From Pseudomonadales bacterium (GTDB taxonomy: Bacteria > Pseudomonadota > Gammaproteobacteria > Pseudomonadales > Azotimanducaceae): 64,000 bases of DNA. The notes under the pieces were generated by a model. It saw only the letters and a list, made by a program, of their open reading frames with translations. It made no database searches and was not told where the DNA came from. A program made the position numbers and the translations under genes. The stretch spans positions 1 to 64,000 of the forward strand of contig JANQMF010000204.1 in the NCBI GenBank assembly GCA_028280225.1. Direction: 5' to 3'. Positions 1-64,000 of the stretch are shown in pieces. Every line of letters starts with the position of its first letter. Position 1 is the stretch's first letter.

Positions 1-44
1 TGTCATGACTCCGGTTGAGACCCCTTTTGATTTTTCTTAGGAAC

Positions 45-59
45 AGGCCGTCCCGGCCT
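45..59 (-). terminator. Small GC-rich hairpin downstream of the APE dehydratase
   Basis: A perfect 6-bp stem (AGGCCG/CGGCCT) with a 3-base loop lies just after the stop of the leftmost minus-strand gene. No clear T-run follows on the minus strand, so it may be only a weak terminator or a processing site within a longer operon. Nothing else coding is visible in positions 1-104, apart from a possible minus-strand ATG at positions 4-6 that would open the next gene of the operon beyond the window. Confidence 0.3.
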
Positions 60-104
60 TTGTTGCGGTAAAAAAATAACTTGTACTGCCGGTGTCCCGG
101 AAAT

Positions 105-596
105 CTACAAGTACACGGACAGTTCGGCGGTGCAGATAGGTTCCCCGACCATATCCGCCAATTGTTCCGGCAGCCCGGGCTTTGGCAGAGCCGTTGGCGC
201 CGGAAATACCGCGCCGGCAAATTTTACCAAAGCTTGCTGGGTGACAACAGGCGGCAGCCGGGAGGTCAGGGTCACCCGCAGCAGCAGGGGTTGCAAAAAA
301 GCAAAATAAGCTTGCCGGGTGATCAATTTTTGACACGCGACAAGTTTGCCCGCCCGTGGTGGCCGGTCAGTGGAAGCTTGCAGGGAAAAGAACGCGGCGG
401 CGGTCTGGGCCAGATACTCCAGACCCAGGCAGGCGGGTATGCCGGCTGGTGTGGCAAAGATACAATCCTCGCTGGGGTTTACCGTGGCCCAAACCTGATG
501 CTCGTCGAAGGCCAGCACCTGGTCGATCAGACGCATGGGCGGCTGGTGAGGGATCAGGGTATTTAAGCTGGGCAGCTTTGCCTGGTGATCAGTCAT
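105..596 (-). CDS. ApeP-like 3-hydroxyacyl-ACP dehydratase (hotdog fold)
   Basis: This is a 163-residue single hotdog-fold protein of the FabA/FabZ-like group found in aryl polyene clusters. It would dehydrate the beta-hydroxyacyl-ACP intermediate after each ketoreduction. The expected pair of active-site residues is visible: His17 in PHQPPMRLID and Glu60 in CLGLEYLAQ. The start is the ATG at 596, which overlaps the stop of the preceding thioesterase gene as ATGA, so an upstream in-frame extension is rejected. It is the last gene of its operon visible here. A second, different dehydratase lies at 1789-2295, as is usual for APE pathways. Confidence 0.85.
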   Translation of the reverse strand: MTDHQAKLPSLNTLIPHQPPMRLIDQVLAFDEHQVWATVNPSEDCIFATPAGIPACLGLEYLAQTAAAFFSLQASTDRPPRAGKLVACQKLITRQAYFAFLQPLLLRVTLTSRLPPVVTQQALVKFAGAVFPAPTALPKPGLPEQLADMVGEPICTAELSVYL

Positions 597-1057
597 TTCC
601 GGGTGATCAGCTCGGCAATGCGGCCTTGCAGCCAATCCGGCACGCCGATTATCAAGGCTTCGTTGTCCGCAGCCACCGGCACCTGCACGGTCACCGCTTC
701 GTTCAGCCGTTGGCCGCCGGCGTCAAAAATTTCGTAGTAGATACGCAGACGAAATTCCCACTCAACCAACTGGGCGCATACCAGGATCTGCTCCCCGAAG
801 GGTACACTCTTTAAATAGCGTACCTGAGTTTCGACAATGGGCCACATCTGCCCGGCGGCCGCCATATCACGATAGGCGAAGTTCAGCTTTTTTAACAGGG
901 CAACCCGGGCGGTATCGTAGTAGCGAAAGTAATTCCCGTGCCAGGTAAATCCGGTTGGGTCTGCATCCTGAAAGGGTACCGTCACTTCACTTTGAGCCCG
1001 CAATCCCGGATGCGCGGGCCAGCTTTTTTGCCACAGACGGCCCCGGCGCTTAGCCAT
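593..1057 (-). CDS. Acyl-CoA/ACP thioesterase, 4HBT family
   Basis: A 154-residue 4-hydroxybenzoyl-CoA thioesterase-type hotdog protein. The family signature DADPTGFTWHGNYFRYYD, with the catalytic Asp and the following HGNYF, is clear near residue 35. In APE clusters this enzyme is proposed to release or edit polyene or starter acyl chains. The ATG at 1057 is preferred; it overlaps the glycosyltransferase stop by 8 bases, and the longer reading frame adds only a low-quality basic tail. The 3' end overlaps the next gene by 4 bases, showing translational coupling. Confidence 0.85.
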   Translation of the reverse strand: MAKRRGRLWQKSWPAHPGLRAQSEVTVPFQDADPTGFTWHGNYFRYYDTARVALLKKLNFAYRDMAAAGQMWPIVETQVRYLKSVPFGEQILVCAQLVEWEFRLRIYYEIFDAGGQRLNEAVTVQVPVAADNEALIIGVPDWLQGRIAELITRK

Positions 1058-1796
1058 TTTGCCAACGCCCCGGGTGCTTTTTCCGTCCCAGACGGCGCAG
1101 CGCGCCAAACAAAAGTAATGTGTGCATCACCACCAAGCGAGCGTTGTCCTTAAGCATACGAAAGTGAGACTCTCCATCTTCCGGATATACCACCCGGGTG
1201 TCCACGGACATAATATCAAGCCCGGCCCAACAGGCACGAACAAGGATTTCCACATCAAATTCCATACGCGTGCGTCTGCCCAGAGCAGCACACAGGGGCA
1301 GTACCTGCCCCAGGGGATAAACCCTCAAACCGCACATGGCGTCCTTGATCATGCTGGAACCGGTGACCAGCCGCACCAGGTTGTTGGTCAGCTCGCGGCC
1401 ATACAGGCGCAAAGCCGGAATGTCGCTGCCAAATACCGGCTTCCCCGTAATTAAGCTGTTGGGTTTGGCCCGGGACAGTTGCAAAAGTTCAGGCAGCGCG
1501 CCGGGATCATGCTGGCCGTCAGCATCCAGGGATACCACGTGAGTGAAACCCTTGTGCCGGGCGGTGCTCAGACCGGTCATCATGGCAGCCCCCTTGCCGC
1601 CGTTGTGGTTACGCTGCACCACCGTCACCTGCCGGAATTGATCAGCCAGCCGGGTCAGTTGAGCCAGCGATGTGGTTCCGCTGGCATCATCCACAACAAA
1701 AATGTCCAGACCCAGGTGCAGCAATTGCGGCAACATCCGGGCCAGAGGAACGTGGTGCCGGTAGTGGGGAATGACGATGCAGTAGGACTTATTCAA
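1050..1796 (-). CDS. Glycosyltransferase family 2
   Basis: A 248-residue cytoplasmic GT-A fold protein. It shows the nucleotide-sugar binding VVDDAS motif (residues 34-39), the NGGKGAA segment, and DADGQHD (residues 91-97), which corresponds to the metal-binding DXD region. It resembles dolichol-phosphate-mannose-synthase-type GT2 enzymes seen in APE operons, where it is thought to attach a sugar to the polyene or its lipid anchor. No C-terminal membrane segments are present. It overlaps its upstream neighbour (dehydratase) by 8 bases. The donor and acceptor cannot be read from sequence. Confidence 0.85.
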   Translation of the reverse strand: MNKSYCIVIPHYRHHVPLARMLPQLLHLGLDIFVVDDASGTTSLAQLTRLADQFRQVTVVQRNHNGGKGAAMMTGLSTARHKGFTHVVSLDADGQHDPGALPELLQLSRAKPNSLITGKPVFGSDIPALRLYGRELTNNLVRLVTGSSMIKDAMCGLRVYPLGQVLPLCAALGRRTRMEFDVEILVRACWAGLDIMSVDTRVVYPEDGESHFRMLKDNARLVVMHTLLLFGALRRLGRKKHPGRWQNG

Positions 1797-2295
1797 GGTA
1801 GTTCAGTTGTCCCTGGGTACAAAGCTCACCCTGGCGGCTGATGTTAAGACTGATCTTTGTCGAGGATCGCTGCAGACTAAATTCAAGCCAGGTCTCCGGC
1901 ACCAGGGGACGTTTAAATTTGACCCTGGACAAGGTGTTAAAACCGTTTGCCGGGGTACGTTCAAATACCCGCGCGGCCACTTCGATGGCCCAGTGGACCT
2001 GCACCACCCCCGGTAATATGGGTGCGCCGGGAAAGTGTCCGGCGAAAAACGGCAGACTGGGGTCTAACCATAAAATCCCTTTAAATTCATTGTCCTGGGA
2101 AGTCTGGTGCGCCCACCAGGGCTGGTTGGGTGGCGGCAGGCGGTGTTTGTAAAAGTCTTGCCAGAGGGCCGCGCTGGCCGCCAGCAGGCTGTTGCGGGTG
2201 TGGGCGGTGCCGGCAAACTCCCGGGTTTGGGTGCTGGGCAGTTGCCAACAGGTTGCCGCACTCAATATATGAATTTTGGGTGAGGCGGGCGTCAT
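1789..2295 (-). CDS. ApeI-like 3-hydroxyacyl-ACP dehydratase
   Basis: A 168-residue protein whose C-terminal half carries the FabZ-like active-site helix: GHFPGAPILPGVVQVHW, with catalytic His87. The N-terminal 60 residues are not FabZ-like and may be a degenerate first hotdog or a docking extension, a layout typical of ApeI-like dehydratases. It would form a heterologous dehydratase pair with the protein at 105-596. It is coupled to the upstream membrane-protein gene by an ATGA overlap at 2292-2295. Confidence 0.8.
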   Translation of the reverse strand: MTPASPKIHILSAATCWQLPSTQTREFAGTAHTRNSLLAASAALWQDFYKHRLPPPNQPWWAHQTSQDNEFKGILWLDPSLPFFAGHFPGAPILPGVVQVHWAIEVAARVFERTPANGFNTLSRVKFKRPLVPETWLEFSLQRSSTKISLNISRQGELCTQGQLNYLE

Positions 2296-2858
2296 GTGGG
2301 GTGCTGATGATGGCGCCGCTGGTAAACCCGGCGGATGGGGTATTCAATGGCGAAGATCAGGCCAATCAGCACATAGCTGATAAAACCGTTGTACAGCGCC
2401 CAGGTACGCGTTGTCCCCAGCAGCGCGGTATACGCGGCAATGATGCCATTGCTGAAAAAAAACAGGGTCCAAATCAGCGTCAGGTTGCGGGTATAGGGCA
2501 CAGCGGGGCCTTCAATCCGGGCGCCGAAGCGGGTGGCCAGGCGGGCAATGGCTGAAGGGGGGTAAAACCAGGTATGCAGTGCATATGCGGCGGCGGCAAA
2601 ATTAATGGCTACCGGGTAGAGTTTAAACAGGGTCAGGCGGCTGTCCAAAGCAGCTTGCCACAGGGCCAGGCTGCAAAATAAGACTAACCCGGCAGTCATC
2701 AGGGTCCGGTGGGTGCGGCTCAAACCATCCACCTGCAATACTCTCAATGCGGCCAGACCGGCAAAACAAACCACCAGTATCTGGGGTGAAACCTGGTCGA
2801 ACAGGTACAGGCAGATTGGGAAAACGGCCAGGGCACCAGCCAGGGTGATACGTAACAC
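2292..2858 (-). CDS. APE-cluster integral membrane protein (COG4648-like)
   Basis: A 188-residue hydrophobic protein with about five or six predicted membrane segments and a basic cytoplasmic C-terminus (RRVYQRRHHQH). It matches, by size and position between ACP and dehydratase genes, the predicted membrane protein commonly conserved in aryl polyene clusters. Function is unknown; a role in assembling the pathway at the inner membrane or presenting the polyene for export is an inference. Start and stop are almost flush with neighbouring genes (3 bases from the ACP stop). Confidence 0.7.
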   Translation of the reverse strand: MLRITLAGALAVFPICLYLFDQVSPQILVVCFAGLAALRVLQVDGLSRTHRTLMTAGLVLFCSLALWQAALDSRLTLFKLYPVAINFAAAAYALHTWFYPPSAIARLATRFGARIEGPAVPYTRNLTLIWTLFFFSNGIIAAYTALLGTTRTWALYNGFISYVLIGLIFAIEYPIRRVYQRRHHQHPT

Positions 2859-2860
2859 CT

Positions 2861-3094
2861 TCAGGGGTTTGTACCGTCCACCAGGGTCACCACATCCCCC
2901 ACGGTGCGGACATTTTTTAATGCTTCCGCGGCAATCTCTTTGCCGGTAATTTCCCGCAGGCGGGCCAGAATATCGATGGCATCAATGCTATCGATGTCCA
3001 GATCGTCCAGCAGATTTGCTTCTACGGTGATACGTTCGGGGTCAATCTCAAACTCCGCCGCCAGTACCGTGCGCAGGGTATTTAGTACGCTCAT
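2861..3094 (-). CDS. Acyl carrier protein (APE type)
   Basis: A 77-residue acidic acyl carrier protein. The phosphopantetheine attachment serine is Ser36 in DLDIDSIDAID. It would carry the growing aryl polyene chain between the ketosynthase/CLF, ketoreductase and dehydratases. It is one of two ACPs in the cluster (the other at 12521-12805). The ATG at 3094 overlaps a TGA in a frame different from that of the annotated acyltransferase end, discussed under findings. Confidence 0.92.
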   Translation of the reverse strand: MSVLNTLRTVLAAEFEIDPERITVEANLLDDLDIDSIDAIDILARLREITGKEIAAEALKNVRTVGDVVTLVDGTNP

Positions 3095-3143
3095 GGGTCA
3101 ATTTTGGGAAACATCGGGTTGATGTGCAACTGTTCGGGGGTAA

Positions 3144-3950
3144 TCAATGCCGGTTCCGGGCGATTAATGCCTGGTGAAAATAGCCTTCTAATTGCCCGTT
3201 TAACCGCCGCCGGGCAACCCGGGGACTATCGTCCAGTTGGGGGGAAAACACAGCGCCAAATTCCAGATAAACCCGCATGGTGTCGCTGGGAAAGGTGTAC
3301 CAAGGATAACCCTTGCTCAGGTAGGGGCCACTCTTGTGAACAATCACCGGGTGGATGGCGGCGCCGCTACGCACCGCCAGTTCTGCTGCCGCCAGGTGAA
3401 ATTTAGGCAGCTGATTCACCGGGGTGCGGGTCGCTTCGGGGAACACCAGCATAGTCTCACCCTGTTGCAGCCGGGTGCTGCCCATCTGCAGCAGCCGTTC
3501 AGGGTCTTTGTTGGATACATAGTCCAAGTGCCGGGCCAGAAATCGGAACAGGGGATTGGCGTCGATATCCGCCTTGGTCACGCAACACAGGTTGGGGTAG
3601 TGAGACAAAATCCAAATGACATCCAGCAGGGTGGGGTGGTTGGCCACCACCAGTCCGGGGCTGGGGTGGGGCTGAAAATTGTGTTGTACATGAATACTGC
3701 CCAGCAGCCGGCACCAGCCCATCCAGGCCCGGGCCAGGTAGTGGGCCCAGCGCCGCAGAATGACGGCCCGGCCGGGTTGGGGTACAAGCAGGCGCAGAAG
3801 TGCGATAAAAACGGCCAGCAAGGCGCAGCCCAGACCAAAGGTAATCCAGCACAGGGTGCCGGTGAAGGCCCGCCAGGACTGATTTATTAGGCGGCCCGGG
3901 CCAATTATCGCTAGGCAACCCAGGCCTTGACCGGTAGTCTTTCCTCTCAT
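3144..3950 (-). CDS. 1-acylglycerol-3-phosphate acyltransferase-like (PlsC/LPLAT)
   Basis: A 268-residue lysophospholipid acyltransferase with an N-terminal membrane helix (about residues 35-58). It has the catalytic NHPTLLD (His105 and Asp110, NHX4D) and the acyl/phosphate-binding FPEATRT about 65 residues later. In APE clusters such an enzyme is proposed to move the finished polyene onto a glycerol-lipid anchor in the inner membrane. The start chosen is the ATG at 3950, which leaves a 50-base divergent gap to the ketosynthase gene; a longer frame would run into it. The extreme C-terminus may be altered by a frameshift (see findings). Confidence 0.8.
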   Translation of the reverse strand: MRGKTTGQGLGCLAIIGPGRLINQSWRAFTGTLCWITFGLGCALLAVFIALLRLLVPQPGRAVILRRWAHYLARAWMGWCRLLGSIHVQHNFQPHPSPGLVVANHPTLLDVIWILSHYPNLCCVTKADIDANPLFRFLARHLDYVSNKDPERLLQMGSTRLQQGETMLVFPEATRTPVNQLPKFHLAAAELAVRSGAAIHPVIVHKSGPYLSKGYPWYTFPSDTMRVYLEFGAVFSPQLDDSPRVARRRLNGQLEGYFHQALIARNRH

Positions 3951-4000
3951 TGTTAAGGATATGCGGCTCTGTTCAAGACAGGGGGAGTCTGACAGCACAG

Positions 4001-5155
4001 GTGGTTTACGTAAACCAAATGACATTAACCTCAGCTCTGGGTGTGGGACTGGATGAAATGCGCCAGGGCCTGGCCCGGGGGCAGTCCGGCTTGTCCGCCA
4101 GTGAATGGCCTGATTGTGATGTGCCTTGTTATCTGGGGGCGGTGGACGTACCCCCGGACAATCTAGCCGACCGGGGCCGTATGAGCCGCAACAACCGCCT
4201 TATCGAACTGGCGCTGGCCCAGGATGAATTTGCGGCCCACGTGGCCCGAGCCCAGGAGCGCCATGGCGCCCACCGGGTGGGTCTGGTCATGGGCACCAGT
4301 ACCTCCAGTATCGACCGCACCGAAGAGGCTTATCGGGATTTGCGGGCCGGGGAGTTTGCAGACCGGTTTGTGCAACCGGAAACACACAATCCCCATGCGC
4401 CGGGTGACTATGTGGCACAGCGCCTGGGTATCAAGGGGCCCTGCATGACGGTCAGTGCCGCGTGCGCCTCCAGTGCCAAGGTATTTGCCGCGGCCAAAAG
4501 ATGGTTGGAGCAGGATTGGGTGGACGCGGTGGTTGTGGGTGGTGCGGATACACTGTGCCTCAGCGTTATCTACGGATTTCATTCATTACAACTGGTTTCC
4601 CAGGAGCCCTGCAGACCTTTTTCACCCGACCGCCAGGGGATCAGTCTGGGGGAGGCCGCGGGGTTTGTTTTGTTATCCACAACACCGGACCCGGTTCAAT
4701 TGCTGGGGGTGGGGGAAAGTTGTGATGCCTACCATATGTCCAGTGCACACCCGGAAGGTTTAGGCGCCAGGTTGTCCATGCAAAGAGCCCTTGAAGGCGC
4801 CCGGCTTGAGTATTCCGCCATCGACTATGTGAACCTCCACGGCACCGGTACCCGGGCTAATGATGAGACCGAGGGACGGGTGTGTGCGGAGCTATTTGCC
4901 CGGTCCCCGGATACCCGCTTCAGTGCCACCAAGGGCTGGACCGGACATGCCCTGGGTGCGGCGGGGATTGTTGAGGCGGTGTTGAGCATCAACGCGCTGA
5001 TTACGGGATTGCTTCCCGGCACCATGCATACAACCGTCTGCGAACCCGGGTTGTCCCTGGAACTGGAGAGTATCTCCGCCGAGCTCAAAACGGTGCTGTC
5101 CAACTCATTTGGCTTTGGCGGCAACAACTGCTCCGTGATTTTTGGACAATCATGA
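4001..5155 (+). CDS. Beta-ketoacyl-ACP synthase (APE ketosynthase)
   Basis: A 384-residue thiolase-fold condensing enzyme with a complete active site. Cys155 lies in SAACASS, His279 in HGTGT, Lys310 in KGWTGHA and His315 in the same motif. It would catalyse the decarboxylative condensation that extends the aryl polyene. The GTG at 4001 is chosen because the sequence VVYVNQMTLTSALG that follows is the first beta-strand of the fold; a purine-rich GGGGGAG lies about 14 bases upstream. Starting at the ATG at 4019 would cut this strand. The gene overlaps the CLF-like gene by 4 bases (ATGA). Confidence 0.88.
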   Translation: MVYVNQMTLTSALGVGLDEMRQGLARGQSGLSASEWPDCDVPCYLGAVDVPPDNLADRGRMSRNNRLIELALAQDEFAAHVARAQERHGAHRVGLVMGTSTSSIDRTEEAYRDLRAGEFADRFVQPETHNPHAPGDYVAQRLGIKGPCMTVSAACASSAKVFAAAKRWLEQDWVDAVVVGGADTLCLSVIYGFHSLQLVSQEPCRPFSPDRQGISLGEAAGFVLLSTTPDPVQLLGVGESCDAYHMSSAHPEGLGARLSMQRALEGARLEYSAIDYVNLHGTGTRANDETEGRVCAELFARSPDTRFSATKGWTGHALGAAGIVEAVLSINALITGLLPGTMHTTVCEPGLSLELESISAELKTVLSNSFGFGGNNCSVIFGQS

Positions 5156-5976
5156 AGCTGACTTTTTTGGGTGTGGGTGTTTGGGGTGTGGGGCTGCAGG
5201 ACTTTGAGCAGCTACGGCGCTGTGTGCAGACCCGGGAGGCCGGTGTGGGCAGTGCGCTGTTTATGCCGCCCAAACCCGCGGCCATTCCCGCCAGGGAACG
5301 CCGGCGGGCAGGTCTGATGATCAATATGGCGGTGGAAGTGGCCCACCAGGCATGCCTGCATGCGGGGGTTGACGTAAGCGGTATCCCCTCGGTATTTGTA
5401 TCCGCCATGGGAGATACGGACATCACCGATTATATGTGCCGCAAGCTGACCCGGCCGGAAAAGCTGTTGTCGCCAACCAAATTTCATAACTCTGTGCACA
5501 ATGCACCTTCAGGATATTGGAGCATCAGTGCGGAAAACCGGGCACCCAGCACATTTGTTGGCGGGTATCAGCACAGTTTTGGCGCGGGCCTGTTCGAAGC
5601 CCTGTGTCAGGCTCGGGCTGGTGGCGGCCCGGTGCTGCTCGTGGGGTACGACATTGCCAATCAGGCACCTTTTGCCGGAGTCACTCCGGTGGGAGAAAAC
5701 TTTGCCTCAGCCCTGGTGCTGGCTCCGGCGGACTATCCACAGCCCGCAGCCTTTGCGGTGGGCGCGGAACTTGAGCTGGTCACCGGGGCACAAAGGCCAA
5801 CCCGGCCACAAACCCCGGTGCTGGAGCGCCGTTTTGCCGCCAATCCTTGTGCCCAGAGTCTGGCCTTGTTGGAGTTCCTGGCCGACCCCTGGGCACAACA
5901 AAACAGTTGTGGGGAAATCGTGGTGCCGGTGGGCCAAGAACTTGCGCTGTCAATAAGGGGTTGTGCACCAGCCTGA
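5152..5976 (+). CDS. Beta-ketoacyl synthase-like chain-length factor (ApeC-like)
   Basis: A 274-residue short ketosynthase-like protein. It retains the segment KFHNSVHNAPSGYWSI, typical of the non-catalytic partner subunits in aryl polyene clusters, but lacks the active-site Cys and HGTGT motif. It is therefore expected to pair with the adjacent active ketosynthase and set chain length, by analogy with the KS/CLF heterodimers of type II systems. It overlaps the upstream KS by 4 bases and the downstream flavoprotein by one base (TGATG), so the three are one translationally coupled unit. Confidence 0.8.
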   Translation: MKLTFLGVGVWGVGLQDFEQLRRCVQTREAGVGSALFMPPKPAAIPARERRRAGLMINMAVEVAHQACLHAGVDVSGIPSVFVSAMGDTDITDYMCRKLTRPEKLLSPTKFHNSVHNAPSGYWSISAENRAPSTFVGGYQHSFGAGLFEALCQARAGGGPVLLVGYDIANQAPFAGVTPVGENFASALVLAPADYPQPAAFAVGAELELVTGAQRPTRPQTPVLERRFAANPCAQSLALLEFLADPWAQQNSCGEIVVPVGQELALSIRGCAPA

Positions 5977-7529
5977 TGAAACATGTTGATGTTTGTATTC
6001 TCGGTGCCGGTTTTGCCGGCCTTACCCTGGCGCGGCAGCTCCAAGCCAGCCGTCCGGATTTGTCCATTGTGCTGGTTGAGCATCGTGAATTCCCGGTGCC
6101 TGAACAGGTACACAAGGTGGGTGAATCCACGGTGGAGATTGCAGCTCATTATCTGGCGGACAAGCTGAAGCTTAAGACTCATCTTCAGACGCAACAGTTG
6201 CCTAAGTTTGGCCTGCGCCTGTTTCTGCGGGGCGGGCAGGCCATCACTGATGATCTGTCGCGCTATGATGAAATTGGTGTCAGCAGCGTGTTGCCCATCC
6301 CCACCTTTCAGTTGGATCGGGGACGCCTGGAAAACTATGTGGCGCAATGCTGTGTGGCCGGCGGGGTGCAGCTTCTGGCGGGGACGACCGTGCGCAAGTT
6401 GCACCTGTCGCCCGGCGCGCACCAGATAGTGGTGCGTGACGCTTCCGGGGAGCACAGTGTGCAAGCCCGCTATCTGGTGGACGCAAGCGGCAGACGGGCG
6501 TGGCTGCGTACCCAACAGGCGTTAACCCGGCCGGCGCGCCACCCCAATCATGCGGTGTGGTTTCGTATCGAGGGAGAGCTGGATGTGGACGGCTGGAGCC
6601 GGGATGACAGCTGGCAGCAGCGTTGCCGCGGCACACCGCGACGTTTGAGCACCAATCATTTTACCGGTCCGGGGTATTGGCTGTGGCTAATTCCGCTGGC
6701 CTCCAATGCCACCAGTGTGGGGGTGGTCTTCGACTCCAGATTGTTGTCCCTGGATGAAGTCAACACCCATCCCCGGCTGATGTCCTGGCTGGCCCGGGAG
6801 CATCCCCTGGTTGGTGAACATCTACAGGGCCGCCCCCCCTTGGACTTCCATGTGCTGAAGAATTATGCCGTCTCCGCAAGCGAGGTATTTTCAGCGGACG
6901 GATGGATGTTAACCGGGGATGCGGGGGTTTTTGCGGATCCCTTTTATTCACCCGGCGCTGACTTTATTGCCTTTGCCAACGGCTTTATTACCGAACTCAT
7001 CAGCAAAGATCAGCCCGTGGCCGTTTACCAGAACTTTCAACGTTATTTTATGGCCTTCTTCAACAGCACCCTATCGTTGTACCGCGGACAATACGGTGGC
7101 TTTGGAGATGGCAATATGATGTTGATGAAAACAATCTGGGACTACTCTTACTATTGGGGTCCCCTGGCGAAGCTTTACTTTACCAGCCGCTATTTGGATA
7201 CGGATTTTATGGAGGCTGCCCAGCCGGTGCTGTTGAAGGCTGCAGGGTTAAATGCGGCGATGCAGCGTGAGTTTCGGCGCATGAGCAAAAGCCGGAACCG
7301 GATTGGCGGCCAGGGCAAATTTTATGATCACTTTACCATACCCTTTTTCCATCAGCTCAAAAACGAACTCCTCCGGGGTGACAGCCCTCAGGCTGCGGGA
7401 GAACTTGAGGCATCGGTTGAGCGTTTGGAGGGGGTTGCCACCCAATTGAAAAATCTGCTGCCCGCTTTGGAACAGGAGCGGCGGATGCCCCCACTGTCTG
7501 AGCTTGTGCAGGCTGACGCTTTTGTTTAA
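5976..7529 (+). CDS. FAD-dependent halogenase-family oxidoreductase
   Basis: A 517-residue flavoprotein. The FAD Rossmann motif GAGFAG is at residues 10-15. The flavin-dependent halogenase signature WxWxIP is present as WLWLIP (residues 235-240). A GEST segment follows the second strand, and Lys77 in PKFGLRLF could correspond to the conserved halogenase lysine. Xanthomonadins are brominated aryl polyenes, so ring or chain halogenation of the pigment is plausible. The last 150 residues are helical and not recognised. Members of this superfamily also act as hydroxylases, so halogenation is not proven. Start is the ATG at 5976. The stop overlaps the convergent exporter stop at a palindromic TTTAAA. 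Confidence 0.75.
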   Translation: MKHVDVCILGAGFAGLTLARQLQASRPDLSIVLVEHREFPVPEQVHKVGESTVEIAAHYLADKLKLKTHLQTQQLPKFGLRLFLRGGQAITDDLSRYDEIGVSSVLPIPTFQLDRGRLENYVAQCCVAGGVQLLAGTTVRKLHLSPGAHQIVVRDASGEHSVQARYLVDASGRRAWLRTQQALTRPARHPNHAVWFRIEGELDVDGWSRDDSWQQRCRGTPRRLSTNHFTGPGYWLWLIPLASNATSVGVVFDSRLLSLDEVNTHPRLMSWLAREHPLVGEHLQGRPPLDFHVLKNYAVSASEVFSADGWMLTGDAGVFADPFYSPGADFIAFANGFITELISKDQPVAVYQNFQRYFMAFFNSTLSLYRGQYGGFGDGNMMLMKTIWDYSYYWGPLAKLYFTSRYLDTDFMEAAQPVLLKAAGLNAAMQREFRRMSKSRNRIGGQGKFYDHFTIPFFHQLKNELLRGDSPQAAGELEASVERLEGVATQLKNLLPALEQERRMPPLSELVQADAFV

Positions 7530-9712
7530 ACCATGATCCGGCGGGTAAACCGGGCCAGCAGGTAGGCGGTGATGACGCCAAAAAACACCGTGCTGCCGAT
7601 GCCCGCCAAAACCGGGATGGTGGACCAGGACAGGGTGCCGAATACCACCGCGCTGGACAATGCACACAAATTCACCGCGGTGGCGGTCTGGCGGTTGTGT
7701 TGCGCATTGCTGATACCGCTGTAAAACAGCGCATAGTCAAGCCCAAGCCCGGCGACCAGGGTCAGGGCCATCAGATCAAATAAGGACAACCCGCCGTGTA
7801 ACAAAGTACTGATGGTTGCACCGGTGGTCACGGCAGCACCCAGGGTGATCAGCAGCCAGGTCCCGCGTTTAAGTGAAAGGGTGGCAATCAAGATCCCGGC
7901 GATGGCCGTCAGGGCAAGGCCCAGAATTTTAAATACCTGCAGGCGGTATTGACTGACCATCCGTTCCGAGGTGGCTTTGAGATCCACAAGTTGAGCATTC
8001 CGGTCTTCTGCCAGATGTTGTTGCAGGGTGGGCATATCCTCAATACCCATCAGGTATATCAGACTCACCCAGCCGTCCGCGCTGGGGTAAAGGAGGCTGT
8101 TGATGGTGTCCAGGTTTCCGGCCTCAAGCAGGGCCCGGTAAGTTAAATACTCCGAAGAGGCCGCGGTGACCTGCCAGTGGTGTACAAAGGGCGCAAAGGC
8201 GGAAGGGGCAAAGGGGGATTGGGCCAGGGCGTTATGGAAGGTGGCCAGGGCCTGCGGGTTTTGCAGTTCCCGGCGGCGTAGCTCCTGCTGCGCCCGGCTG
8301 GGTAATATTTGTGATATTCCCTGGGCCCCGCCCAGCACACCCTGATCCATAAGGGGTTGCAGATTGTCCAGTACGGTTGTTGTACGGCGGATACAGGCTT
8401 GCCGGTCGGTACACCAGATACCAATCAGGTAACGGATGTTGCTGATGCCCAGAGTCTGGCGAATGCGGGTATCAGCCTGGAGGGTTTGTTTGGGGATGGG
8501 TGTTAACTCAGCCAGGTTGTCGTTAAAGGGTTTTAACAGCGCCAGGGCAACCAATCCCGTGGCCATGACCAACAGCCCCGGCCATAGCTTCAGTTGCTGG
8601 TAGCGGCTTGCTGGTGTGGCGGGCTGGGTGGTGGGTTGTGGACACAGCCACCAGGCGGTTACCGCCGCCGTGATCAGACCACAAAAGCCAAATATGCCGA
8701 GCTGGGCAATACCCTGGGTACCGCTGAAGGCAAACGCCCCATAAGCGATCAGGGTGGAAATAATGCCCAGACGCAGGGTGGGCCACACATGAAAACCCTT
8801 ACCCTTTTCATTGACACTCAAAAACAGGTGCAACGGGTAGTCGATGGCAACCCCCAGCAGGGTGAAGCCAAAAGCCAGAGTGATGCCGTGTACCCGGTCG
8901 AAAAACAGACTCAGCGCCAACAACCCTGCTAAGCCACCGGTGATAAGGGGCAGGATAATGGCAATGACCGGATAGCTTTTGCGGAATCTCAGGATCAGAA
9001 TCGACGCCAGCAAAACACCGGCCAGGGTGCTGAAGACAGTGGCTTCAAATTTCACCGCCTCCTGCAGGGCAACCCCGTATGCCGGACTGCCCAATAGGTT
9101 TGCTGATACATCTTCCAGGGCCAATGTCAGGGCGCGGACAATGTCCCTTTGGCCACCTATGTCGTAACCGGGTACCTGAGTTTCAACAATAAGATAGTGG
9201 CTTTGCCCCTGGTTGAACGTCAGTTGGCGGTTGGCGGTGAACTGTTCCAGGGTGGTCACACTGAATAGCCCGGGATCAGCGGCAACCAAGGTCAGCGCAT
9301 CATCATCACTCAGCATGGAAAGGTCATCCAGCCTGCTGTTCAGCAGATCCAGCCAGTCCGCCTGGCTGTGGGGTAAGTCCTGGAGGAGCAGGCGATGTTG
9401 CCAGACCGGTGCGGGCAGGTGCTCCACGGACAACAGCTTGGGGTTGGGCCATACCCGGGCAACCCCGTCTATATTGCGCAGCTTGTCAGCAATCCGGGCC
9501 GCTCCAGCCGCGGTCTGGCCATGTAGCTGAATAAACAGCAGTTGTGCCCCGGGGCCCTGCCCCAGGCGCTCGGTCAACAGGGTTTCTGCCGGAGTTGTTG
9601 GGGCAGGCAAAAAGGCGGCCAGGTCGTAACTCAGATTTAAACGCGGTAGCGTTAACAAAGCCAGTCCGCCGCAACATAGTGCGGTGACAAGCAAGCGTAC
9701 GTTCGTATTCAA
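7526..9712 (-). CDS. MMPL/RND-type predicted exporter (ApeM-like)
   Basis: A 728-residue inner-membrane protein with the two-fold RND/MMPL layout. It has an N-terminal helix, a large periplasmic domain, a bundle of membrane helices around residues 230-390, a second periplasmic domain and a C-terminal bundle. Such exporters are conserved in APE clusters next to a LolA-like gene and are thought to extract the lipid-linked polyene for transfer to the outer membrane. No ATG is available: the TTG at 9712 overlaps the LolA stop as TTGA and gives a clean start before the first helix; a TTG at 9748 would add 12 residues. Confidence 0.82.
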   Translation of the reverse strand: MNTNVRLLVTALCCGGLALLTLPRLNLSYDLAAFLPAPTTPAETLLTERLGQGPGAQLLFIQLHGQTAAGAARIADKLRNIDGVARVWPNPKLLSVEHLPAPVWQHRLLLQDLPHSQADWLDLLNSRLDDLSMLSDDDALTLVAADPGLFSVTTLEQFTANRQLTFNQGQSHYLIVETQVPGYDIGGQRDIVRALTLALEDVSANLLGSPAYGVALQEAVKFEATVFSTLAGVLLASILILRFRKSYPVIAIILPLITGGLAGLLALSLFFDRVHGITLAFGFTLLGVAIDYPLHLFLSVNEKGKGFHVWPTLRLGIISTLIAYGAFAFSGTQGIAQLGIFGFCGLITAAVTAWWLCPQPTTQPATPASRYQQLKLWPGLLVMATGLVALALLKPFNDNLAELTPIPKQTLQADTRIRQTLGISNIRYLIGIWCTDRQACIRRTTTVLDNLQPLMDQGVLGGAQGISQILPSRAQQELRRRELQNPQALATFHNALAQSPFAPSAFAPFVHHWQVTAASSEYLTYRALLEAGNLDTINSLLYPSADGWVSLIYLMGIEDMPTLQQHLAEDRNAQLVDLKATSERMVSQYRLQVFKILGLALTAIAGILIATLSLKRGTWLLITLGAAVTTGATISTLLHGGLSLFDLMALTLVAGLGLDYALFYSGISNAQHNRQTATAVNLCALSSAVVFGTLSWSTIPVLAGIGSTVFFGVITAYLLARFTRRIMV

Positions 9713-10302
9713 TCTGCCGGCACCGGGTCGATGCTGACTTGCAGCCAATGGCTGAGGGTACCGTCTGCTCTGATTCTTTCAGAACGCAGATGTGTCAGAC
9801 GTTCACCCTGCCCGCTGACCAGAAGATGGGTGAGCTGCTGACGGATCTGTTGTGCCCGGGGGACAAAGGTGATTTGCCAGGAATCAGCCCGGGCCTGTAC
9901 AGACATGTCAAAGTGCCGGTCCAGCATCCGCCGGTTACCCTGGGTCACCGCTTCCAGGGCGAGCAAAACCAGGTGGCTGGGTCGTTGCGGGTCCAGTTGC
10001 ATTTGCCTGAACCGTTCCTTGCCGGCATGTTGGCGCCGCACGGTGACCAGGCCGTTGGCAAGGCGGCGCTCTTCACGGCGGGGGTGGTCAATCCACATCA
10101 CCAGGCTGTTGTCGTTCAGGCGGCGCAGCCGTCCGCGTTGTTGATTAACCCGTTTCAGCAGCGGGCTGAGCTGGGTCTGTTGGAAGTTAACGTCCACTTC
10201 CATGGGGAATTGCAGATTACTCAGCAGGGTGTCCACGTCTGTGTCCGACCAGCCCGGTGATCCGGACAGGATGAACAGCGTTGCGACAAAAAGCCGGCAC
10301 AT
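9709..10302 (-). CDS. LolA-like outer-membrane lipoprotein carrier homologue
   Basis: A 197-residue exported protein with a short signal peptide (hydrophobic core about residues 3-12). LolA-like features follow, including the Leu-rich LSPLLKRVNQQRGRLRRL strand and a long beta-rich body. LolA/LolB-fold proteins shield lipid tails while crossing the periplasm; in APE clusters this paralogue probably ferries the polyene lipid. It is flanked by the MMPL exporter downstream (4-base overlap) and an acyltransferase upstream (1-base stop/start overlap), which supports the transport role. Confidence 0.8.
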   Translation of the reverse strand: MCRLFVATLFILSGSPGWSDTDVDTLLSNLQFPMEVDVNFQQTQLSPLLKRVNQQRGRLRRLNDNSLVMWIDHPRREERRLANGLVTVRRQHAGKERFRQMQLDPQRPSHLVLLALEAVTQGNRRMLDRHFDMSVQARADSWQITFVPRAQQIRQQLTHLLVSGQGERLTHLRSERIRADGTLSHWLQVSIDPVPAD

Positions 10303-11207
10303 CAGGGGGCATCCCAGAAATCAAAAAAGTTGAACCAGGCATAGGGAGAAGCGCGGACGTGCTCTTCCAGCCGGCCGACGTAGTTTTCCAGCAGGGTTGA
10401 GATACCCTGTTGGCGTTGTTTGCGGGGCAATTCTACCCGCTGACTGATGACCTCACAGTGGACCTCGTAACCGGTTTTGGTCAAGCGGCAAAAAGTACCG
10501 ATAACCGGCGTATGGAATAAGTTGGCGATGATATAGGGCCCGGTGGGAAAGGCGGCCCGGCCACCCAAAAACTCATGATATTCAACCCGATCACCCTGCC
10601 GGTGGCGGTCCGCCAGAAAACCCACCCAATCCCCGCTGCGCAGCGCATCGCTGATATTCAGGCCCAGGGCAACCGCGCTTTGTTCCGAATCGATAATCAG
10701 GTTGGCAAGCTCCGGCTCCACTTCAGCCATCATGCTCATAAACTTCTGGTTCAGGGTTTTATCCAGCACAATCCTTAAGTTTATGCCCCCCAACAGCGGG
10801 CCAATGACCCTGGCCGCTTCAAAGGAGCCGAAGTGGGCCGCCAGAAACAGTCCGGGATTACCCTGCTGCAGGACCTGTTGCAGTTTTGGGTCGATGACAA
10901 AGTTGACGGGAATTTTGTCCCCCTGGCCTGCCAGAAAGAAAAACCGGTCAGCGGTGACCTTGGCAAATTGATGAAAGTGGCGGTAGACCTCCCAGGGCCT
11001 GGCCGGACGGGCCAGGACACGGCTGAGATAGGCCCGGGAGGCTCTGCGTTCCGGATGACGGACCAGATAGAAGTACAAGCTGACCGGGATTAACAGGCTG
11101 TGCAAAAAGCGGCGCCCCAGATATTGGGCCACCCAGCGCAAGAAGTTTAAGCCCGCCCGGGTACCGGCCTCTGGGCGAGTTTGCCAGGACACAGTGGGGT
11201 CACTCAT
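10302..11207 (-). CDS. LpxL/HtrB-like lipid A biosynthesis-type acyltransferase
   Basis: A 301-residue protein of the LABLAT acyltransferase family with an N-terminal membrane-associated helix. The catalytic HX4E motif is present as HFGSFE (His125 and Glu130). Family members transfer acyl chains from ACP to lipid acceptors on the inner membrane. In APE clusters one of these is paired with a PlsC-like enzyme (here at 3144-3950) and may attach the polyene acyl group to a lipid. It lies 3 bases after the AMP-ligase stop and overlaps the LolA start. Confidence 0.82.
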   Translation of the reverse strand: MSDPTVSWQTRPEAGTRAGLNFLRWVAQYLGRRFLHSLLIPVSLYFYLVRHPERRASRAYLSRVLARPARPWEVYRHFHQFAKVTADRFFFLAGQGDKIPVNFVIDPKLQQVLQQGNPGLFLAAHFGSFEAARVIGPLLGGINLRIVLDKTLNQKFMSMMAEVEPELANLIIDSEQSAVALGLNISDALRSGDWVGFLADRHRQGDRVEYHEFLGGRAAFPTGPYIIANLFHTPVIGTFCRLTKTGYEVHCEVISQRVELPRKQRQQGISTLLENYVGRLEEHVRASPYAWFNFFDFWDAP

Positions 11208-11210
11208 GGA

Positions 11211-12524
11211 TCAGGTTTCCGCCAGACCCCGAACCAGGGCGCGCAGGGCGTGGTGCTTGAGTTTGCTGGTGCTGTCTCTGGGCAGCTTGTCCACCAATTG
11301 GATGGGCCGGGGGATAAAGGCGGTCTGCACCCGTTGGGCTAATTCCCGCCGGATACGGCCGGCGTCCAGATCAGGTGCCACCGCCAGGGCAGCCAGGCGC
11401 TCGGACTTGCCCAGGCCCAGATGGTCCGGCTGGTATATCACACCGTCTTCAATGCCGGGAATGGACAGCAGAATGTTGTTTAAGTGGGCTAGAGATTCCC
11501 GTTTGCCGGCCACCTTGATCAGGTCTGTGGCACGGCCCAGCAATTGGTAACTGTTTTTGCCATGCCGTGAAAAGGCGTCAGCAAGCATAACCGGTTGTAG
11601 GAGCAACGGATGGTCCACCACTAATTCCCCTTGGTCCGAGGAAATTTCAAACGCGTCAAAGAAGTGCCAATGCTCGTTGCTGCGCGGGTAACGGTAAGCC
11701 AGAGAGCCAATTTCGCTGCAGCCGTAAATTTCCAGCAAGTCCGCCTGAAACAGGGATTCTGTTTGCTGCACCAAATCGTTGGCCAGAGGAGCTGTTGCGC
11801 TCATCACCGTATTGATATTGTCAGGCACGGACGATGACTTGACCAGAGCCCGCAGATGTACCGGGGTAGTGATCAGCAGAGTGGGTAAGCCAAGACCGGC
11901 AACGGCTTGCATGACATCTTGCGGATAAAAGTCCGCACCGCAGAACAGGGTGACCGGTGCCAGCGTGGGCAACAGCATGGCCCATTCCAGGCCATACATA
12001 TGCCACGAGGGGACGGTGGCAACCACACCCTGTGGCCGGCTTGAATCGGGCAGATGGGCCAGGTGAATACGCCGCCAGGTGTCCAGCATTTGCCAGCTCT
12101 TCGGGTGGGCCTGGGGTTCACCGGTGCTGCCGGAGGTAAAGGCAATGGCGGCGATGCGGCCGGGGTCAGCCTCCGGGCTGGACTGTGTACCCTGCTGCCC
12201 GGGTTCCAGCGTGATCCGGTGTCCGCGGTCCACGTTCTGCTCGCTGACAATTATAGTTTGGGGGTAGCGATCAGCAAGACTGATGATATCCGCCGGATCC
12301 CTCTTCGCGGGTAACAGATTGGTTTGGCCCCGGCTGATGGCGGCAAAAAAAGTAGCGGTAAACAGGTACCTGTCCTGACAAAGATTGACCAGGTGGCGGC
12401 AGGGGGGAAGCTGGTCTGCGACAGCCTGCACGTCGGCGCAAAACTCCCCAACGGTGATCACCTGGTCCCCGCGCCGGGCAAATGCCTCCTGGGCCTGTCG
12501 GGGAACCAGGGGAATGGTGTTCAT
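11211..12524 (-). CDS. AMP-dependent acyl/aryl-ACP ligase (APE starter loading)
   Basis: A 437-residue ANL-superfamily adenylating enzyme. The P-loop FTSGSTGEP begins at residue 129 and the C-terminal LPRDSTSKL carries the A10 lysine. It is shorter than typical acyl-CoA synthetases, as are other APE adenylation enzymes. It probably activates a hydroxybenzoate starter, made by the chorismatase at 14278-15225, and loads it on the adjacent ACP. The ATG at 12524 overlaps the ACP stop as ATGA. Substrate preference (3- or 4-hydroxybenzoate) cannot be read by eye. Confidence 0.83.
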   Translation of the reverse strand: MNTIPLVPRQAQEAFARRGDQVITVGEFCADVQAVADQLPPCRHLVNLCQDRYLFTATFFAAISRGQTNLLPAKRDPADIISLADRYPQTIIVSEQNVDRGHRITLEPGQQGTQSSPEADPGRIAAIAFTSGSTGEPQAHPKSWQMLDTWRRIHLAHLPDSSRPQGVVATVPSWHMYGLEWAMLLPTLAPVTLFCGADFYPQDVMQAVAGLGLPTLLITTPVHLRALVKSSSVPDNINTVMSATAPLANDLVQQTESLFQADLLEIYGCSEIGSLAYRYPRSNEHWHFFDAFEISSDQGELVVDHPLLLQPVMLADAFSRHGKNSYQLLGRATDLIKVAGKRESLAHLNNILLSIPGIEDGVIYQPDHLGLGKSERLAALAVAPDLDAGRIRRELAQRVQTAFIPRPIQLVDKLPRDSTSKLKHHALRALVRGLAET

Positions 12525-12805
12525 GGTGCCGGTTGTAAACCTCGAGACTCATTCATCACGTGGGCGGTTAAGTTGCCGAGGGTTGCAAATATATCCTTTG
12601 TGGCTTCGTCCTCCGCCGAGATGTGTACGTTGTATTCTTCAGCAATGGCAACGGCAATTTCCAAGGCGTCAATAGAATCCAGGCCCAGCCCCGAATCATC
12701 AAACATGATTGCATCCGGATCTATCTCTTCCGGAGCAACATCATCTATGTTGAGGATGTCGATGATGAGCCTTGCCATCGCTTGTTGTTCGGCTGTCTGG
12801 GTCAT
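12521..12805 (-). CDS. Acyl carrier protein, second APE ACP
   Basis: A 94-residue acidic ACP with the phosphopantetheine serine at position 44 in GLGLDSIDALEI. It is immediately upstream of, and translationally coupled to, the AMP-ligase, so it is the likely acceptor of the aromatic starter unit. The ATG at 12805 is used; the longer frame to 12880 adds a basic, non-ACP stretch. The gene is divergent from the halogenase-like gene across about 127 bases that should contain both promoters. Confidence 0.9.
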   Translation of the reverse strand: MTQTAEQQAMARLIIDILNIDDVAPEEIDPDAIMFDDSGLGLDSIDALEIAVAIAEEYNVHISAEDEATKDIFATLGNLTAHVMNESRGLQPAP

Positions 12806-12932
12806 AGGTTTTTCTGTTTGGAAAATGCGTATTGTCTTAAATGCGTGAATCCTTTTCAATGTCATCTGCTTTTGACCCATGGGATGAGTTGCCGTAAGAC
12901 CGACAGACTACATTGAGCCGTCCGGCTGCACG

Positions 12933-14228
12933 GTGGATGTGCTTGTCATCGGCGGGGGGCCCGCGGGGACCACCGCGGCGGCCTTACTTGCCCAGGAGGG
13001 GTGGCAGGTCATGTTGCTGGAAAAAGACAGCCACCCACGGTTTCATATTGGGGAATCGCTGCTGCCGGGCAATGTGGCCATCCTTAAACAGTTGGGTGTA
13101 CTGGAGCAGGTGCGCGACATTGCGGTACACAAACCCGGCGCGGACTTTACCGGCCCGGACGGCATTACCCATAATTTTCCCTTTGCAACGGCGTTGGGGA
13201 CAACCCCTGACTATGCCTTTCAGGTGTTGCGCAGCCAGTTTGACGAGCTTTTGTTTGCCAATTGTGTGGCCAAGGGGGTAGATGCCCGCCAGCAGCATCA
13301 GGTGATTTCGGTGGCCGCCCGCAATGACGGGGCACACCTGGTGGTCTATACGGATACCCGGGACATTAAGCACGCGGTTGTGGCCAGACTGGTGATTGAT
13401 GCCAGCGGCCGGGACGCCCTGATGGCAAAGCAGCAGGGTTGGCATCAACCCAGCCGCCGTCATGCCAGCGCTGCCGTATTTGGCCACTTCCGCCTGGCGC
13501 AACCCCGGCAGGGTAACCTGGAGGGAAATATAAGTGTGTATTGGTTTGAAGGGGGTTGGATATGGATGATTCCTCTTCCGGACGGGGTGATGAGCATTGG
13601 CGCGGTGTGTTGTCCCAGCCTGTTGAAGCAGCGGCATACCAACCTGGAAACCTTTTTACGTCATATCCTGGCCGGAGTGCCGGATACCGCTACCCGCACT
13701 GCGGATATGGTGGCTCTGGGTCCCGTGCATGCCACGGGCAACTATTCGTATCAATCCAGATACAGCCATGCAGCAGGTGTATTGCTGGTGGGTGATGCGT
13801 ATGCCTTTATCGACCCGGTGTTTTCCAGCGGGGTTTATCTGGCCATGAACAGTGCGGTGGCCTGCCTGGCCCCGGCGCGGGCCTGGCTGCGGGGGGACAG
13901 ACGGCAATACCGGCGCGCCACCCGCAGATTCACAACCCGGGTGGACCGTAAGATGGGTGCGTTTGCCTGGTTTATATTACGCTTCACCACGCCGGCCATG
14001 CGGGAGATGTTTCGCAATCCCCGCAACGACTGGCGGGTCCGGCAGGCGGTGGTGTCCATGCTGGCAGGTGATGGGGATGGCTCGGCGGACATTCGCACAC
14101 GGCTGCGCCTGTTTCGCATCCTCTACATGGGTTATCGTTTGCGGCGCGGTTTGTCTTCCTGGCGTGCCTGGTTGCTGCGGCGAAAAAACCGGCAGGTGGT
14201 TTTTCAGGACGAAACGATATTGCACTAA
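12933..14228 (+). CDS. Flavin-dependent halogenase-like protein (PltA/CndH-type)
   Basis: A 431-residue flavoprotein closer to classical flavin-dependent halogenases than the protein at 5976. It has GGGPAG (residues 7-12), the HIGESLLPG segment (38-46), Lys67 in HKPGADF matching the KxGxxF lysine region, and WIWMIP (209-214) as the WxWxIP signature that keeps flavin from mono-oxygenating. Later GDAYAFIDPVFSSG binds the FAD. It probably halogenates the aryl head group or polyene. The start is a GTG directly before the FAD strand, with no convincing ribosome binding site, and an alternative unusual start upstream is possible. Confidence 0.78.
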   Translation: MDVLVIGGGPAGTTAAALLAQEGWQVMLLEKDSHPRFHIGESLLPGNVAILKQLGVLEQVRDIAVHKPGADFTGPDGITHNFPFATALGTTPDYAFQVLRSQFDELLFANCVAKGVDARQQHQVISVAARNDGAHLVVYTDTRDIKHAVVARLVIDASGRDALMAKQQGWHQPSRRHASAAVFGHFRLAQPRQGNLEGNISVYWFEGGWIWMIPLPDGVMSIGAVCCPSLLKQRHTNLETFLRHILAGVPDTATRTADMVALGPVHATGNYSYQSRYSHAAGVLLVGDAYAFIDPVFSSGVYLAMNSAVACLAPARAWLRGDRRQYRRATRRFTTRVDRKMGAFAWFILRFTTPAMREMFRNPRNDWRVRQAVVSMLAGDGDGSADIRTRLRLFRILYMGYRLRRGLSSWRAWLLRRKNRQVVFQDETILH

Positions 14229-14277
14229 AGGATAAGAGCGAGTTAGGTCTGGTACGGCTACGAGAAGAATTGGTCAG

Positions 14278-15225
14278 GTGAATCTGGAGTTTAAATTTGG
14301 CCAGGCTACCCCCGGGGTGGTGATGGACAGGGAAAAAGTTTCTGTGGGTCTGCTGAACGGATGGGTGGCGGGCCGTGACATGGAGGCGTGGGTGCTGCCG
14401 GGTGAGGGGCAGTGTCTGGAGTACGAGAACCTGTCAGTCTGGCGGGGTGTTAACAATTTGTGTGGGGTCGGCTGCCTGGCGGTGACCGCCGACACCCTGC
14501 GTCAGAGCACCCGGAATCTGTACCGGCAGATTCTGCACCTTTGCCAATCTTATACCGTACATCGTTTCTGGAACTTTGTGCCGGGTATCAACCACAAGGT
14601 AGCACAGGCGGGAACCGGTGATATCGACCAATATATGCTGTTTTGCGCCGGGCGGGCGGAAGCTTACCAATCTCTGGCCGGACACGGGGGTGGAGATTTT
14701 TCCTCAAGCCTGCCCCCGGCATCAGCGGTGGGGACAACCGGAGACAAATTGTGGGTGGTTTTTATGGCCGGCCTGGAAACGTTGCAGGCCATTGAGAACC
14801 CCCTGCAGACCCCGGCGTATCGTTATCCCAAACAGTATGGGCCCCGACCGCCGAGTTTTGCCCGGGGGGGTGTGGTGGCTGAACGCAATACTTTAATTGT
14901 TTCCGGCACCGCGAGTATTCGTGACAGCGAATCCCTGTATCTGGGTGACGTGGTGGCCCAGACTCACCTGGCCATAGACAACTTGGAGGTGGTCAATCAG
15001 GCGGCCGGTATAAGCGGCAACCCGGCTGATACGGCAAAAATTCTGCGGGTTTATCTGTGCCGGGCCGAAGATTGGGACAAGGTTGCCGGTGTTGTCGCCC
15101 GGCGGCTCAGCCATTTGGAGGATCAACTCACGGTGGTACAGGCAGACATCTGCCGGCCGGAGTTGCTTGTGGAGATAGAAATGCAATCTCGCTACGATAC
15201 GAGGGCTGGTTTGGAAAAGGAATAA
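14278..15225 (+). CDS. FkbO/XanB2-type chorismatase (hydroxybenzoate synthase)
   Basis: A 315-residue protein of the chorismatase family (FkbO/Hyg5/XanB2), which has a RutC/YjgF-like C-terminal half. Recognisable family segments are RFWNFVPGIN (about residue 96), RAEAYQSL, and YRYPKQYGPRPPSFARG (about residues 181-197). XanB2 in Xanthomonas converts chorismate to 3- and 4-hydroxybenzoate, the precursors of xanthomonadin and ubiquinone. Its place in this cluster argues that the starter comes directly from chorismate. The GTG at 14278 is the likely start, 49 bases after the halogenase-like gene. Confidence 0.85.
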   Translation: MNLEFKFGQATPGVVMDREKVSVGLLNGWVAGRDMEAWVLPGEGQCLEYENLSVWRGVNNLCGVGCLAVTADTLRQSTRNLYRQILHLCQSYTVHRFWNFVPGINHKVAQAGTGDIDQYMLFCAGRAEAYQSLAGHGGGDFSSSLPPASAVGTTGDKLWVVFMAGLETLQAIENPLQTPAYRYPKQYGPRPPSFARGGVVAERNTLIVSGTASIRDSESLYLGDVVAQTHLAIDNLEVVNQAAGISGNPADTAKILRVYLCRAEDWDKVAGVVARRLSHLEDQLTVVQADICRPELLVEIEMQSRYDTRAGLEKE

Positions 15226-15232
15226 AAACAAT

Positions 15233-15631
15233 ATGAGCATACAAAGTCGCAGACGTTCGGTATTGGCCGCTGTTACGGTACTTGTTTTAGCCGCAGCGGG
15301 TCCCGTTTGGGCAGCCGCGCGTATTCAGAATGTGGAGGGGTCGCCTATTCCCGCGGGGCTGAGCGCGGAACAGATTGACAAGGCCATGAAAGCCGGCGGC
15401 GCCACCCGGGGCTGGATAGTGAAATCTATGGGTGCCGGTCACCTGGAGGCTACCATATTTGTCCGCTCGCACATGGCTCAGGTAGACATTCGATATGCTG
15501 ACGGCAGCTACTCGATTACCTACAAAGACAGCCAGAACCTGGGTTATGCCAACGGAAAGATTCACCGTAACTACAACAAATGGGTGCAGAACCTGAATAT
15601 GGACATTCAGCGGGCGTTTGCGATGTTGTAA
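15233..15631 (+). CDS. Small exported protein of unknown function
   Basis: A 132-residue protein with an Arg-rich start, a hydrophobic signal core and an AWAA-type cleavage region near residue 27, so it is probably periplasmic. The mature part contains GWIV, HMAQVDIRYADGSYSITYKDS and KIHRNYNKWVQNL, resembling a small conserved proteobacterial secreted or lipoprotein family without assigned function. It lies 7 bases after the chorismatase stop and is probably co-transcribed with it. A role in pigment handling is only inferred from position. Confidence 0.7.
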   Translation: MSIQSRRRSVLAAVTVLVLAAAGPVWAAARIQNVEGSPIPAGLSAEQIDKAMKAGGATRGWIVKSMGAGHLEATIFVRSHMAQVDIRYADGSYSITYKDSQNLGYANGKIHRNYNKWVQNLNMDIQRAFAML

Positions 15632-15657
15632 CCGGCCGGTGCGCTGCGGGTTCTATC

Positions 15658-15829
15658 AAGACGCTGAGGGCTCTTTTTCTAAGACGCTGAGGGCTCTATT
15701 AAGACGCTGAAGGCTCTTTATTTAAGACGCTGAGGGCTCTATTTAAGACGCTGAAGGCTCTTTGTTAAGACGCTGAAGGCTCTTTATTTAAGACGCTGAA
15801 GGCTCTTTATTTAAGACGCTGAGGGCTCC
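15658..15829. repeat. Eight tandem 20-23-bp repeats derived from an adjacent gene end
   Basis: Eight head-to-tail copies of a unit beginning AAGACGCTGA(G/A)GGCTC fill the space between the APE cluster and the LLM oxidoreductase gene. Copies start at 15658, 15681, 15701, 15724, 15745, 15767, 15790 and 15813. The last copy is inside the minus-strand gene and encodes its final residues EPSAS and stop. Several of the other units also read EPSAS-stop on the minus strand. The array therefore looks like successive duplication of the gene's 3' end. Confidence 0.9.
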
Positions 15830-17085
15830 TGATAAATCGATCTTTCGTTGGGGGTTTCTTCGGTGATTTTGCGGCCCAGGGCGGGGAAGGTGGGAATGTC
15901 CTGATCCGCCAGGGGTGCCATATAGTTTTTTCTGGCCAAAGCGGCTTCGATATACGGGGCAAGTTCAGCTTGTTTGGCTGCCTCCCGTTCTGCTTCTTGA
16001 GCCTTAAATTCGGGCATCACTTCAGCGGCAAATAATTCCAACGAGTGACAAATGTCCTCGTGTTTGTTGTTGCCTGCTTGTTGGATAAAGGTCACCTGGT
16101 CCACGCCCACGTCCGCAAATTTGCGTAAATGACCACGCAGATCCTCCGGTGTGCCAATGCCGCCGGCACTGCCGCTCAGCGCGTTGTTGTAGTTGGTATC
16201 TTCCGGGGTGAACTGGTGGCGGGCGGCTTGAAAGTTGTCCCACAGATTGGTGCGGCCGGGTTTGTGTTCGCCAAATCCATACAGGCTGCCCAGGGCGTAA
16301 CCAAAAAACTCAAACCCCTCCAGGCCGTTGCGAATGGCCAGTTCCCGGTCCTCGTGGCAGGAGAAGCTGGAGACCATACAGATATTGGCGTTGACCGCGT
16401 GGCCAATGGGGACACAGGCATCACTCTTAATGATGCTGTAGTACTCTTCCACCCAGTCCCTGGCTTCCAACGGATCTATAAAGGCGAAAGTCAGGGCGCC
16501 CATACCCAGACGCGCAGCCATGCGGATGGTCTCCCGCTGGGAGCAGGCCACCCACAGGGGTGGGTGCGGTTTCTGCACCGGTTTGGGCACCAGATTTCGG
16601 CAGGGCATGGAAAAGTACTTGCCCTGGTATCCCGGATAAGGGTCCATGGCCAGGATGTTGGCAATTTGCTCCGTGGCTTCCAGGTAAATGGCCCGCTTCT
16701 CTTCCGGTTTGATCCCAAAACCACCCAGTTCTAATTCCGCTGACGATTCACCGGTGCCAAAGTCCACCCGGCCGTTGGATACCAGGTCCAGGGTGGCAAT
16801 CACCTCAGCGGTGCGCGCCGGATGATTGTATTGGGGAATGACCTGGCGGATACCCTGGCCCAAGCGAATATTTTTGGTACGCTGGGAGCAGGCGGCAAGG
16901 AAAACCTCAGGAGCGGAGGAGTGGGAATATTCTTCCAGGAAGTGATGTTCCACTTCCCAGGCATAGTCGATGCCTAACTCGTCCGCAAGTTGCACCTGAT
17001 CCAGGGCTTCGTTAAACAAGCGCTGTTCGTCACCTTCCTGCCAGGGTCTGGGTAGTTGATGTTCGTAAAAGATGCCAAATTTCAT
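15811..17085 (-). CDS. LLM-class flavin-dependent oxidoreductase
   Basis: A 424-residue bacterial-luciferase-like TIM-barrel protein. It starts MKFGIFYEHQLPRPW, has YAWEVEHHFLEEYS (family substrate/flavin-region histidines), GRVDFGTGESS around residue 108-118, and PLWVACSQRETI. Family members use reduced FMN, often from a partner reductase, to oxidise organic substrates; no flavin reductase is adjacent. The ATG at 17085 has a good purine-rich upstream sequence (GAGGAGAATGGT). Its last codons form one unit of the tandem repeat array at 15658-15829. It is divergent from the nitrilase gene. Confidence 0.85.
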   Translation of the reverse strand: MKFGIFYEHQLPRPWQEGDEQRLFNEALDQVQLADELGIDYAWEVEHHFLEEYSHSSAPEVFLAACSQRTKNIRLGQGIRQVIPQYNHPARTAEVIATLDLVSNGRVDFGTGESSAELELGGFGIKPEEKRAIYLEATEQIANILAMDPYPGYQGKYFSMPCRNLVPKPVQKPHPPLWVACSQRETIRMAARLGMGALTFAFIDPLEARDWVEEYYSIIKSDACVPIGHAVNANICMVSSFSCHEDRELAIRNGLEGFEFFGYALGSLYGFGEHKPGRTNLWDNFQAARHQFTPEDTNYNNALSGSAGGIGTPEDLRGHLRKFADVGVDQVTFIQQAGNNKHEDICHSLELFAAEVMPEFKAQEAEREAAKQAELAPYIEAALARKNYMAPLADQDIPTFPALGRKITEETPNERSIYQEPSAS

Positions 17086-17170
17086 ACCATTCTCCTCACT
17101 CTTGCCTTAAGCCTACCTGGTCAAATTGTGAGTGGCTACCCACCCATAGGAAGCTGTATCGGTTAGGTTG

Positions 17171-17212
17171 ACGCTGTGTTTTGGAGTGGTAACGCTGTGC
17201 TTTGGAGTGGTA
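17171..17212. repeat. Two 21-bp direct repeats upstream of the nitrilase gene
   Basis: Two adjacent copies of ACGCTGTG(T/C)TTTGGAGTGGT plus A, differing at one position, lie just before the nitrilase start. The first codons of the nitrilase (ATGTGTTTTGAAGT) resemble the core TGTGTTTTGGAGT, so the repeats may have been duplicated from the gene's 5' end. They could also act as binding sites in the nitrilase/LLM divergent control region. Confidence 0.7.
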
Positions 17213-17222
17213 TAGGTAGATC

Positions 17223-18236
17223 ATGTGTTTTGAAGTCTTATATGCGGAACAGCCCGAGGTACCTTCAGCAGACCGCCTGGTGGTGGGCCTGGTGCAGAGT
17301 GCGCCGGTCTGGCTGGATCGGCAAGCCACCTTGGGCAAGGTGTGCCGGCTGGTGGAACAGGCCGGCGGACTGGGCTGCCAGTTGGTGGTATTCGGCGAAG
17401 CCCTGGTCCCCGGTTACCCCTTTTGGCTGGAAACTACCGGCGGTGCCCGATTTAACGATACCCTGCAAAAAAGCCTGTACGCCAGCTATCTGGAACAGGG
17501 GGTTGATATTGCCGCCGGGCATCTGGACCCGGTGTGCGAAGTGGCCCGGCGGCATGGGGTAGCGGTTTATCTTGGGGTGGTTGAACGGGCCGCGGACCGG
17601 GGCGGCCACAGCCTTTATGCCACCCTGGTGTGTATCAGCGCGGGTGGTGTGATTGCCTCCACCCACCGAAAACTGCAGCCCACGTATGAAGAGCGCCTGG
17701 TCTGGGCACCCGGTGACGGTCATGGTCTGGTGGTGCACGAATTGGAGCGTTTTCGGGTTGGTGGGCTTAACTGCTGGGAAAACTGGATGCCGATGGCGCG
17801 CATGGCACTGTATGGACAGGGAGAAGATTTACATGTCAGTGTCTGGCCGGGCAGTTTGCGCAATACGGCGGACATCGCCCAATTTATCGCCAGAGAATGC
17901 CGCGGCTACGTCATTGCGGTTTCCAACCTGTTCCGTGCCGGCGACATACCAGCAGACTTTGTGGCCCGGGAGCAGATGCTGGAGGCCGCAAGTGTTCCCA
18001 TTCTGGCTAATGGAGGCAGTACCGTTGTGAGCCCGGATGGGACATTTCTAGTGCCGCCCCAGGTAGACACTGAGGTGCTGATTGTCGCCACCCTGAACCA
18101 TGCCCGGGTGCGTGAAGAGCGCCAGAATTTTGATCTGGCCGGGCATTATTCCCGGCCGGACGTTTTACAACTGTCTGTGGACCGCCAGCGTCAAAGCAGC
18201 GTTAAACTTTTGAACCCCGGCGGCACCCCGGCTTAG
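17223..18236 (+). CDS. Carbon-nitrogen hydrolase, nitrilase family
   Basis: A 337-residue nitrilase-superfamily enzyme with the complete Glu-Lys-Cys triad. The Glu is in VVFGEALVPGYPFW (about residue 59), the Lys in HRKLQPTYEERLVW (about residue 147) and the Cys in GGLNCWENWMP (about residue 182). The spacing and the CWEN sequence fit true nitrilases (branch 1), which convert organic nitriles to acids and ammonia. It is cytoplasmic, with no signal peptide. It stands alone, with its stop overlapping the convergent CsgG-like stop by 4 bases. The substrate is unknown. Confidence 0.88.
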   Translation: MCFEVLYAEQPEVPSADRLVVGLVQSAPVWLDRQATLGKVCRLVEQAGGLGCQLVVFGEALVPGYPFWLETTGGARFNDTLQKSLYASYLEQGVDIAAGHLDPVCEVARRHGVAVYLGVVERAADRGGHSLYATLVCISAGGVIASTHRKLQPTYEERLVWAPGDGHGLVVHELERFRVGGLNCWENWMPMARMALYGQGEDLHVSVWPGSLRNTADIAQFIARECRGYVIAVSNLFRAGDIPADFVAREQMLEAASVPILANGGSTVVSPDGTFLVPPQVDTEVLIVATLNHARVREERQNFDLAGHYSRPDVLQLSVDRQRQSSVKLLNPGGTPA

Positions 18237-19384
18237 AACTGGCCGCGCTTGGGTTTTTGCCAGCGGCTGGCATATTCGATGCTGGGTGGTGCCGCGGTGG
18301 AAATCACTTTATCCCCCCGCTTGGGCCGGCCGCTGCTGCTGGTCAGGTTGCCGATACTGAATTTTTCCTGGGCCTGACTCACCCGCACCTGACCAATTTC
18401 CGAATCACTGCTGCCGAGGCTGATGCCGGTTTCCGGGTCGATCAGTTCTTCCCCCTTGGACATCACCCGCAACACATCACCCACGGCCACCGCATCGGAG
18501 CCGATGTTCAGCCAGATCTTATTTCCTTCGGTTTTGATGATCGAGCCGCTGGCCGGGGCAGCGCCGATTTCTTTAACAAGCTCATAAACACCCTTGTTGA
18601 TTCCGGAAATCACCGCCTGGCCAATTGGGGTTTTGGCATAGTTCGAGAAAAAACCGCCCATGGCGCCGCCGCCGGTGAAGGCAGCACCACCCACGGTGAG
18701 GCCGGACTCTTTGATGACGGATTCAATTTGTTTGGTATACATGACCTCAGATGTTTCCGCGTCGATCAACCGGAAGTTCATGCCAACCCGGCCTCTGGAG
18801 TTTTTTAAACCCAGGCCGCCCAGGACGGGTAGCCGGTTTGTAACGAGTCCGCCAACGCCGCTGTTCGTGCCGGAGGTTTTGGCTTCGTAGTCGGTGACCA
18901 CAACCTGGACCAGATATTGCGCACCCAGCACGTTGCCGGTTCTTGCCCCGGAGGGTTTGGCCACGCGTCCGGAAGAGGCCAGATCCTGTTCCTGCAGAAC
19001 CTGATCAAGAACCTGCCTTTCGATCAGGCGGAATCTGCCCGTGCGGTTCATCACATCGGTAACAATGGCCTCAATGCCGTTGACCGGCACCTGATCTGCA
19101 TTGTCGTAGCTCCAGGAATAACTTTGTCCACCCGGGCCGCTGAAGCTATAAGAAGAAGAACTGCTGTTGTTATCCACTTCCAGCACCGCAACCCGGGATT
19201 TGGCTCCGGCATAGGCACCCCATTCAACGTTCAGCAGGTACTTGGCATCAATTCGGTCTATGCGCTCGGGCAGAGGTATTTTTGCTTTGTCGCTGGCGGC
19301 ATACGCCAGATAGTCTGCATTTACCAGGGTAGTGATTAGGCTTGCCACAACTCCTATGGCCAGGCTGACTGTTGTCTTCCGCAT
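18233..19384 (-). CDS. CsgG-family exported protein
   Basis: A 383-residue protein with a signal peptide (residues 1-23). The CsgG-like domain follows, with KSRVAVLEVDNN at about 61-72, GIEAIVTDVMNRTGRFRLIERQVLDQVLQEQ and GAQYLVQVVVTDYEAK. A C-terminal part (about 285-375) with VGDVLRVMSKGEEL resembles an SH3-like or FlgT-C-like beta domain. CsgG proteins form outer-membrane secretion pores for curli; homologues without curli genes are common and of unclear role. No lipobox Cys is seen, so it may be soluble in the periplasm. It is divergent from the Ser/Thr kinase gene. Confidence 0.75.
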   Translation of the reverse strand: MRKTTVSLAIGVVASLITTLVNADYLAYAASDKAKIPLPERIDRIDAKYLLNVEWGAYAGAKSRVAVLEVDNNSSSSSYSFSGPGGQSYSWSYDNADQVPVNGIEAIVTDVMNRTGRFRLIERQVLDQVLQEQDLASSGRVAKPSGARTGNVLGAQYLVQVVVTDYEAKTSGTNSGVGGLVTNRLPVLGGLGLKNSRGRVGMNFRLIDAETSEVMYTKQIESVIKESGLTVGGAAFTGGGAMGGFFSNYAKTPIGQAVISGINKGVYELVKEIGAAPASGSIIKTEGNKIWLNIGSDAVAVGDVLRVMSKGEELIDPETGISLGSSDSEIGQVRVSQAQEKFSIGNLTSSSGRPKRGDKVISTAAPPSIEYASRWQKPKRGQF

Positions 19385-19405
19385 GATGTGCTCCCCACTA
19401 TTTAT

Positions 19406-19446
19406 TTGCTTGCTGTTTGCTTGCTGTTTGCTTGCTGTTTGCTTGG
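19406..19446. repeat. 11-bp tandem repeat in the CsgG-like gene leader
   Basis: Three exact copies of TTGCTTGCTGT plus a partial fourth are located 22-62 bases upstream of the CsgG-like start codon, inside the kinase/CsgG divergent region (19385-19660). The remaining 200 bases of that region are AT-richer than the surroundings and should contain both promoters; no specific promoter was assigned. Confidence 0.75.
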
Positions 19447-19660
19447 TTTATTTTAATTGGTATTTATTTTTGGGTTGGTGTCTGATTTTAACGTGCTGTT
19501 CGATTTTAAACCGTAATATCCGTTTTAGCTGATGTTGATTCTACCCTATTTAAACAAATCAACCGGGTGTGCTCTAGCTCTGTCCTATCGGTCCCCTGAC
19601 AGCTTGCCCGGATTGGAGTATCGTCTGGGGCATAAGAGTCTGGCCAAAGGGAGTGATGCA

Positions 19661-21673
19661 ATGACTGAGGACAACCACACGGACCACGATAAGACCGAAT
19701 ACCAGCCTCCCGCAGGGGACGAAACCAAGGTTTCCCGGACCAAGACCATCGGCAAGTACGACATTGTTTCCGAGCTGGGACGGGGCGGCATGGGGGTGGT
19801 CTACAAAGCCTGGGAAGACAGCCTGCAACGTTATGTGGCGCTGAAGATGCTGGGTGATCAGCTCACGGATGACGAAACCCTGGTAGAGCGTTTTCTCCGC
19901 GAGGCCAGGGCGGTTGCCGACCTGAATCATCCCAACATTGTCCAGGTTTTTGCCGTGGACATGTTTGACAACCGGCCTTACTTCGCCATGGAATATGTCG
20001 AAGGGGAGTCGCTCAAACAGAAAATACACTCAGCCCCGGGCATGAAGCCGGTCCAAGCTGCCGAATTGATCCGCGAGGCAGCTATCGGCCTGGCGGCGGC
20101 CCATGCCAAAGACGTGGTCCACCGGGACATTAAGCCGGACAACATCATGATTACCAAACATGGTGGGGTAAAGGTGGTGGACTTTGGCATTGCCAAGGTT
20201 GACGGAGGAGACCACACCCTCACCGCAACCGGGGTCATGGTCGGCACACCTAACTACATCTCGCCGGAAGTTTGTCTGGGGCAAAAGGTGGATGCACGCT
20301 CGGATATTTTCTCCCTGGGTATCGTTTTTTACGAGATGCTGGCGGGCAAGACCCCTTTTCAAGCCAACAGCCCCATCGAATTGATGAGTGCGGTGGTCAA
20401 GGCGGATATTCCGGACATTACCTTTGTCAATCCGGAAGTAGACAACACGGTAAAACAAATCCTCAGCAAAATGTTAAGCAAGGACCGGGCACACCGTTAT
20501 CAGTCTTGTGAGGACATTGTTAAGGATCTTGATGCGTACTTGCGTGGTCAGCAGACGGCAAGTGGGGCGACCCTGGTGATGAATCCTCCGCAAGATCAGA
20601 CCGCCACCCTGCAAGTTGCCAGACCCTCCGGGACCAAATCGGGTGCACCATTGGTTTGGGCGCTGGCGCTGCTGCTGCTTGCCGGCGCGGCAACCGCAGG
20701 CTGGATATATGTTGAACCCGGCACCGAAGGGTGGCAGGGGCGACTGGCCGCCGCGGTGCCCTTTGTGGATTTTGGCCTGGAGCCGGATCAGCAACAGGCG
20801 GGTCAAGCCGCGCTTGATGGCCCGGTGTCCCCGGGGGCAGGTGATACCACTGAAATTAATGCTGCCGCATACACCAAGGATGCCACTGACGGCGACTATC
20901 TTGATCAGCAGATGGTTGATGACCTTATTGCTGAAGATGTTGCCGTGGCGGCTACCGGGACGGCAACAGACGTTGACCTGGTGCAATTAGGCGCGCGGAC
21001 CGGTGCAGTTGCGGATGAGACGAGCGGGACGGTTGCACCCGGGTCTCAAAGCGGTTCCACAATGCCGGCTGCATCATCCGGGTTTGCGGACAGTGGCCGT
21101 GAAGTTGTAGCGGTAGCCAATACCTCGGTAACGGTGGCGTTGAATACCCGGCCGGATAGTCTCATGCCGGTGGAACCGGCTAAACCGGCAATAACGGATG
21201 AGCCATCCCCTGCACCTTCAGCACCGCCGGCCCCGGCAGGCCAGCCCCAGTTAGTGGTGGTTGCCCTGGGTGACCCGGCAATCACCAGGGTCATTGGAAG
21301 TGTGCTGGAAAACGCGTTGATGTCTGCAGAATACGAGGTGCTTGATGAGGCACTCTTTGAACAGAATCTGGGTGGGAACCTGGCCTCGGTGGGCCGGGCG
21401 GTCAGTGCCAATGGCGGCAACATATTGGTTTACGCTGACGTTCAACAAGCGGGTCAACGGGAACTGAAGTTTTATGACCGAACCGAGTGGCAGACCATCG
21501 CCAACTTGCAGGTCCAGGTACTGGCCCTGGAAGGCAAGAAGAAAATCGGCGCACCCTGGTCAGCACAAATGGAATATGTCCCGCTCAATGCCGCGGCAAC
21601 GGCGGAAGAAGTGTCCACCCCAATTGCCGCTGAGCTGGTTGAGCGTTTGCAGGCTTATACCGATAATTTGTAG
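19661..21673 (+). CDS. Transmembrane Ser/Thr protein kinase (PknB-like)
   Basis: A 670-residue Hanks-type kinase. The Gly-rich loop LGRGGMGVVYKA, the ALKML lysine, HRDIKPDNIM catalytic loop, VDFGIAK (DFG) and GTPNYISPE are all intact within residues 30-300. A membrane helix (APLVWALALLLLAGAATAGW) lies near residue 330, then a Thr/Ala-rich linker and a C-terminal periplasmic domain beginning PQLVVVALGDPAITRVIGS. That domain resembles the CsgG/LpoB-like fold and may sense an envelope cue. The ATG at 19661 has a good AAAGGGAG site; the longer frame upstream is rejected. It is divergent from the CsgG-like gene. Confidence 0.85.
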   Translation: MTEDNHTDHDKTEYQPPAGDETKVSRTKTIGKYDIVSELGRGGMGVVYKAWEDSLQRYVALKMLGDQLTDDETLVERFLREARAVADLNHPNIVQVFAVDMFDNRPYFAMEYVEGESLKQKIHSAPGMKPVQAAELIREAAIGLAAAHAKDVVHRDIKPDNIMITKHGGVKVVDFGIAKVDGGDHTLTATGVMVGTPNYISPEVCLGQKVDARSDIFSLGIVFYEMLAGKTPFQANSPIELMSAVVKADIPDITFVNPEVDNTVKQILSKMLSKDRAHRYQSCEDIVKDLDAYLRGQQTASGATLVMNPPQDQTATLQVARPSGTKSGAPLVWALALLLLAGAATAGWIYVEPGTEGWQGRLAAAVPFVDFGLEPDQQQAGQAALDGPVSPGAGDTTEINAAAYTKDATDGDYLDQQMVDDLIAEDVAVAATGTATDVDLVQLGARTGAVADETSGTVAPGSQSGSTMPAASSGFADSGREVVAVANTSVTVALNTRPDSLMPVEPAKPAITDEPSPAPSAPPAPAGQPQLVVVALGDPAITRVIGSVLENALMSAEYEVLDEALFEQNLGGNLASVGRAVSANGGNILVYADVQQAGQRELKFYDRTEWQTIANLQVQVLALEGKKKIGAPWSAQMEYVPLNAAATAEEVSTPIAAELVERLQAYTDNL

Positions 21674-21760
21674 ATGATCTGTCAGTTGAGCAGGTCCGAG
21701 GCGGAGGCAGGTACCCGGTTGTAAAACTGTTGCGGGCAGCAATGGCTGGGGATGTTGGGG

Positions 21761-22570
21761 TTAGCCTGAGTCTTGCACCCTCGGGTCGTGAATACCCAGG
21801 GCCCGGTAGAGTTCAAAGCCAAGGACTTTTTTTAACGGCTTGGGCAGTTGGCGGGCCAAAGCCGGCGGCACGTCCAGGTATTGGTTTTCTTCCTGCCGCA
21901 ACCAGCCCAGGGAGTACGTGAGAATAATACCGTATCTCCACATTTCAGAAACGTTAGATCCGGCGCCGTGTAAGGTGCCCCCCAACCAGACCAGCATCGA
22001 CCCCGCGGGCATTTCCGCTGCAATTACTTCGTTTGCCTCAGGCTTGCGGTCTTCGGGCCAGCGATGACTGCCGGGTACGACCAGGGTGCCGCCGTTTGCC
22101 CGGGTGAAGTCCGTCACCGCCCACATGGTGGCCACAATCAGGGTAGGCCGGGGGACCGCAAAGTAGGTATAGGAGTCCTCTTCGCGGTGCAAAATCTGTT
22201 CCCGCGCGCCCGGGCCCACTTCCAGGGCGGCGCTGACATGGAGCTGGTGATCGGTACAATTAGGTCCAAGATGATGTTTGCACAGACCGTCCACCACCGG
22301 ATCCAGAATCAATTTGTGTGTTGCCGGAGAGCGGGCCACCAGGGCCGTCACCCGGCGGGTGTGTCCCGGATAAAATTCTTCATCCGGCACGCTGTTGGCC
22401 ACTTCGGCCGCCGCCATGTGGGGTGACATTTCGTCTTTGATTTGTTGTGCGGTTGTGGCATCCAGGATGTTGTGGACCACCAGGCAGCCGGCATCCCCCA
22501 GTTTGTCCGCCAACCCGGATATATCATCTCCGGCATCAGCTTCGGGAATTTTTGCCACTGTATCCGTCAC
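21761..22570 (-). CDS. Phytanoyl-CoA dioxygenase (PhyH) family oxygenase
   Basis: A 269-residue 2-oxoglutarate/Fe(II)-dependent oxygenase-like protein. The probable iron ligands are the His of QILHREED (HxE rather than the common HxD) and the His of TLHGAGSN, with GTLVVPGSHRW in between. The start is a GTG at 22570, 2 bases after the stop of the copper-monooxygenase-like gene, so the two are co-transcribed. The substrate is unknown. Because the family HxD is HxE here, activity should be treated with some caution. Confidence 0.78.
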   Translation of the reverse strand: MTDTVAKIPEADAGDDISGLADKLGDAGCLVVHNILDATTAQQIKDEMSPHMAAAEVANSVPDEEFYPGHTRRVTALVARSPATHKLILDPVVDGLCKHHLGPNCTDHQLHVSAALEVGPGAREQILHREEDSYTYFAVPRPTLIVATMWAVTDFTRANGGTLVVPGSHRWPEDRKPEANEVIAAEMPAGSMLVWLGGTLHGAGSNVSEMWRYGIILTYSLGWLRQEENQYLDVPPALARQLPKPLKKVLGFELYRALGIHDPRVQDSG

Positions 22571-22572
22571 GT

Positions 22573-24339
22573 CTAACGTCCGCTTGATGCTGAATGGGTC
22601 TTGGCATTTGCCCGGCTGATCCTTTGTGGCGTATCCCCAACATATCTCAGCGTGGTGAAACCGAAGAACATTTCGTGTTTGGTCTGCAAACCGAAGTGCA
22701 CCGGTTTTGACGGATCCGGATTACTGGGGTTCTGCGCGGAATTATCCATGGCACCCTTGGCAATCAGGCGCGTGCCGGCGGGCAGGAACAAAGGTTCTTT
22801 AAGCCGGTAGTTGAATTGCCAGTTGAAATTGTACTTGGGCACCGACAGCAGAATTTCGCGGGTGCCGTCGGGGTATTCAGCGGTGTAGTTCATATACTTG
22901 CCGCGAAAGTGCATATGCGGATTCATCTCGTATAGATAAGCATCACGTTCGATCAGTTGTTCACCCTGCAACCGGTATTCCTTGGCATGTGGAGGCACCA
23001 GAAAGCGGCGTTGGCCGGCAACACCACCGGACATCACATAGGCCGGCGGTTCATCGTACAGGTACAGGCCAATTTCCGTTTCATCAACGGTGGCCTTGCC
23101 CGAGGTGGTGTAGTGCATCTGCAATAACAGGTTCGACCCCTTGGTCAGGAGCCGGCCGCTGTTGTCTCTGAATTCGTCCGGCTGTCTGCCCGGTGCAAAA
23201 CCGCCCACACTTTCACCACGCGCCGCACCGGTTTCCCTGCCGCGGACACTTTTGTCCGCCGGACTGGAAACATAGGCGATAACGTGGTGCAAAACCTGAC
23301 GATCCCCGGGCACAAACTCCATGGCGCGTACCCATACGTCTTTGTCCAGATTGAGTTCCACGGGTATATAACGGTAATCAATTACCCCGGTTGCGGGGAT
23401 CTCCTGGGCGGGCACCTTAAAGGTCATGTCAGGTTCGCCCAGGCTGAACCTGGCGGTGCTGAAGGTCAGTTGTGTCAGTGGATCGGTCTGGCCGGCATCA
23501 GCCGGTGCGCCCCGGTCAATCCAGTGTACCAGTGTTTGCAGTTCCGCTGTGGACAGGCCGGCGGCATCTTCAATTTCTTTGCCCACATGGGGGTCTGTTT
23601 GTCCGGGCGGCATACGCCGGGTCAGCAGCACTTCGCGCATCATGGCGGACCAACCCTGTACCATGGTGTGGCTGGACATTGCCCAGGGGGCAATGCCGCC
23701 ATCCCGGTGACAGGTAACACAGTGGGTTTTTAAGATGGGTACAATATCAGCGCCGTAGGTGGCTTGTCCCGGATCGGCAAAGGTGATGGCCGGCCCGGAA
23801 GGTTTGTGTTGTGTATCCGGAACGGGTCGCGGCTGCCCAGTTTGCTGGCTTGTCATCGCCACCAGGGCTGCTTCAACCTCCGGCAGTTGATCGATGGTGC
23901 CGCGGAAGGTCACATGCCGACCCCTGGGGTTGATCAGGACAATCTGGCCGATATGGGACAAACCCAATCCCGCCGTCACCAACTGTGTTTCGTCCATGAG
24001 AATGGGCAGGCTGATGCCTTGGGATTTTGCCGCCTTAACCAGTGTGCCTCGATCCCCTTCACCGGTTCCGTTGAGGAGATAAAACACCACGTCTTGATCA
24101 ACAAAACGTTCTGTTAAACCCTGGAAGGCTCTGATTTGCGCCTGTGTATAGGGTGCCATGCTGCTCTGGGCCAAAATGACAACCGCCTGTTGATCCCCAA
24201 AATAGCTCAGTTGATGGAATTTCCCCTGATGGTCGAGCAGGGCAAAATCGCTGACGCTTGGGCTGATGTTTGCAGAGAAAGACGGAAATGAGTAGACCAG
24301 GCTGCAGATCAGAGCGAGATTGGATAATGTGTATTTCAT
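22573..24339 (-). CDS. Redoxin / c-haem / copper type II monooxygenase-like fusion
   Basis: A 588-residue exported protein with a signal peptide at residues 1-24. Residues about 28-165 form a thioredoxin-like redoxin domain without a CxxC active site. A c-type haem motif CVTCH with a distal Met follows (about residues 205-255). The C-terminal half resembles peptidylglycine/dopamine-type copper monooxygenases, with copper-ligand candidates VLHHVIAY, QMHYTTSG and NPHMHFRGKYM. Such fusions are seen in environmental bacteria without known substrates. The ATG at 24339 gives the signal peptide, and the upstream extension is rejected. It is followed by the PhyH gene. Confidence 0.75.
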   Translation of the reverse strand: MKYTLSNLALICSLVYSFPSFSANISPSVSDFALLDHQGKFHQLSYFGDQQAVVILAQSSMAPYTQAQIRAFQGLTERFVDQDVVFYLLNGTGEGDRGTLVKAAKSQGISLPILMDETQLVTAGLGLSHIGQIVLINPRGRHVTFRGTIDQLPEVEAALVAMTSQQTGQPRPVPDTQHKPSGPAITFADPGQATYGADIVPILKTHCVTCHRDGGIAPWAMSSHTMVQGWSAMMREVLLTRRMPPGQTDPHVGKEIEDAAGLSTAELQTLVHWIDRGAPADAGQTDPLTQLTFSTARFSLGEPDMTFKVPAQEIPATGVIDYRYIPVELNLDKDVWVRAMEFVPGDRQVLHHVIAYVSSPADKSVRGRETGAARGESVGGFAPGRQPDEFRDNSGRLLTKGSNLLLQMHYTTSGKATVDETEIGLYLYDEPPAYVMSGGVAGQRRFLVPPHAKEYRLQGEQLIERDAYLYEMNPHMHFRGKYMNYTAEYPDGTREILLSVPKYNFNWQFNYRLKEPLFLPAGTRLIAKGAMDNSAQNPSNPDPSKPVHFGLQTKHEMFFGFTTLRYVGDTPQRISRANAKTHSASSGR

Positions 24340-24435
24340 AACCCTACATGCTGTGAACGTTTGCCGGACTTTAGCATATTTTGGTGAAGCCGGATCCATG
24401 GGGAGATTGCTTTGGGAGAGGGAAGAGATAATTTG

Positions 24436-26727
24436 ATGACCCGGCTGTTGGATGCCCTGGTGGCAAAACGGTATGTGTTTGGGCTGTTTGGTGTGTTGAT
24501 GGCAGGTCTTGGGGCCTGGGGCCTGAATTACACAACAATGGAGTCCGGTTATAACGCCATTCTCAGCGAGGACGATCCCTACCGGGCGGAAGTGGAGCAA
24601 GCCAGGAGAGATTTTCCGCCCAGCACAAACGTATTGTTTGTCTTTGAGTCCAACATCGACGTGTTTAACTTTCCCACTTTGCGCGCCATGGATGAGCTGA
24701 CCAACCGGTACAGCGAAATTGATGGTGCCATTGCGGTGGGTTCACTGATGAACCGGCGTTTGAATGCGGTTGATGCCCAACGTTTTGACCGTGACTATCT
24801 GATACCCGCTCTGGATACGCTGACAGCAGCAGACCTGCCCGGGCTTAAACGCCTTTCTCTTCAGGATGAGGACCTGACAAAAAGTTTGTTGGCCCCCAAG
24901 GGAGATATGGCGCTTGCGGTGGTTAAATACAGGGTGGCGGACGAGCAGGCGGCCCGTCTGGATGTGGCAAGATCGGTGATCAGGCTGCGCGATGATCTCA
25001 GGCAGGCTTATCCGGGCGTTGATATCTATGTTCTGGGCGGGGTGCTGTTTGAGCTGGACGGCTACCGGGCGCAGATCAGGGATTCCCAGGTACTGTTTCC
25101 GGTGACTATTGCCATCGGCATTGTGCTGTTGTGGTTCTGTCTGAAGTCTTTTACTTATGCGCTGGCGCTTTTTGTGGTTGCCTTTGTGGCCGTGGCGGTG
25201 GCAACAGGAAGTTATGGATGGGCCGGTATATCCTTTAATCAGATCTCCACCCTGGGCCCAATTGTGGTGCTGGTTATTGCCATTGCCCACGGTATTCACA
25301 TCGTTTCGGTTTATGCCCAGGGATTACATGAGGGGATGGATAAGCTTGTCGCCATGGGCCACAGCCTTGCGGTCAATATCCAGCCGGTGACCCTGGCCAC
25401 CATCACCACCTCCATGGGTTTTTTGAGCCTGAACTACGCATCTTCCCCAGGCATATACGGCTTTGGAAATATTGTTGCCCTGGGAACCTGGTGGGCTTAT
25501 TTGTTTACGTTGGTGCTGCTGCCCACCATCATATTGTGGCTGCCCATTAACCGGGTGCCCAAACCTCTGGGGGTGCAGGGTTTTATCCGCGAGGTGACCA
25601 GCCTGGTTCTGGCGCGTCCGGGGCGTCTGCTGGTGTTTGGCGCTGTCCTGGTTGTGACAACGCTGTTGTTGCTGCCGTTGAACAAACTGGACTTTAACCG
25701 GTATAGCTTTGTCGACAAAGAATCCGATTTCCACTATGTCATGTCCGCGCTGCGGGAAAAGATCGGCAATGATCAATCCCTGGTGTACAGCATATCCGCC
25801 GGTGAGTACTACGGTATTACCGAACTCGAATTTTTACGGGTGGTTGATGAATTTTCGTTGTGGCTGGAAGCACAACCGGATACCAGCTTTGTCACCAGCT
25901 ATACGGATTTGCTGCGGGCGCTTAACAAATCGGAACACGATGATGACGAAGCGTGGAATATCCTGCCGGAAGACAAGCTGCAGATTATTGACTATCTGGT
26001 GGGTTATCAGCTTATTCAGGAGATTGAGCCGAATCTTGAGCCCATTTTTAACGCCGACTACTCAGCGGTACGTTTGCTGGTGGGGACGTCTAATTTAACC
26101 AACGGCCAACTGATTGATCTGAGCGAGCGCATAGATACCTGGGTTGCCGACCACGTTCCGACCAGCTACGAAGTCCTGCACGGGGACAATTTTATTCTCT
26201 TTGCCCGGCAGGATCGGGCCATTACCCTGGAGCTGGCCAAGGGTTTTAGCCTCAGCTTTGTACTCATCACGCTTACCCTGATTATTGGTCTTAAAAGCTG
26301 GCGGTATGGTTTGCTCAGTATCATGCCCAATCTTTTTCCGGCCACCATTGTATTTGGCTTTTGGGGACTATTTGTCGGTGAACTCAGCCCCTACATACTG
26401 ATGTTGTTTTCCATCAGCATCGGCATTGTGGTCGATGACTCGGTGCACATCCTCAGCAAGTACATCAGCGCCAGGCGGGAAGGCCAACCACCCCGCGAAG
26501 CGGTACGCTACTCCCTGGACAAGGCCGGTTCTGCCATCACCATTACCACTCTGGCGCTGGCGGTGGGTACCTTTGTTCTGGTGCTGTCCAACACCTTTCA
26601 CTTCCAGAATGTGGCTCTGTTGCTGACCCCCATTGTGCTGGTTGCGCTGTTGCTGGACCTGTTTTGTTTGCCCCCGCTGCTGGTGAAGTTTGATGAGTGG
26701 CGCAGCATGCCTGTCAGGCGGCGCTGA
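24436..26727 (+). CDS. RND/MMPL-family transporter
   Basis: A 763-residue inner-membrane protein with two repeats of a periplasmic domain plus a membrane bundle. Helices lie at about residues 12-30, 210-400, 410-435 and 620-755. The IGIVVDDSVHILSKY segment in the second half is typical of the hydrophobe/sterol-transporter-like RND subfamily. No adaptor or outer-membrane partner is adjacent. It may move lipids or hydrophobic compounds across the inner membrane. The ATG at 24436 follows a GAGAGGGAAGAG ribosome site. Confidence 0.85.
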   Translation: MTRLLDALVAKRYVFGLFGVLMAGLGAWGLNYTTMESGYNAILSEDDPYRAEVEQARRDFPPSTNVLFVFESNIDVFNFPTLRAMDELTNRYSEIDGAIAVGSLMNRRLNAVDAQRFDRDYLIPALDTLTAADLPGLKRLSLQDEDLTKSLLAPKGDMALAVVKYRVADEQAARLDVARSVIRLRDDLRQAYPGVDIYVLGGVLFELDGYRAQIRDSQVLFPVTIAIGIVLLWFCLKSFTYALALFVVAFVAVAVATGSYGWAGISFNQISTLGPIVVLVIAIAHGIHIVSVYAQGLHEGMDKLVAMGHSLAVNIQPVTLATITTSMGFLSLNYASSPGIYGFGNIVALGTWWAYLFTLVLLPTIILWLPINRVPKPLGVQGFIREVTSLVLARPGRLLVFGAVLVVTTLLLLPLNKLDFNRYSFVDKESDFHYVMSALREKIGNDQSLVYSISAGEYYGITELEFLRVVDEFSLWLEAQPDTSFVTSYTDLLRALNKSEHDDDEAWNILPEDKLQIIDYLVGYQLIQEIEPNLEPIFNADYSAVRLLVGTSNLTNGQLIDLSERIDTWVADHVPTSYEVLHGDNFILFARQDRAITLELAKGFSLSFVLITLTLIIGLKSWRYGLLSIMPNLFPATIVFGFWGLFVGELSPYILMLFSISIGIVVDDSVHILSKYISARREGQPPREAVRYSLDKAGSAITITTLALAVGTFVLVLSNTFHFQNVALLLTPIVLVALLLDLFCLPPLLVKFDEWRSMPVRRR

Positions 26728-26778
26728 CAATTTGCTGAAGCCCAAGCCCGGTGCGCAGGATTGGTTTGATGACTGGCG

Positions 26779-27243
26779 TCAGGGTGCCGGAATCGCGTGG
26801 CCAATCATGCGATTGCCTTCGAAGACGGCGCGGTCCATCACATTGGTGTCGTCGATAAAAACAAAATCAAGGACTTTGTTTTCGTTACCGTCCCGGTGCA
26901 GCATAACAATAAACATTTCGCCGGTTTCAAGGCCTTTGTGAACCTTGATGTCAACATCTTTATTTATGCCGTCGGTGAGGTAGGTTGCCGCAACATATTT
27001 GTCACCGTTGGGTGCCCCGTTTTCGAACGGGTGAATAACAAGCCAGCCGTTGCCGTTGATGTTTACTTCGGAAAACGTGAGGGTACCTTCGCGCCGGGAG
27101 ACGTCATCAACAACAATCCAATTTTTTTCTCCATTGCCCATGGTGATCCGGGGTCTTTCATCCACCCCCTCCTTTGCCTGGACCTGGGTGGTCAACGTCA
27201 GGGCCAGGACCGGGATCGATAGAAAGTGTGCGGTGCGAAACAT
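26779..27243 (-). CDS. Exported DUF7282-like protein
   Basis: A 154-residue protein with a signal peptide (residues 1-23, cleaving near VQAKEG). The mature beta-rich domain contains NGNGWLVIHPFENGAPNGDKY and KGLETGEMFIVMLHRDGNENKVLDF, which resembles DUF7282-type extracellular domains. No cysteine or lipobox is present. The ATG at 27243 is selected because it opens the signal peptide. It is divergent from the dipeptidase gene and convergent with the RND transporter. Function is unknown. Confidence 0.65.
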   Translation of the reverse strand: MFRTAHFLSIPVLALTLTTQVQAKEGVDERPRITMGNGEKNWIVVDDVSRREGTLTFSEVNINGNGWLVIHPFENGAPNGDKYVAATYLTDGINKDVDIKVHKGLETGEMFIVMLHRDGNENKVLDFVFIDDTNVMDRAVFEGNRMIGHAIPAP

Positions 27244-27364
27244 GGTGTCCCCCTGGGTGCTGCCAATTGCACCGGGAAATATATGCCATGCCCCGCTGGA
27301 AGGCCAGTAATTGTCGGCTGGGCGCTCGCGGGTTAATCTGCGGCTTTGATTAACGGGAGAGATC

Positions 27365-28687
27365 ATGCCTGACTTGCACAAAAACCTGGCCGGGCTCCGC
27401 GCCGGGATGTTGCTTCTTGGCGGCGTCGCGGCGGTGGGGGGCTGTGCCACGGACCCCAAACCCGGGCAGGCCCCCGTTCAAGCCTCGGTTGATCAGGCTG
27501 CAACGGATACGGCCCTGGTCCTGGCCAGACAGATTCATGAGCGGGTGCTGGTGCTGGATGCACATGTTGACGTGGTACCCCTGGGGGAAACATCACGTTA
27601 CGGGGACCCGGATGGCTCATCCAAAGTGACCCCGGCAAAGCTTCGTCAGGGTGGGGTCGACGCGGTTGTTTTGGCCGCCGCTGTTGGATCCGGTCCAAGG
27701 ACCCCCGAGGGTGATGCCCAGGCGCGGGCAGTTGCAGATGCGGAAATTGCCGCTGTGGTGGAAATGGCGGATGCCAATGACGATATGGTTATGGTGCAAT
27801 CCGTGGCAGATCTTACCCGGGCCCATGACCAGGGCAAAATATCCCTGATGTTGGGTTTGCAGAATGCCAGAATTTTGCAGGCTGATGTTGATCAGATAGA
27901 CAACCTTCACCGGGTGGGGGTGCGGGTTTATGCGCTAACCCATCTTGGGCATAACGACTTTGCGGATTCGTCCCGTCCGGTCTACGACGGTCATACCGGT
28001 GAATATGAACCGGCGGCGGAACACGGCGGTCTGTCGGCTCTCGGACAGCGTGCCATTGCCCGGATAAATGCGCTGGGTGGCCTGGTGGACGTCTCCCAAT
28101 TGTCCAAGGCAGCAACCCTGCAGGCGGTTGAATTGTCAAAATCACCGGTAATTGCGAGCCATTCCAACGTCAGAGCCTTGTCCGACGTTACGCGTAATCT
28201 TTCTGATGAAGAAATAGATGCTATTGCCGGGGCCGGCGGTGTGATCCATGTTGCCGCCTTCACCGCGTATCTGTTGAACTTTTCCGATCCGCAACTGGTG
28301 GCGGCCATTAAGGCCATACGGCGTGAGGCCGGGGTGGATGAACAATATACCTACCCCTACGAGTTGTATTGGGAGATAGATGATCCGGATGCCCAGAGAG
28401 AATTTTTAACCCGCATGCGTACCTTGTTGGGACCGGCAACCATAGACCTGTTGGTAGACCACGTGGACTACCTGGTTAAACGGGTGGGGATTGATCATGT
28501 GGGTTTAAGTACGGACTTTAATCACGGCGGCGGCATCCAGGGTTTTGTGAATGCCGGCGAAGCATTGAATGTCACCCTGGGTCTGGTGCGCCGGGGTTAT
28601 TCCGCTGAGCACATTGAAAAGATATGGAGCGGCAACTTCCTGCGCGTCCTGGGCCAGGCAGAAGCGCATGCCGGGGCATCAGATTGA
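27365..28687 (+). CDS. Membrane dipeptidase, M19 family, lipoprotein
   Basis: A 440-residue zinc dipeptidase. A lipobox VGGC places the lipidated Cys near residue 27. The metal ligands are represented by DAHVD, ALTHLGHND, IASHSNVRAL and GLSTDFNHGG. Family members hydrolyse dipeptides, including D-amino-acid-containing ones, in the envelope. The ATG at 27365 follows an ACGGGAGAG site. The 3' end overlaps the convergent GST gene by 9 bases. Confidence 0.88.
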   Translation: MPDLHKNLAGLRAGMLLLGGVAAVGGCATDPKPGQAPVQASVDQAATDTALVLARQIHERVLVLDAHVDVVPLGETSRYGDPDGSSKVTPAKLRQGGVDAVVLAAAVGSGPRTPEGDAQARAVADAEIAAVVEMADANDDMVMVQSVADLTRAHDQGKISLMLGLQNARILQADVDQIDNLHRVGVRVYALTHLGHNDFADSSRPVYDGHTGEYEPAAEHGGLSALGQRAIARINALGGLVDVSQLSKAATLQAVELSKSPVIASHSNVRALSDVTRNLSDEEIDAIAGAGGVIHVAAFTAYLLNFSDPQLVAAIKAIRREAGVDEQYTYPYELYWEIDDPDAQREFLTRMRTLLGPATIDLLVDHVDYLVKRVGIDHVGLSTDFNHGGGIQGFVNAGEALNVTLGLVRRGYSAEHIEKIWSGNFLRVLGQAEAHAGASD

Positions 28688-29407
28688 ATCCTTAATGTTA
28701 CTGTTGTCCGCAATGGTTGCACCCCCCTGCTTGTAAGAGGCGCGGCGTTCGGCACTCCACTTGTCCACTTCATCCTTGGGTACCCCGTAAGCCAGCCCCC
28801 GTTCCACCGCGGGACGGGCGCGTACCCGTTCAACCCATTCCAGCACCCGGGGCCTGGTGGTGATGTCCACCTTGCTCCACTTATATCCCCTTATCCAGGG
28901 ATAGGCGGCAATGTCCGCCACGGTAAAGGTTGACCCGCAGATCCAAGGATTGTCACCCAGCTTACGGTCCAGGACTGCAACCAGGCGGAGGGCTTCGTTG
29001 CCAAAACGTTCCAGCGGATGTTGCTTGTGTGCTTCGGGTATGTCGTCCATATAGCGTGTGTAGCTGAGCTTGTTGCCGAAGATGGGCCCAATGTTGGCAG
29101 CCTGCCAATATAACCAGGGCAGCACCTGCCAACGGATGTGATCGTTGGGCAGCAGGGACGTCGGGTATTTTTCCCCCAGGTATTGAAGAATGGCGCAGCT
29201 TTCGGGAATGTCCACATCACCGTCGCGAAGCACCGGTATTTTTTGATTGGGATTTCTTTCGGTGAAGTCCGCGGCAAACTGTTCACCTTTGCCCAAGTTG
29301 ATATTGCGCACGGTGACGTGGCTCATGTCGATGCCGGCTTCAACCAGTTCCTCCAGCATAATCGTGACTTTCCAGCCGTTTGGCGTTGGTGATGTCCAAA
29401 GTTCCAT
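28679..29407 (-). CDS. Glutathione S-transferase family protein
   Basis: A 242-residue cytosolic GST with both domains. The N-terminal thioredoxin-like part carries the glutathione-binding NPNQKIPVL and PESCAILQYLGEKYP (residues 53-82); WICGSTFTVADIAAYPWI marks the all-helical C-terminal domain. The LWTSPTPNGWKV start resembles Nu-class (YfcG/YghU) enzymes, which have disulfide reductase activity. It is one of four GST-like genes in this window. Confidence 0.87.
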   Translation of the reverse strand: MELWTSPTPNGWKVTIMLEELVEAGIDMSHVTVRNINLGKGEQFAADFTERNPNQKIPVLRDGDVDIPESCAILQYLGEKYPTSLLPNDHIRWQVLPWLYWQAANIGPIFGNKLSYTRYMDDIPEAHKQHPLERFGNEALRLVAVLDRKLGDNPWICGSTFTVADIAAYPWIRGYKWSKVDITTRPRVLEWVERVRARPAVERGLAYGVPKDEVDKWSAERRASYKQGGATIADNSNIKDSI

Positions 29408-29530
29408 ATCCTGCGCACCCTGTAAGTGTGTAATTTTGTTGCTGTCGTTTGTTTAACACCGGGACTGGTAATTGTAAATGTCATTGGGCTGGCATATAAC
29501 TGCGGATCGAATAAAACAACAGGACACACG

Positions 29531-30478
29531 ATGAGCACCCTTCATTTGCTTGCTGAAGAATTGCATTCCATTCGAGAGGACTTTCCGGTCCTGAATTTCA
29601 GCGTGGAAGGCATGCCCAAACTGCGCGAGCTTATGGCGCAGAGGGTAATCATGGGGGATGCCGAAAAAGCCGGGGTAATTCGCCGGGAGATTACCGTGCC
29701 CAGTGCCTTTGGCCCGGATGTACGGTGCCTGATGTACCGCCCGGAAGCCGCTGCCGGCACGCTGGCGGGTTATCTGCATATTCACGGTGGGGGATACGTT
29801 ATCGGTTCGGTGGAATCGAGTGATGCGGCGAATGTACTGTTGGCCGCCAAGCTGGGTATTGTGATTGTTTCAGTGGATTACCGGCTGGCCCCGGAACATC
29901 CCATTCCGGCTCCCCTGGATGATTGTTACGCCGGTCTGGCATGGCTGTTTGAGAATGCGGGGGACTTAGGCGTGGATACCCGCCGCATCGGCGTCGGCGG
30001 TGAAAGTGCCGGGGGTGGTCTGGCGGCAGCATTGGCCATTCGGGCCCGCGACGCTGGAGAATATCAAATTTGCCATCAACACCTGACTTATCCGATGTTG
30101 GATAACCGAACCGGCACGGCGGACAACCCCGGGGACCCGCTGACCGGCGAATTTGTATGGCAGCGGCAACACAACCAATTTGGTTGGAGCAGTTACCTGG
30201 GTTCCGCACCGGCCCAGGCGCCTCAGGTTCCCGCTCGGGTGGACAGTGTTGAGGGTTTGCCGTCAACCTGGATGCTGACCGCCCAACTTGATCTGTTCCG
30301 CGATGAAAACATCGAATACGCTCAGCGTTTGATGCGGGCGGGGATCTCTACCGATCTGCTGGTCTATCCCGGCGCCTGTCACGGTTTTCAGTTTGTGCTG
30401 AACACCAGGATTGGGGCGCGCTATGCGGCAGATCACCGCGCCGGCTTGGCCGCCGGCCTTGGTCTATCCGCGGCGTAA
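29531..30478 (+). CDS. Alpha/beta hydrolase, hormone-sensitive-lipase type
   Basis: A 315-residue esterase of family IV. The oxyanion motif HGGGY is at about residue 82, the nucleophile Ser lies in GGESAGGG (about residue 157), and an Asp and His (GACHGFQF) complete the triad near the C-terminus. Family members hydrolyse short-chain esters or lactones. The ATG at 29531 is selected; a longer frame adds a hydrophobic stretch with no ribosome site. It stands alone and is followed by a hairpin terminator candidate. Confidence 0.87.
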   Translation: MSTLHLLAEELHSIREDFPVLNFSVEGMPKLRELMAQRVIMGDAEKAGVIRREITVPSAFGPDVRCLMYRPEAAAGTLAGYLHIHGGGYVIGSVESSDAANVLLAAKLGIVIVSVDYRLAPEHPIPAPLDDCYAGLAWLFENAGDLGVDTRRIGVGGESAGGGLAAALAIRARDAGEYQICHQHLTYPMLDNRTGTADNPGDPLTGEFVWQRQHNQFGWSSYLGSAPAQAPQVPARVDSVEGLPSTWMLTAQLDLFRDENIEYAQRLMRAGISTDLLVYPGACHGFQFVLNTRIGARYAADHRAGLAAGLGLSAA

Positions 30479-30603
30479 GCCGGGGCACGGCTGATTGCCG
30501 CATCCGGAACGTCAAAGGGAAAAGGTTTGGTCAAATAAAGGCCTGGTCAAATATTGGAGATTGGGCTGATCTTTGATTTGCCAGCCCTCCACGGATCAAA
30601 CCC

Positions 30604-30628
30604 CGAGCAGATAATAGCCGGCTGCTCG
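30604..30628. terminator. Hairpin between convergent genes
   Basis: A perfect 7-bp inverted repeat (CGAGCAG / CTGCTCG) with an 11-base loop lies between the convergent esterase and GST genes. There is no long T-tract on either strand. It could serve as a bidirectional terminator. The rest of 30479-30636 shows no coding potential. Confidence 0.4.
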
Positions 30629-30636
30629 AACCCGGA

Positions 30637-31407
30637 TTAAGTCATGTTTGCCAATTTACCGCCAAGGGTCTGCAGGGCTTTCTTGTTGGCGTTTTTTATG
30701 GCTTCCATGGACGGCGGCTCGATGCTGATATCCCCAAGTTCCGCCAGAACCACGTGGATATCATCATGTCCCTGCACAGTGCTCATGGTGTTCAGCCATT
30801 CCTGAACCCTGGGAAAGGGAGAAAAGTCGTACACGTTGGTGAACTCCGGGCGCAGTTGGCCAATTTCGACGTAGGCGGCAAAGTCAGCCAGGCTGAGTTG
30901 TTCGCCGGTGAGATACGGATTGCCGGCAAGCCAGTGTTGATCTAATGCCTTTAACGCCTTGGTCAGGGTATTTTTGGCGGACTGTTGCATGGCTTCCGGT
31001 ATATTCAGGTCCTTGCGTATTTTGGGTGCCACCAGACCCAGGGAGGCGTCCCGGACATTGCGGTGATGAAAGTTTAAATACCAGTCCACCCGGCCACGTT
31101 GTTGGGGGTCTTCGGGATAAACGTCGGTCCACCCGTACTTGTTGCACAGGTAACACATGATGGCGTGGGCTTCGGCAAGGACAAAACCGGTATCGGGCTC
31201 TTCGATAGTGGGTATGGTACCGGCAGGGTTTTTGGCCAGAAAATCAGGATGACGGCTGCCGTTGTCCCCCTTGGAGCCCGGATTTGTCAGCACCATGTCA
31301 AAAGGTGTTTGTTTATATAACATAAGCCACATCACCGCCCTCACCGGTTGGGAAAACGGGACGCCGTAAATTTTAAGCAAGGGGTTGGCCGGTTCGGAAG
31401 TACTCAT
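30637..31407 (-). CDS. Glutathione S-transferase family protein
   Basis: A 256-residue GST. The N-terminal domain has LKIYGVPFSQPVRAVMWLM, with a candidate catalytic Ser, and NPAGTIPTIEE followed by LAEAHAIMCYLCNKY. The helical C-terminal domain includes LTGEQLSLADFAAYVEI. It resembles theta-class enzymes, which often dehalogenate or detoxify electrophiles. Start is the ATG at 31407. It is divergent from the uridine-kinase-like gene at 31534. Confidence 0.87.
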   Translation of the reverse strand: MSTSEPANPLLKIYGVPFSQPVRAVMWLMLYKQTPFDMVLTNPGSKGDNGSRHPDFLAKNPAGTIPTIEEPDTGFVLAEAHAIMCYLCNKYGWTDVYPEDPQQRGRVDWYLNFHHRNVRDASLGLVAPKIRKDLNIPEAMQQSAKNTLTKALKALDQHWLAGNPYLTGEQLSLADFAAYVEIGQLRPEFTNVYDFSPFPRVQEWLNTMSTVQGHDDIHVVLAELGDISIEPPSMEAIKNANKKALQTLGGKLANMT

Positions 31408-31533
31408 GTAAATTTCCTGGGTTAAGCGGGTGAATCAACTGCCGGTGCCAAAGGCTATTACCTGAGATGCCTAAGACAGGGCAGGGTACCCGCTAAATTG
31501 TACCCTTTCGGCAGCCCATGGCGTGAGTAGATT

Positions 31534-32175
31534 ATGCAACCAGTTGTGATGGCCATATGCGGTGGCAGCGGTTCGGGTAAGAGCACTTTGGCGAGCCACC
31601 TGCTGCAGCGCCTGGGTGCGCACCGGTGTGCCGTTATCCGGCAGGACAACTACTACCGCCATCACGAGGATCCCAACGGGGTGAATTTTGATCACCCCGG
31701 CGCCTTGGATTTTGAGCTGCTCACCGGGCATCTTATGGCGTTAAAGGAGGGGCGGAGTGTGGACATGCCCAGCTACAGCTTTCATACCCACCAGCGTCAG
31801 GGGCCGGGTATTACCATTGCCCCACACCCGCTGATTTTACTTGAAGGCACGCTAATCCTGAGTGATCGCAACACAAGAAAGGTGTTGGATGATTCGCTGT
31901 ACTTGCTGTGCAGGCAGGGTTTGCGTTGGTCCCGGCGGTTGCGGCGTGATGTTGTGGAACGCGGCCGAAAAGAGCCCGCGGTTTTAGAACAACTGGAAAG
32001 GGAAGTTGAACCCATGCATCTGCGCTATGTTGAGCCCAGCCGGGTCTGGGCGTCCCACGTAGTCAGCCAGGAGGCGCTTGGGCAGGAACTCAACGGGCAA
32101 AGTACAGGTTTGCTGGCGCTGTGCCGCCGCTGGTTAGGCGGGGATCAGCCCCGTGCTGATACTGATTACGTTTGA
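31534..32175 (+). CDS. Uridine kinase-like P-loop kinase
   Basis: A 213-residue kinase of the uridine kinase/phosphoribulokinase family. The Walker A is GGSGSGKST (residues 10-18), DNYYR is the nucleoside-binding segment, DHPGALDFELL follows, and PLILLEGTLIL is the Walker B-like strand. It would phosphorylate uridine/cytidine or a related small molecule. It lacks the usual neighbours of udk, so the substrate may differ. The ATG at 31534 lacks a strong ribosome site. Confidence 0.78.
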   Translation: MQPVVMAICGGSGSGKSTLASHLLQRLGAHRCAVIRQDNYYRHHEDPNGVNFDHPGALDFELLTGHLMALKEGRSVDMPSYSFHTHQRQGPGITIAPHPLILLEGTLILSDRNTRKVLDDSLYLLCRQGLRWSRRLRRDVVERGRKEPAVLEQLEREVEPMHLRYVEPSRVWASHVVSQEALGQELNGQSTGLLALCRRWLGGDQPRADTDYV

Positions 32176-32234
32176 GGTAATTGTTAATCACGCCCGGGTG
32201 GGTAAGCTTGCCTTAAACAAATACGGAGAATGTC

Positions 32235-32549
32235 ATGGCAGGTCTGTTTTTATGCCTCGCGGTGGTGGGCGCAATTGTCCCCTACGTGTTTTTTATCGAC
32301 TTTTTTGCGGCAGAAGGTCTGACCGGCGACTTTGTGGGCAGCTTGTTTGCCAACGGCGCCGCCGGGGGTTTTACCGCGGATTTGCTGATTACTTCCTTAG
32401 CTTTCTGGGTTTATCTGTGGCACAGCAAGGTGGAACGGCTGTGGATGTACATCCTGATCAACCTGACCATTGGCCTGTCCTGCGCACTGCCCCTGTATCT
32501 TTATTTTGCCCTCCGGGATAAGCCGGCACAAAGCCGGGTTGCGGCCTGA
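32235..32549 (+). CDS. DUF2834 family membrane protein
   Basis: A 104-residue protein with about three membrane helices and the conserved pattern PYVFFIDFF...FANGAAGGFTADLLITSLAFW of DUF2834. Function is unknown. The ATG at 32235 is preceded by ACGGAGAATGTC, a clear ribosome site. No operon partner is evident. The following 232 bases (32550-32781) hold no gene; a ribosome site for the next gene is near 32768. Confidence 0.85.
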   Translation: MAGLFLCLAVVGAIVPYVFFIDFFAAEGLTGDFVGSLFANGAAGGFTADLLITSLAFWVYLWHSKVERLWMYILINLTIGLSCALPLYLYFALRDKPAQSRVAA

Positions 32550-32781
32550 CACGCTTTAAACGTTAACTGCGTAAAACCGGGTCCGGCTCCGCGTTAGCCA
32601 CCCGGTTGTCCCAGGCTGGTTGCTAAATCTGGCCTGACGAATCCCGAACTGTTCCGGCATGGGTTTTCCAACCCTTGCGGGTGCCGACGTGTTTGGGAAC
32701 ACATAGCTTTTTCACCGTCCACTGCCTATCATGCTGGGCTTTTCACGCTGATCTTCAGCGGGTATTGGAAGGACAACGCGG

Positions 32782-34149
32782 ATGAGTCAACAGACCAAAA
32801 TTCTTCTTGAAGAGCATGAGATGCCCAGGCGGTGGTACAACATTGTGCCGGATTTGCCGGAACCGCCGCCACCGCCGCTGCACCCGGGCACGCACCAACC
32901 CGCGGTGGCTGAAGACTTTGCTGCTTTGTTCCCCAAGGCGCTGATTGCCCAGGAGATGTCCCAGGAGCGTTATATCGATATCCCGGACCAAATTCTGGAA
33001 GTTTATCGTCTGTGGCGCCCCAGTCCCCTGTTCCGGGCCCACCGGTTGGAAAAGCTCCTCGATACCCCGGCAAAAATCTATTACAAATACGAAGGTGTCA
33101 GCCCGGCGGGTTCCCACAAGCCCAATACCGCGGTGCCCCAGGTTTTTTATAACGCCCAGGAAGGTATCCGCAAACTGACCACAGAAACCGGTGCCGGCCA
33201 GTGGGGCAGTTCGCTGGCCTTCGCCTGCGCGCAATTTGGTCTGGAGTGCGAAATCTGGCAGGTTGCGGCTTCCTATCGCGCAAAACCCTACCGGCGCACG
33301 ATGATGGAAGTCTGGGGCGGCAAGGTACACCCCAGCCCCTCACAGGTCACCGCTTACGGGCGCGAACTGCTGGCACAAGATCCGCAACATCCGGGATCCC
33401 TGGGTATTGCCATTTCAGAAGCGGTTATGGAAGCTGTTGAAGATCCTCAAACCCGTTATGCCCTGGGCAGTGTGTTGAATCACGTGCTGCTGCACCAGAC
33501 CATTATTGGTGAGGAAGCCTTACTCCAGTTGGCCAAGGTGGGGGATACCCCGGATGTGCTGGTTGGCTGCACGGGTGGAGGTTCAAACTTTGGCGGTCTG
33601 GCCTTTCCGTTTTTGCGGGAGAAGCTGAAAGGCAATATGGACCCGGTTATTCGCTGTGTTGAGCCGACCGCCTGTCCAACGTTGACCAAGGGTCAGTACC
33701 GTTATGACTTTGGCGATACCGCGGGTTTAACACCCTTGATGAAGATGCACACCCTGGGCCACGCCTTTATTCCGGAACCCATTCACGCGGGTGGACTGCG
33801 TTATCACGGCATGGCACCCCTGGTTTCCCATATCTATGCGCTGGGTCTGGTGGAAGCCATTGCCATTCCTCAAACAGAGTGTTTTGCCGGGGCTTTGCAG
33901 TTTGCCCGTGCTGAAGGCATTGTGCCCGCGCCGGAGCCCACCCACGCGATAGCGGCAGCGGTGCGTGAAGCGCTGGCCTGCAAAGAGAGTGGAGAGGAGA
34001 AGACCATTCTTACCGCCTTGTGTGGTCATGGGCATCTGGATCTTGGGTCTTACGAAAAATATCTTGCCGGCGAGATGGTTGATCTGGACCTGGCAGACGA
34101 GCAGATTGAAGCGGCCATGCAAAGCGTGCCGGAAATCAGTTCAACCTGA
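32782..34149 (+). CDS. trpB: TrpB2-type tryptophan synthase beta-like enzyme
   Basis: A 455-residue PLP enzyme of the TrpB-like (TrpB2) subfamily, which is longer at the N-terminus than TrpB1. PLP lysine lies in AGSHKPNTA (about residue 114), the phosphate-binding loop is GCTGGGSNF, and the conserved [14 protein letters not shown] follows. It condenses indole or a related nucleophile with (phospho)serine. TrpB2 proteins are often stand-alone and not coupled to TrpA, as here. It is upstream of a TonB-dependent receptor, with a 76-base gap. Confidence 0.87.
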
Positions 34150-34225
34150 ACAGGGTTCGAGCGCGGGGATAGCGCTGCCGGCCCCCGGGTGGGAGTGGAC
34201 AAATAGCAATACTGGAGAGTTAAAA

Positions 34226-36634
34226 ATGATACGAAGGATATCCGCCCTGGGGATAGGGGTGGCTGCGGTACTGGGTGTTGAGCCTGTTGATGCGCAACCG
34301 GCGCAAAACCTTGATCAGGCCCAACAGATGATTGAAGAGGTGGTGGTGACCGCCCGGCGCCGGGAAGAGGGTTTGCAGGATGCGCCCCTGGCCGTGTCAG
34401 CCTATACCGACGATACCCTTGACTATCGGGGGGTCAGCCGATTGGATGAGATAGCCCGGTTTGTGCCCAGCCTGACTTTGGAAAACAATCCCAGTTTCGG
34501 CGGGGCCTCAAATTCTGCGGCAATCTACTTGCGCGGGGTTGGACAAAAAGAATTTTTGCCCACCACCGAACCGGGTGTGGGTTTGTATGTGGATGGTGTT
34601 TATGTGGCGCGCTCCATCGGCGGCATATTGGACATTGTGGATGTTGAGCGGCTGGAAGTTTTACGAGGCCCCCAGGGCACCCTGTTTGGCCGCAATACCA
34701 TTGGCGGCGCCATCTCCATTGGCAGCGTGCAGGCGCAACCCGGTGGTGAACCGAGCGGCCGGGTATCCGTCGCCGCCGGGACGGATGATCTGCTGCGCTT
34801 AAAGGGGACGGTGAATCTGCCGGTCAGCGATACTTTTGCAGCCAGGCTGTCTGTTGCCTCCATCGTTCAAGACGGCTATGTGGACCGAACGGATGGCATA
34901 GACTTAGGTGACGACGATACCCTATCCGGGCGCCTGTCCCTGGTTTGGGAGCCCAACGATAACCTCAGCGCGCATATTGCGGTGGATGCCGGCAAAGACG
35001 AAGAGAACGGCCCGGCCCTGCAATTGGTGGGTATTGATTTTACCGACTTAAGCCAACTTCAGGGTGTGGTCCTGGCACCACCCCCGCCGCTGGCCTTTAT
35101 TCACAATGTCACCACCGCCGCCGCGGCTCCGGGTGTGCCTTGTGCGGTCACCGACACGGCAGGCAACGGCATAACCTTTAATCCGGGGGTGGCAAATTGT
35201 TATGACAGCCGGTATATCGGCGCGGACGGCAGCAATGAGGGGACCAGCCCGGCCTTCTCCGATACCGATGTCTGGGGCGTGTCGGCAACCCTGAATTACG
35301 CGATTAACGAGCATCTTGCGTTCAAGTCCATTTCCGCATGGCGGGATCTGGAGGCGGAATTCGCCAGGGATGGAGACCATTCTCCGCACCGCATATCCAC
35401 CCTGTTTGATGACTTGCAGCAGGATCAGTTCAGTCAGGAGTTCCAGTTGATCGGCAGCCAGGAGGGGTTGACCTGGATACTGGGTGCCTACTATTTCAAT
35501 GAGGACGGCAACAACGTCAATATTCTGGATTTTACCGTTTCCAACTTCCGCTCCGGGGGGCAATTTGACAACGAAGCCTGGGCGGCTTTTGCCCAAGCGA
35601 CGTATGAGATCAACAACCGCTGGCGTCTTACCCTGGGAGGGCGCTACACCGAAGAAGACAAAGCTTTTCTTCCGGACCAGATTATATTTAACAACTACTA
35701 CGCCGGGATCAGCCAGGTTGTTCCTCCGGGTAATCCTCTGGCAGCCCTGGATGCCCCTTTCCTGCAGGCGGGTGAGCGTATCCTGCCGCTGTTAGAGAAA
35801 GAGATAGAAATTGAGGAATTTACCCCCATGGGCATTGTGTCTTACGACCTGTCCGATGATGTCATGTTGTATCTGTCGTATGCTGAGGGGTTTAAGTCCG
35901 GCGGCTTTACCCAACGTGTTTTCCCACCCATTGTGGCCGGCTTTACCGCGCCTCCGGGAACGGCTGACATTGATCTGATACCCACCTACGACCCCGAATT
36001 TGTAGACGTCTGGGAACTGGGTGTTAAGGCGGCAGCCCTGGATAACCGGTTGCGGATCAACGGCGCGGTTTTTCAGACCGGCTACGACGATTTACAGGTG
36101 CAGGTTTTTAACAGTGTGGCCCCGGTGACCGAGAACATCGGCGAAGCCACCATTCGCGGTCTGGAACTTGAGGTGATGGCGGCACCGGGTGCCGGGTGGT
36201 TTTTTGAGGCCAGCGTGGCTTTGCTGGACGCGGAATATGACGACATCGACACCAATATCACCCTGATTGGCGAAAACTTTGATTTTGAGCGTGTGCCGGA
36301 TACCGCGGCAAGTGTCGGGATTGCCAAAGAAATTCCACTGGCGGAGCTGGGCAGCGTCACCCTGCGGGTAGACTGGAGTTATCGTTCGGAAACCTATAAC
36401 GATGCCTTTAATACCCCGCTGCTGGAAACGGACGCTTATGATCTTGTGGACGCCAGTCTGCGCTGGAGCAATCCCGCGGAAGATTGGACCATCGTTTTGT
36501 CCGGCAAAAACCTGACAGACGAAGAGTATCTGGTGACCGGGGTATACGGCACCGCCTTTCAGGTATTTGAGGGTGTATTTGATCGGGGCCGTCAGTGGCA
36601 GTTGGAAATTCGCAAGAGTTTTAACCGGCAGTAA
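34226..36634 (+). CDS. TonB-dependent outer-membrane receptor
   Basis: An 802-residue receptor with a signal peptide (residues 1-23), a TonB-box-like EEVVVTARRREEGLQDAPL, a plug domain (RLEVLRGPQGTLFGRNTIGGAI) and a 22-strand-type barrel ending in an aromatic-poor RKSFNRQ. It resembles the Caulobacter/Sphingomonas-type TonB receptors that take up non-siderophore organic substrates. No regulator extension is present. The ATG at 34226 follows TGGAGAGTTAAAA. The AhpD-like gene follows after 13 bases. Confidence 0.92.
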   Translation: MIRRISALGIGVAAVLGVEPVDAQPAQNLDQAQQMIEEVVVTARRREEGLQDAPLAVSAYTDDTLDYRGVSRLDEIARFVPSLTLENNPSFGGASNSAAIYLRGVGQKEFLPTTEPGVGLYVDGVYVARSIGGILDIVDVERLEVLRGPQGTLFGRNTIGGAISIGSVQAQPGGEPSGRVSVAAGTDDLLRLKGTVNLPVSDTFAARLSVASIVQDGYVDRTDGIDLGDDDTLSGRLSLVWEPNDNLSAHIAVDAGKDEENGPALQLVGIDFTDLSQLQGVVLAPPPPLAFIHNVTTAAAAPGVPCAVTDTAGNGITFNPGVANCYDSRYIGADGSNEGTSPAFSDTDVWGVSATLNYAINEHLAFKSISAWRDLEAEFARDGDHSPHRISTLFDDLQQDQFSQEFQLIGSQEGLTWILGAYYFNEDGNNVNILDFTVSNFRSGGQFDNEAWAAFAQATYEINNRWRLTLGGRYTEEDKAFLPDQIIFNNYYAGISQVVPPGNPLAALDAPFLQAGERILPLLEKEIEIEEFTPMGIVSYDLSDDVMLYLSYAEGFKSGGFTQRVFPPIVAGFTAPPGTADIDLIPTYDPEFVDVWELGVKAAALDNRLRINGAVFQTGYDDLQVQVFNSVAPVTENIGEATIRGLELEVMAAPGAGWFFEASVALLDAEYDDIDTNITLIGENFDFERVPDTAASVGIAKEIPLAELGSVTLRVDWSYRSETYNDAFNTPLLETDAYDLVDASLRWSNPAEDWTIVLSGKNLTDEEYLVTGVYGTAFQVFEGVFDRGRQWQLEIRKSFNRQ

Positions 36635-36647
36635 AAGGGGGTAGGTC

Positions 36648-37223
36648 ATGGCAAGAGTCAAAATAGCCAAACCAGATAGTGTTGATGACCCGGCGGTTAA
36701 GGACATTTTTGCCTGGGTGACCCAGATGGAAGGGTCGGTGCCCAATCACTTTTATGTTGAGCTGAACTATCCGGAGTTTTTTGTCGCCAAGCTGGGCGCC
36801 ACAAAGGTATTGTGGGAAGCGGGCGAGTTGGACATGGAAGAAATTCAGCATGTTGGCATTGTGGTTTCCAAGGACAACGGCTGCCCGTATTGCACCGCTG
36901 CGTTCTGCACCATTCTCAATCATGGACTGGGCAGTGCTGAGGACTATGTGTCCCGCCTGGTGTTGGGCGGTGCTGATGCGGTGGAGGAAAACCGCTTGCG
37001 TGTATTGTTGGACTATGCGCTCAAGGTAAACCGGGACCCGGCTGGTATTGAAGACAACGATATACTGGCCTTGCGGGACGCAGGCCTGACTGACAAAGGT
37101 ATTGTTCAGTTGACCCACCTGGTCAGCGATTTTGCCTCATACAACAGACTGAACCTGGCGTTGCAGACAGATTATGACTACCGCGATTTCTGGCGGGAAC
37201 TTGCCTTTCATCGCGGTAGCTGA
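36648..37223 (+). CDS. AhpD-like carboxymuconolactone decarboxylase-family protein
   Basis: A 191-residue helical protein. The CxxC redox motif GCPYCTAAFC (about residues 82-91) and the downstream His in ILNHGLG are characteristic of AhpD-like alkylhydroperoxidase-fold proteins. These relay electrons to peroxidases or remove peroxides. It is co-oriented with and 13 bases after the TonB-receptor gene, suggesting co-expression. Start is the ATG at 36648 after GGGGGTAGGTC. Confidence 0.85.
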   Translation: MARVKIAKPDSVDDPAVKDIFAWVTQMEGSVPNHFYVELNYPEFFVAKLGATKVLWEAGELDMEEIQHVGIVVSKDNGCPYCTAAFCTILNHGLGSAEDYVSRLVLGGADAVEENRLRVLLDYALKVNRDPAGIEDNDILALRDAGLTDKGIVQLTHLVSDFASYNRLNLALQTDYDYRDFWRELAFHRGS

Positions 37224-37231
37224 TCCGGTGC

Positions 37232-37612
37232 TTAGTGACGGCGGTTAAAGCGTTTGCCGCGACGATCCAGGTGGCGGTCAATCCGCTTACCTTTGCGGTC
37301 GAAGCGGCGGTCAATCCGCTCCCCCCGCTGATCCAGACGCCGGTCGATTCGGTCACCCTTGCGGTCTAAACGCCGTGCGGCAGCATCGTGGCCGTTTGCG
37401 GCGGCCATATCGGCCCGGCGATCCAGGCGCCGGTCGATACGATCACCCTTATTGTCCAGGCGCTGCTCAATCCGGTCACCCTTGCGGTCCAGATGCCGTT
37501 CTACCCGATCACCTTGACGGTCCAGATGTCGTTCCACACGGTCGCCGGTGTCTGCCACAGCGGTGGCACTGACGGCGAGACCACTCACTAAGGTTAAGGT
37601 GCGCAAATTCAT
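37232..37612 (-). CDS. Secreted 11-residue-repeat protein
   Basis: A 126-residue protein with a signal peptide (residues 1-20) followed almost entirely by a hendecad repeat of the form (D/E/K)RI(D/E)RRLDRKG. There are about eight copies, with one 17-residue interruption (ADMAAANGHDAAA). The period of 11 and very high Arg/Asp charge predict a long amphipathic or right-handed coiled-coil helix. Similar repeat proteins are known in gammaproteobacteria without function. The gene is convergent with the AhpD-like gene, and its DNA is repetitive too. Confidence 0.75.
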   Translation of the reverse strand: MNLRTLTLVSGLAVSATAVADTGDRVERHLDRQGDRVERHLDRKGDRIEQRLDNKGDRIDRRLDRRADMAAANGHDAAARRLDRKGDRIDRRLDQRGERIDRRFDRKGKRIDRHLDRRGKRFNRRH

Positions 37613-37731
37613 AAGCGTTTACTCCTGTGCTGTTGCTACATTTGCCCCCTTTATAACGGGGTGAATAATCAGCGGTTGACAGGGACGGCGGCACAATTGT
37701 GAACCCGTTGTAAATTCCGGCCTAAAACTCC

Positions 37732-37776
37732 TTGACCTGCTGGTGTGGGGTGAGTTATATATAACAAACCTGTTAT
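37732..37776 (+). promoter_or_regulatory. Candidate promoter and operator of the ArsR-type regulator
   Basis: A sigma-70-like pair TTGACC (37732) and TATATA (37756) with 18-base spacing is followed immediately by the inverted repeat ATAACA-N4-TGTTAT (37761-37776). A related half, AACAAACTGGTTAT, follows downstream. The position overlapping the -10 box is typical of an autorepressed ArsR-family gene. Assignment is by sequence pattern only. Confidence 0.5.
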
Positions 37777-37805
37777 AGAACAAACTGGTTATGTGTGACG
37801 CATGT

Positions 37806-37847
37806 GCAAGGACAGTTAAGCAAGGACAGTTGAGCAAGGACAGTTAT
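37806..37847 (+). repeat. Three 14-bp tandem repeats containing the ribosome site
   Basis: Three tandem copies of GCAAGGACAGTT(AA/GA/AT) occupy the leader of the ArsR-type gene. Each contains an AAGGA Shine-Dalgarno sequence; the third overlaps the ATG at 37846. The repeats could arise by slippage and may alter translation through multiple ribosome sites. Confidence 0.8.
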
Positions 37848-38232
37848 GCGAGATAGTTATGCAAGCAGCAGTGCAGGCCCTGCCCAAGCCCCGGGCGTGG
37901 TGTTAGACGCGGTATTTTCCGCCCTTGCCGACCCGACCCGCCGAGCGATTCTGGCGCGCCTGATGTCCGGCGAAGCATCAGTTTTAGAAATAGCGGAACC
38001 TTTTGCCATGAGTCAGCCCGCGGTATCCAGACACTTAAAGGTTCTGGAAAAAGCCGGGCTGATCGAACGCGATATTGACCAACAGCGGCGTCCAGCCCGC
38101 CTGGCTCCGGCCAGGATGGTGGCTGCGGTGGATTGGTTGGCCCAGTTCAAACAATTCTGGGAGACCAGTTTTGACCAGTTGGAAGGGGTATTGATGGATT
38201 TGCAGGACAAAGAAGGAAAAAATCATGAGTGA
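37846..38232 (+). CDS. ArsR-family winged-helix transcriptional regulator
   Basis: A 128-residue winged-helix protein. The HTH is MSQPAVSRHLKVLEKAGLIERD (about residues 54-75), preceded by ALADPTRRAILARL. No metal-binding cysteine motif is visible, placing it with the regulators that sit upstream of SRPBCC/AHSA1 genes. It overlaps the SRPBCC gene by 8 bases and probably represses that operon. The start is the ATG at 37846 after AAGGA. Confidence 0.9.
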   Translation: MRDSYASSSAGPAQAPGVVLDAVFSALADPTRRAILARLMSGEASVLEIAEPFAMSQPAVSRHLKVLEKAGLIERDIDQQRRPARLAPARMVAAVDWLAQFKQFWETSFDQLEGVLMDLQDKEGKNHE

Positions 38233-38728
38233 GCTGCCGGAATATGTACTGGAACGTGAATTTCATGCACCCCAGGCTGTGGTGTGGCGGGCGTGGACAG
38301 AGCCTGACTTGCTGGCCCAATGGTATGGACCTGGAGTGGAGACGGTCATCCATGAATTTGACCTGCAACCGGGTGGGTGTTGGTTAAATGAAATGAAGTT
38401 TGGTGAAAATTCCAACTATCAAAAGGTGGTCTTCCAGGAAGTTGACCCGCCGGAAAAACTGGTCTGGCATCATTATTCGTCCACGGACAAGGACTGGGTA
38501 CCGGCGGCTAATGCCATGATGCCCAACTGGCCAAATCTGCTGCTGACAACGGTAACCTTTACCTCCCTTGAGACCAGCCTGACCCGGGTTCGGCTCAGTC
38601 AGGTGCCGTTGCAGGCCAGTGCTGAAGAGCTTGCGTTTTTTGCGGAACATATGGCTAATATGGATGGTGGCTGGGGACAGGGTTATGCCTTGATTGATGA
38701 ACTGTTAAAGACCCTCAGCGCAGACTAA
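38225..38728 (+). CDS. SRPBCC/AHSA1-domain protein
   Basis: A 167-residue START-like fold protein. It begins with VLEREFHAPQAVVWRAWTEPDLLAQWYGPG, the typical AHSA1 N-terminal signature, and ends with the long C-terminal helix WGQGYALIDELLKTL. Proteins of this kind bind hydrophobic ligands. It is paired with an ArsR regulator, a common arrangement. The ligand is unknown. Confidence 0.87.
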   Translation: MSELPEYVLEREFHAPQAVVWRAWTEPDLLAQWYGPGVETVIHEFDLQPGGCWLNEMKFGENSNYQKVVFQEVDPPEKLVWHHYSSTDKDWVPAANAMMPNWPNLLLTTVTFTSLETSLTRVRLSQVPLQASAEELAFFAEHMANMDGGWGQGYALIDELLKTLSAD

Positions 38729-38774
38729 ACTGGGTTTGTTTTAACCCAACGCATGGCACTTAAGGAAAATAGAT

Positions 38775-39425
38775 ATGTTTAAGCTGTATGGCGTGGCCCT
38801 TTCACCCTTTGTGCGCAAAGCCATGCTGGCCCTGGAGTATTACGGTCTGGCTTATGAGAACGAAGCCACCTTTCCCGGGGACGAGTCTCCGGAATTTCGC
38901 GCCATCAGCCCCCTGGGCAAGGTGCCTGTGCTGGAACACGATGGATTTACCGTCCCGGATACCAGCGTGATTTGCCGGTATCTGGATCGCCTGGTTGAAG
39001 GCAAAAGTCTTTACCCGGCAGATGCTCAGGCTGAGGCCACCGCCTGTTGGATTGAAGAGTACGCCGATAGCCGCCTGATCGAAAACTGTGCGGGTATTTT
39101 CCAGGAACGGTTGCTGAAGCCAAAAATGTTTAATCAGCCCACGGACGAAGAGCGCTTGGCCGGCATTATTAATACAACCTTGCCCGCTTGTCTGGACTAT
39201 CTGGAATCGATCATGCCGGAATTGGGATACATCGTGGGTGACAGCTTGAGTATTGCTGATCTTGCGGTGGTCACCTGCTTTGTACAAGCCCGCTATGGTG
39301 ACTATGAGGTGGATGCAAACCGTTTTCCCAGGGTGCGCGCCTATCTGGATCGAGCCTATGATAGTCCGCTGCTGACCCAGCGTTTGGCCTCGGAAAGGGC
39401 TAACCTGCCGCCCGGGCTGGGTTGA
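38775..39425 (+). CDS. Glutathione S-transferase family protein
   Basis: A 216-residue GST. The N-terminal domain carries LYGVALSPFVRKAMLALEY, PLGKVPVLEHDGFTVPDTSVI and the helical domain carries VGDSLSIADLAVVT. The candidate catalytic Ser follows LYGVAL. It lies 46 bases after the SRPBCC gene and could be part of the same transcript; TAAGGAAAAT provides its own ribosome site. Substrate is unknown. Confidence 0.87.
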   Translation: MFKLYGVALSPFVRKAMLALEYYGLAYENEATFPGDESPEFRAISPLGKVPVLEHDGFTVPDTSVICRYLDRLVEGKSLYPADAQAEATACWIEEYADSRLIENCAGIFQERLLKPKMFNQPTDEERLAGIINTTLPACLDYLESIMPELGYIVGDSLSIADLAVVTCFVQARYGDYEVDANRFPRVRAYLDRAYDSPLLTQRLASERANLPPGLG

Positions 39426-39503
39426 TGGCTTAAGAGCCGGATCCTCTTGTCCGGGTTAACACCGTTTTCCCGCGGGCACATGTCCGGGTATCAGTCCTGA
39501 CGG

Positions 39504-40229
39504 CTAGTTTTCGTGCAGGTAGGTAGAGATTTCCACCGCGTCGGGGACAGAGGTGTATTCGATGGTGGCCTGGCGGTTGACGGATTCATAACGGCCGCTG
39601 CCCCGGACATAGTCCAGGTAACTGTCCACACCAAATATTTTACCCACATTGTCAGCCACGACTACGGCGCCCTTGCGGATCAAGCCATGGGACTCAATCA
39701 GCTTTAAGTCATTCAGGTAAAGGTCTTTCCAATGGTCCAGAAATACCAGGTCAAAGGGGCCGCTTAAGTTGGGAATGGTGGCGCTGGAGCTGCCATGAAC
39801 CACGTCCACCTGCTCACTGAGTCCGGCGTGGGCAATATTGGCCCGGCTGGCAGCCACGTTTTTTGCATCTATCTCCACGGATGTGATGTGGGCTGCCGGC
39901 CCAAATACATCAGCCATATAGATGGAAGAATATCCGGCGTAAGCCCCCAGCTCCAGTATTTTTGGATTGTCCGGGAGCTGGGCTTTGGCCTCGGCAATCA
40001 CCCGGTCCTTGTTTGGCCCGATGCTCATTAACCAGCGCACGCTTTCTGCAAATTCATCCAATTTGAGCAGAACGTCCTTGGGGTTGCCCGCTTCAGCGTG
40101 AGCAGCAACATAGTCACTGGCTCTGGTGGTTCGCGGTGGCGCACCGGACACCCAATCCTGCAGACCGTGAAGTAGATTCTTGCCGGTGAAACCAATGGCT
40201 TGAGGAGCAAAAAAACGCCATAGCTGCAT
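39504..40229 (-). CDS. SAM-dependent O-methyltransferase, catechol-OMT-like
   Basis: A 241-residue class I methyltransferase. The SAM-binding ILELGAYAGYSSIYMA (about residue 92) and the metal-binding LVFLDHWKDLY and VADNV segments fit the cation-dependent catechol/caffeoyl O-methyltransferase family. An N-terminal 60-residue extension precedes the domain. It may methylate catecholic compounds. It is isolated and divergent from the Lon-family gene. Confidence 0.83.
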   Translation of the reverse strand: MQLWRFFAPQAIGFTGKNLLHGLQDWVSGAPPRTTRASDYVAAHAEAGNPKDVLLKLDEFAESVRWLMSIGPNKDRVIAEAKAQLPDNPKILELGAYAGYSSIYMADVFGPAAHITSVEIDAKNVAASRANIAHAGLSEQVDVVHGSSSATIPNLSGPFDLVFLDHWKDLYLNDLKLIESHGLIRKGAVVVADNVGKIFGVDSYLDYVRGSGRYESVNRQATIEYTSVPDAVEISTYLHEN

Positions 40230-40380
40230 AATCTCGATCTACCTCCCGTGAGTTTGGCCAGGCGGTCAAGATTAAAAAGTTGCGCAAGGAAGGGCAAGGC
40301 TGTTCAGAATGAAGGTCGCAAAAACCCGGGGGCAGACTGACTTTCCGGAGTGTTCCCGATTGTCGGGCTTTATGGGATGG

Positions 40381-40408
40381 CTTTAAAATCAGTCCTCACA
40401 CCCCATAT
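40381..40408 (+). promoter_or_regulatory. Sigma-32-like heat-shock promoter of the Lon-family gene
   Basis: The -35 element CTTTAAA (consensus CTTGAAA, one mismatch) at 40381-40387 and the -10 element CCCCATAT (consensus CCCCATNT, full match) at 40401-40408 are separated by 13 bases. The lon-family ATG follows 29 bases later. No other promoter-like pair competes in this position. Confidence 0.6.
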
Positions 40409-40437
40409 AGACGTTATCGCGTTGCTGGCTGGCTGTT

Positions 40438-42825
40438 ATGGATATTGATCAAGAAGGTGAATTGGTTCGTCCCGAGTCGACGCAAATTATTCTGCCCAGT
40501 GAAGCTTATCCGGGCATCGTCCAGATACTGCCCCAGGCGCATCGGCCCTTTTTTCCGGGTCAGGTTGTGCCCATTATTTTAAATGCGTCGATCTGGCAAG
40601 GCGTGCTGGAGAAGATGCAAGCCAGGGAGCAGGCCTACTTTGGCGTAGTGTTGTTGCGCCGGGACCTGAAAGAGGATGAACAGCCTGTGGCTGATGATCT
40701 GTATGACATGGGGTGTTTATGCCGCATACATCAGGTCCGCTCGGAAGGGGAACACCTGCAGGTGCTGTTGGAAGGTCTGCAGCGTTTTCGTATCCGGAAT
40801 TGGCTGCAGACCGAAACGCCCATGTCGGCGGCGGTGCGTTATTATCCCGACCAGGGTGAAACCCAGAGTGAAGAAGAAAAGGCTTATGCCGTTGCCATCA
40901 TCAATATCATTAAGGAACTTATTCCGTTAAACCCCTTATACGGCGAAGAGCTTAAGGTCTTTCTGACCCGCAGTAACCCAAACCAGGCGGCGTTACTGGC
41001 GGACTTTGCCGCCAGCTTAACCAGTGCCGGCAAGGAAGATTTGCAGGCGGTGCTGGAGCGTATCAACCTGCAATCGAGGTTGGCCCTGGTGGTGGAACTG
41101 TTGCACAAAGAGGTGGAAATTGCCGGCGCGCAGATGGAAATTCGTCAGCACGTGGAGGCGGAAATTCAGGGCCATCAGCGCGAAGCGGTGCTTAAGCAAC
41201 AGCTTAAGTACATTCAAAAGGAACTGGGTATTGCCAAGGATGACAAAACCGCTGAACTGGATCTGTTTCGCAGCCGGGTGAAAGAACTTGAACTGCCTGA
41301 AATGGTGCAACAGCGTTTTGAGGATGAAATCCGCAAGCTCAGTTTGCTGGAGACCGGCTCGCCGGAATATGGGGTGACACGCAACTATCTGGATTGGCTG
41401 ACCAATTTACCCTGGGGGCGGTTCAGCACCGACAATTTGGATCTGGTTCAGGCGGAACGGGTTTTGGCCCGGCACCACGAAGGGTTAGAAGACGTTAAAC
41501 AGAGAATTGTGGAATTTCTTGCCCTGGGCCAGATGAAGGGTGCGGTGGGTGGTTCGATTATCTGTTTTGTGGGCCCTCCGGGTGTCGGTAAAACCTCCCT
41601 TGGCCGCGCGGTTGCCGAGGCATTACAGCGCCGGTTTTTTCGTTTTTCCCTGGGCGGTATGCGTGATGAAGCTGAAATCAAGGGGCACCGGCGGACCTAT
41701 ATAGGGGCCATGCCGGGTAAGCTCATCCAAGGCATGAAAGATGCCGGCACGGCAAATCCGGTGATTATGTTGGATGAGATCGACAAAATTGGCACCTCCT
41801 TTCAAGGTGATCCGGCCAGCGCCTTGTTAGAAGTGTTGGACCCGGAGCAGAATTCCAAATTTCGCGATCACTACATGGATGTAGACTTTGACTTGTCCAA
41901 GGTGCTGTTTATCTGCACGGCCAATCAACTGGATACCATCCCCGGACCGCTGCTGGATCGCATGGAGGTGATTCATCTCAGCGGCTATTTGCACAACGAA
42001 AAGCTGGCCATTTGCCGCAAACACCTGATACCCCGCCAACTGGAACGGGCCGGGGTAACCAGGCAAGACATTAAACTCGACGCCGCTGCCCTGCGAACCG
42101 TTATCGATGGTTATGCCAGAGAAGCAGGAGTGCGCCGCCTGGACAAGGCCATGGCCACCATGGTGCGCAAGGCGGTGGTGAAAATCCTGCGTGGTGAGCC
42201 CGTCCCCATCAGAATCGGCAAAAATGATGTGGCTGAATATCTGGGCCAGCCCGTCTATACCAACGAGCAAACCCTGGCTGGTGTCGGTATTGTCACGGGT
42301 CTGGCATGGACCTCGGCGGGTGGGGCAACCCTGCCGGTGGAGGCCCGGGTTGTGCATCGCCGTCAGGCTGGTCTCAAACTCACCGGCCAGCTTGGCACGG
42401 TGATGCAGGAGTCCGCAAATATTGCTTACAGCTATATTTTGAGCTGTGGCGAACAGCTGGGGCTGGATGACTTTTTTGCGGATGCCTTTGTTCATCTACA
42501 CGTCCCGGCCGGGGCAACCCCCAAGGATGGCCCCAGTGCCGGGATTACCATGGCCAGCGCGCTGTTGTCCCTGGCCCTGGGCAGGGCCATCAAACCCGGG
42601 TGGGCGATGACCGGAGAACTCACCCTGACCGGTAAGGTATTTCCCGTGGGCGGTATTCAGGAGAAACTTATTGCCGCCAAGCGCCAGAAAATAAAAAGGG
42701 TGATCCTACCGGCAGCCAACAAGGCAGACGTGCTGAGCATTGAGGAACACAACCCCAAGGTCACCTCGGGTCTGGACATCCACTATGCCGGTTCGTACAA
42801 CGATGTGGTTGAGGTGCTGTTCTGA
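40438..42825 (+). CDS. lon: Lon-family ATP-dependent serine protease
   Basis: A 795-residue LonA-type protease. An N-terminal LON substrate-binding domain lies at about 14-200, a AAA+ module with Walker A GPPGVGKTS and Walker B VIMLDEIDKI follows, and the proteolytic domain has catalytic Ser in KDGPSAGIT and Lys in GIQEKLIAAKR. The usual Lon neighbours (clpX, hupB) are absent, so this may be a second, stress-specific Lon such as the AsrA type of Pseudomonas. A sigma-32-like promoter supports heat induction. Confidence 0.92.
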   Translation: MDIDQEGELVRPESTQIILPSEAYPGIVQILPQAHRPFFPGQVVPIILNASIWQGVLEKMQAREQAYFGVVLLRRDLKEDEQPVADDLYDMGCLCRIHQVRSEGEHLQVLLEGLQRFRIRNWLQTETPMSAAVRYYPDQGETQSEEEKAYAVAIINIIKELIPLNPLYGEELKVFLTRSNPNQAALLADFAASLTSAGKEDLQAVLERINLQSRLALVVELLHKEVEIAGAQMEIRQHVEAEIQGHQREAVLKQQLKYIQKELGIAKDDKTAELDLFRSRVKELELPEMVQQRFEDEIRKLSLLETGSPEYGVTRNYLDWLTNLPWGRFSTDNLDLVQAERVLARHHEGLEDVKQRIVEFLALGQMKGAVGGSIICFVGPPGVGKTSLGRAVAEALQRRFFRFSLGGMRDEAEIKGHRRTYIGAMPGKLIQGMKDAGTANPVIMLDEIDKIGTSFQGDPASALLEVLDPEQNSKFRDHYMDVDFDLSKVLFICTANQLDTIPGPLLDRMEVIHLSGYLHNEKLAICRKHLIPRQLERAGVTRQDIKLDAAALRTVIDGYAREAGVRRLDKAMATMVRKAVVKILRGEPVPIRIGKNDVAEYLGQPVYTNEQTLAGVGIVTGLAWTSAGGATLPVEARVVHRRQAGLKLTGQLGTVMQESANIAYSYILSCGEQLGLDDFFADAFVHLHVPAGATPKDGPSAGITMASALLSLALGRAIKPGWAMTGELTLTGKVFPVGGIQEKLIAAKRQKIKRVILPAANKADVLSIEEHNPKVTSGLDIHYAGSYNDVVEVLF

Positions 42826-42967
42826 ATCTGCCGGGCCGTTAAAATTGTTGCCCGTGTTATTCCGCACCCCTACTAAGATATTTCCTTACGGTTAGTCCGG
42901 CCGCTGCCACTGGGATTTACCTTGGCCCGTGCTAAGATGCAGGCTCGATATGTTGGAGGAGAGGGTG

Positions 42968-44161
42968 ATGCAACCCCTGGAAGGTGTCAAAGTACTGGAA
43001 TTTTCGACCATGATTACCGCTTCGTTTGCGGCCATGATGCTGGCGGAACAGGGTGCCCAGGTGATTAAGGTTGAGCCGGTGGAATTAGGGGACCCCATGC
43101 GCTATCTGGGCAGCAGCAAGGGTGGAATATCCGCGCTATTTGCCAACTGTAATCGCGGCAAACAGTCCCTGCGGCTGGATATCAAAAGTGAGGCCGGCCG
43201 GGAGGTTATTCTTAAACTGGCGGAAGAAACGGATGTGGTGCTGTGCAACTTCCGGCCCGGGGTGATGCAGGGTCTGGGGCTTGACGCTGATGCTCTGCGT
43301 GGGGTCAACCCCCGGCTGATCTACGCCGGGGTCTCGGGTTTTGGCCTTAACGGCCCGGATCGTGACAAGCCGGCTTACGACCCGGTCATTCAGGCCCAGG
43401 CGGGGTTTGCTGCGGTACAGGGCCAGGGTAAACAAGATATGGAATTTGTCCGTAATCTAACCTGCGATAAGGTTACCGCTTACACAGCCTGTCAGGCTGT
43501 AACCGCGGCCCTGTATATGCGCGAGAAAACCGGTGAAGGTCAAAAAATTGATCTGTCCATGATGGATGCCGGTCTGTTTTTTCTTTTTCCGGATGGTTTT
43601 ATGCATCGCACCCTGTTGGATGACGACGCGGAACATGCACCCCCCTTAAGCGAGCTGCTGTACGAAATGACCAAGACCAAGGACGGCGGATTAACCCTGT
43701 CCGCGGCAACCGAAGCGCAACAGGTGGGATTGTTGACCGCCCTGGATCAGTTGCCGTTGCTGGCGGATGAGCGCTTCAATACCATGGAAAAGTTGATTGC
43801 GCGTATTGATGAATTTCGGGCCATTCTGGAACAGGAGTTTTTACAGCATGAGACGGAGCCGCTGTTGGCAAAACTGCAGGAAAACGATGTGCCCGCGGCA
43901 AAATGTCTGGACTATGAAGCGGTTTTGGCACATCCTCAGTTTGAGGCCAACAACAGTATTGATAAGGTGGCTCATCCGCTGATGGGCAACATGTTGCGGG
44001 TTAAGTCTCCCGCCCAATTCCATGGCGAACGCCTGCCACCCGCCACGGACAGCCCGGCACATGGTGAACACACCCGGGCGGTGCTTGAGGGTTTGGGTTT
44101 TTCCGCTGAGCGTATCGATGAATTGTTTGAAAGCAAAATTGCACAACAGGCAGAACGATGA
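42968..44161 (+). CDS. CaiB/BaiF family CoA-transferase (family III)
   Basis: A 397-residue family III CoA-transferase. It starts with QPLEGVKVLEFSTMITASFAAMML, continues with GAQVIKVEPVELGDPMR, and the catalytic Asp is likely in KPAYDPVIQAQAG (about residue 137). It would move CoA between carboxylic acids in a catabolic pathway. The ATG at 42968 follows TTGGAGGAGAGGGTG; the frame upstream to 42929 is rejected. The next gene overlaps by 4 bases (ATGATG). Confidence 0.88.
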   Translation: MQPLEGVKVLEFSTMITASFAAMMLAEQGAQVIKVEPVELGDPMRYLGSSKGGISALFANCNRGKQSLRLDIKSEAGREVILKLAEETDVVLCNFRPGVMQGLGLDADALRGVNPRLIYAGVSGFGLNGPDRDKPAYDPVIQAQAGFAAVQGQGKQDMEFVRNLTCDKVTAYTACQAVTAALYMREKTGEGQKIDLSMMDAGLFFLFPDGFMHRTLLDDDAEHAPPLSELLYEMTKTKDGGLTLSAATEAQQVGLLTALDQLPLLADERFNTMEKLIARIDEFRAILEQEFLQHETEPLLAKLQENDVPAAKCLDYEAVLAHPQFEANNSIDKVAHPLMGNMLRVKSPAQFHGERLPPATDSPAHGEHTRAVLEGLGFSAERIDELFESKIAQQAER

Positions 44162-45186
44162 TGCAAGATAGCCTGCCGGTTAGAGGCTCTCCGGGTTCAC
44201 CCTATACCCGAAAAATGTTAGCGGTCCTGCGGTTTCGCCACATTCCGTACCGTTTTCTGCAAAGTGAAGAAGATGCCGGGGGATTACCCCCGCCCAAGGT
44301 CGGTTTGATTCCAATTGTCTATTTTCCCGACGAGCAGGGTGAGCTGTGTGCGGAAGTAGACAGTACCCCCATTATCCGCCGGCTGGAGGATGAATATCCC
44401 GGGCGTAGTGTTCTGCCGGAGAATACGATTGTTGGTTTGTTGAACTATCTGCTGGAAGACTACGGTGACGAATGGCTAACCAAGGCGATGTTCCACTACC
44501 GGTGGTATTATGCTGATGACATAGAAAAAGCGGGTTCAGTGCTACCCCACTATGCCAATGTCAGCGTGCCGGACAAAACCATCGCTGAACTCAAGCAGGC
44601 TTTTTCTCAGCGGCAGATTGACCGCCTGTATGTGGTGGGCTCTAATGACACTACTGCTGAGGTGATCGAAGACAGCTATAAAAGATTTTTGCACGGCCTG
44701 AATGATCATCTGAAAAATCACCCCTTTTTGCTGGGGCAACGCCCGGCTTCCGCCGACTTTGCCTGTATGGGTCAGCTCACCCAATTGGCGCATTTTGATC
44801 CAACACCGTCGTTGTACACCGCGGAATATTTTCCGCGGGTACATGCCTGGGTCAGCAAGTTAGAAGACTTGTCGGGTCTTGCCGTGCAGGACGACGGATT
44901 TTTTACCGCTGATATTCCCGATACCTTAACGGCTTTGTTGCATGAGGTGGGCCGGACCTATGTGCCGGTGATGCTGGCCAATGCCCTGGCCCTGGACCGG
45001 GGTCTGGACAAGGTGGAGACCGAGGTGGATGGCCGGGTTTGGGTGCAACAACCCTTTCCCTATCAGGGCAAGTGCCTGCAATGGCTGCGGATTGAATTTG
45101 CACGCCTGCCCCGGGAAGACCGGGAGATCTTGCTGACTATTCTGGCTGGTACCGGTTGCGAAAGGCTCTTCACGCCCGACCCCTGA
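44158..45186 (+). CDS. Two-domain glutathione S-transferase-like protein
   Basis: A 342-residue protein, longer than a usual GST. The N-terminal part (SPGSPYTRKMLAVLRFRHIPYR, GLIPIVYF, STPIIRRLEDEYP) is a thioredoxin-like GST domain and FLLGQRPASADFACMGQLTQL is the helical domain. About 100 extra C-terminal residues follow. It is coupled to the CoA-transferase gene by an ATGATG overlap, so the two probably act in the same pathway. Either ATG (44158 or 44161) could start it. Confidence 0.8.
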   Translation: MMQDSLPVRGSPGSPYTRKMLAVLRFRHIPYRFLQSEEDAGGLPPPKVGLIPIVYFPDEQGELCAEVDSTPIIRRLEDEYPGRSVLPENTIVGLLNYLLEDYGDEWLTKAMFHYRWYYADDIEKAGSVLPHYANVSVPDKTIAELKQAFSQRQIDRLYVVGSNDTTAEVIEDSYKRFLHGLNDHLKNHPFLLGQRPASADFACMGQLTQLAHFDPTPSLYTAEYFPRVHAWVSKLEDLSGLAVQDDGFFTADIPDTLTALLHEVGRTYVPVMLANALALDRGLDKVETEVDGRVWVQQPFPYQGKCLQWLRIEFARLPREDREILLTILAGTGCERLFTPDP

Positions 45187-45348
45187 ACTTGCCCGACAAA
45201 TGTGGTTGTAAGGCGGTGTTGGGCGGTGTTATCCCTGCGAAGGCTGCCTGGCATAAAATTTGAACGCATACTTAAAAAAGGGTGTGTGGTCACACGGCAG
45301 TTTGCGCAGGCAGGCCAGGTCTGTTGAGCACAGTATGGGTGTTCAAGT

Positions 45349-45378
45349 AAGTTCACGTAAGTCCACATCAGTTCACAC
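45349..45378 (+). repeat. Three 10-bp phased direct repeats upstream of the Anbu-locus operon
   Basis: Three consecutive 10-mers, AAGTTCACGT, AAGTCCACAT and CAGTTCACAC, precede the ATP-grasp gene by about 45-70 bases. The one-helical-turn spacing suggests adjacent binding of a regulator on one DNA face. The rest of 45187-45420 shows no gene. Confidence 0.4.
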
Positions 45379-45420
45379 AAACAGGACGGGCAAAATGTTG
45401 GTTGAGGAAAGCAGGCGGTT

Positions 45421-46893
45421 GTGAAAAAAGAGGACAAAAACCGGAACACCGGCGGATGGCGCTGGTCGGACTATCAGGTCCCGGGCTCCACCTTCGACGA
45501 ACTTATTACCGCCAATGGCCAGCCAAGAAAATATGCGCGCAAGCTGTTCAGCCGCCTGCGTAAATTTGGCATGGATGAGTTGGCCGCCAGACGTAGCGCT
45601 GCTGAACTTTCGATTCTGGAAATGGGTATCTCCTTTACCGTGTACTCCCAGGCTAAGAATATAGACCGTGCCTGGCCCTTTGACATTATTCCCCGGATCA
45701 TTTCCGCGGCTGAGTGGCAGCAGGTGAGCGCGGGTTTAGCCCAACGCATGCGGGCGCTTAACATGTTCATCAACGATACTTATAACAATCAGGCCATATT
45801 TGATGCGGGTGTGGTGCCCCGGCGTCTAATTACTACAAGCAGTGGCTTCCGCAAGGAGTGTATGGGTGTGCGTCCTCGTTTTGGCACATGGGCACACGTC
45901 TGCGGCACCGATTTGGTGCGTGCCGCAGATGGCGAATTCTATGTTCTGGAAGACAATCTGCGCATTCCTTCCGGGGTCTCCTATATGTTGGAAAACCGGC
46001 AGATCACCAAAAGAAATCTCCCGGAGCTGTTTCAGGATTACAGTATTCTGCCGGTGGATGATTACGCGGAGATGCTGTACAAGACCCTGGCTTCTGTTGC
46101 CCACACCCGTATCAGCCGTCCCTGTGTGGTGGTGCTCACTCCGGGTATTTATAACTCAGCCTACTTTGAGCATGCCTTCCTGGCACAAGGTATGGGCGCT
46201 GAACTTGTTGAGGGTAGTGACCTTTTTGTCAGTGATGAAAACGAGGTTTTTATGCGCACCGTTGACGGACCGCGTAAGGTGGATGTGGTCTATCGGCGGG
46301 TGGATGAGGATTTTCTTGATCCGGAAGTCTTCAGAAAAGATTCGGTATTGGGTGTTCCGGGGTTAATGCGGGCGTGGCGGAGCGGACAGGTAGTGATCGC
46401 CAACGCCCCCGGATCCGGTGTGGCGGACAACAAGGCGGTTTACGCCTATGTGCCGGAGATGATCCGCTTCTATTTGGCTGAAGAGCCGCTGATCAAGAAT
46501 GTGGAAACCTATCTGTGTACCGATCCGGCACAGCGGGACTATGTGTTGGAGAATCTGCCTTCCCTGGTGGTCAAACCAACGGATGAATCCGGTGGTTATG
46601 GAATTATGGTAGGCCCCCAGGCCAGTGCCGCCCAGCATGCGCGGTATAAAAAGCTTATTCGCAAATCCCCGCATAAGTACATTGCTCAACCCACGCTATC
46701 CTTGTCCACGGCACCCACCATGGTTGAGGGTGGCATAGGCCCCCGGCATCTGGACTTGCGGCCTTTCGTCTTACAGGGAAAAAGTAATTGGGTTTCGGCG
46801 GGGGGGCTGACCCGGGTGGCGCTGAAGGAGGGTTCGCTGGTGGTGAATTCCTCCCAGGGCGGCGGCAGCAAAGACACCTGGATTGTTGAATAA
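45421..46893 (+). CDS. Circularly permuted ATP-grasp protein (Anbu-associated)
   Basis: A 490-residue protein of the CP_ATPgrasp family (formerly DUF404/DUF407), which is associated with Anbu proteasome-like loci. Recognisable features are FINDTYNNQAIFDAGVVP, GTDLVRAADGEFYVLEDN, VVKPTDESGGYGIMVGP (ATP-grasp glycine-rich loop) and the ending VVNSSQGGGSKDTWIVE. It may form peptide bonds or modify a peptide tag. The GTG at 45421 follows a GAGGAAAGC site. The next gene starts within its stop codon (TAATG). Confidence 0.88.
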   Translation: MKKEDKNRNTGGWRWSDYQVPGSTFDELITANGQPRKYARKLFSRLRKFGMDELAARRSAAELSILEMGISFTVYSQAKNIDRAWPFDIIPRIISAAEWQQVSAGLAQRMRALNMFINDTYNNQAIFDAGVVPRRLITTSSGFRKECMGVRPRFGTWAHVCGTDLVRAADGEFYVLEDNLRIPSGVSYMLENRQITKRNLPELFQDYSILPVDDYAEMLYKTLASVAHTRISRPCVVVLTPGIYNSAYFEHAFLAQGMGAELVEGSDLFVSDENEVFMRTVDGPRKVDVVYRRVDEDFLDPEVFRKDSVLGVPGLMRAWRSGQVVIANAPGSGVADNKAVYAYVPEMIRFYLAEEPLIKNVETYLCTDPAQRDYVLENLPSLVVKPTDESGGYGIMVGPQASAAQHARYKKLIRKSPHKYIAQPTLSLSTAPTMVEGGIGPRHLDLRPFVLQGKSNWVSAGGLTRVALKEGSLVVNSSQGGGSKDTWIVE

Positions 46894-47825
46894 TGTTATC
46901 CCGGGTTGCAGAACGGCTTTATTGGACCGCACGTTATCTTGAGCGGGCGGAGGATACAGCCCGGCTGGTGAATGCCTATACCCACCTTATCCTGGACATT
47001 CCGGTTGGGGTGGTGCCGGGGTGGGAGGTGTTGATTGAAATTGTTGACGCCCAACAGGGATTTTCACAACGTTATAAAAATGTTAGCGAGCAGAATGTGG
47101 TGAAGTATCTGTTGGCGAATACCGATAACCCAAGCTCAATTGCCTTTGCCATTCACAGTGCCCGGGAAAATGTGCGGACCACCCGGGATGTGCTGCCGGC
47201 CCAGGCCTGGGAATTGGTGAACGAGTTGTCGTTATACGTTGAAGTACAGGCGCGCTCTGCGGTGGCCCGCCAATCGCGGTTTGAATTTTTAACCGAAGTG
47301 ATTGCCCGGGTACAGCAGATCAACGGCCTGATTTCTACCACAGTGCTGCGCGACCACACCCTGTGGTTTTTGCACCTGGGCCAACTGGTAGAACGCGCGG
47401 ATATGACCAGCCGTATCGTGGATGTTGGGGAAGCCGTTATTCTGGAGCGCGGCGCGGGCCGCCTGACCCAGATCCCGACCCTGTGGGCGAATTTGTTAAG
47501 GTCGTTGTCGGCAACCAGCGCCTTTCGGCGGAAGGTTGGCCCCACCCTGGAAGGGAATACCATCTTTAACTTTATTGTTTGCGACCAGCAGTTTCCCAGA
47601 TCTCTGTTGTATTGTTTGAATCAGATTGAGGAGGTTGTGGGGATGATGCGGGGCCCCAACGGTCTGCTGCGCGAAATTCGGACCCTGTCGAAAAAACTGA
47701 TGGGTTTTGACGCACAAGCGCATTCCCTGCCGGAGTTGCATCGGTTTATTGACGATGTGCAGGGTGATATTGCCGATCTGAACAATGCCATCAGCGAAAC
47801 CTGGTTTCATCGGGTTGCTGAGTGA
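46893..47825 (+). CDS. Alpha-E domain protein (DUF403)
   Basis: A 310-residue all-helical protein that starts with LSRVAERLYWTARYLERAEDTARLVNAY, the alpha-E signature, and has VLRDHTLWFLHLGQLVERADMTSRIVD. It is the regular partner of the ATP-grasp protein in Anbu loci, of unknown biochemical role. It is translationally coupled on both sides (TAATG upstream, GTGA overlap downstream). Confidence 0.88.
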   Translation: MLSRVAERLYWTARYLERAEDTARLVNAYTHLILDIPVGVVPGWEVLIEIVDAQQGFSQRYKNVSEQNVVKYLLANTDNPSSIAFAIHSARENVRTTRDVLPAQAWELVNELSLYVEVQARSAVARQSRFEFLTEVIARVQQINGLISTTVLRDHTLWFLHLGQLVERADMTSRIVDVGEAVILERGAGRLTQIPTLWANLLRSLSATSAFRRKVGPTLEGNTIFNFIVCDQQFPRSLLYCLNQIEEVVGMMRGPNGLLREIRTLSKKLMGFDAQAHSLPELHRFIDDVQGDIADLNNAISETWFHRVAE

Positions 47826-48862
47826 AGACATTTTACTGCGCCTGTGGGCAACAGCTGTTTTTTGATTCCCATCAGTGTGTTTACTGTCAATCCCGGGTGG
47901 GTTTTGCTGCTGCCGAGCTGGACATGGTGAGCCTTCACCCGGATGTCAAAACGCCGCAGGAGGAAGGCGCGCCGCTTGTGGATCCCGCGGGCCGCAGGTT
48001 CTATCTGTGCGATAACGAGTTGGCTTATGGCAACTGTAACTGGCTGCGGGATGAACATGAGGGCCCGGGGCTGTGTGTTGCATGTTGTCTGAACCGGACC
48101 ATTCCCAACTTGAGCTATCCGGAAAACCACCGTCGCTGGCATCGTCTGGAACAGGCCAAAAAACGCCTGATCTATACGCTGCTGACGCTGAAGCTACCCC
48201 TGATGGGTGATGTTGGCCCAAGTTTATGTTTTGACTTTGTGGAAGATGGCCGCAGTAATGTGGACTTTGCGGATGAAGTTCACAACACCGGGTATCTGGC
48301 CGGGGTGATCACGGTGAACCTGGCGGAAGCGGATGATGTGGCCATGGAATCTCAACGGGTTGCCGTCAACGAACAGTACCGCACCCTGCTGGGACACATG
48401 CGGCACGAGTCGGGGCATTTTTATCTGGACTATATCCGGCCGGGGCAGGAAGCTGCGTTCAGCCGCTGTTTTGGCGATCCGCAGCGGGACTATGGACAAG
48501 CGCTGCAACATTATTATGAGCACGGCCCCCCCGGGGATTGGCAGTCGGGTTATATCAGCGCATACGCCAGTGCCCACCCCATAGAGGATTGGGCGGAAAC
48601 CTGGGGCCACTACCTGCACATTACCGATGTCCTGGAAACGGCGGTGAGTCACGGGGTGCTGCCACCGTCTGTTAACGGGATGTCCATGGCGGAACGTATC
48701 GACATCTGGCGTGGGCTCAGTTTGACTCTGAATGAACTTAACCGCAGCATTGGCCACCGGGATGCCTATCCCTTTGTGCTGAACGATCAGGTTGCCAACA
48801 AGCTGGTATTTGTTGACAAAATGGCTAAGGGTCTTCGAACACCGGCCCCGGCAGAGAAGTAA
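47822..48862 (+). CDS. Zinc-ribbon metallopeptidase (Peptidase_Mx-like)
   Basis: A 346-residue protein with an N-terminal zinc-ribbon (FYCACGQQLFFDSHQCVYC) and a second Cys set (YLCDNE, CNWL, CVACCLNR). It then has a zinc metallopeptidase motif HESGH in MRHESGHFYLDY (about residues 192-196), followed by EDWAETWGHYLH. It resembles zinc-binding putative peptidases often found near Anbu or alpha-E genes. The GTG at 47822 overlaps the alpha-E stop. Its 3' end overlaps the convergent Anbu gene by 38 bases. Confidence 0.82.
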   Translation: MKTFYCACGQQLFFDSHQCVYCQSRVGFAAAELDMVSLHPDVKTPQEEGAPLVDPAGRRFYLCDNELAYGNCNWLRDEHEGPGLCVACCLNRTIPNLSYPENHRRWHRLEQAKKRLIYTLLTLKLPLMGDVGPSLCFDFVEDGRSNVDFADEVHNTGYLAGVITVNLAEADDVAMESQRVAVNEQYRTLLGHMRHESGHFYLDYIRPGQEAAFSRCFGDPQRDYGQALQHYYEHGPPGDWQSGYISAYASAHPIEDWAETWGHYLHITDVLETAVSHGVLPPSVNGMSMAERIDIWRGLSLTLNELNRSIGHRDAYPFVLNDQVANKLVFVDKMAKGLRTPAPAEK

Positions 48863-49562
48863 AAGCGGCCACAACCGCCTCGTTCCAGGCCTCCCGCAGT
48901 TCCATCAGATAAACGCTGTCCTGCTCGTAACGATAATAAACCTGGGTTTTGTTCAAGGCGTCCCGGCGCAAAAATATCAACTCAATCGGTGGCCCCACGG
49001 TAGCATTGCTGCGGATGGTTGAGTCCATGGATACCAGGGCACAGCGCATGGCGGTTTCCCAGGGTGTGCTGTGTTCGATAATACGGTCCAGTATCGGCTT
49101 ACCGTATTTGGTTTCGCCAATTTGCAGAAACGGATGCTGGTTCGAGGCGCGGATATGATTACCTTCCGGATAGACCAGGTACAGCTCGGGATCGTCGTGG
49201 CGAATCTGACCCCCAAGAATAAAGGTGGCTTCAGCATTAAAACCCGCCTCTTCACCGGTGGGGGCATATTTCTGCTGGGTTTGCAGACTCAGTTGGCCAA
49301 CGTAATCGGCAATGTCCGCCAGGTAGTTGAGCTTGTTGATGGTGACCTTGGCGTCTTCCCGCAGGTCTCGGTGAATGGTATCCACAACCGCCTGGGTGGT
49401 GGCTAAATTCCCGGCGCTTAACAGCACAAGGTGCCGCTCACCGGGAATGGAAAACTGGTGAGCCTTGCTGAAGGCGCTGACCTGATCAGCACCGGCATTG
49501 GTACGCGAGTCGGAACAGAAAACCAGGCCGTCATCAATTTTTATCCCCAGGCAATAGGTCAT
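48825..49562 (-). CDS. Anbu proteasome-like peptidase
   Basis: A 245-residue N-terminal-nucleophile hydrolase of the Anbu family (a proteasome beta-subunit relative). The sequence starts MTYCLGIKIDDGLVFCSDSRTNAG, where Thr2 would be the nucleophile after Met removal and SDSRTNAG is a conserved proteasome-like strand. The start is the ATG at 49562, which overlaps the upstream gene's stop as ATGA. It is one of the two core elements of this locus, with the ATP-grasp/alpha-E operon on the opposite strand. Confidence 0.88.
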   Translation of the reverse strand: MTYCLGIKIDDGLVFCSDSRTNAGADQVSAFSKAHQFSIPGERHLVLLSAGNLATTQAVVDTIHRDLREDAKVTINKLNYLADIADYVGQLSLQTQQKYAPTGEEAGFNAEATFILGGQIRHDDPELYLVYPEGNHIRASNQHPFLQIGETKYGKPILDRIIEHSTPWETAMRCALVSMDSTIRSNATVGPPIELIFLRRDALNKTQVYYRYEQDSVYLMELREAWNEAVVAAFTSLPGPVFEDP

Positions 49563-50131
49563 GGGGTTGCAAACTGCCGGTTGCACCTGGGGTCGATGAG
49601 ATTGTCGAACGCCGCCTGAATTTCACCGGCCATTGCCGGGCTGCCGGCTTGATCCCGGATGTGGCCGCGGATGACGCTATATTGTGCCTCGGCGGCAAGT
49701 TGAGGTTGTTCAACGGTTGCCCAGTGAACCAGGCCTGCCCAGAAACGATCGATAATATCCGCCCCAGCCAGCAGTTTGCCGTCCAGGGTTTTGATATGCA
49801 GCTCGCGCAGTTCACCCAGATATAGCCGCAGCGAATAGACATGAATCTCTTCGTCCCGGCGAATCCGTCCGATGATATCAGCGGCAAGCTCAGCCTCCTG
49901 TTCCAAACCTTTAAACAGGCCGGGAGTGCGGAAAATGGCCTGGGTATTGGCAAAACCAATTTCGGCCCGAAACTCAATGATCAGCAGGTTCATCAGCAGG
50001 CTTAGAAACCCTTCATACTCAGGGTCCAGTTCCGGGATAAAACGGCCCGCTTCAGGGCGGGCAAGATTCTGCGGTGGTTCTACGTCGGGTAAGGCATCAG
50101 GCCCAAAACCAGATCTCTGGCCACAAACCAC
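49559..50131 (-). pseudogene. Ferritin-like protein, 3' part of a frameshifted gene
   Basis: The 190-residue frame contains LNLLIIEFRAEIGFANTQ, then an E...DEEIHVYSLRLYLGELR pattern reminiscent of ferritin-like carboxylate ligands. There is no good start: the apparent GTG at 50131 is inside the preceding coding frame and reads unlike protein until ALPDVEPP. The frame before it (50080-50640) runs into a stop in exactly this place. The two parts probably belong to one gene of about 355 residues, broken by a one-base frame change near 50095-50110. It overlaps the Anbu start (ATGA). Confidence 0.6.
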
Positions 50132-50640
50132 ATCACATCATGGCCGCCGATACCCTGGTCCGGCTCACCGCCTTCGTCAATCCCGTGAGCCCACAACAGA
50201 CCTTTGTTCAGGTGTCCCAGGGCCATGCCGGAAATGTCTTCAACAATGATGGCTTGCAAGTCCGGGAATGCCATATCGGCAAGTAAACGGCCCCGGCCCT
50301 CTATTTTTCCGGTGATGGTGAGCCCATTGTAAAAAGGTTTGGTAATCCCCTTGCTGAGCAGAACCTGCTGTTGCGCCACGGTGGGCAGTTGCGGCCCGGT
50401 CAGCAGGGTTGCCGCTGCGTCAAACAGGTCACCACCGCGCTGACGCAAGGCTTGGGTCCAGGCGGACATCGCCTGGGTGCGGATCAGGGCCCGGGGCGGC
50501 AAATAATTACTCTGGGCGTCAAGGCCGCCGTGCAGACGCTGGCCCATGGCCATATGCGGTGCGGCAAAGGGGTGATGGGTGAGCAGTTCTTCGCGGCTGT
50601 AAACCAGCCTTGGCGCTGTTGGTGTGGTCAGCTCTGACAT
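50080..50640 (-). pseudogene. 5' part of the frameshifted ferritin-like gene
   Basis: The 186-residue frame starts MSELTTPTAPRLVYSREELLTHHPF with a good start codon at 50640 and contains NGLTITGKIEGRGRLLADMAF and GHDVMWFVARDLVLG. It then ends with LMPYPT, which does not look like a natural C-terminus. The continuing frame (49559-50131) picks up within this stretch. It is the first gene of the Anbu minus-strand group, 95 bases after the amidotransferase gene stop. A sequencing error cannot be excluded. Confidence 0.6.
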
Positions 50641-50735
50641 GGGTGATCCTGGATCTGATTGCGTATCCCCACGGTCTGTTTGGTCAATTTACCCGGTACA
50701 AATTCATGGGAGACGCAAGCTTACTGCATTTTACG

Positions 50736-52649
50736 TTATTCAGCAGCGGCCCATAGCTGCTCACCCAGGGTCTGCGGGCAGGCCCCTTCCCGGGTGAGTC
50801 TGAGCCACAATTCGGCACCCAGGAGGCGGAAGGTGAAATAGGGTTTTGTGGCCAGCAGCGACTCGATGGATGTGCGCTGAGCCCGGGGCCAGCGCAGCAG
50901 GTCCGCCACATGTCCGTTGACCACAAAGTTGGTGGTATTGCGCCACATCGTGGCGGGGGCGGTAAAACCGATTTTTGGCAGGTTGAGGACAGACTTGGGC
51001 AGCCACTTGGCTGCCGTCCTGCTGATCAGCAGTTTTCGCTGGCCTGCGGCATACTTGTGTTTGACCGGCAAATTAAACCCCAGACACATGAGGTTGTTTT
51101 CCAGAAAGGGAACCCGGGCTTCGACGCCGTAGCGCATGGTCATTTTGTCCACCGTATTCAGACATTCCCGCATATGGATATAGACATCTTCAAAGTTGTT
51201 GGCCAGAAAGGCCCGTTCCGCCACCGGCAAGTCAACAAGCTGACTGAAGAAGTCCCGCTGGCGCAGGGTGCGGTTGACGCCGGCAACCAGGGCCACATTA
51301 AAGGGTGAGGCCACATAGTCGTAAGGCTGATGATGCAGGGCAAAATTTTCGATTTCCCGGTGCAGGTTGACCGGCGCCAACCCGGGTACCCGATAACCGA
51401 TGCTCTGCATCAGCCTGTGGTTTGGAATCCATTTGTGCCGCCAGGCAAATTGCCGCCACTTTTTGTACGCCTCTTCGTGCCAGATATAACCGCCGAATAA
51501 CTCATCAGCGCCGTCTCCGGTCAACACCACTTTAAAACCGTCCGCCCGCATCTGTTTTGCAATCAGCATTTCCGCCACTTGCTGGGCAAAAAATAGCGGC
51601 TGGTCGTTAGCGGCAATGGCTTGGGGCAGGGCGCGCAGGAAGGTCTGCTGATTGATCTCCACCGGGCGCAGTTCCGCCCCGGCATGGTCGGTGATCAATT
51701 GTGCGCGGCGGCGTTCTTCACCTTCCATACCCACCATATCCGCCACGTAGGCAACCAGACGTTCTCCCTGGGGTTGGCACCTAGCCGCCATGGTGGTGAC
51801 CAGTCCCGAATCCAGGCCGCCGCTGCACAGGGTGGCCAGGGGTGCGTCGCTGATCATATGTGCCTGAACACTGTCCTGGAGCGCCTGCTCAAAAATTGCT
51901 GTGCTGCACCTGAGGCTGCGCTGACTGCTCCGGATACTGTCTACATTCAGATCACGATGCAGGTCGTAGTAGGTGGACCACCGACAGGTGCCGTTTTTCA
52001 GCCTTAAGATTCTGCCGGGCAAAAAGTGCTGGATGGTTTCGTAGGGTGTCTGGCGGTCGTCAAAACGCTCGTATAAAAACAGCGAAAGGGTATTTTGCAG
52101 ATCCACCCGGGCATCGATATGGGGGTGATTGACCAGTGCTTTCTGTTCCGAAGCAAATGCGATTGCATTGGCCCCCCTGGCGATAAACAGCGGTTTAATC
52201 CCCAAACGGTCGCGGGTGAGCCACAAACTGTTGTCCCGCAGATCCGCGTAGGCAAGGGCAAACATGCCGTTAAACTTGGGTATGGCCGCTTCTACCCCCC
52301 AATGGTGCAGGGCGTACAATACAACCTCGGTATCCGTATTACTGACAAATTGAATACCTTCAGTTTCCAAAGCCCGGCGAATCTCCTGGAAATTATAGAT
52401 CTCGCCGTTAAAGACCAGTACACCCTGCCCGTCCCGGGTCAGGAAAGGCTGATGGCCCCGGGTACTGATGTCCAGAATACTCAGACGGGTGTGACCCAGG
52501 CCGGTGTGACCGTTGTGCCACAGGCCCTGGTCATCGGGGCCGCGGGGCTGAATGTGGGTGAGCATACCCCCCACCACTTCCTCAAGGGGCGGGCTGGAAG
52601 CCTTTGATGGTGCCCCGGGCAGCATGACTGTTCCCACAATGCCGCACAC
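50736..52649 (-). CDS. asnB: Asparagine synthetase-type amidotransferase
   Basis: A 637-residue glutamine-hydrolysing amidotransferase. Cys2 of MCGIVGT is the glutaminase nucleophile, made available by the GTG start at 52649. The glutaminase domain (RGPDDQG, GEIYNFQEIRR) is followed by the synthetase PP-loop SGGLDSG and GDGADELFGGYIW. It may amidate a peptide rather than free aspartate: it directly follows ATP-grasp, GNAT and Mur-like ligase genes. It begins immediately (2 bases) after the Mur-like gene. Canonical AsnB is shorter (about 550 residues). Confidence 0.85.
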   Translation of the reverse strand: MCGIVGTVMLPGAPSKASSPPLEEVVGGMLTHIQPRGPDDQGLWHNGHTGLGHTRLSILDISTRGHQPFLTRDGQGVLVFNGEIYNFQEIRRALETEGIQFVSNTDTEVVLYALHHWGVEAAIPKFNGMFALAYADLRDNSLWLTRDRLGIKPLFIARGANAIAFASEQKALVNHPHIDARVDLQNTLSLFLYERFDDRQTPYETIQHFLPGRILRLKNGTCRWSTYYDLHRDLNVDSIRSSQRSLRCSTAIFEQALQDSVQAHMISDAPLATLCSGGLDSGLVTTMAARCQPQGERLVAYVADMVGMEGEERRRAQLITDHAGAELRPVEINQQTFLRALPQAIAANDQPLFFAQQVAEMLIAKQMRADGFKVVLTGDGADELFGGYIWHEEAYKKWRQFAWRHKWIPNHRLMQSIGYRVPGLAPVNLHREIENFALHHQPYDYVASPFNVALVAGVNRTLRQRDFFSQLVDLPVAERAFLANNFEDVYIHMRECLNTVDKMTMRYGVEARVPFLENNLMCLGFNLPVKHKYAAGQRKLLISRTAAKWLPKSVLNLPKIGFTAPATMWRNTTNFVVNGHVADLLRWPRAQRTSIESLLATKPYFTFRLLGAELWLRLTREGACPQTLGEQLWAAAE

Positions 52650-52651
52650 GC

Positions 52652-53998
52652 TTAGTGGTCTCCAACCGCTATTTTTTCGGGTTGAGTATCGGCCGGGTGT
52701 TGCAGGTGTACCCACACGTTGCTGTTGATCTTTGCGGTCACGTCATAGTTGGCGTGCAGGTGGGGACAAATGTCACAGTCGCTGCGGATGTTACAGCGGT
52801 TCCTCTTACAGCCAATCTCACCCAGCTGGCTGAATACCAGGCGGCTCAGATGTTGGGTGGTTTGCCCCTTGATAAAAACCACATCGTTGGGCTGGATCAT
52901 GGCAACCATAGCCCGGTGGGTGTCGACAAAGTTGTCTATGGCCATCACATCTGCCGGGTCTTTGCCGGCCTTGATGGCGGCTTTTTCGGCATGGTGGCTG
53001 TGTTCACCCACAAAAATAATTTTTTCCGCCCGGTCGGCCACCAGGTTGCCGATGGTAATCAGGCGTTTCCTGGAATTCATATGACCCAGGTCGGTCATAT
53101 CCCCCAGTACCAGAATACGCCTCTGGTGACGGACACTGTCCACAACCTGGAGCATGGCGTTGAGTACGTCAATGCTGCCGTTTTCGTCGCGCACCATAAC
53201 TGCGCCGTTGGGTAGGGAAACGGGCTGCATGCGGTCGCGAAAGGGTTTTACCCTGGCGATGGCGGCGACCGCCCCGGCCCTGGGGACGCCAAGAAATTCC
53301 GCAGTGGCCAGGGCTGCCAGGACAGAATTCCGCCACTGTGCACCCAATAGCTGAGTCTGTATGGGGAGGCTATCACCATCCGCATAGTGCACTTGCATGG
53401 ACATGGGTTCAGGCCAGTCCGCGTTGATGTTAGTGCCGCGTATATGGTTGTCCCCGCCCCCGCCGAAAAAGATGGCCGGCGCTTTGGCCAACTGAGCCAT
53501 CTGTTTTACGTGCTCGTCATCACCGTTGAGAATGGCTTGTCCCCGCCTGCGCATATGACGGACCAGTTGAGATTTTTCGTGGGCCAGTTGTTCGACGCTG
53601 TCATAGGTGCGTGTGTGGGTTCGCGCCACGGCAGTGAGAATGCTGACATCCGGTTTGACCAGTCTGGCCAGTTCTTCCAGGGTGCCGGGACCACTTGCGG
53701 CCACCTCGATCACGGCGTATTTATGCCAGGGCCGAATGCGCAGCAGCACCGCAGGCAAACTCCACAAATCGTTTTCGTTGTTGCGGGTTTTGTAGGTTGG
53801 CCCACGGTCTTTGAGAATTTCGTAAATAAGCTCTCTGCAGGTTGTTTTGCCCACGCTGCCGCTGACGGCAATGACCGTGGTGCGGAACATCAGTTGACGC
53901 CACAGGGAGGCCAGGACCTTACTGTGGCGCAGCTTGTTGCGCACAGTTTGGTAGGGGTGCTTAAGAGCGTTCAGGGTGGCATTTGCTGCTTTTTCCAT
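52652..53998 (-). CDS. Mur-ligase-like ATP-dependent ligase
   Basis: A 448-residue Mur-ligase-fold enzyme. The P-loop AVSGSVGKTTCRELIYE (about residues 44-60), the middle-domain segment RNNENDLWSLP and the C-terminal RILVLGDMTDLG are recognisable and similar to MurF/cyanophycin-synthetase-type domains. It ends with an atypical cysteine cluster (Cys397, 402, 408 and 411; CX4CX5CX2C) and a His-rich tail. It would ligate an amino acid to an acyl substrate using ATP. It lies in the putative peptide operon, 8 bases after the GNAT gene. Confidence 0.83.
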   Translation of the reverse strand: MEKAANATLNALKHPYQTVRNKLRHSKVLASLWRQLMFRTTVIAVSGSVGKTTCRELIYEILKDRGPTYKTRNNENDLWSLPAVLLRIRPWHKYAVIEVAASGPGTLEELARLVKPDVSILTAVARTHTRTYDSVEQLAHEKSQLVRHMRRRGQAILNGDDEHVKQMAQLAKAPAIFFGGGGDNHIRGTNINADWPEPMSMQVHYADGDSLPIQTQLLGAQWRNSVLAALATAEFLGVPRAGAVAAIARVKPFRDRMQPVSLPNGAVMVRDENGSIDVLNAMLQVVDSVRHQRRILVLGDMTDLGHMNSRKRLITIGNLVADRAEKIIFVGEHSHHAEKAAIKAGKDPADVMAIDNFVDTHRAMVAMIQPNDVVFIKGQTTQHLSRLVFSQLGEIGCKRNRCNIRSDCDICPHLHANYDVTAKINSNVWVHLQHPADTQPEKIAVGDH

Positions 53999-54006
53999 AA
54001 CTTACC

Positions 54007-54645
54007 TCACGACCCATTGACTGCATTGTTACGAACCAGACTGAAGCCGTAACGTTTTGCGATGCGGGAATTGATACAAAACTCTTTGCCGAAAAGCCGA
54101 AGAATCAGACAATAACCCAGCCGTACCGGACGGATGTCCGCATGCTTCAGCCGGGACGGGAAATTGTGGGCGTCAACATAGGAGACCATGCGCTGACCAG
54201 GCTGCTGTGGAAACAGGCGGCTGTTCAGGCGCCCCCGGGCGTGGCTTAAATACTTTCTGCGGTGCTCGGGGTGGGTCCAGCCTTTGTACCGGTACAACAG
54301 GGGTTGATTTATCTTGACGCCAATCTGGTCGGTAATGGCGGCAAAACTCTGGGTGACAAAGCCATATCCTACCAGTTGGTCCGCGTAAAAATTACCCACA
54401 CAGCGGTCCCCTCTAGCTTGTGCTTCGTTGAGGAATGCCGGGGAAAGCTGGTATTCGGCCGAGGCCCACGGCATCAGGTCTTCAGGCTCCAGCGCCCGGG
54501 TGGAATAACCGGGGGCTAGCGCGGGTTCTTCGATATGGGGGTTATTGTCACCCAGTTCAACCAACAGCAGTTTATTGCCGGTATTGGCAAGGCTGCGCAG
54601 GCCGAAGCTGTAGAGCCGCTGAAACCATGTTGCTTGGCTAGGCAT
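54007..54645 (-). CDS. GNAT-like acetyltransferase
   Basis: A 212-residue protein with the GNAT-type segments LVGYGFVTQSF and YRYKGWTHPEHRRKYLSHA, the latter with the acetyl-CoA-binding pattern of the fold. N-terminal 40 residues are not recognised. It is overlapped by 8 bases with the upstream GNAT gene, so the two may form an enzyme pair. Its acceptor is probably an amino acid or peptide of the same operon (inference). Confidence 0.65.
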   Translation of the reverse strand: MPSQATWFQRLYSFGLRSLANTGNKLLLVELGDNNPHIEEPALAPGYSTRALEPEDLMPWASAEYQLSPAFLNEAQARGDRCVGNFYADQLVGYGFVTQSFAAITDQIGVKINQPLLYRYKGWTHPEHRRKYLSHARGRLNSRLFPQQPGQRMVSYVDAHNFPSRLKHADIRPVRLGYCLILRLFGKEFCINSRIAKRYGFSLVRNNAVNGS

Positions 54646-55174
54646 AGGTCAATACCGGGTCAATGAACTTTTGCGGCGGCAACAGGCAGATCAGCCGCTC
54701 CGAGGGGTTGGTTGCGGGCTGGTCGGCAATCGGTTGCCACCCCGTTGACTTCATCATCTGCAACCAGGTGGTGCGGCTGGTTAACACCGTGGCTACCGGT
54801 ATGCGGTGGTTTTGCAGCGCGGTTTTGATGGCCCGGCGGGTCAGCTGGGCTGCGGTGCCTTGAATCCGCTGGTTTGGGTCTACCACGGTTCTGCATATCT
54901 CGGCAAATTGTTCCGGTTGGGCATCTACGGCTGAGCAGAAGGCAGCCGCTTTATCTGTTGCCAACGATCCCAGGCCGATGTGGCCAATCACCCGGTTTTG
55001 AAAAATTGCCACCCAGCGATAAAGATCCGCGGGCTGGGCCAGCCATTGGGCAAGGTCCAGGTTGCGGGCATAAGCCGGGGGCCAGCTTGTGTCCTGGGCC
55101 ATTTGCCCCTGCAAAATGGATTTCAGGCTGGGGTCGTCTGACTGCTGCCAGGTTCGGATGATCAGTTGGCTCAT
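54638..55174 (-). CDS. GNAT-family acetyltransferase
   Basis: A 178-residue GNAT protein. The beginning LIIRTWQQSDDPSLKSIL and WVAIFQNRVIGHIGLGSL are classical GNAT strands, and CRTVVDPNQRIQGTAAQLTRRAI is the acetyl-CoA-binding motif A (R-x-x-G-T/A). It is coupled to the ATP-grasp gene by ATGA and to the next GNAT gene by overlap. It probably N-acetylates an amino acid or peptide within the operon. Confidence 0.78.
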   Translation of the reverse strand: MSQLIIRTWQQSDDPSLKSILQGQMAQDTSWPPAYARNLDLAQWLAQPADLYRWVAIFQNRVIGHIGLGSLATDKAAAFCSAVDAQPEQFAEICRTVVDPNQRIQGTAAQLTRRAIKTALQNHRIPVATVLTSRTTWLQMMKSTGWQPIADQPATNPSERLICLLPPQKFIDPVLTYA

Positions 55175-56544
55175 ACCGTGGCCCCCGTCAGCCGCTGCTT
55201 AAATTCGTCTTCCAGGCTTTTGACCTGCTCCGGATCTGAACCCATGGAGATACAACTCACCAGGCCAAATGGCATGGCGCCGGTCCAGTAGGGGATCACA
55301 CCCGCTTCCTTGTTATGCTGGTAAAGCAGGTCTTCGATATGAGGCAGGGCTTGTGTAAAACTCGGGTACCGGGTGGGTACCGAGCGAAATGACTGCCAGT
55401 ATTTAAGTGGGGCCAGGCCGGACTGGTGGCGGATGTGGTTGGTGCGGAACCAGATGGCGGTGGGATAGGTAGAACCGTTGTAGCGGGCATTAACCTCTAC
55501 AAATTGCATGTGCGGCTGACCGTTGTCGTCTGTGGTTTCCACATAGTCCAGCCCGATAATTCCCCGCACGCCGCGCCTGGCCAGCCATTGGGCCATTTTC
55601 AGGCCGGAGCGGTCAATTTGGGCGTGGTGCCGGGTACGCGCCGGATAGCGATTACCCCCGTAGGTGGCATCATTCATCCGTTGATCGGTAGTCAGCAGGT
55701 GTTGCGGATGTCCGTGGGCATCAATCCAATACTGTACGTTTGGGGTATTGTTAAAGCGCAGATAGGACTCCACCAGGAAATTTCCCGGCGTTTGGGTTGT
55801 AAGCCATTCCCGCAGATTTTCTTTGTCGGTCTTATCGACGATAATGTTACCCTGTCCGCCGCTGGAAAAGCTGGCTCTGATAATGGCGCGCCCGGTTTGC
55901 GGTAAATATTTTTCGACGACCCGCCACAACTTATCACTTTCGGTGGTAGAGTTGGGCTTGACGGCAATCACTTCGCCGGGCATGGCGAGCTCCCTGATAT
56001 GCCGTATTTTATTCTTAACAAAACACTTTTTATTGGCCTGGGTGGTGGTTTGCGGGTCACCCGGGTGATGCAATACACAGTCAAAAGTCTGCTCCAGCAG
56101 GTGGGCCAGCTTAAGTGAGGCATCGGTGGCGCAAAATGTACTCAGGTGAAGGGGTTGGTGGCCGGCATTTATCCAGGGGCGCAGTTGTTCCAGCCAGGTG
56201 TGGTCATCCAGGAGCCGCTTAGTCAAGCCGTGGGCGCTGGATGGAATGTCCTTGTCGAAGCATTGATCGTTGGGGGCAACAATGGGGGCCAGCTCCGGTC
56301 CACAGCCTAAATTGCGGACAAAGGCCAGGTAGGCGTCTTCCACGGGTTTGGCCAGCATCACCATATCCTGGGGATTGGCCACCCATAAGGCACGTTCGGC
56401 AAACAGGTGCTGACTGTAGGTGAACGGACCCAGGTACCCCGGATTGTCCATGGTTGACGTATCGTGGACCAAAAGTTGGCGTACACCGGACTGCTGCAGA
56501 AAGGGCGGCAGAGCATGTTCCTTGTCGAGAGCGCTGGCTGGCAT
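55171..56544 (-). CDS. ATP-grasp ligase with pre-ATP-grasp N-terminal domain
   Basis: A 457-residue ATP-grasp family protein. Residues about 1-190 form the pre-ATP-grasp region (ALWVANPQDMVMLAKPV) and about 190-400 the ATP-grasp fold, with IIRASFSSGGQGNIIVD as the glycine-rich loop and FVEVNARYNGSTYP as the metal-binding strand. It is the first gene of its operon and probably joins amino acids or a peptide by an acyl-phosphate intermediate, as in peptide ligases such as PGM1-type enzymes. Start is the ATG at 56544; a GTG lies one codon upstream. Confidence 0.83.
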   Translation of the reverse strand: MPASALDKEHALPPFLQQSGVRQLLVHDTSTMDNPGYLGPFTYSQHLFAERALWVANPQDMVMLAKPVEDAYLAFVRNLGCGPELAPIVAPNDQCFDKDIPSSAHGLTKRLLDDHTWLEQLRPWINAGHQPLHLSTFCATDASLKLAHLLEQTFDCVLHHPGDPQTTTQANKKCFVKNKIRHIRELAMPGEVIAVKPNSTTESDKLWRVVEKYLPQTGRAIIRASFSSGGQGNIIVDKTDKENLREWLTTQTPGNFLVESYLRFNNTPNVQYWIDAHGHPQHLLTTDQRMNDATYGGNRYPARTRHHAQIDRSGLKMAQWLARRGVRGIIGLDYVETTDDNGQPHMQFVEVNARYNGSTYPTAIWFRTNHIRHQSGLAPLKYWQSFRSVPTRYPSFTQALPHIEDLLYQHNKEAGVIPYWTGAMPFGLVSCISMGSDPEQVKSLEDEFKQRLTGATV

Positions 56545-56849
56545 CACAACTTCCCATTCGATTGTTATTTGCGGCAGTAACTATCCTTGATTGCCGATGA
56601 GGGGCATTCTAAAGGACGCCCACAGGCTTGTTGTTATGCACTTGTTAGGAGTATCGGGCTCGGCGCACACACTTTTGTCTAGTAAATTGTCTTGGCATGG
56701 GTGGGGTGAGGGTAATCGGAGGTTTCGTAAAAAAACTTGCTATAAAATCGGTTGGCGACCGTTGATCACCCGCTTGGCGGTCGCCTTTGTACGGAATGTC
56801 CGACGGTCTGCCGTTCAGCAGGCCACCGGCGTCTGCTTATTGCACTCTG
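56545..56849. other. Intergenic region between ATP-grasp and OmpA-family genes
   Basis: This 305-base stretch has no credible gene. It should contain the promoter of the minus-strand ATP-grasp operon and the terminator of the OmpA-family gene. A hairpin lies at 56754-56785, and a TATAAA-like box precedes it near 56741 on the plus strand. Confidence 0.5.
56754..56785 (-). terminator. Hairpin downstream of the OmpA-family gene
   Basis: Perfect 8-bp arms GGCGACCG and CGGTCGCC enclose a 16-base loop. On the minus strand the stem is followed by AACCGATTTTATAG and later a run of T. It is placed to terminate the OmpA-family transcript. A plus-strand TATAAAA box immediately before it could alternatively drive a small RNA. 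Confidence 0.4.
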
Positions 56850-58352
56850 CTAGTTTACGGCCACGGGATTGGTTGCCCACCAGGAGGGGTAAATCACCAC
56901 GTCGATGCGCCGGTTTTTCCAACGGCCGTCCGCGGTTTCGTTGTTGGCAATAGGTTTTGTTTCGCCAAATCCAATGGACGACACCCGGCTGGAAGCGATG
57001 TCGGAATGGGTCATGAGGTAAGCGGCAACAGATTCAGCGCGCCGTACGGACAATTCCAGGTTGTCTGCGTCGGCACCGTAGGAGTCGGTATGACCTTCGA
57101 TGGTGATCGGGGTATCGGGAAATTCCTTAATGGCGGCCAGCAGCTTTTCCAAAACGGGCTCGTGGCGGGTTTCTACCTCGGCGCTGCCGCTGGTAAAGCC
57201 AAGGCCCACCAGGCGGATGATCAGGCGGCCTTCAGCGCGGACCACTTCCGCTTCGTTCTTCTGAAAGGAACGCTCTACCCAGGTGACAATCTGTTCCTGG
57301 GCCTCCTGTTCCGCAATCCGCTGGTCCAGCCGGGCTTTGGCCGCCACTCTGTCCTCAAGCTCAGCCTGGGCGGTCAGCAGTTCTTCTTGTAACAGGCGAA
57401 CACGTTGTTGGGCGGTACTCATCTGCTGGGTGAGCAGATTATTTTGTTCAACCCCCCGGGTTGCTGCCGCCAGCAGCTGGCTGACCGCATCGTCCGGGCC
57501 GTGGTCAAAGTACATGGGCACATCCATAAGATCACCCAGGGGTTGCAGGGTGGCCTGCCATTTCAGCAAGACCTCTTCTAACGAACTGCGCCGGTCGTCG
57601 ATGTCGTTGGCCAAGGTAGCCACATATTGAGAATACAAAGCCTGGTGCATGGCCTGATTGGCGAGGTTGCGGGGCTGATCCGTGTCATAACGGTTAGCGG
57701 CGAGTACCGTGCGCGCCTCGCTCAATAGATTGTTGGCCGCGGCAAAAGATTGGGGTGCCCAATCGTCAGCGTCCAGGTCTTTGGCTTTTTCAATTTCGTT
57801 TTCTATTTCGGTAAACAGGGCAATTTCGATGGCCGCAAGCTCAGCATCCCGAAACAAGACCTCCGCTTTGTCAGCATAACGGGCAACCCGGTTTTCCCGG
57901 CCTTTTTCGGCTCTGGAGGTGGCTTCGTAGAGTTGAGTTTCTGCGTTTAACCACAGCTTGGGGGCACGCTGGTGGGCTTTTACCTCCTGGGCATCCTTGC
58001 GTGCCTGGAAGGCGGCGGAGACGAAGTTCTCAACGGTGGGGGCCATTTCTGCTGCTTGTTGGAACAGCTCGGTGGCTTCGGACAATATGCCCCGCACCCG
58101 GTCAACATCCGCTCCGGAGGCAAAGGCTTTCTGAGCACGTTCAAATACCAGCCCCGCTTCTTCGTAGGTATTGGGGGTCAGGACACTGGCCCTGGCTTCG
58201 TTAGCAGCTTGTAATGCGGCATTGGCGTCGGCGAAAACCTGTTCGCGCAGGGCATCTCTTAAGCTGTTGCCTTGGGCAGCCAGGCCAAAGGTAGAGTAAA
58301 GGGTGAGGGTGACGAAAGATAATAGCCAAATAGGGCGGGGAATACGGCGCAC
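56850..58352 (-). CDS. OmpA-family protein with coiled-coil N-terminal region
   Basis: A 500-residue exported protein. A signal peptide (residues 1-26) precedes a long helical, Ala/Glu-rich region (about 30-365) and an OmpA-like peptidoglycan-binding domain with ITIEGHTDSYGADADNLELS and RVSSIGFGETKPIANNETADGRWKNRRID. The first part has repeated DUF4398-like helices. It probably links the outer membrane and peptidoglycan. The start codon is GTG at 58352. It stands alone. Confidence 0.87.
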   Translation of the reverse strand: MRRIPRPIWLLSFVTLTLYSTFGLAAQGNSLRDALREQVFADANAALQAANEARASVLTPNTYEEAGLVFERAQKAFASGADVDRVRGILSEATELFQQAAEMAPTVENFVSAAFQARKDAQEVKAHQRAPKLWLNAETQLYEATSRAEKGRENRVARYADKAEVLFRDAELAAIEIALFTEIENEIEKAKDLDADDWAPQSFAAANNLLSEARTVLAANRYDTDQPRNLANQAMHQALYSQYVATLANDIDDRRSSLEEVLLKWQATLQPLGDLMDVPMYFDHGPDDAVSQLLAAATRGVEQNNLLTQQMSTAQQRVRLLQEELLTAQAELEDRVAAKARLDQRIAEQEAQEQIVTWVERSFQKNEAEVVRAEGRLIIRLVGLGFTSGSAEVETRHEPVLEKLLAAIKEFPDTPITIEGHTDSYGADADNLELSVRRAESVAAYLMTHSDIASSRVSSIGFGETKPIANNETADGRWKNRRIDVVIYPSWWATNPVAVN

Positions 58353-58422
58353 GTTGAGTCCTTGGGTCGTGGGTTGGGCTGAGGGATGACGGAGGGCTAA
58401 TTATAACCGGCTTAGGTGGTGG

Positions 58423-59607
58423 CTAGGCAACCGGTTGTGGGCTGATTAATTGTGGCCAGCGCCAGAGCACCAGCATCATGGCGGCCAAACCCTCTGCGGC
58501 GGCAATGGCGCAAGCGTGTGCGGGCCCCAGCCAATCAGCCAGCAGACCAATGTGTAAAAACCCCAGAGGGGCGGTGCCGATACATACGGATAACACCCCC
58601 ATCATTTGTCGTTCGTAACCCTTTGGGGCGTTCATCAGCACCAGGGCGGATTGCATGGAGCCGAAGGCGGCGCTGACCAGGCCGACCAGGAGCAGACAGC
58701 CGGCCGACAGCCAGGGCAGGGTTGAAAAGGAAAAAGCCAGGGCAAACAGACAGTAACAGACAACACCCCCCAGATAGAGATACCGTGAGTGTTCCGAGCG
58801 CGCAAATGCCGACAGTAGTCCGGCGCCAAGCAGCGCGCCCAGACCTTCAGCGCTGGTGAGTACGCCGGTTAAGCTATCGCTTAGAGTTAAAACCTCTTTG
58901 GCCACCACGGGAACCATGGAGACAAAGGGGAAACCCCATAGATTAAAGACAATGGTGACCGCCAGAACACCCGGGAGCGTGGCACTTTGGCGCAGTACAC
59001 CTAAACCTTCGCGAAGGCTGTGGAAGATGGACTGTCCCGCTGGCCGTTCGGCGGATTGTTGTTGTTGGGGGAAACGTCCCTGGTGAACTGACAAGGCCAA
59101 CCATCCCGCTGCGTACAGACTCATGGAGAGGAAAAAGGCGCCCTGTAAACCAATTTGTTCGTAAAGCAGGCCGCCGAGCAGGGGCCCCAGTATCCGGGTG
59201 GCTGAACCTGCCAGAAGATCCAGGCTCATCGCCCTACTGACCCGGGTGGTTCCGGCAAAGTCACTCATCAAGGTCCGGCGCACCGGAAAGTCTGTTGACC
59301 AGACCAGGCCGGACATGAAAGCGGCGGCCCCAACGTGCCACACCTGGAGCACATCCAGATAGCTGAGTCCAAAAATGGTCAGGGCCTGGATAACCTGGAC
59401 CAGGGATGCCCAGCGCAGCAAACGCCAGCGGTTAAACCGTTGGGCTATCACCCCGCTGAAGAGTCCAAAAATGGACAGGGGCAGCAGCCGCAACATGAGC
59501 ATACTGGCAACCAGTAAGGGTGATGCGGTGGCGTCGAGGACGTAGATGGCAATTACCAGCATGTCCAGCCAGCGCCCGGTACTGTTAAGTCCGCCAACCC
59601 CCAGCAA
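58423..59607 (-). CDS. MFS transporter (EntS-like exporter)
   Basis: A 394-residue major facilitator transporter with about 12 membrane helices and FSGVIAQRFNRWRLL, the loop-2 MFS motif. The given start is TTG at 59607, but the preceding in-frame codons (GTA AAA ACA AAT ... PSVFGHPTFLTL) look coding, without an ATG or GTG. The N-terminus may therefore start farther upstream with an unusual codon. It is downstream of a LysR gene on the same strand and is a candidate target for it. Confidence 0.8.
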   Translation of the reverse strand: MLGVGGLNSTGRWLDMLVIAIYVLDATASPLLVASMLMLRLLPLSIFGLFSGVIAQRFNRWRLLRWASLVQVIQALTIFGLSYLDVLQVWHVGAAAFMSGLVWSTDFPVRRTLMSDFAGTTRVSRAMSLDLLAGSATRILGPLLGGLLYEQIGLQGAFFLSMSLYAAGWLALSVHQGRFPQQQQSAERPAGQSIFHSLREGLGVLRQSATLPGVLAVTIVFNLWGFPFVSMVPVVAKEVLTLSDSLTGVLTSAEGLGALLGAGLLSAFARSEHSRYLYLGGVVCYCLFALAFSFSTLPWLSAGCLLLVGLVSAAFGSMQSALVLMNAPKGYERQMMGVLSVCIGTAPLGFLHIGLLADWLGPAHACAIAAAEGLAAMMLVLWRWPQLISPQPVA

Positions 59608-59699
59608 GGTAAGAAAGGTTGGGTGGCCAAAAACACTGGGAGAATTTGTTTTTACGATGGCACCTGTTGATTGGACAAGGGATACCGTTTGGTCGAGGG

Positions 59700-60596
59700 T
59701 TAGTGGTCTGGTTGTGCAAGGGTGTTGCGAACCGCATCGATAAAGACCCTTACTTTCAGCGGCAGGTATTGCCGATTAGGATAAACAGCATAGATCCAGC
59801 GGCTGGATTTATCCAGGTATGTGTCCAACAAGGGGACCAACGCCCCGGAAGCGAGCGCGTCGGCGACCAGAAAGTTCGCCAGCCGGGCTACCCCCATATG
59901 TTCAAGGGCCGCCTGTTTAACCATAAGGCCAATTGCCGAGAATACGCTTGGCACCTCTACATCATAGGCAGTGCCTTGTTCGTGGAAGGTCCAGGAGGTG
60001 GAGTCTTGTGTGCGGGCGTAGATGGTCAGGCATTGATGGTTGCGCAGGTCTTGTGGGGTCTGGGGATGGCCGTGTTGACGCAGATACTGGGGTGAGGCGC
60101 AGATGACCCAGGGGTCCGGCATCAGCTTAGTGGCCACAAAATCGGCAAAACCCGGCGGCTCAAAGCGTATGGCCACATCGATTTCCTCCTGAATAAGGTC
60201 CACGGGCCCGTCACCCTGGACCAGGGTCACGGTGACTTCAGGATAAGCCTGCCTGAAGGTGGGCATCTGGGGCAAGAGTACTTGCATGGCAAATGCGTTT
60301 GAACAGGCCACCCGCAAGCGGCCCTGGGGGGTTACCGACAGGTTCTTTACTTCCGCTTCAGCGTCTTTGAGGGCGTCTACAATGTCCTGGCCGCGCTGAT
60401 ACAGGGTGCGGCCGGCTTCGGTGATGGCCAGGGAGCGGGTGGTGCGGTTGAACAGGCGCACCCCCAGTCTGTTTTCCATGCGGCTGATTCTTTTGCTGAC
60501 ACTTGACGGCGAGGCATTCAGTTGTTGGGCCGCGGCAGCAAAACTGCCGGCGTCAGCCACGCGGACGAGGATGTGCAGATCGCTGAGTGGATCCAT
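59700..60596 (-). CDS. LysR-type transcriptional regulator
   Basis: A 298-residue LTTR. The HTH lies in DAGSFAAAAQQLNASPSSVSKRISRMENRLGVRLFNRTTRS (residues about 15-54), and the effector domain follows with VDVAIRFEPPG-type residues. It resembles CrgA/AaeR-type regulators. It precedes the MFS gene, and a 23-bp palindrome lies 22-44 bases upstream of the ATG, a likely autoregulatory site. It is divergent from the DUF2970 gene. Confidence 0.92.
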   Translation of the reverse strand: MDPLSDLHILVRVADAGSFAAAAQQLNASPSSVSKRISRMENRLGVRLFNRTTRSLAITEAGRTLYQRGQDIVDALKDAEAEVKNLSVTPQGRLRVACSNAFAMQVLLPQMPTFRQAYPEVTVTLVQGDGPVDLIQEEIDVAIRFEPPGFADFVATKLMPDPWVICASPQYLRQHGHPQTPQDLRNHQCLTIYARTQDSTSWTFHEQGTAYDVEVPSVFSAIGLMVKQAALEHMGVARLANFLVADALASGALVPLLDTYLDKSSRWIYAVYPNRQYLPLKVRVFIDAVRNTLAQPDH

Positions 60597-60617
60597 ATGC
60601 CGTTATCAGTGGAAGAT

Positions 60618-60640
60618 ATTAGTGAAAAATTTTCACTAAT
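60618..60640. promoter_or_regulatory. Palindromic candidate LysR operator
   Basis: Two perfect 11-base arms, ATTAGTGAAAA and TTTTCACTAAT, flank a single central base. The site lies 22 bases upstream of the LysR start in the LysR/DUF2970 divergent region. A second, shorter inverted repeat AATAAG-N8-CTTATT follows directly (60641-60660). Confidence 0.6.
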
Positions 60641-60726
60641 AATAAGACCTATCCCTTATTTATGTCGATGAGTTTCTTGAATAAAATGCCCCATCAAGGC
60701 TGATTGCCTTAAGACCAACCGGAGAA

Positions 60727-60954
60727 ATGACCATGACTGCGGAGCAAGACCCCACCCAGGACACCAAGCCGCTGACCTTTGTTGAAATGTTGCAAAGCAC
60801 TTTGTGGGCAGCCCTGGGGGTACAAAAAGCGGAAAATCGACAACGGGATTTTACCCGGGGTAATTGGATCCACTTTGTTTACATGGGGGTGGGCTTTACC
60901 GCGGTTTTTGTCCTGGTGATGGTGGGCATTGTGCGTTGGGTGCTGTCTGCCTGA
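60727..60954 (+). CDS. DUF2970 family protein
   Basis: A 75-residue protein with the conserved LQSTLWAALGVQKAENRQRDFTRGN, then a single C-terminal membrane helix. DUF2970 proteins are small, single-pass proteins of gamma- and betaproteobacteria with unknown function. The ribosome site CCGGAGAAATG favours the first or second ATG (60727 or 60733). Confidence 0.85.
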   Translation: MTMTAEQDPTQDTKPLTFVEMLQSTLWAALGVQKAENRQRDFTRGNWIHFVYMGVGFTAVFVLVMVGIVRWVLSA

Positions 60955-60967
60955 GCCGCTTTTTTGG

Positions 60968-61198
60968 CTAAGAGTGTCCGCCGCCGCGGGCAATTTCATA
61001 CACACCGCCGCTGCCCAGGCTATCTATCTCGTATTGCAGGATGCCGCGGGTGTAGTCTGCGCCACCCGCTGCTTTCAGGGCTTGGACCAACATGACCAGG
61101 GTGGCTTCCTGAACGTCATGGGCGGACAGGTTGTTTGCCGTGGCCGACTCGTTGATGGAGGCAATGAGTTCCTTTGCAAGGGCGTATTTTGAAGCCAT
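60968..61198 (-). CDS. Small conserved-looking hypothetical protein
   Basis: A 76-residue helical protein with no signal peptide; it contains LSAHDVQEATLVMLVQALKAAGG. It ends GGVYEIARGGGHS. It was not recognised as a family. It is convergent with DUF2970. Coding status rests on length, good start context and plausible composition. Confidence 0.5.
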   Translation of the reverse strand: MASKYALAKELIASINESATANNLSAHDVQEATLVMLVQALKAAGGADYTRGILQYEIDSLGSGGVYEIARGGGHS

Positions 61199-61312
61199 AT
61201 CGGGTTCCGTGTTAGTGAGTTATCCATCTCAATGGGTCAAGTCCGTTAATGTGCCGGTAAATGTTGATGAGCGCACTACGTAATTTTACCCATCTTCGGC
61301 CCGGATAAGGGA

Positions 61313-61786
61313 TCAGCGGCGGTTTAAACGAAATATCACGGCCGCATCGCCCACCTCTTCCGCCTTGGGCATGCCTGCGATGATATCCGGGTAATCTGCC
61401 CGGTATCGGTCGATATACTTTTGGTAAACATGCAGATCAACGGTTTCCTGGGCAGTTGCCACGAGGGGATAGCGGTTGTCGCCAATCCGTAAATCCACCT
61501 GAGGCTCGTTCAGGGTGCCGTTGACCCAACCGCTGCCTTTTTCACCCACAATAAACAGGGTATTGTCCGACTCGACAACCCATATATTCACTACCCTGGG
61601 CAATAGGCCACCGGTGGTTCTGAGCTGGACATTGTGAGGCAGCACAATATCGGACCATTGAGCGGGTGCCGGGCTGGGGGTTCCCCCCAGGCGAATACCG
61701 GGTACGGGACCCAGGGGGCCGGCAACGGCGGTTGTGATAAGGGTAAGGACAACAACGGTAAGGATGACTTTAAGCCAGCGCGGCAT
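61313..61786 (-). CDS. Exported split-barrel-like protein, paralogue 1
   Basis: A 157-residue protein with an N-terminal membrane helix or signal peptide (residues 4-22). The segment VVNIWVVESDNTLFIVGEKGSGWV, followed by VDLRIGDNRYPLVA and AAVIFRLNRR, is similar to the protein at 62327-62770. The pattern recalls the PNPOx/deazaflavin-dependent split-barrel fold. Start at the ATG at 61786. Function is unknown. Confidence 0.6.
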   Translation of the reverse strand: MPRWLKVILTVVVLTLITTAVAGPLGPVPGIRLGGTPSPAPAQWSDIVLPHNVQLRTTGGLLPRVVNIWVVESDNTLFIVGEKGSGWVNGTLNEPQVDLRIGDNRYPLVATAQETVDLHVYQKYIDRYRADYPDIIAGMPKAEEVGDAAVIFRLNRR

Positions 61787-61897
61787 GATCTTGCTCCGGG
61801 TGATGGTGTCTGATTGGCAGCCTGACATAGCTGCAGCCGGGAAGGCAAGGCCGGACGGGGGGAGGATAAAGTGCCCGGTTAAGTTATATTGGGCAAC

Positions 61898-62215
61898 ATG
61901 ACCTTGGAAACCGAGTTCAGGCAATTATCACATCTGGTTGAGCAGCTTCTGAGCCTGCTCGATGAGGGTGGTGAGCAGTTTTGGGGGGTATACCTGCAAC
62001 GGGGATTGGACAAGGTAAAACGGCGTGAGTTGGGTGGCGCCACGGACATTCTGGGCTGTTTTGGCGGTGCGGATACCCTGGCTGATTTAACCATTGGCCA
62101 GCACTTGCGCGAGACCGACCCACAGCGCTACCACAACCTCAACGCAAGACTGGGTGAACTTCGCACGCAGATCTTCAAATCCGCCAGCACAATCGCCAGC
62201 CGGCAGCTCTGGTAA
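61898..62215 (+). CDS. DUF6966-like cytoplasmic protein
   Basis: A 105-residue mostly helical protein: LVEQLLSLLDEGGEQFWGVYLQRGLDKVKRRELGGATDILGCFGGADTLADLTIG resembles the DUF6966 pattern, including the terminal FGG-x-(S/T)L-x-DL motif. Start at the ATG at 61898 rather than the upstream TTG. Function is unknown. It lies between two paralogous genes of the opposite strand and is followed by a REP-like palindrome. Confidence 0.6.
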   Translation: MTLETEFRQLSHLVEQLLSLLDEGGEQFWGVYLQRGLDKVKRRELGGATDILGCFGGADTLADLTIGQHLRETDPQRYHNLNARLGELRTQIFKSASTIASRQLW

Positions 62216-62217
62216 CC

Positions 62218-62248
62218 GCTAACGTTGGGGTCAGACCCCAGCGTAAGC
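62218..62248. repeat. REP-like palindrome, left copy
   Basis: Imperfect 31-base palindrome centred on TGGGGTCAGACCCCA, with GCTAACG and CGTAAGC outer arms. It starts directly after the DUF6966-like stop. GGGGTCAGACCCC-type palindromes are frequent in gammaproteobacterial genomes and are often near REP-associated tyrosine transposases; no transposase is in this window. Confidence 0.8.
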
Positions 62249-62286
62249 AGATTCGATACGCTGACATGCTCCCGCCAAATAAATGG

Positions 62287-62329
62287 TAATTCGCTAACGC
62301 TGGGGTCTGACCCCAACGTTAGCGAATTA
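62287..62329. repeat. REP-like palindrome, right copy
   Basis: Nearly perfect 43-base palindrome with outer arms TAATTCGCTAACG and CGTTAGCGAATTA around TGGGGTCTGACCCCA. It is in inverted orientation to the left copy, 38 bases away. The stop codon of the minus-strand lipoprotein gene lies at its outer end, so it probably also serves as terminator between the two convergent genes. Confidence 0.85.
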
Positions 62330-62770
62330 TTCTCGTGGGGTCAGGCGGAAGAGGTAGGCCTCGTCTACGCTTTCGTTGCGGGGGCGATTGCCGTATTTGA
62401 TGTCGTAAGCTTGGGCAAAGTTGTCAAATTCCCCGGCATCGGTCACGCGTTGGGCTCGCAGCAGGTACAGGGCGTCGTCGATCAGCAGGCGAACCCGACT
62501 GTCCGCTTCGATGTGTTCCACCCAGGTGGTTCGATTGGCCCCGGCGTGAACATAAAGATTGGGTCCGGCGCCGATGATCCAGAGTTTAACGGAGTAGGGG
62601 TCTGTGGGGTTGGTTTCCAGCTCGATGATTTTTGCTTCAGCCACCTGGGTCCAGTCGGTGGGTGGAGGTGTTTCCCGGCCGGATAATGCTCCGCCGGAAA
62701 AAGGGATGTAGCCGCAGGCGGTCGTTAACAAGGTGGCCCCAAGGATCAGGGTGAGGTGGCGGGTTGTCAT
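62327..62770 (-). CDS. Lipoprotein with split-barrel-like domain, paralogue 2
   Basis: A 147-residue protein with a signal peptide and lipobox LLTTAC (lipidated Cys19). The domain VKLWIIGAGPNLYVHAGANRTTWVEHI, then VRLLIDDALYLLRA and EAYLFRLTPRE, is clearly related to the protein at 61313-61786. Similarity to flavin-binding split-barrel proteins is only suggested. Its stop codon lies in a REP-like palindrome. Confidence 0.68.
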   Translation of the reverse strand: MTTRHLTLILGATLLTTACGYIPFSGGALSGRETPPPTDWTQVAEAKIIELETNPTDPYSVKLWIIGAGPNLYVHAGANRTTWVEHIEADSRVRLLIDDALYLLRAQRVTDAGEFDNFAQAYDIKYGNRPRNESVDEAYLFRLTPRE

Positions 62771-62817
62771 CAGCTGTGCTCCGTTGAACTTGTTGGCGTT
62801 GTATTTAAACTACCTCA

Positions 62818-64000
62818 ATGGACATTATCTTTCTAATCTACAGCCTGTTGATCGCGGGCATGGCCATCAATCTCTGGTGGCCCGTTTATGCCCCCGCCAA
62901 CATTGCCCTGGTCAGTTTTATGTTTGGTCTGGTGGCTAATTTGTTTGCCCTGCAGTTATTTCTCTTCCACAGCCTGGTGACCCTGGCCTATGTTTATGTA
63001 GGTGAACCGCCGGCGGGTGTTGTGGCCAACACAGCTCTGGTGGTGGCCATTGCCGGTGGTCTTGGGCTGCTGTTTTACCATGTTCGTGCTTATGCCACTT
63101 CGCAGATGGTGGAACGTGCGCTGCAGGAAGGTCTGGGGGCAGACTACATATTGCAGGTGGCGCCGGAAATCCGCCGCCACTTCCCTAACGAACTGGATAT
63201 GGGGAAAATATTCTGGCCTTTCCCTCAGGATTTGCCCGGCGTGGAGCTGATCAAGAACATTCCGTTTTATCAGCCGGAAGGTTCCACCCGGCAGCTTAAG
63301 CTGGATATCTATCGCCGCAAATATCACGGTGAGGGGCGGCCGGTGCTGCTGCAAATCCACGGCGGGGCCTGGACGGAAAAGATGGGCAGTAAGAATGAGC
63401 AGGCCAAGCCCCTGCTCAATCACATGGCCCTGCGGGATTGGATTTGTGTCAGCACCGCTTACCGGTTGAGCCCCGGCGCAACTATGCCGGAACATGTGAT
63501 TGACGTTAAGGCGGCATTGTTGTGGATCAAGGACAATATTGCGGAATATGGGGGAGATCCCAACTATGTGGTCGTCACCGGCGGCTCCGCAGGTGGGCAT
63601 TTGTCGTCGCTGGTGGCGCTGTCCGCCAACGACCCCGACTTTCAACCCGGATATGAGGGGGCGGATACCCGGGTGCAAGGCTGTGTGCCTTTTTACGGCG
63701 CGGTGGACTTCCTCAACGACAGTGGCCACCAGCCCACGGATAGCCTGCAACAGTTTTTAACAGAATCGGTGATTAAACAAGCACCGGAAGACGCGCCGGA
63801 ATTATGGGTGAAGTTGTCTCCGGTACGCCGCATACATGCCCAGGCACCGCCGTTTTTTGTGATCTGTGGAGACAAAGATACCCTGGTGCCGGTGGGTTCT
63901 AACCGCAGTTTTGCCGAAAATCTGGCATCGGTGAGTAAGGAAAGTGTGTGTTTTGCGGAAATAGGCGGGGCACAGCACGCCTTTGATCTGACCCGAACCC
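62818..64000 (+). CDS. Alpha/beta hydrolase (BD-FAE-like), cut at the window edge
   Basis: The frame starts at the ATG at 62818 and remains open to the window end (394 codons visible). The N-terminus has about three or four membrane helices (to residue 90). The hydrolase domain follows: oxyanion HGGAW, nucleophile Ser in GGSAGGH, Asp region GDKDTLVPV and His in AQHAFDL near the edge. It is probably a membrane-anchored esterase. The stop lies outside the window. Confidence 0.83.
   Translation, partial: MDIIFLIYSLLIAGMAINLWWPVYAPANIALVSFMFGLVANLFALQLFLFHSLVTLAYVYVGEPPAGVVANTALVVAIAGGLGLLFYHVRAYATSQMVERALQEGLGADYILQVAPEIRRHFPNELDMGKIFWPFPQDLPGVELIKNIPFYQPEGSTRQLKLDIYRRKYHGEGRPVLLQIHGGAWTEKMGSKNEQAKPLLNHMALRDWICVSTAYRLSPGATMPEHVIDVKAALLWIKDNIAEYGGDPNYVVVTGGSAGGHLSSLVALSANDPDFQPGYEGADTRVQGCVPFYGAVDFLNDSGHQPTDSLQQFLTESVIKQAPEDAPELWVKLSPVRRIHAQAPPFFVICGDKDTLVPVGSNRSFAENLASVSKESVCFAEIGGAQHAFDLTRT

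Follow-up and report, generated by a model that had tools for sequence, protein, structure and literature searches.

Operons for N-acetylglutaminylglutamine amide (NAGGN), which hold asnO, ngg and an M42 peptidase gene, bring together AsnB-type amidotransferase, ATP-grasp and GNAT functions. The synthetase Ngg is a fusion of a GNAT and an ATP-grasp part. BesA and PGM1 are ATP-grasp amino-acid ligases with a PreATP-grasp domain. In MurT/GatD, according to PMC6085368, a Mur ligase that consists of the central and C-terminal domains and bears a cysteine-rich element is paired with a glutaminase. Some of the peptide-synthesis neighbourhoods with a methionyl-tRNA-synthetase paralogue treated in PMC2922099 hold a GNAT, an ATP-grasp protein and a PP-loop ATPase related to asparagine synthetase, and the same paper notes a Mur ligase next to some cyclodipeptide synthases.

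The window, a 64,000 nucleotide stretch of contig JANQMF010000204.1 from a Pseudomonadales bacterium, harbors a run of five open frames on the minus strand (50736-56547). In 5' to 3' order these encode an ATP-grasp ligase with a PreATP-grasp domain (55171..56547, 458 aa; GTG start at 56547, alternative ATG at 56544), the GNAT-family acyltransferase GNAT1 (54638..55174, 178 aa), the atypical, putatively GNAT-fold protein GNAT2 (54007..54645, 212 aa), a MurF-like ligase with middle and C-terminal domains (52652..53998, 448 aa) and an AsnB-type glutamine-dependent amidotransferase (50736..52649, 637 aa). ATP-grasp and GNAT1 overlap by 4 bases and GNAT1 and GNAT2 by 8 bases, followed by gaps of 8 bases before the Mur gene and 2 bases before asnB. 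The gene calls, the tight packing and the ligase, acyltransferase and amidotransferase chemistry of a preliminary description thus agree with the open frames and profile matches, GNAT2 by way of a modest structural model. The sequences suggest that the five genes may well form an operon for a small acylated, amidated peptide-like metabolite made independently of ribosomes and NRPSs, a reading to which we give slightly less than an even chance. The operon is preceded by a 302 base intergenic region towards an OmpA-like gene (56548..56849, minus strand). A search of 48700-58500 for sigma-70-type promoters gave zero matches, where shuffled sequences averaged 4.9.

The set exceeds chance, because some of its genes also keep company in other genomes. 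Two modules are found separately, ATP-grasp-GNAT1-GNAT2 and Mur-AsnB. The first is also present in G187, a genome of the same genus, with identities of 31, 43 and 57%, and is there not accompanied by a Mur or AsnB of the window kind. In the second, Mur adjoins AsnB in all four clade members found, from two families (the window, G049, G565 and G485), though the Mur of G485 is known only as a tail with the last three cysteines at a contig end; in G049 and G565 no ATP-grasp gene adjoins the pair. The second genome of the genus, G485, keeps both flanks of the operon, and a contig break conceals the middle. A comparison with G485 gave a dN of 0.54 below a dS of 1.56 for the ATP-grasp part, and a dN of 0.30 below a dS of 1.54 for AsnB, both rough as dS is high; comparing GNAT1 and GNAT2 with G187 yielded no dS value. 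The search for the five-gene set in other genomes, proposed in the preliminary description, returned its modules; the complete set was found in the window only, among the genomes examined.

The ATP-grasp protein matches PreAtp-grasp (PF18604) at 41.4 bits (cut-off 27.5) in the Pfam profile search and ATP-grasp_3 slightly under the cut-off (21.8 vs 23.2). By sequence profile its closest solved relatives are BesA (8yi6, E 4e-9) and PGM1 (3wvq, E 1.8e-4). An EVNAR-x-NGS segment is retained in its single full-length relative. The AlphaFold model (pLDDT 39.8) is too poor for use. Strong matches occur in 3 of 206 genomes of the family. A collection scan with two short peptide patterns, which can miss relatives, returned one record, that bearing the G187 genes. 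The scan of viral contigs found none, and three plasmid records matched at 22-29% identity. Weak matches in G333, G130 and G804 span approximately 95-103 positions near the C-terminal end only and were rejected as true relatives.

GNAT1 matches Acetyltransf_1 (PF00583) at 31.1 bits, above the cut-off of 20.7, and its R-x-x-G-x-A/S loop is present in all three aligned sequences, the window included. GNAT2 remained without a hit in Pfam and NCBIfam (E 0.01) and in PHROG (E 1). It belongs to a multi-copy protein family with members in 12 out of 200 genomes of the bacterial family, one of which gave 15 matches. Its AlphaFold model is modest (pLDDT 62.7). Among the PDB matches listed, seven have E<=0.001: four are GNAT/VipF chains, two come from a single protein of unknown function and one is a structural-genomics entry. 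The others among the 50 listed of 766 are mostly named acetyltransferases, and TM-scores in these 50 stay below 0.6. The matches are largely GNATs, and GNAT2 may have a GNAT fold. The usual GNAT loop motif is R-x-x-G-x-G/A, and GNAT2 lacks it. N-terminal acetylation by the two GNATs, as in the preliminary description, is an inference.

The Mur ligase matches Mur_ligase_M (114 bits) and Mur_ligase_C (48 bits) in Pfam. In its P-loop SGSVGKTT (53840..53863, minus strand), G47, S48, G50, K51 and T53 are invariant in six aligned sequences. The closest solved relatives by profile are MurF-containing chains, and profile positions 37-389 align to MurF 101-451, i.e. the UDP-binding N-terminal domain is missing. 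MurF and the window ligase share the middle and C-terminal domains; the latter differs in lacking the N-terminal domain and in a Cys4 tail, CX4CX5CX2C (residues 397-411; 52766..52810, minus strand). With a score of 208.2 bits against TIGR01143 (cut-off 288.6) and no N-terminal domain in the ligase, a MurF identity and a cell-wall assignment were rejected. Among 670 distinct ORFs of at least 200 aa, the Cys4 pattern occurs in 12, all belonging to the family of the window ligase, and it is present in none of 17 P-loop-bearing Mur-type frames from 26 control loci with weaker Mur matches, nine of which yielded no frame. The family is also found without AsnB: four distant, alphaproteobacterium-like Cys4 Mur genes (G844, G847, G860 and G904) are 27-28% identical, and the stretches fetched around them gave no AsnB, ATP-grasp or GNAT match. 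A separate Mur-type frame of 481 aa is located elsewhere in the same genome (C208).

The AsnB-type protein has an Asn_synthase domain (198 bits) in addition to GATase_6/7 (Pfam), with the motifs CSGGLDS and TGDGADE. Its GTG start places a cysteine at position 2. By profile, the closest solved relative is the hydroxyamidotransferase 7ylz (1.5e-66), which we take to be TsnB9, ahead of E. coli AsnB (6.3e-50). In a tree the window protein and the other Mur-linked AsnBs form their own clade (support 100/100), all four members having a cysteine directly after Met and an SGG-x-DS loop (CSGGLDS or CSGGMDS). The clade was sought in seven genomes plus plasmids; the best plasmid matches listed are at most 32% identical.

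From the chemistry of the enzyme families we infer a possible pathway, with its substrates, order, product and role. The ATP-grasp ligase would convert a carboxylate to an acyl phosphate and join it to an amine, as in BesA and PGM1. GNAT1, perhaps together with GNAT2 using another acyl donor, would cap free amines. The Mur ligase may then activate a further carboxylate and attach a second amine or amino acid, and AsnB, using ammonia released from glutamine via Cys2, may amidate the remaining carboxylate. The resulting product would have masked ends. The modules occur apart and no other genome shows all five genes, and therefore one common product is not a given.

Alternatively, the ligases and the amidotransferase could put acylated amino-acid amides on a glycan of the cell surface or on the uronic acids within it. 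This envelope decoration is suggested by several neighbourhoods: in G565 the Mur-AsnB pair has as neighbours a GNAT and a protein weakly similar to Acetyltransf_6 (E 0.11), and sugar-transfer, flippase-like and apparent surface-polysaccharide genes, judged by eye, lie approximately 9 kb away and would suit a glycan target equally; the Cys4 Mur ligase of Gemmobacter sits among glycosyltransferases; and the G187 module is followed by a CapA gene (PF09587). We nevertheless consider it somewhat unlikely, as profiles, and inspection by eye for the other ORFs, revealed neither glycosyltransferase nor sugar-nucleotide genes in 45421-60596 of the window, and the G049 pair adjoins a P450-like gene and others that by eye are not glycan-like. 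Downstream of AsnB, on the same strand, lie protein X, of unknown function and without a Pfam family (49559..50640), and an Anbu-type proteasome-like protein (48825..49586; Proteasome PF00227, 29.7 bits), some relatives of which are annotated as proteasome-type protease; its gene adjoins CP_ATPgrasp_2, Alpha-E and Peptidase_Mx genes. Protein X is broken into two frames in the window and forms a single 347-aa frame in G485, where the order AsnB-X-Anbu is the same (AsnB-X gaps of 95 bases in the window and 50 in G485). This shared order, and the proposals linking Anbu operons to amide-bond tags in PMC6376114, would fit an operon product that is a peptide or tag handled by Anbu. Such a link is improbable: the G187 module is placed among other genes, Anbu was matched on 26 plasmid records of which two inspected regions were without annotated genes of the five-gene type, and mere neighbourhood may explain the order. 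It is even less probable, in our view, that the Cys4-tailed MurF-derived ligases work with the dedicated AsnB clade in making and amidating short peptides, that the ATP-grasp/GNAT module is an interchangeable front end to them, and that the adjacent Anbu handles the product.

The AsnB protein could also be the ordinary asparagine synthetase of the cell, with the remaining genes serving an unrelated task. It scores over the cut-off of TIGR01536 (389.7 bits), and the genome (assembly 96.7% complete) has no second whole AsnB, only a partial glutaminase-domain match. However, identity within the clade is 46-63%, against no more than 34.5% with the other AsnBs in the comparison, and the Mur gene accompanies AsnB in all four cases. 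The TTIRAS and GEGSDE residues are important in E. coli AsnB, and in a comparison by segments, not by individual residue numbers, all four clade members have QPLFFAQ-like and GDGADE/GHGADE segments instead; other AsnB homologues compared likewise differ here, which limits the diagnostic value. We regard an ordinary asparagine synthetase as highly improbable. A pathway of the NAGGN type in which the enzymes are swapped, making another dipeptide amide with the same osmolyte role, shares the logic of ligase, acetylation and amidation, and the window AsnB is approximately 30% identical to NAGGN AsnO. Nonetheless, it scores 307 bits against the AsnO family TIGR03104 (cut-off 570), and the Mur-linked and NAGGN AsnO clades are separate, each with 100/100 support, and carry GDGADE and GQGADE, respectively. 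Profiles, and inspection by eye for the other ORFs, showed neither an Ngg nor an M42 gene within 45421-60596, the window ATP-grasp and GNATs gave no match to TIGR03103, the best blastp hit of ten window proteins against two Ngg proteins was E 0.018 over 38 residues, and hhalign of the window ATP-grasp against Ngg gave a probability of 5.7. Membership in NAGGN was rejected on these grounds. G565 holds a NAGGN-clade AsnB besides its Mur-linked one, though the short stretch around it gave no Ngg match. The set is furthermore rare and patchy, and swapped NAGGN enzymes are thus very unlikely. The NAGGN-like logic with a different ligase set, as first described, stands. The compatible solute proposed with it is possible as a product; rarity and patchiness are a better fit to specialised metabolism.

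If the reading as a pathway to a capped, amidated peptide-like metabolite is true, the operon adds an enzyme set to the few pathways making peptides without ribosomes or NRPSs, and the Cys4-tailed Mur family and the AsnB clade offer directly testable substrates. The separately occurring modules suggest a general, recombinable route to such metabolites. Should the link to Anbu hold, it would provide the first candidate substrate for this orphan proteasome-like protein.

Compared to the NAGGN operons of Shinella (L142) and Azospirillum (L148), the window has a separate ATP-grasp and GNATs, an extra Mur ligase and an AsnB from another clade. The ATP-grasp shares the PreATP-grasp domain with BesA and PGM1 and is far under the BesA equivalog level (NF042917, 26.1 vs 750 bits); no neighbour gene of either pathway was recognised near the operon. 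Likewise, AsnB, whose nearest solved relative by profile is an AsnB-family hydroxyamidotransferase, has no recognisable companion genes that would serve hydroxamate formation. The neighbourhoods of PMC2922099 referred to above centre on an aminoacyl-tRNA-synthetase-like protein, a cupin and a lysine monooxygenase; we recognised none of these at the operon. We met no description of a Cys4-tailed MurF-derived ligase family in the literature searched, and an earlier mention is possible. As described in PMC6085368, MurT resembles the window Mur ligase in its central and C-terminal domains, its cysteine-rich element and its pairing with a glutaminase. The cysteine-rich element of MurT lies in the middle domain and its partner is GatD, whereas the window ligase carries its Cys4 at the C-terminus and is paired with an AsnB that has a synthetase domain of its own.

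All five genes of the preliminary description were recovered, in the order ATP-grasp ligase, GNAT1, GNAT2, MurF-like ligase and AsnB-type amidotransferase (50736-56547, minus strand throughout). The first two junctions are overlaps of 4 and 8 bases, the last two are gaps of 8 and 2 bases. Profile searches found the PreATP-grasp, GNAT, Mur ligase middle and Mur ligase C-terminal domains as well as the AsnB-type protein, which has Cys at position 2. GNAT2 matched no named family. Its AlphaFold model, of modest quality, has structural matches largely to GNATs, and a profile built from 16 relatives gave a single weak GNAT match in the PDB (E 0.74). In G187, a genome of the same genus, the GNAT2 family, which carries no Pfam name, has 15 matches (15 of 22 candidates scored).

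An OmpA-family gene (56850-58352, 302 bases from the operon) and, beyond it, an MFS transporter (58423-59607) are the upstream neighbours, both encoded on the operon's strand. No sigma-70-type match was found across 48700-58500. Protein X (49559-50640, minus strand) starts 95 bases downstream of AsnB and has neither a Pfam nor a plasmid match; it is split into two overlapping frames in the window and is one 347-aa frame in G485, also of the same genus (L121:4733-5776). Beyond it, within 45421-49586, a minus-strand Anbu-type proteasome-like gene faces plus-strand genes for CP_ATPgrasp_2 (circularly permuted ATP-grasp), Alpha-E and Peptidase_Mx, a convergent layout also present in L121. Elsewhere in the window, 3144-15225 resembles an aryl-polyene or xanthomonadin-type cluster; genes read by eye include ketosynthases, two FAD-dependent halogenase-like proteins, an MMPL-type exporter, acyltransferases, an AMP-dependent ligase and a chorismatase-like gene.

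G485 keeps the operon flanks on both sides of an assembly break. One contig carries MFS, OmpA and 343 ATP-grasp codons (45% identical to the window); the other carries the Mur gene end, AsnB (62%), X and Anbu. The Mur end is a 16-residue match with three of the four cysteines of the C-terminal CX4CX5CX2C tail. A Mur search of G485 returned no whole copy, which the contig break would account for. In G187 a CapA gene comes after ATP-grasp, GNAT1 and GNAT2 (31, 43 and 57% identity); searches of that genome found neither a Mur nor an AsnB gene of the operon's kind. G049, of the same family, has a Mur-AsnB pair without the other operon genes, a second, solitary Mur, and adjoining GNAT1 and GNAT2 relatives at another site. 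In G565 (same class) 112 bases separate AsnB and Mur, and the neighbours are an Acetyltransf_6-like gene and a GNAT weakly matching the GNAT2 profile (probability 69). G792 has a tandem pair of Mur genes and G769 two Mur pieces; the Mur-linked type of AsnB was found in neither. Fetched loci of GNAT2 copies (L031, L032, L043 and L044 of G187, and others; L030 excepted) lack window-type ATP-grasp, Mur and AsnB matches.

The gene set is rare. Counts include the window's own genome, and the genome sets share members; those for order, class and phylum, like the 200 genomes searched for GNAT2, sample larger groups. ATP-grasp profile searches matched 4/206 family genomes and 2/229 phylum genomes, and a single-sequence search 2/293 order genomes, one match being weak in each case. 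At E<=1e-65 the Mur profile matched 2/206, 2/293 and 5/229 genomes of family, order and phylum; four of the five are distant and from one genus. These are lower bounds, since the cut Mur gene puts G485 under the threshold. In the class, 277 of 321 genomes match at E<=1e-30, with only four above 350 bits and the next best at 181 bits. GNAT2 relatives occur in 12/200 family genomes.

In a comparison of the window with G485, ATP-grasp is 46% and AsnB 64% identical, and the neighbours OmpA, MFS, Alpha-E and Anbu are 75, 67, 79 and 83% identical. ATP-grasp thus diverges clearly faster than these neighbours, and AsnB only at about the pace of MFS. Each of the six comparisons that gave a dS estimate had a dN lower than its dS (dS high, 1.4-1.9, and rough); both GNAT comparisons with G187 yielded no dS. 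Judged by sequence, the genes look maintained.

Of the 670 distinct ORFs of >=200 aa in the loci examined, 12 have the CX4CX5CX2C pattern, all 12 of the operon's Mur family (the raw count, 32/789, contains repeated copies of the same genes). As a control, among 26 loci of weaker Mur matches (L074-L099), 17 have a P-loop-bearing frame and none of these has the pattern; a cruder filter gave 0/13. The tail appears diagnostic for the operon's Mur family, and it may bind zinc. Carriers include a Gemmobacter aquarius plasmid copy (L141:7989-9314), flanked by pyruvyltransferase and glycosyltransferase genes. The tandem Cys4 Mur ligases of G792 (L101:8025-10699) are spaced by 2 bases. A 637-aa frame in G769 (L102:9153-11066) joins, by eye, a peptidyl-tRNA hydrolase-like part to a Cys4 Mur ligase, as a fusion or a frame artefact.

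From family chemistry, we suggest that the ATP-grasp ligase would form an amide bond, the GNATs would cap amines, the Mur ligase would add a second building block and AsnB would amidate the last carboxylate. As the ATP-grasp/GNAT and Mur/AsnB halves occur apart, they may use different substrates. Nothing in this analysis specifically supports the compatible-solute role raised in the preliminary description; the rare and patchy occurrence points instead to a specialised metabolite or to decoration of the envelope.

The operon's logic had been likened to synthesis of N-acetylglutaminylglutamine amide (NAGGN). In our tree the four Mur-linked AsnBs form one clade (support 100/100), and the NAGGN AsnOs (six rows, G565 and G792 copies among them) form a separate one, also at 100/100. 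Both clades are themselves starred, and placement between AsnB clades is unsure due to flagged long branches (E. coli AsnB, L117, Deinococcus). A four-gene Anbu operon has been described, one member being termed transglutaminase-like, and the window's three Anbu companions closely resemble those described there (PMC6376114). The Cys4 tail is reminiscent of the zinc-ribbon-like insertion of MurT but differs in position (PMC6085368). Our literature search, covering its sources in part, returned no description of the five-gene set; an earlier precedent is possible, most likely in Iyer 2009. We file the operon as a new variant among NRPS-independent amide-ligase pathways.
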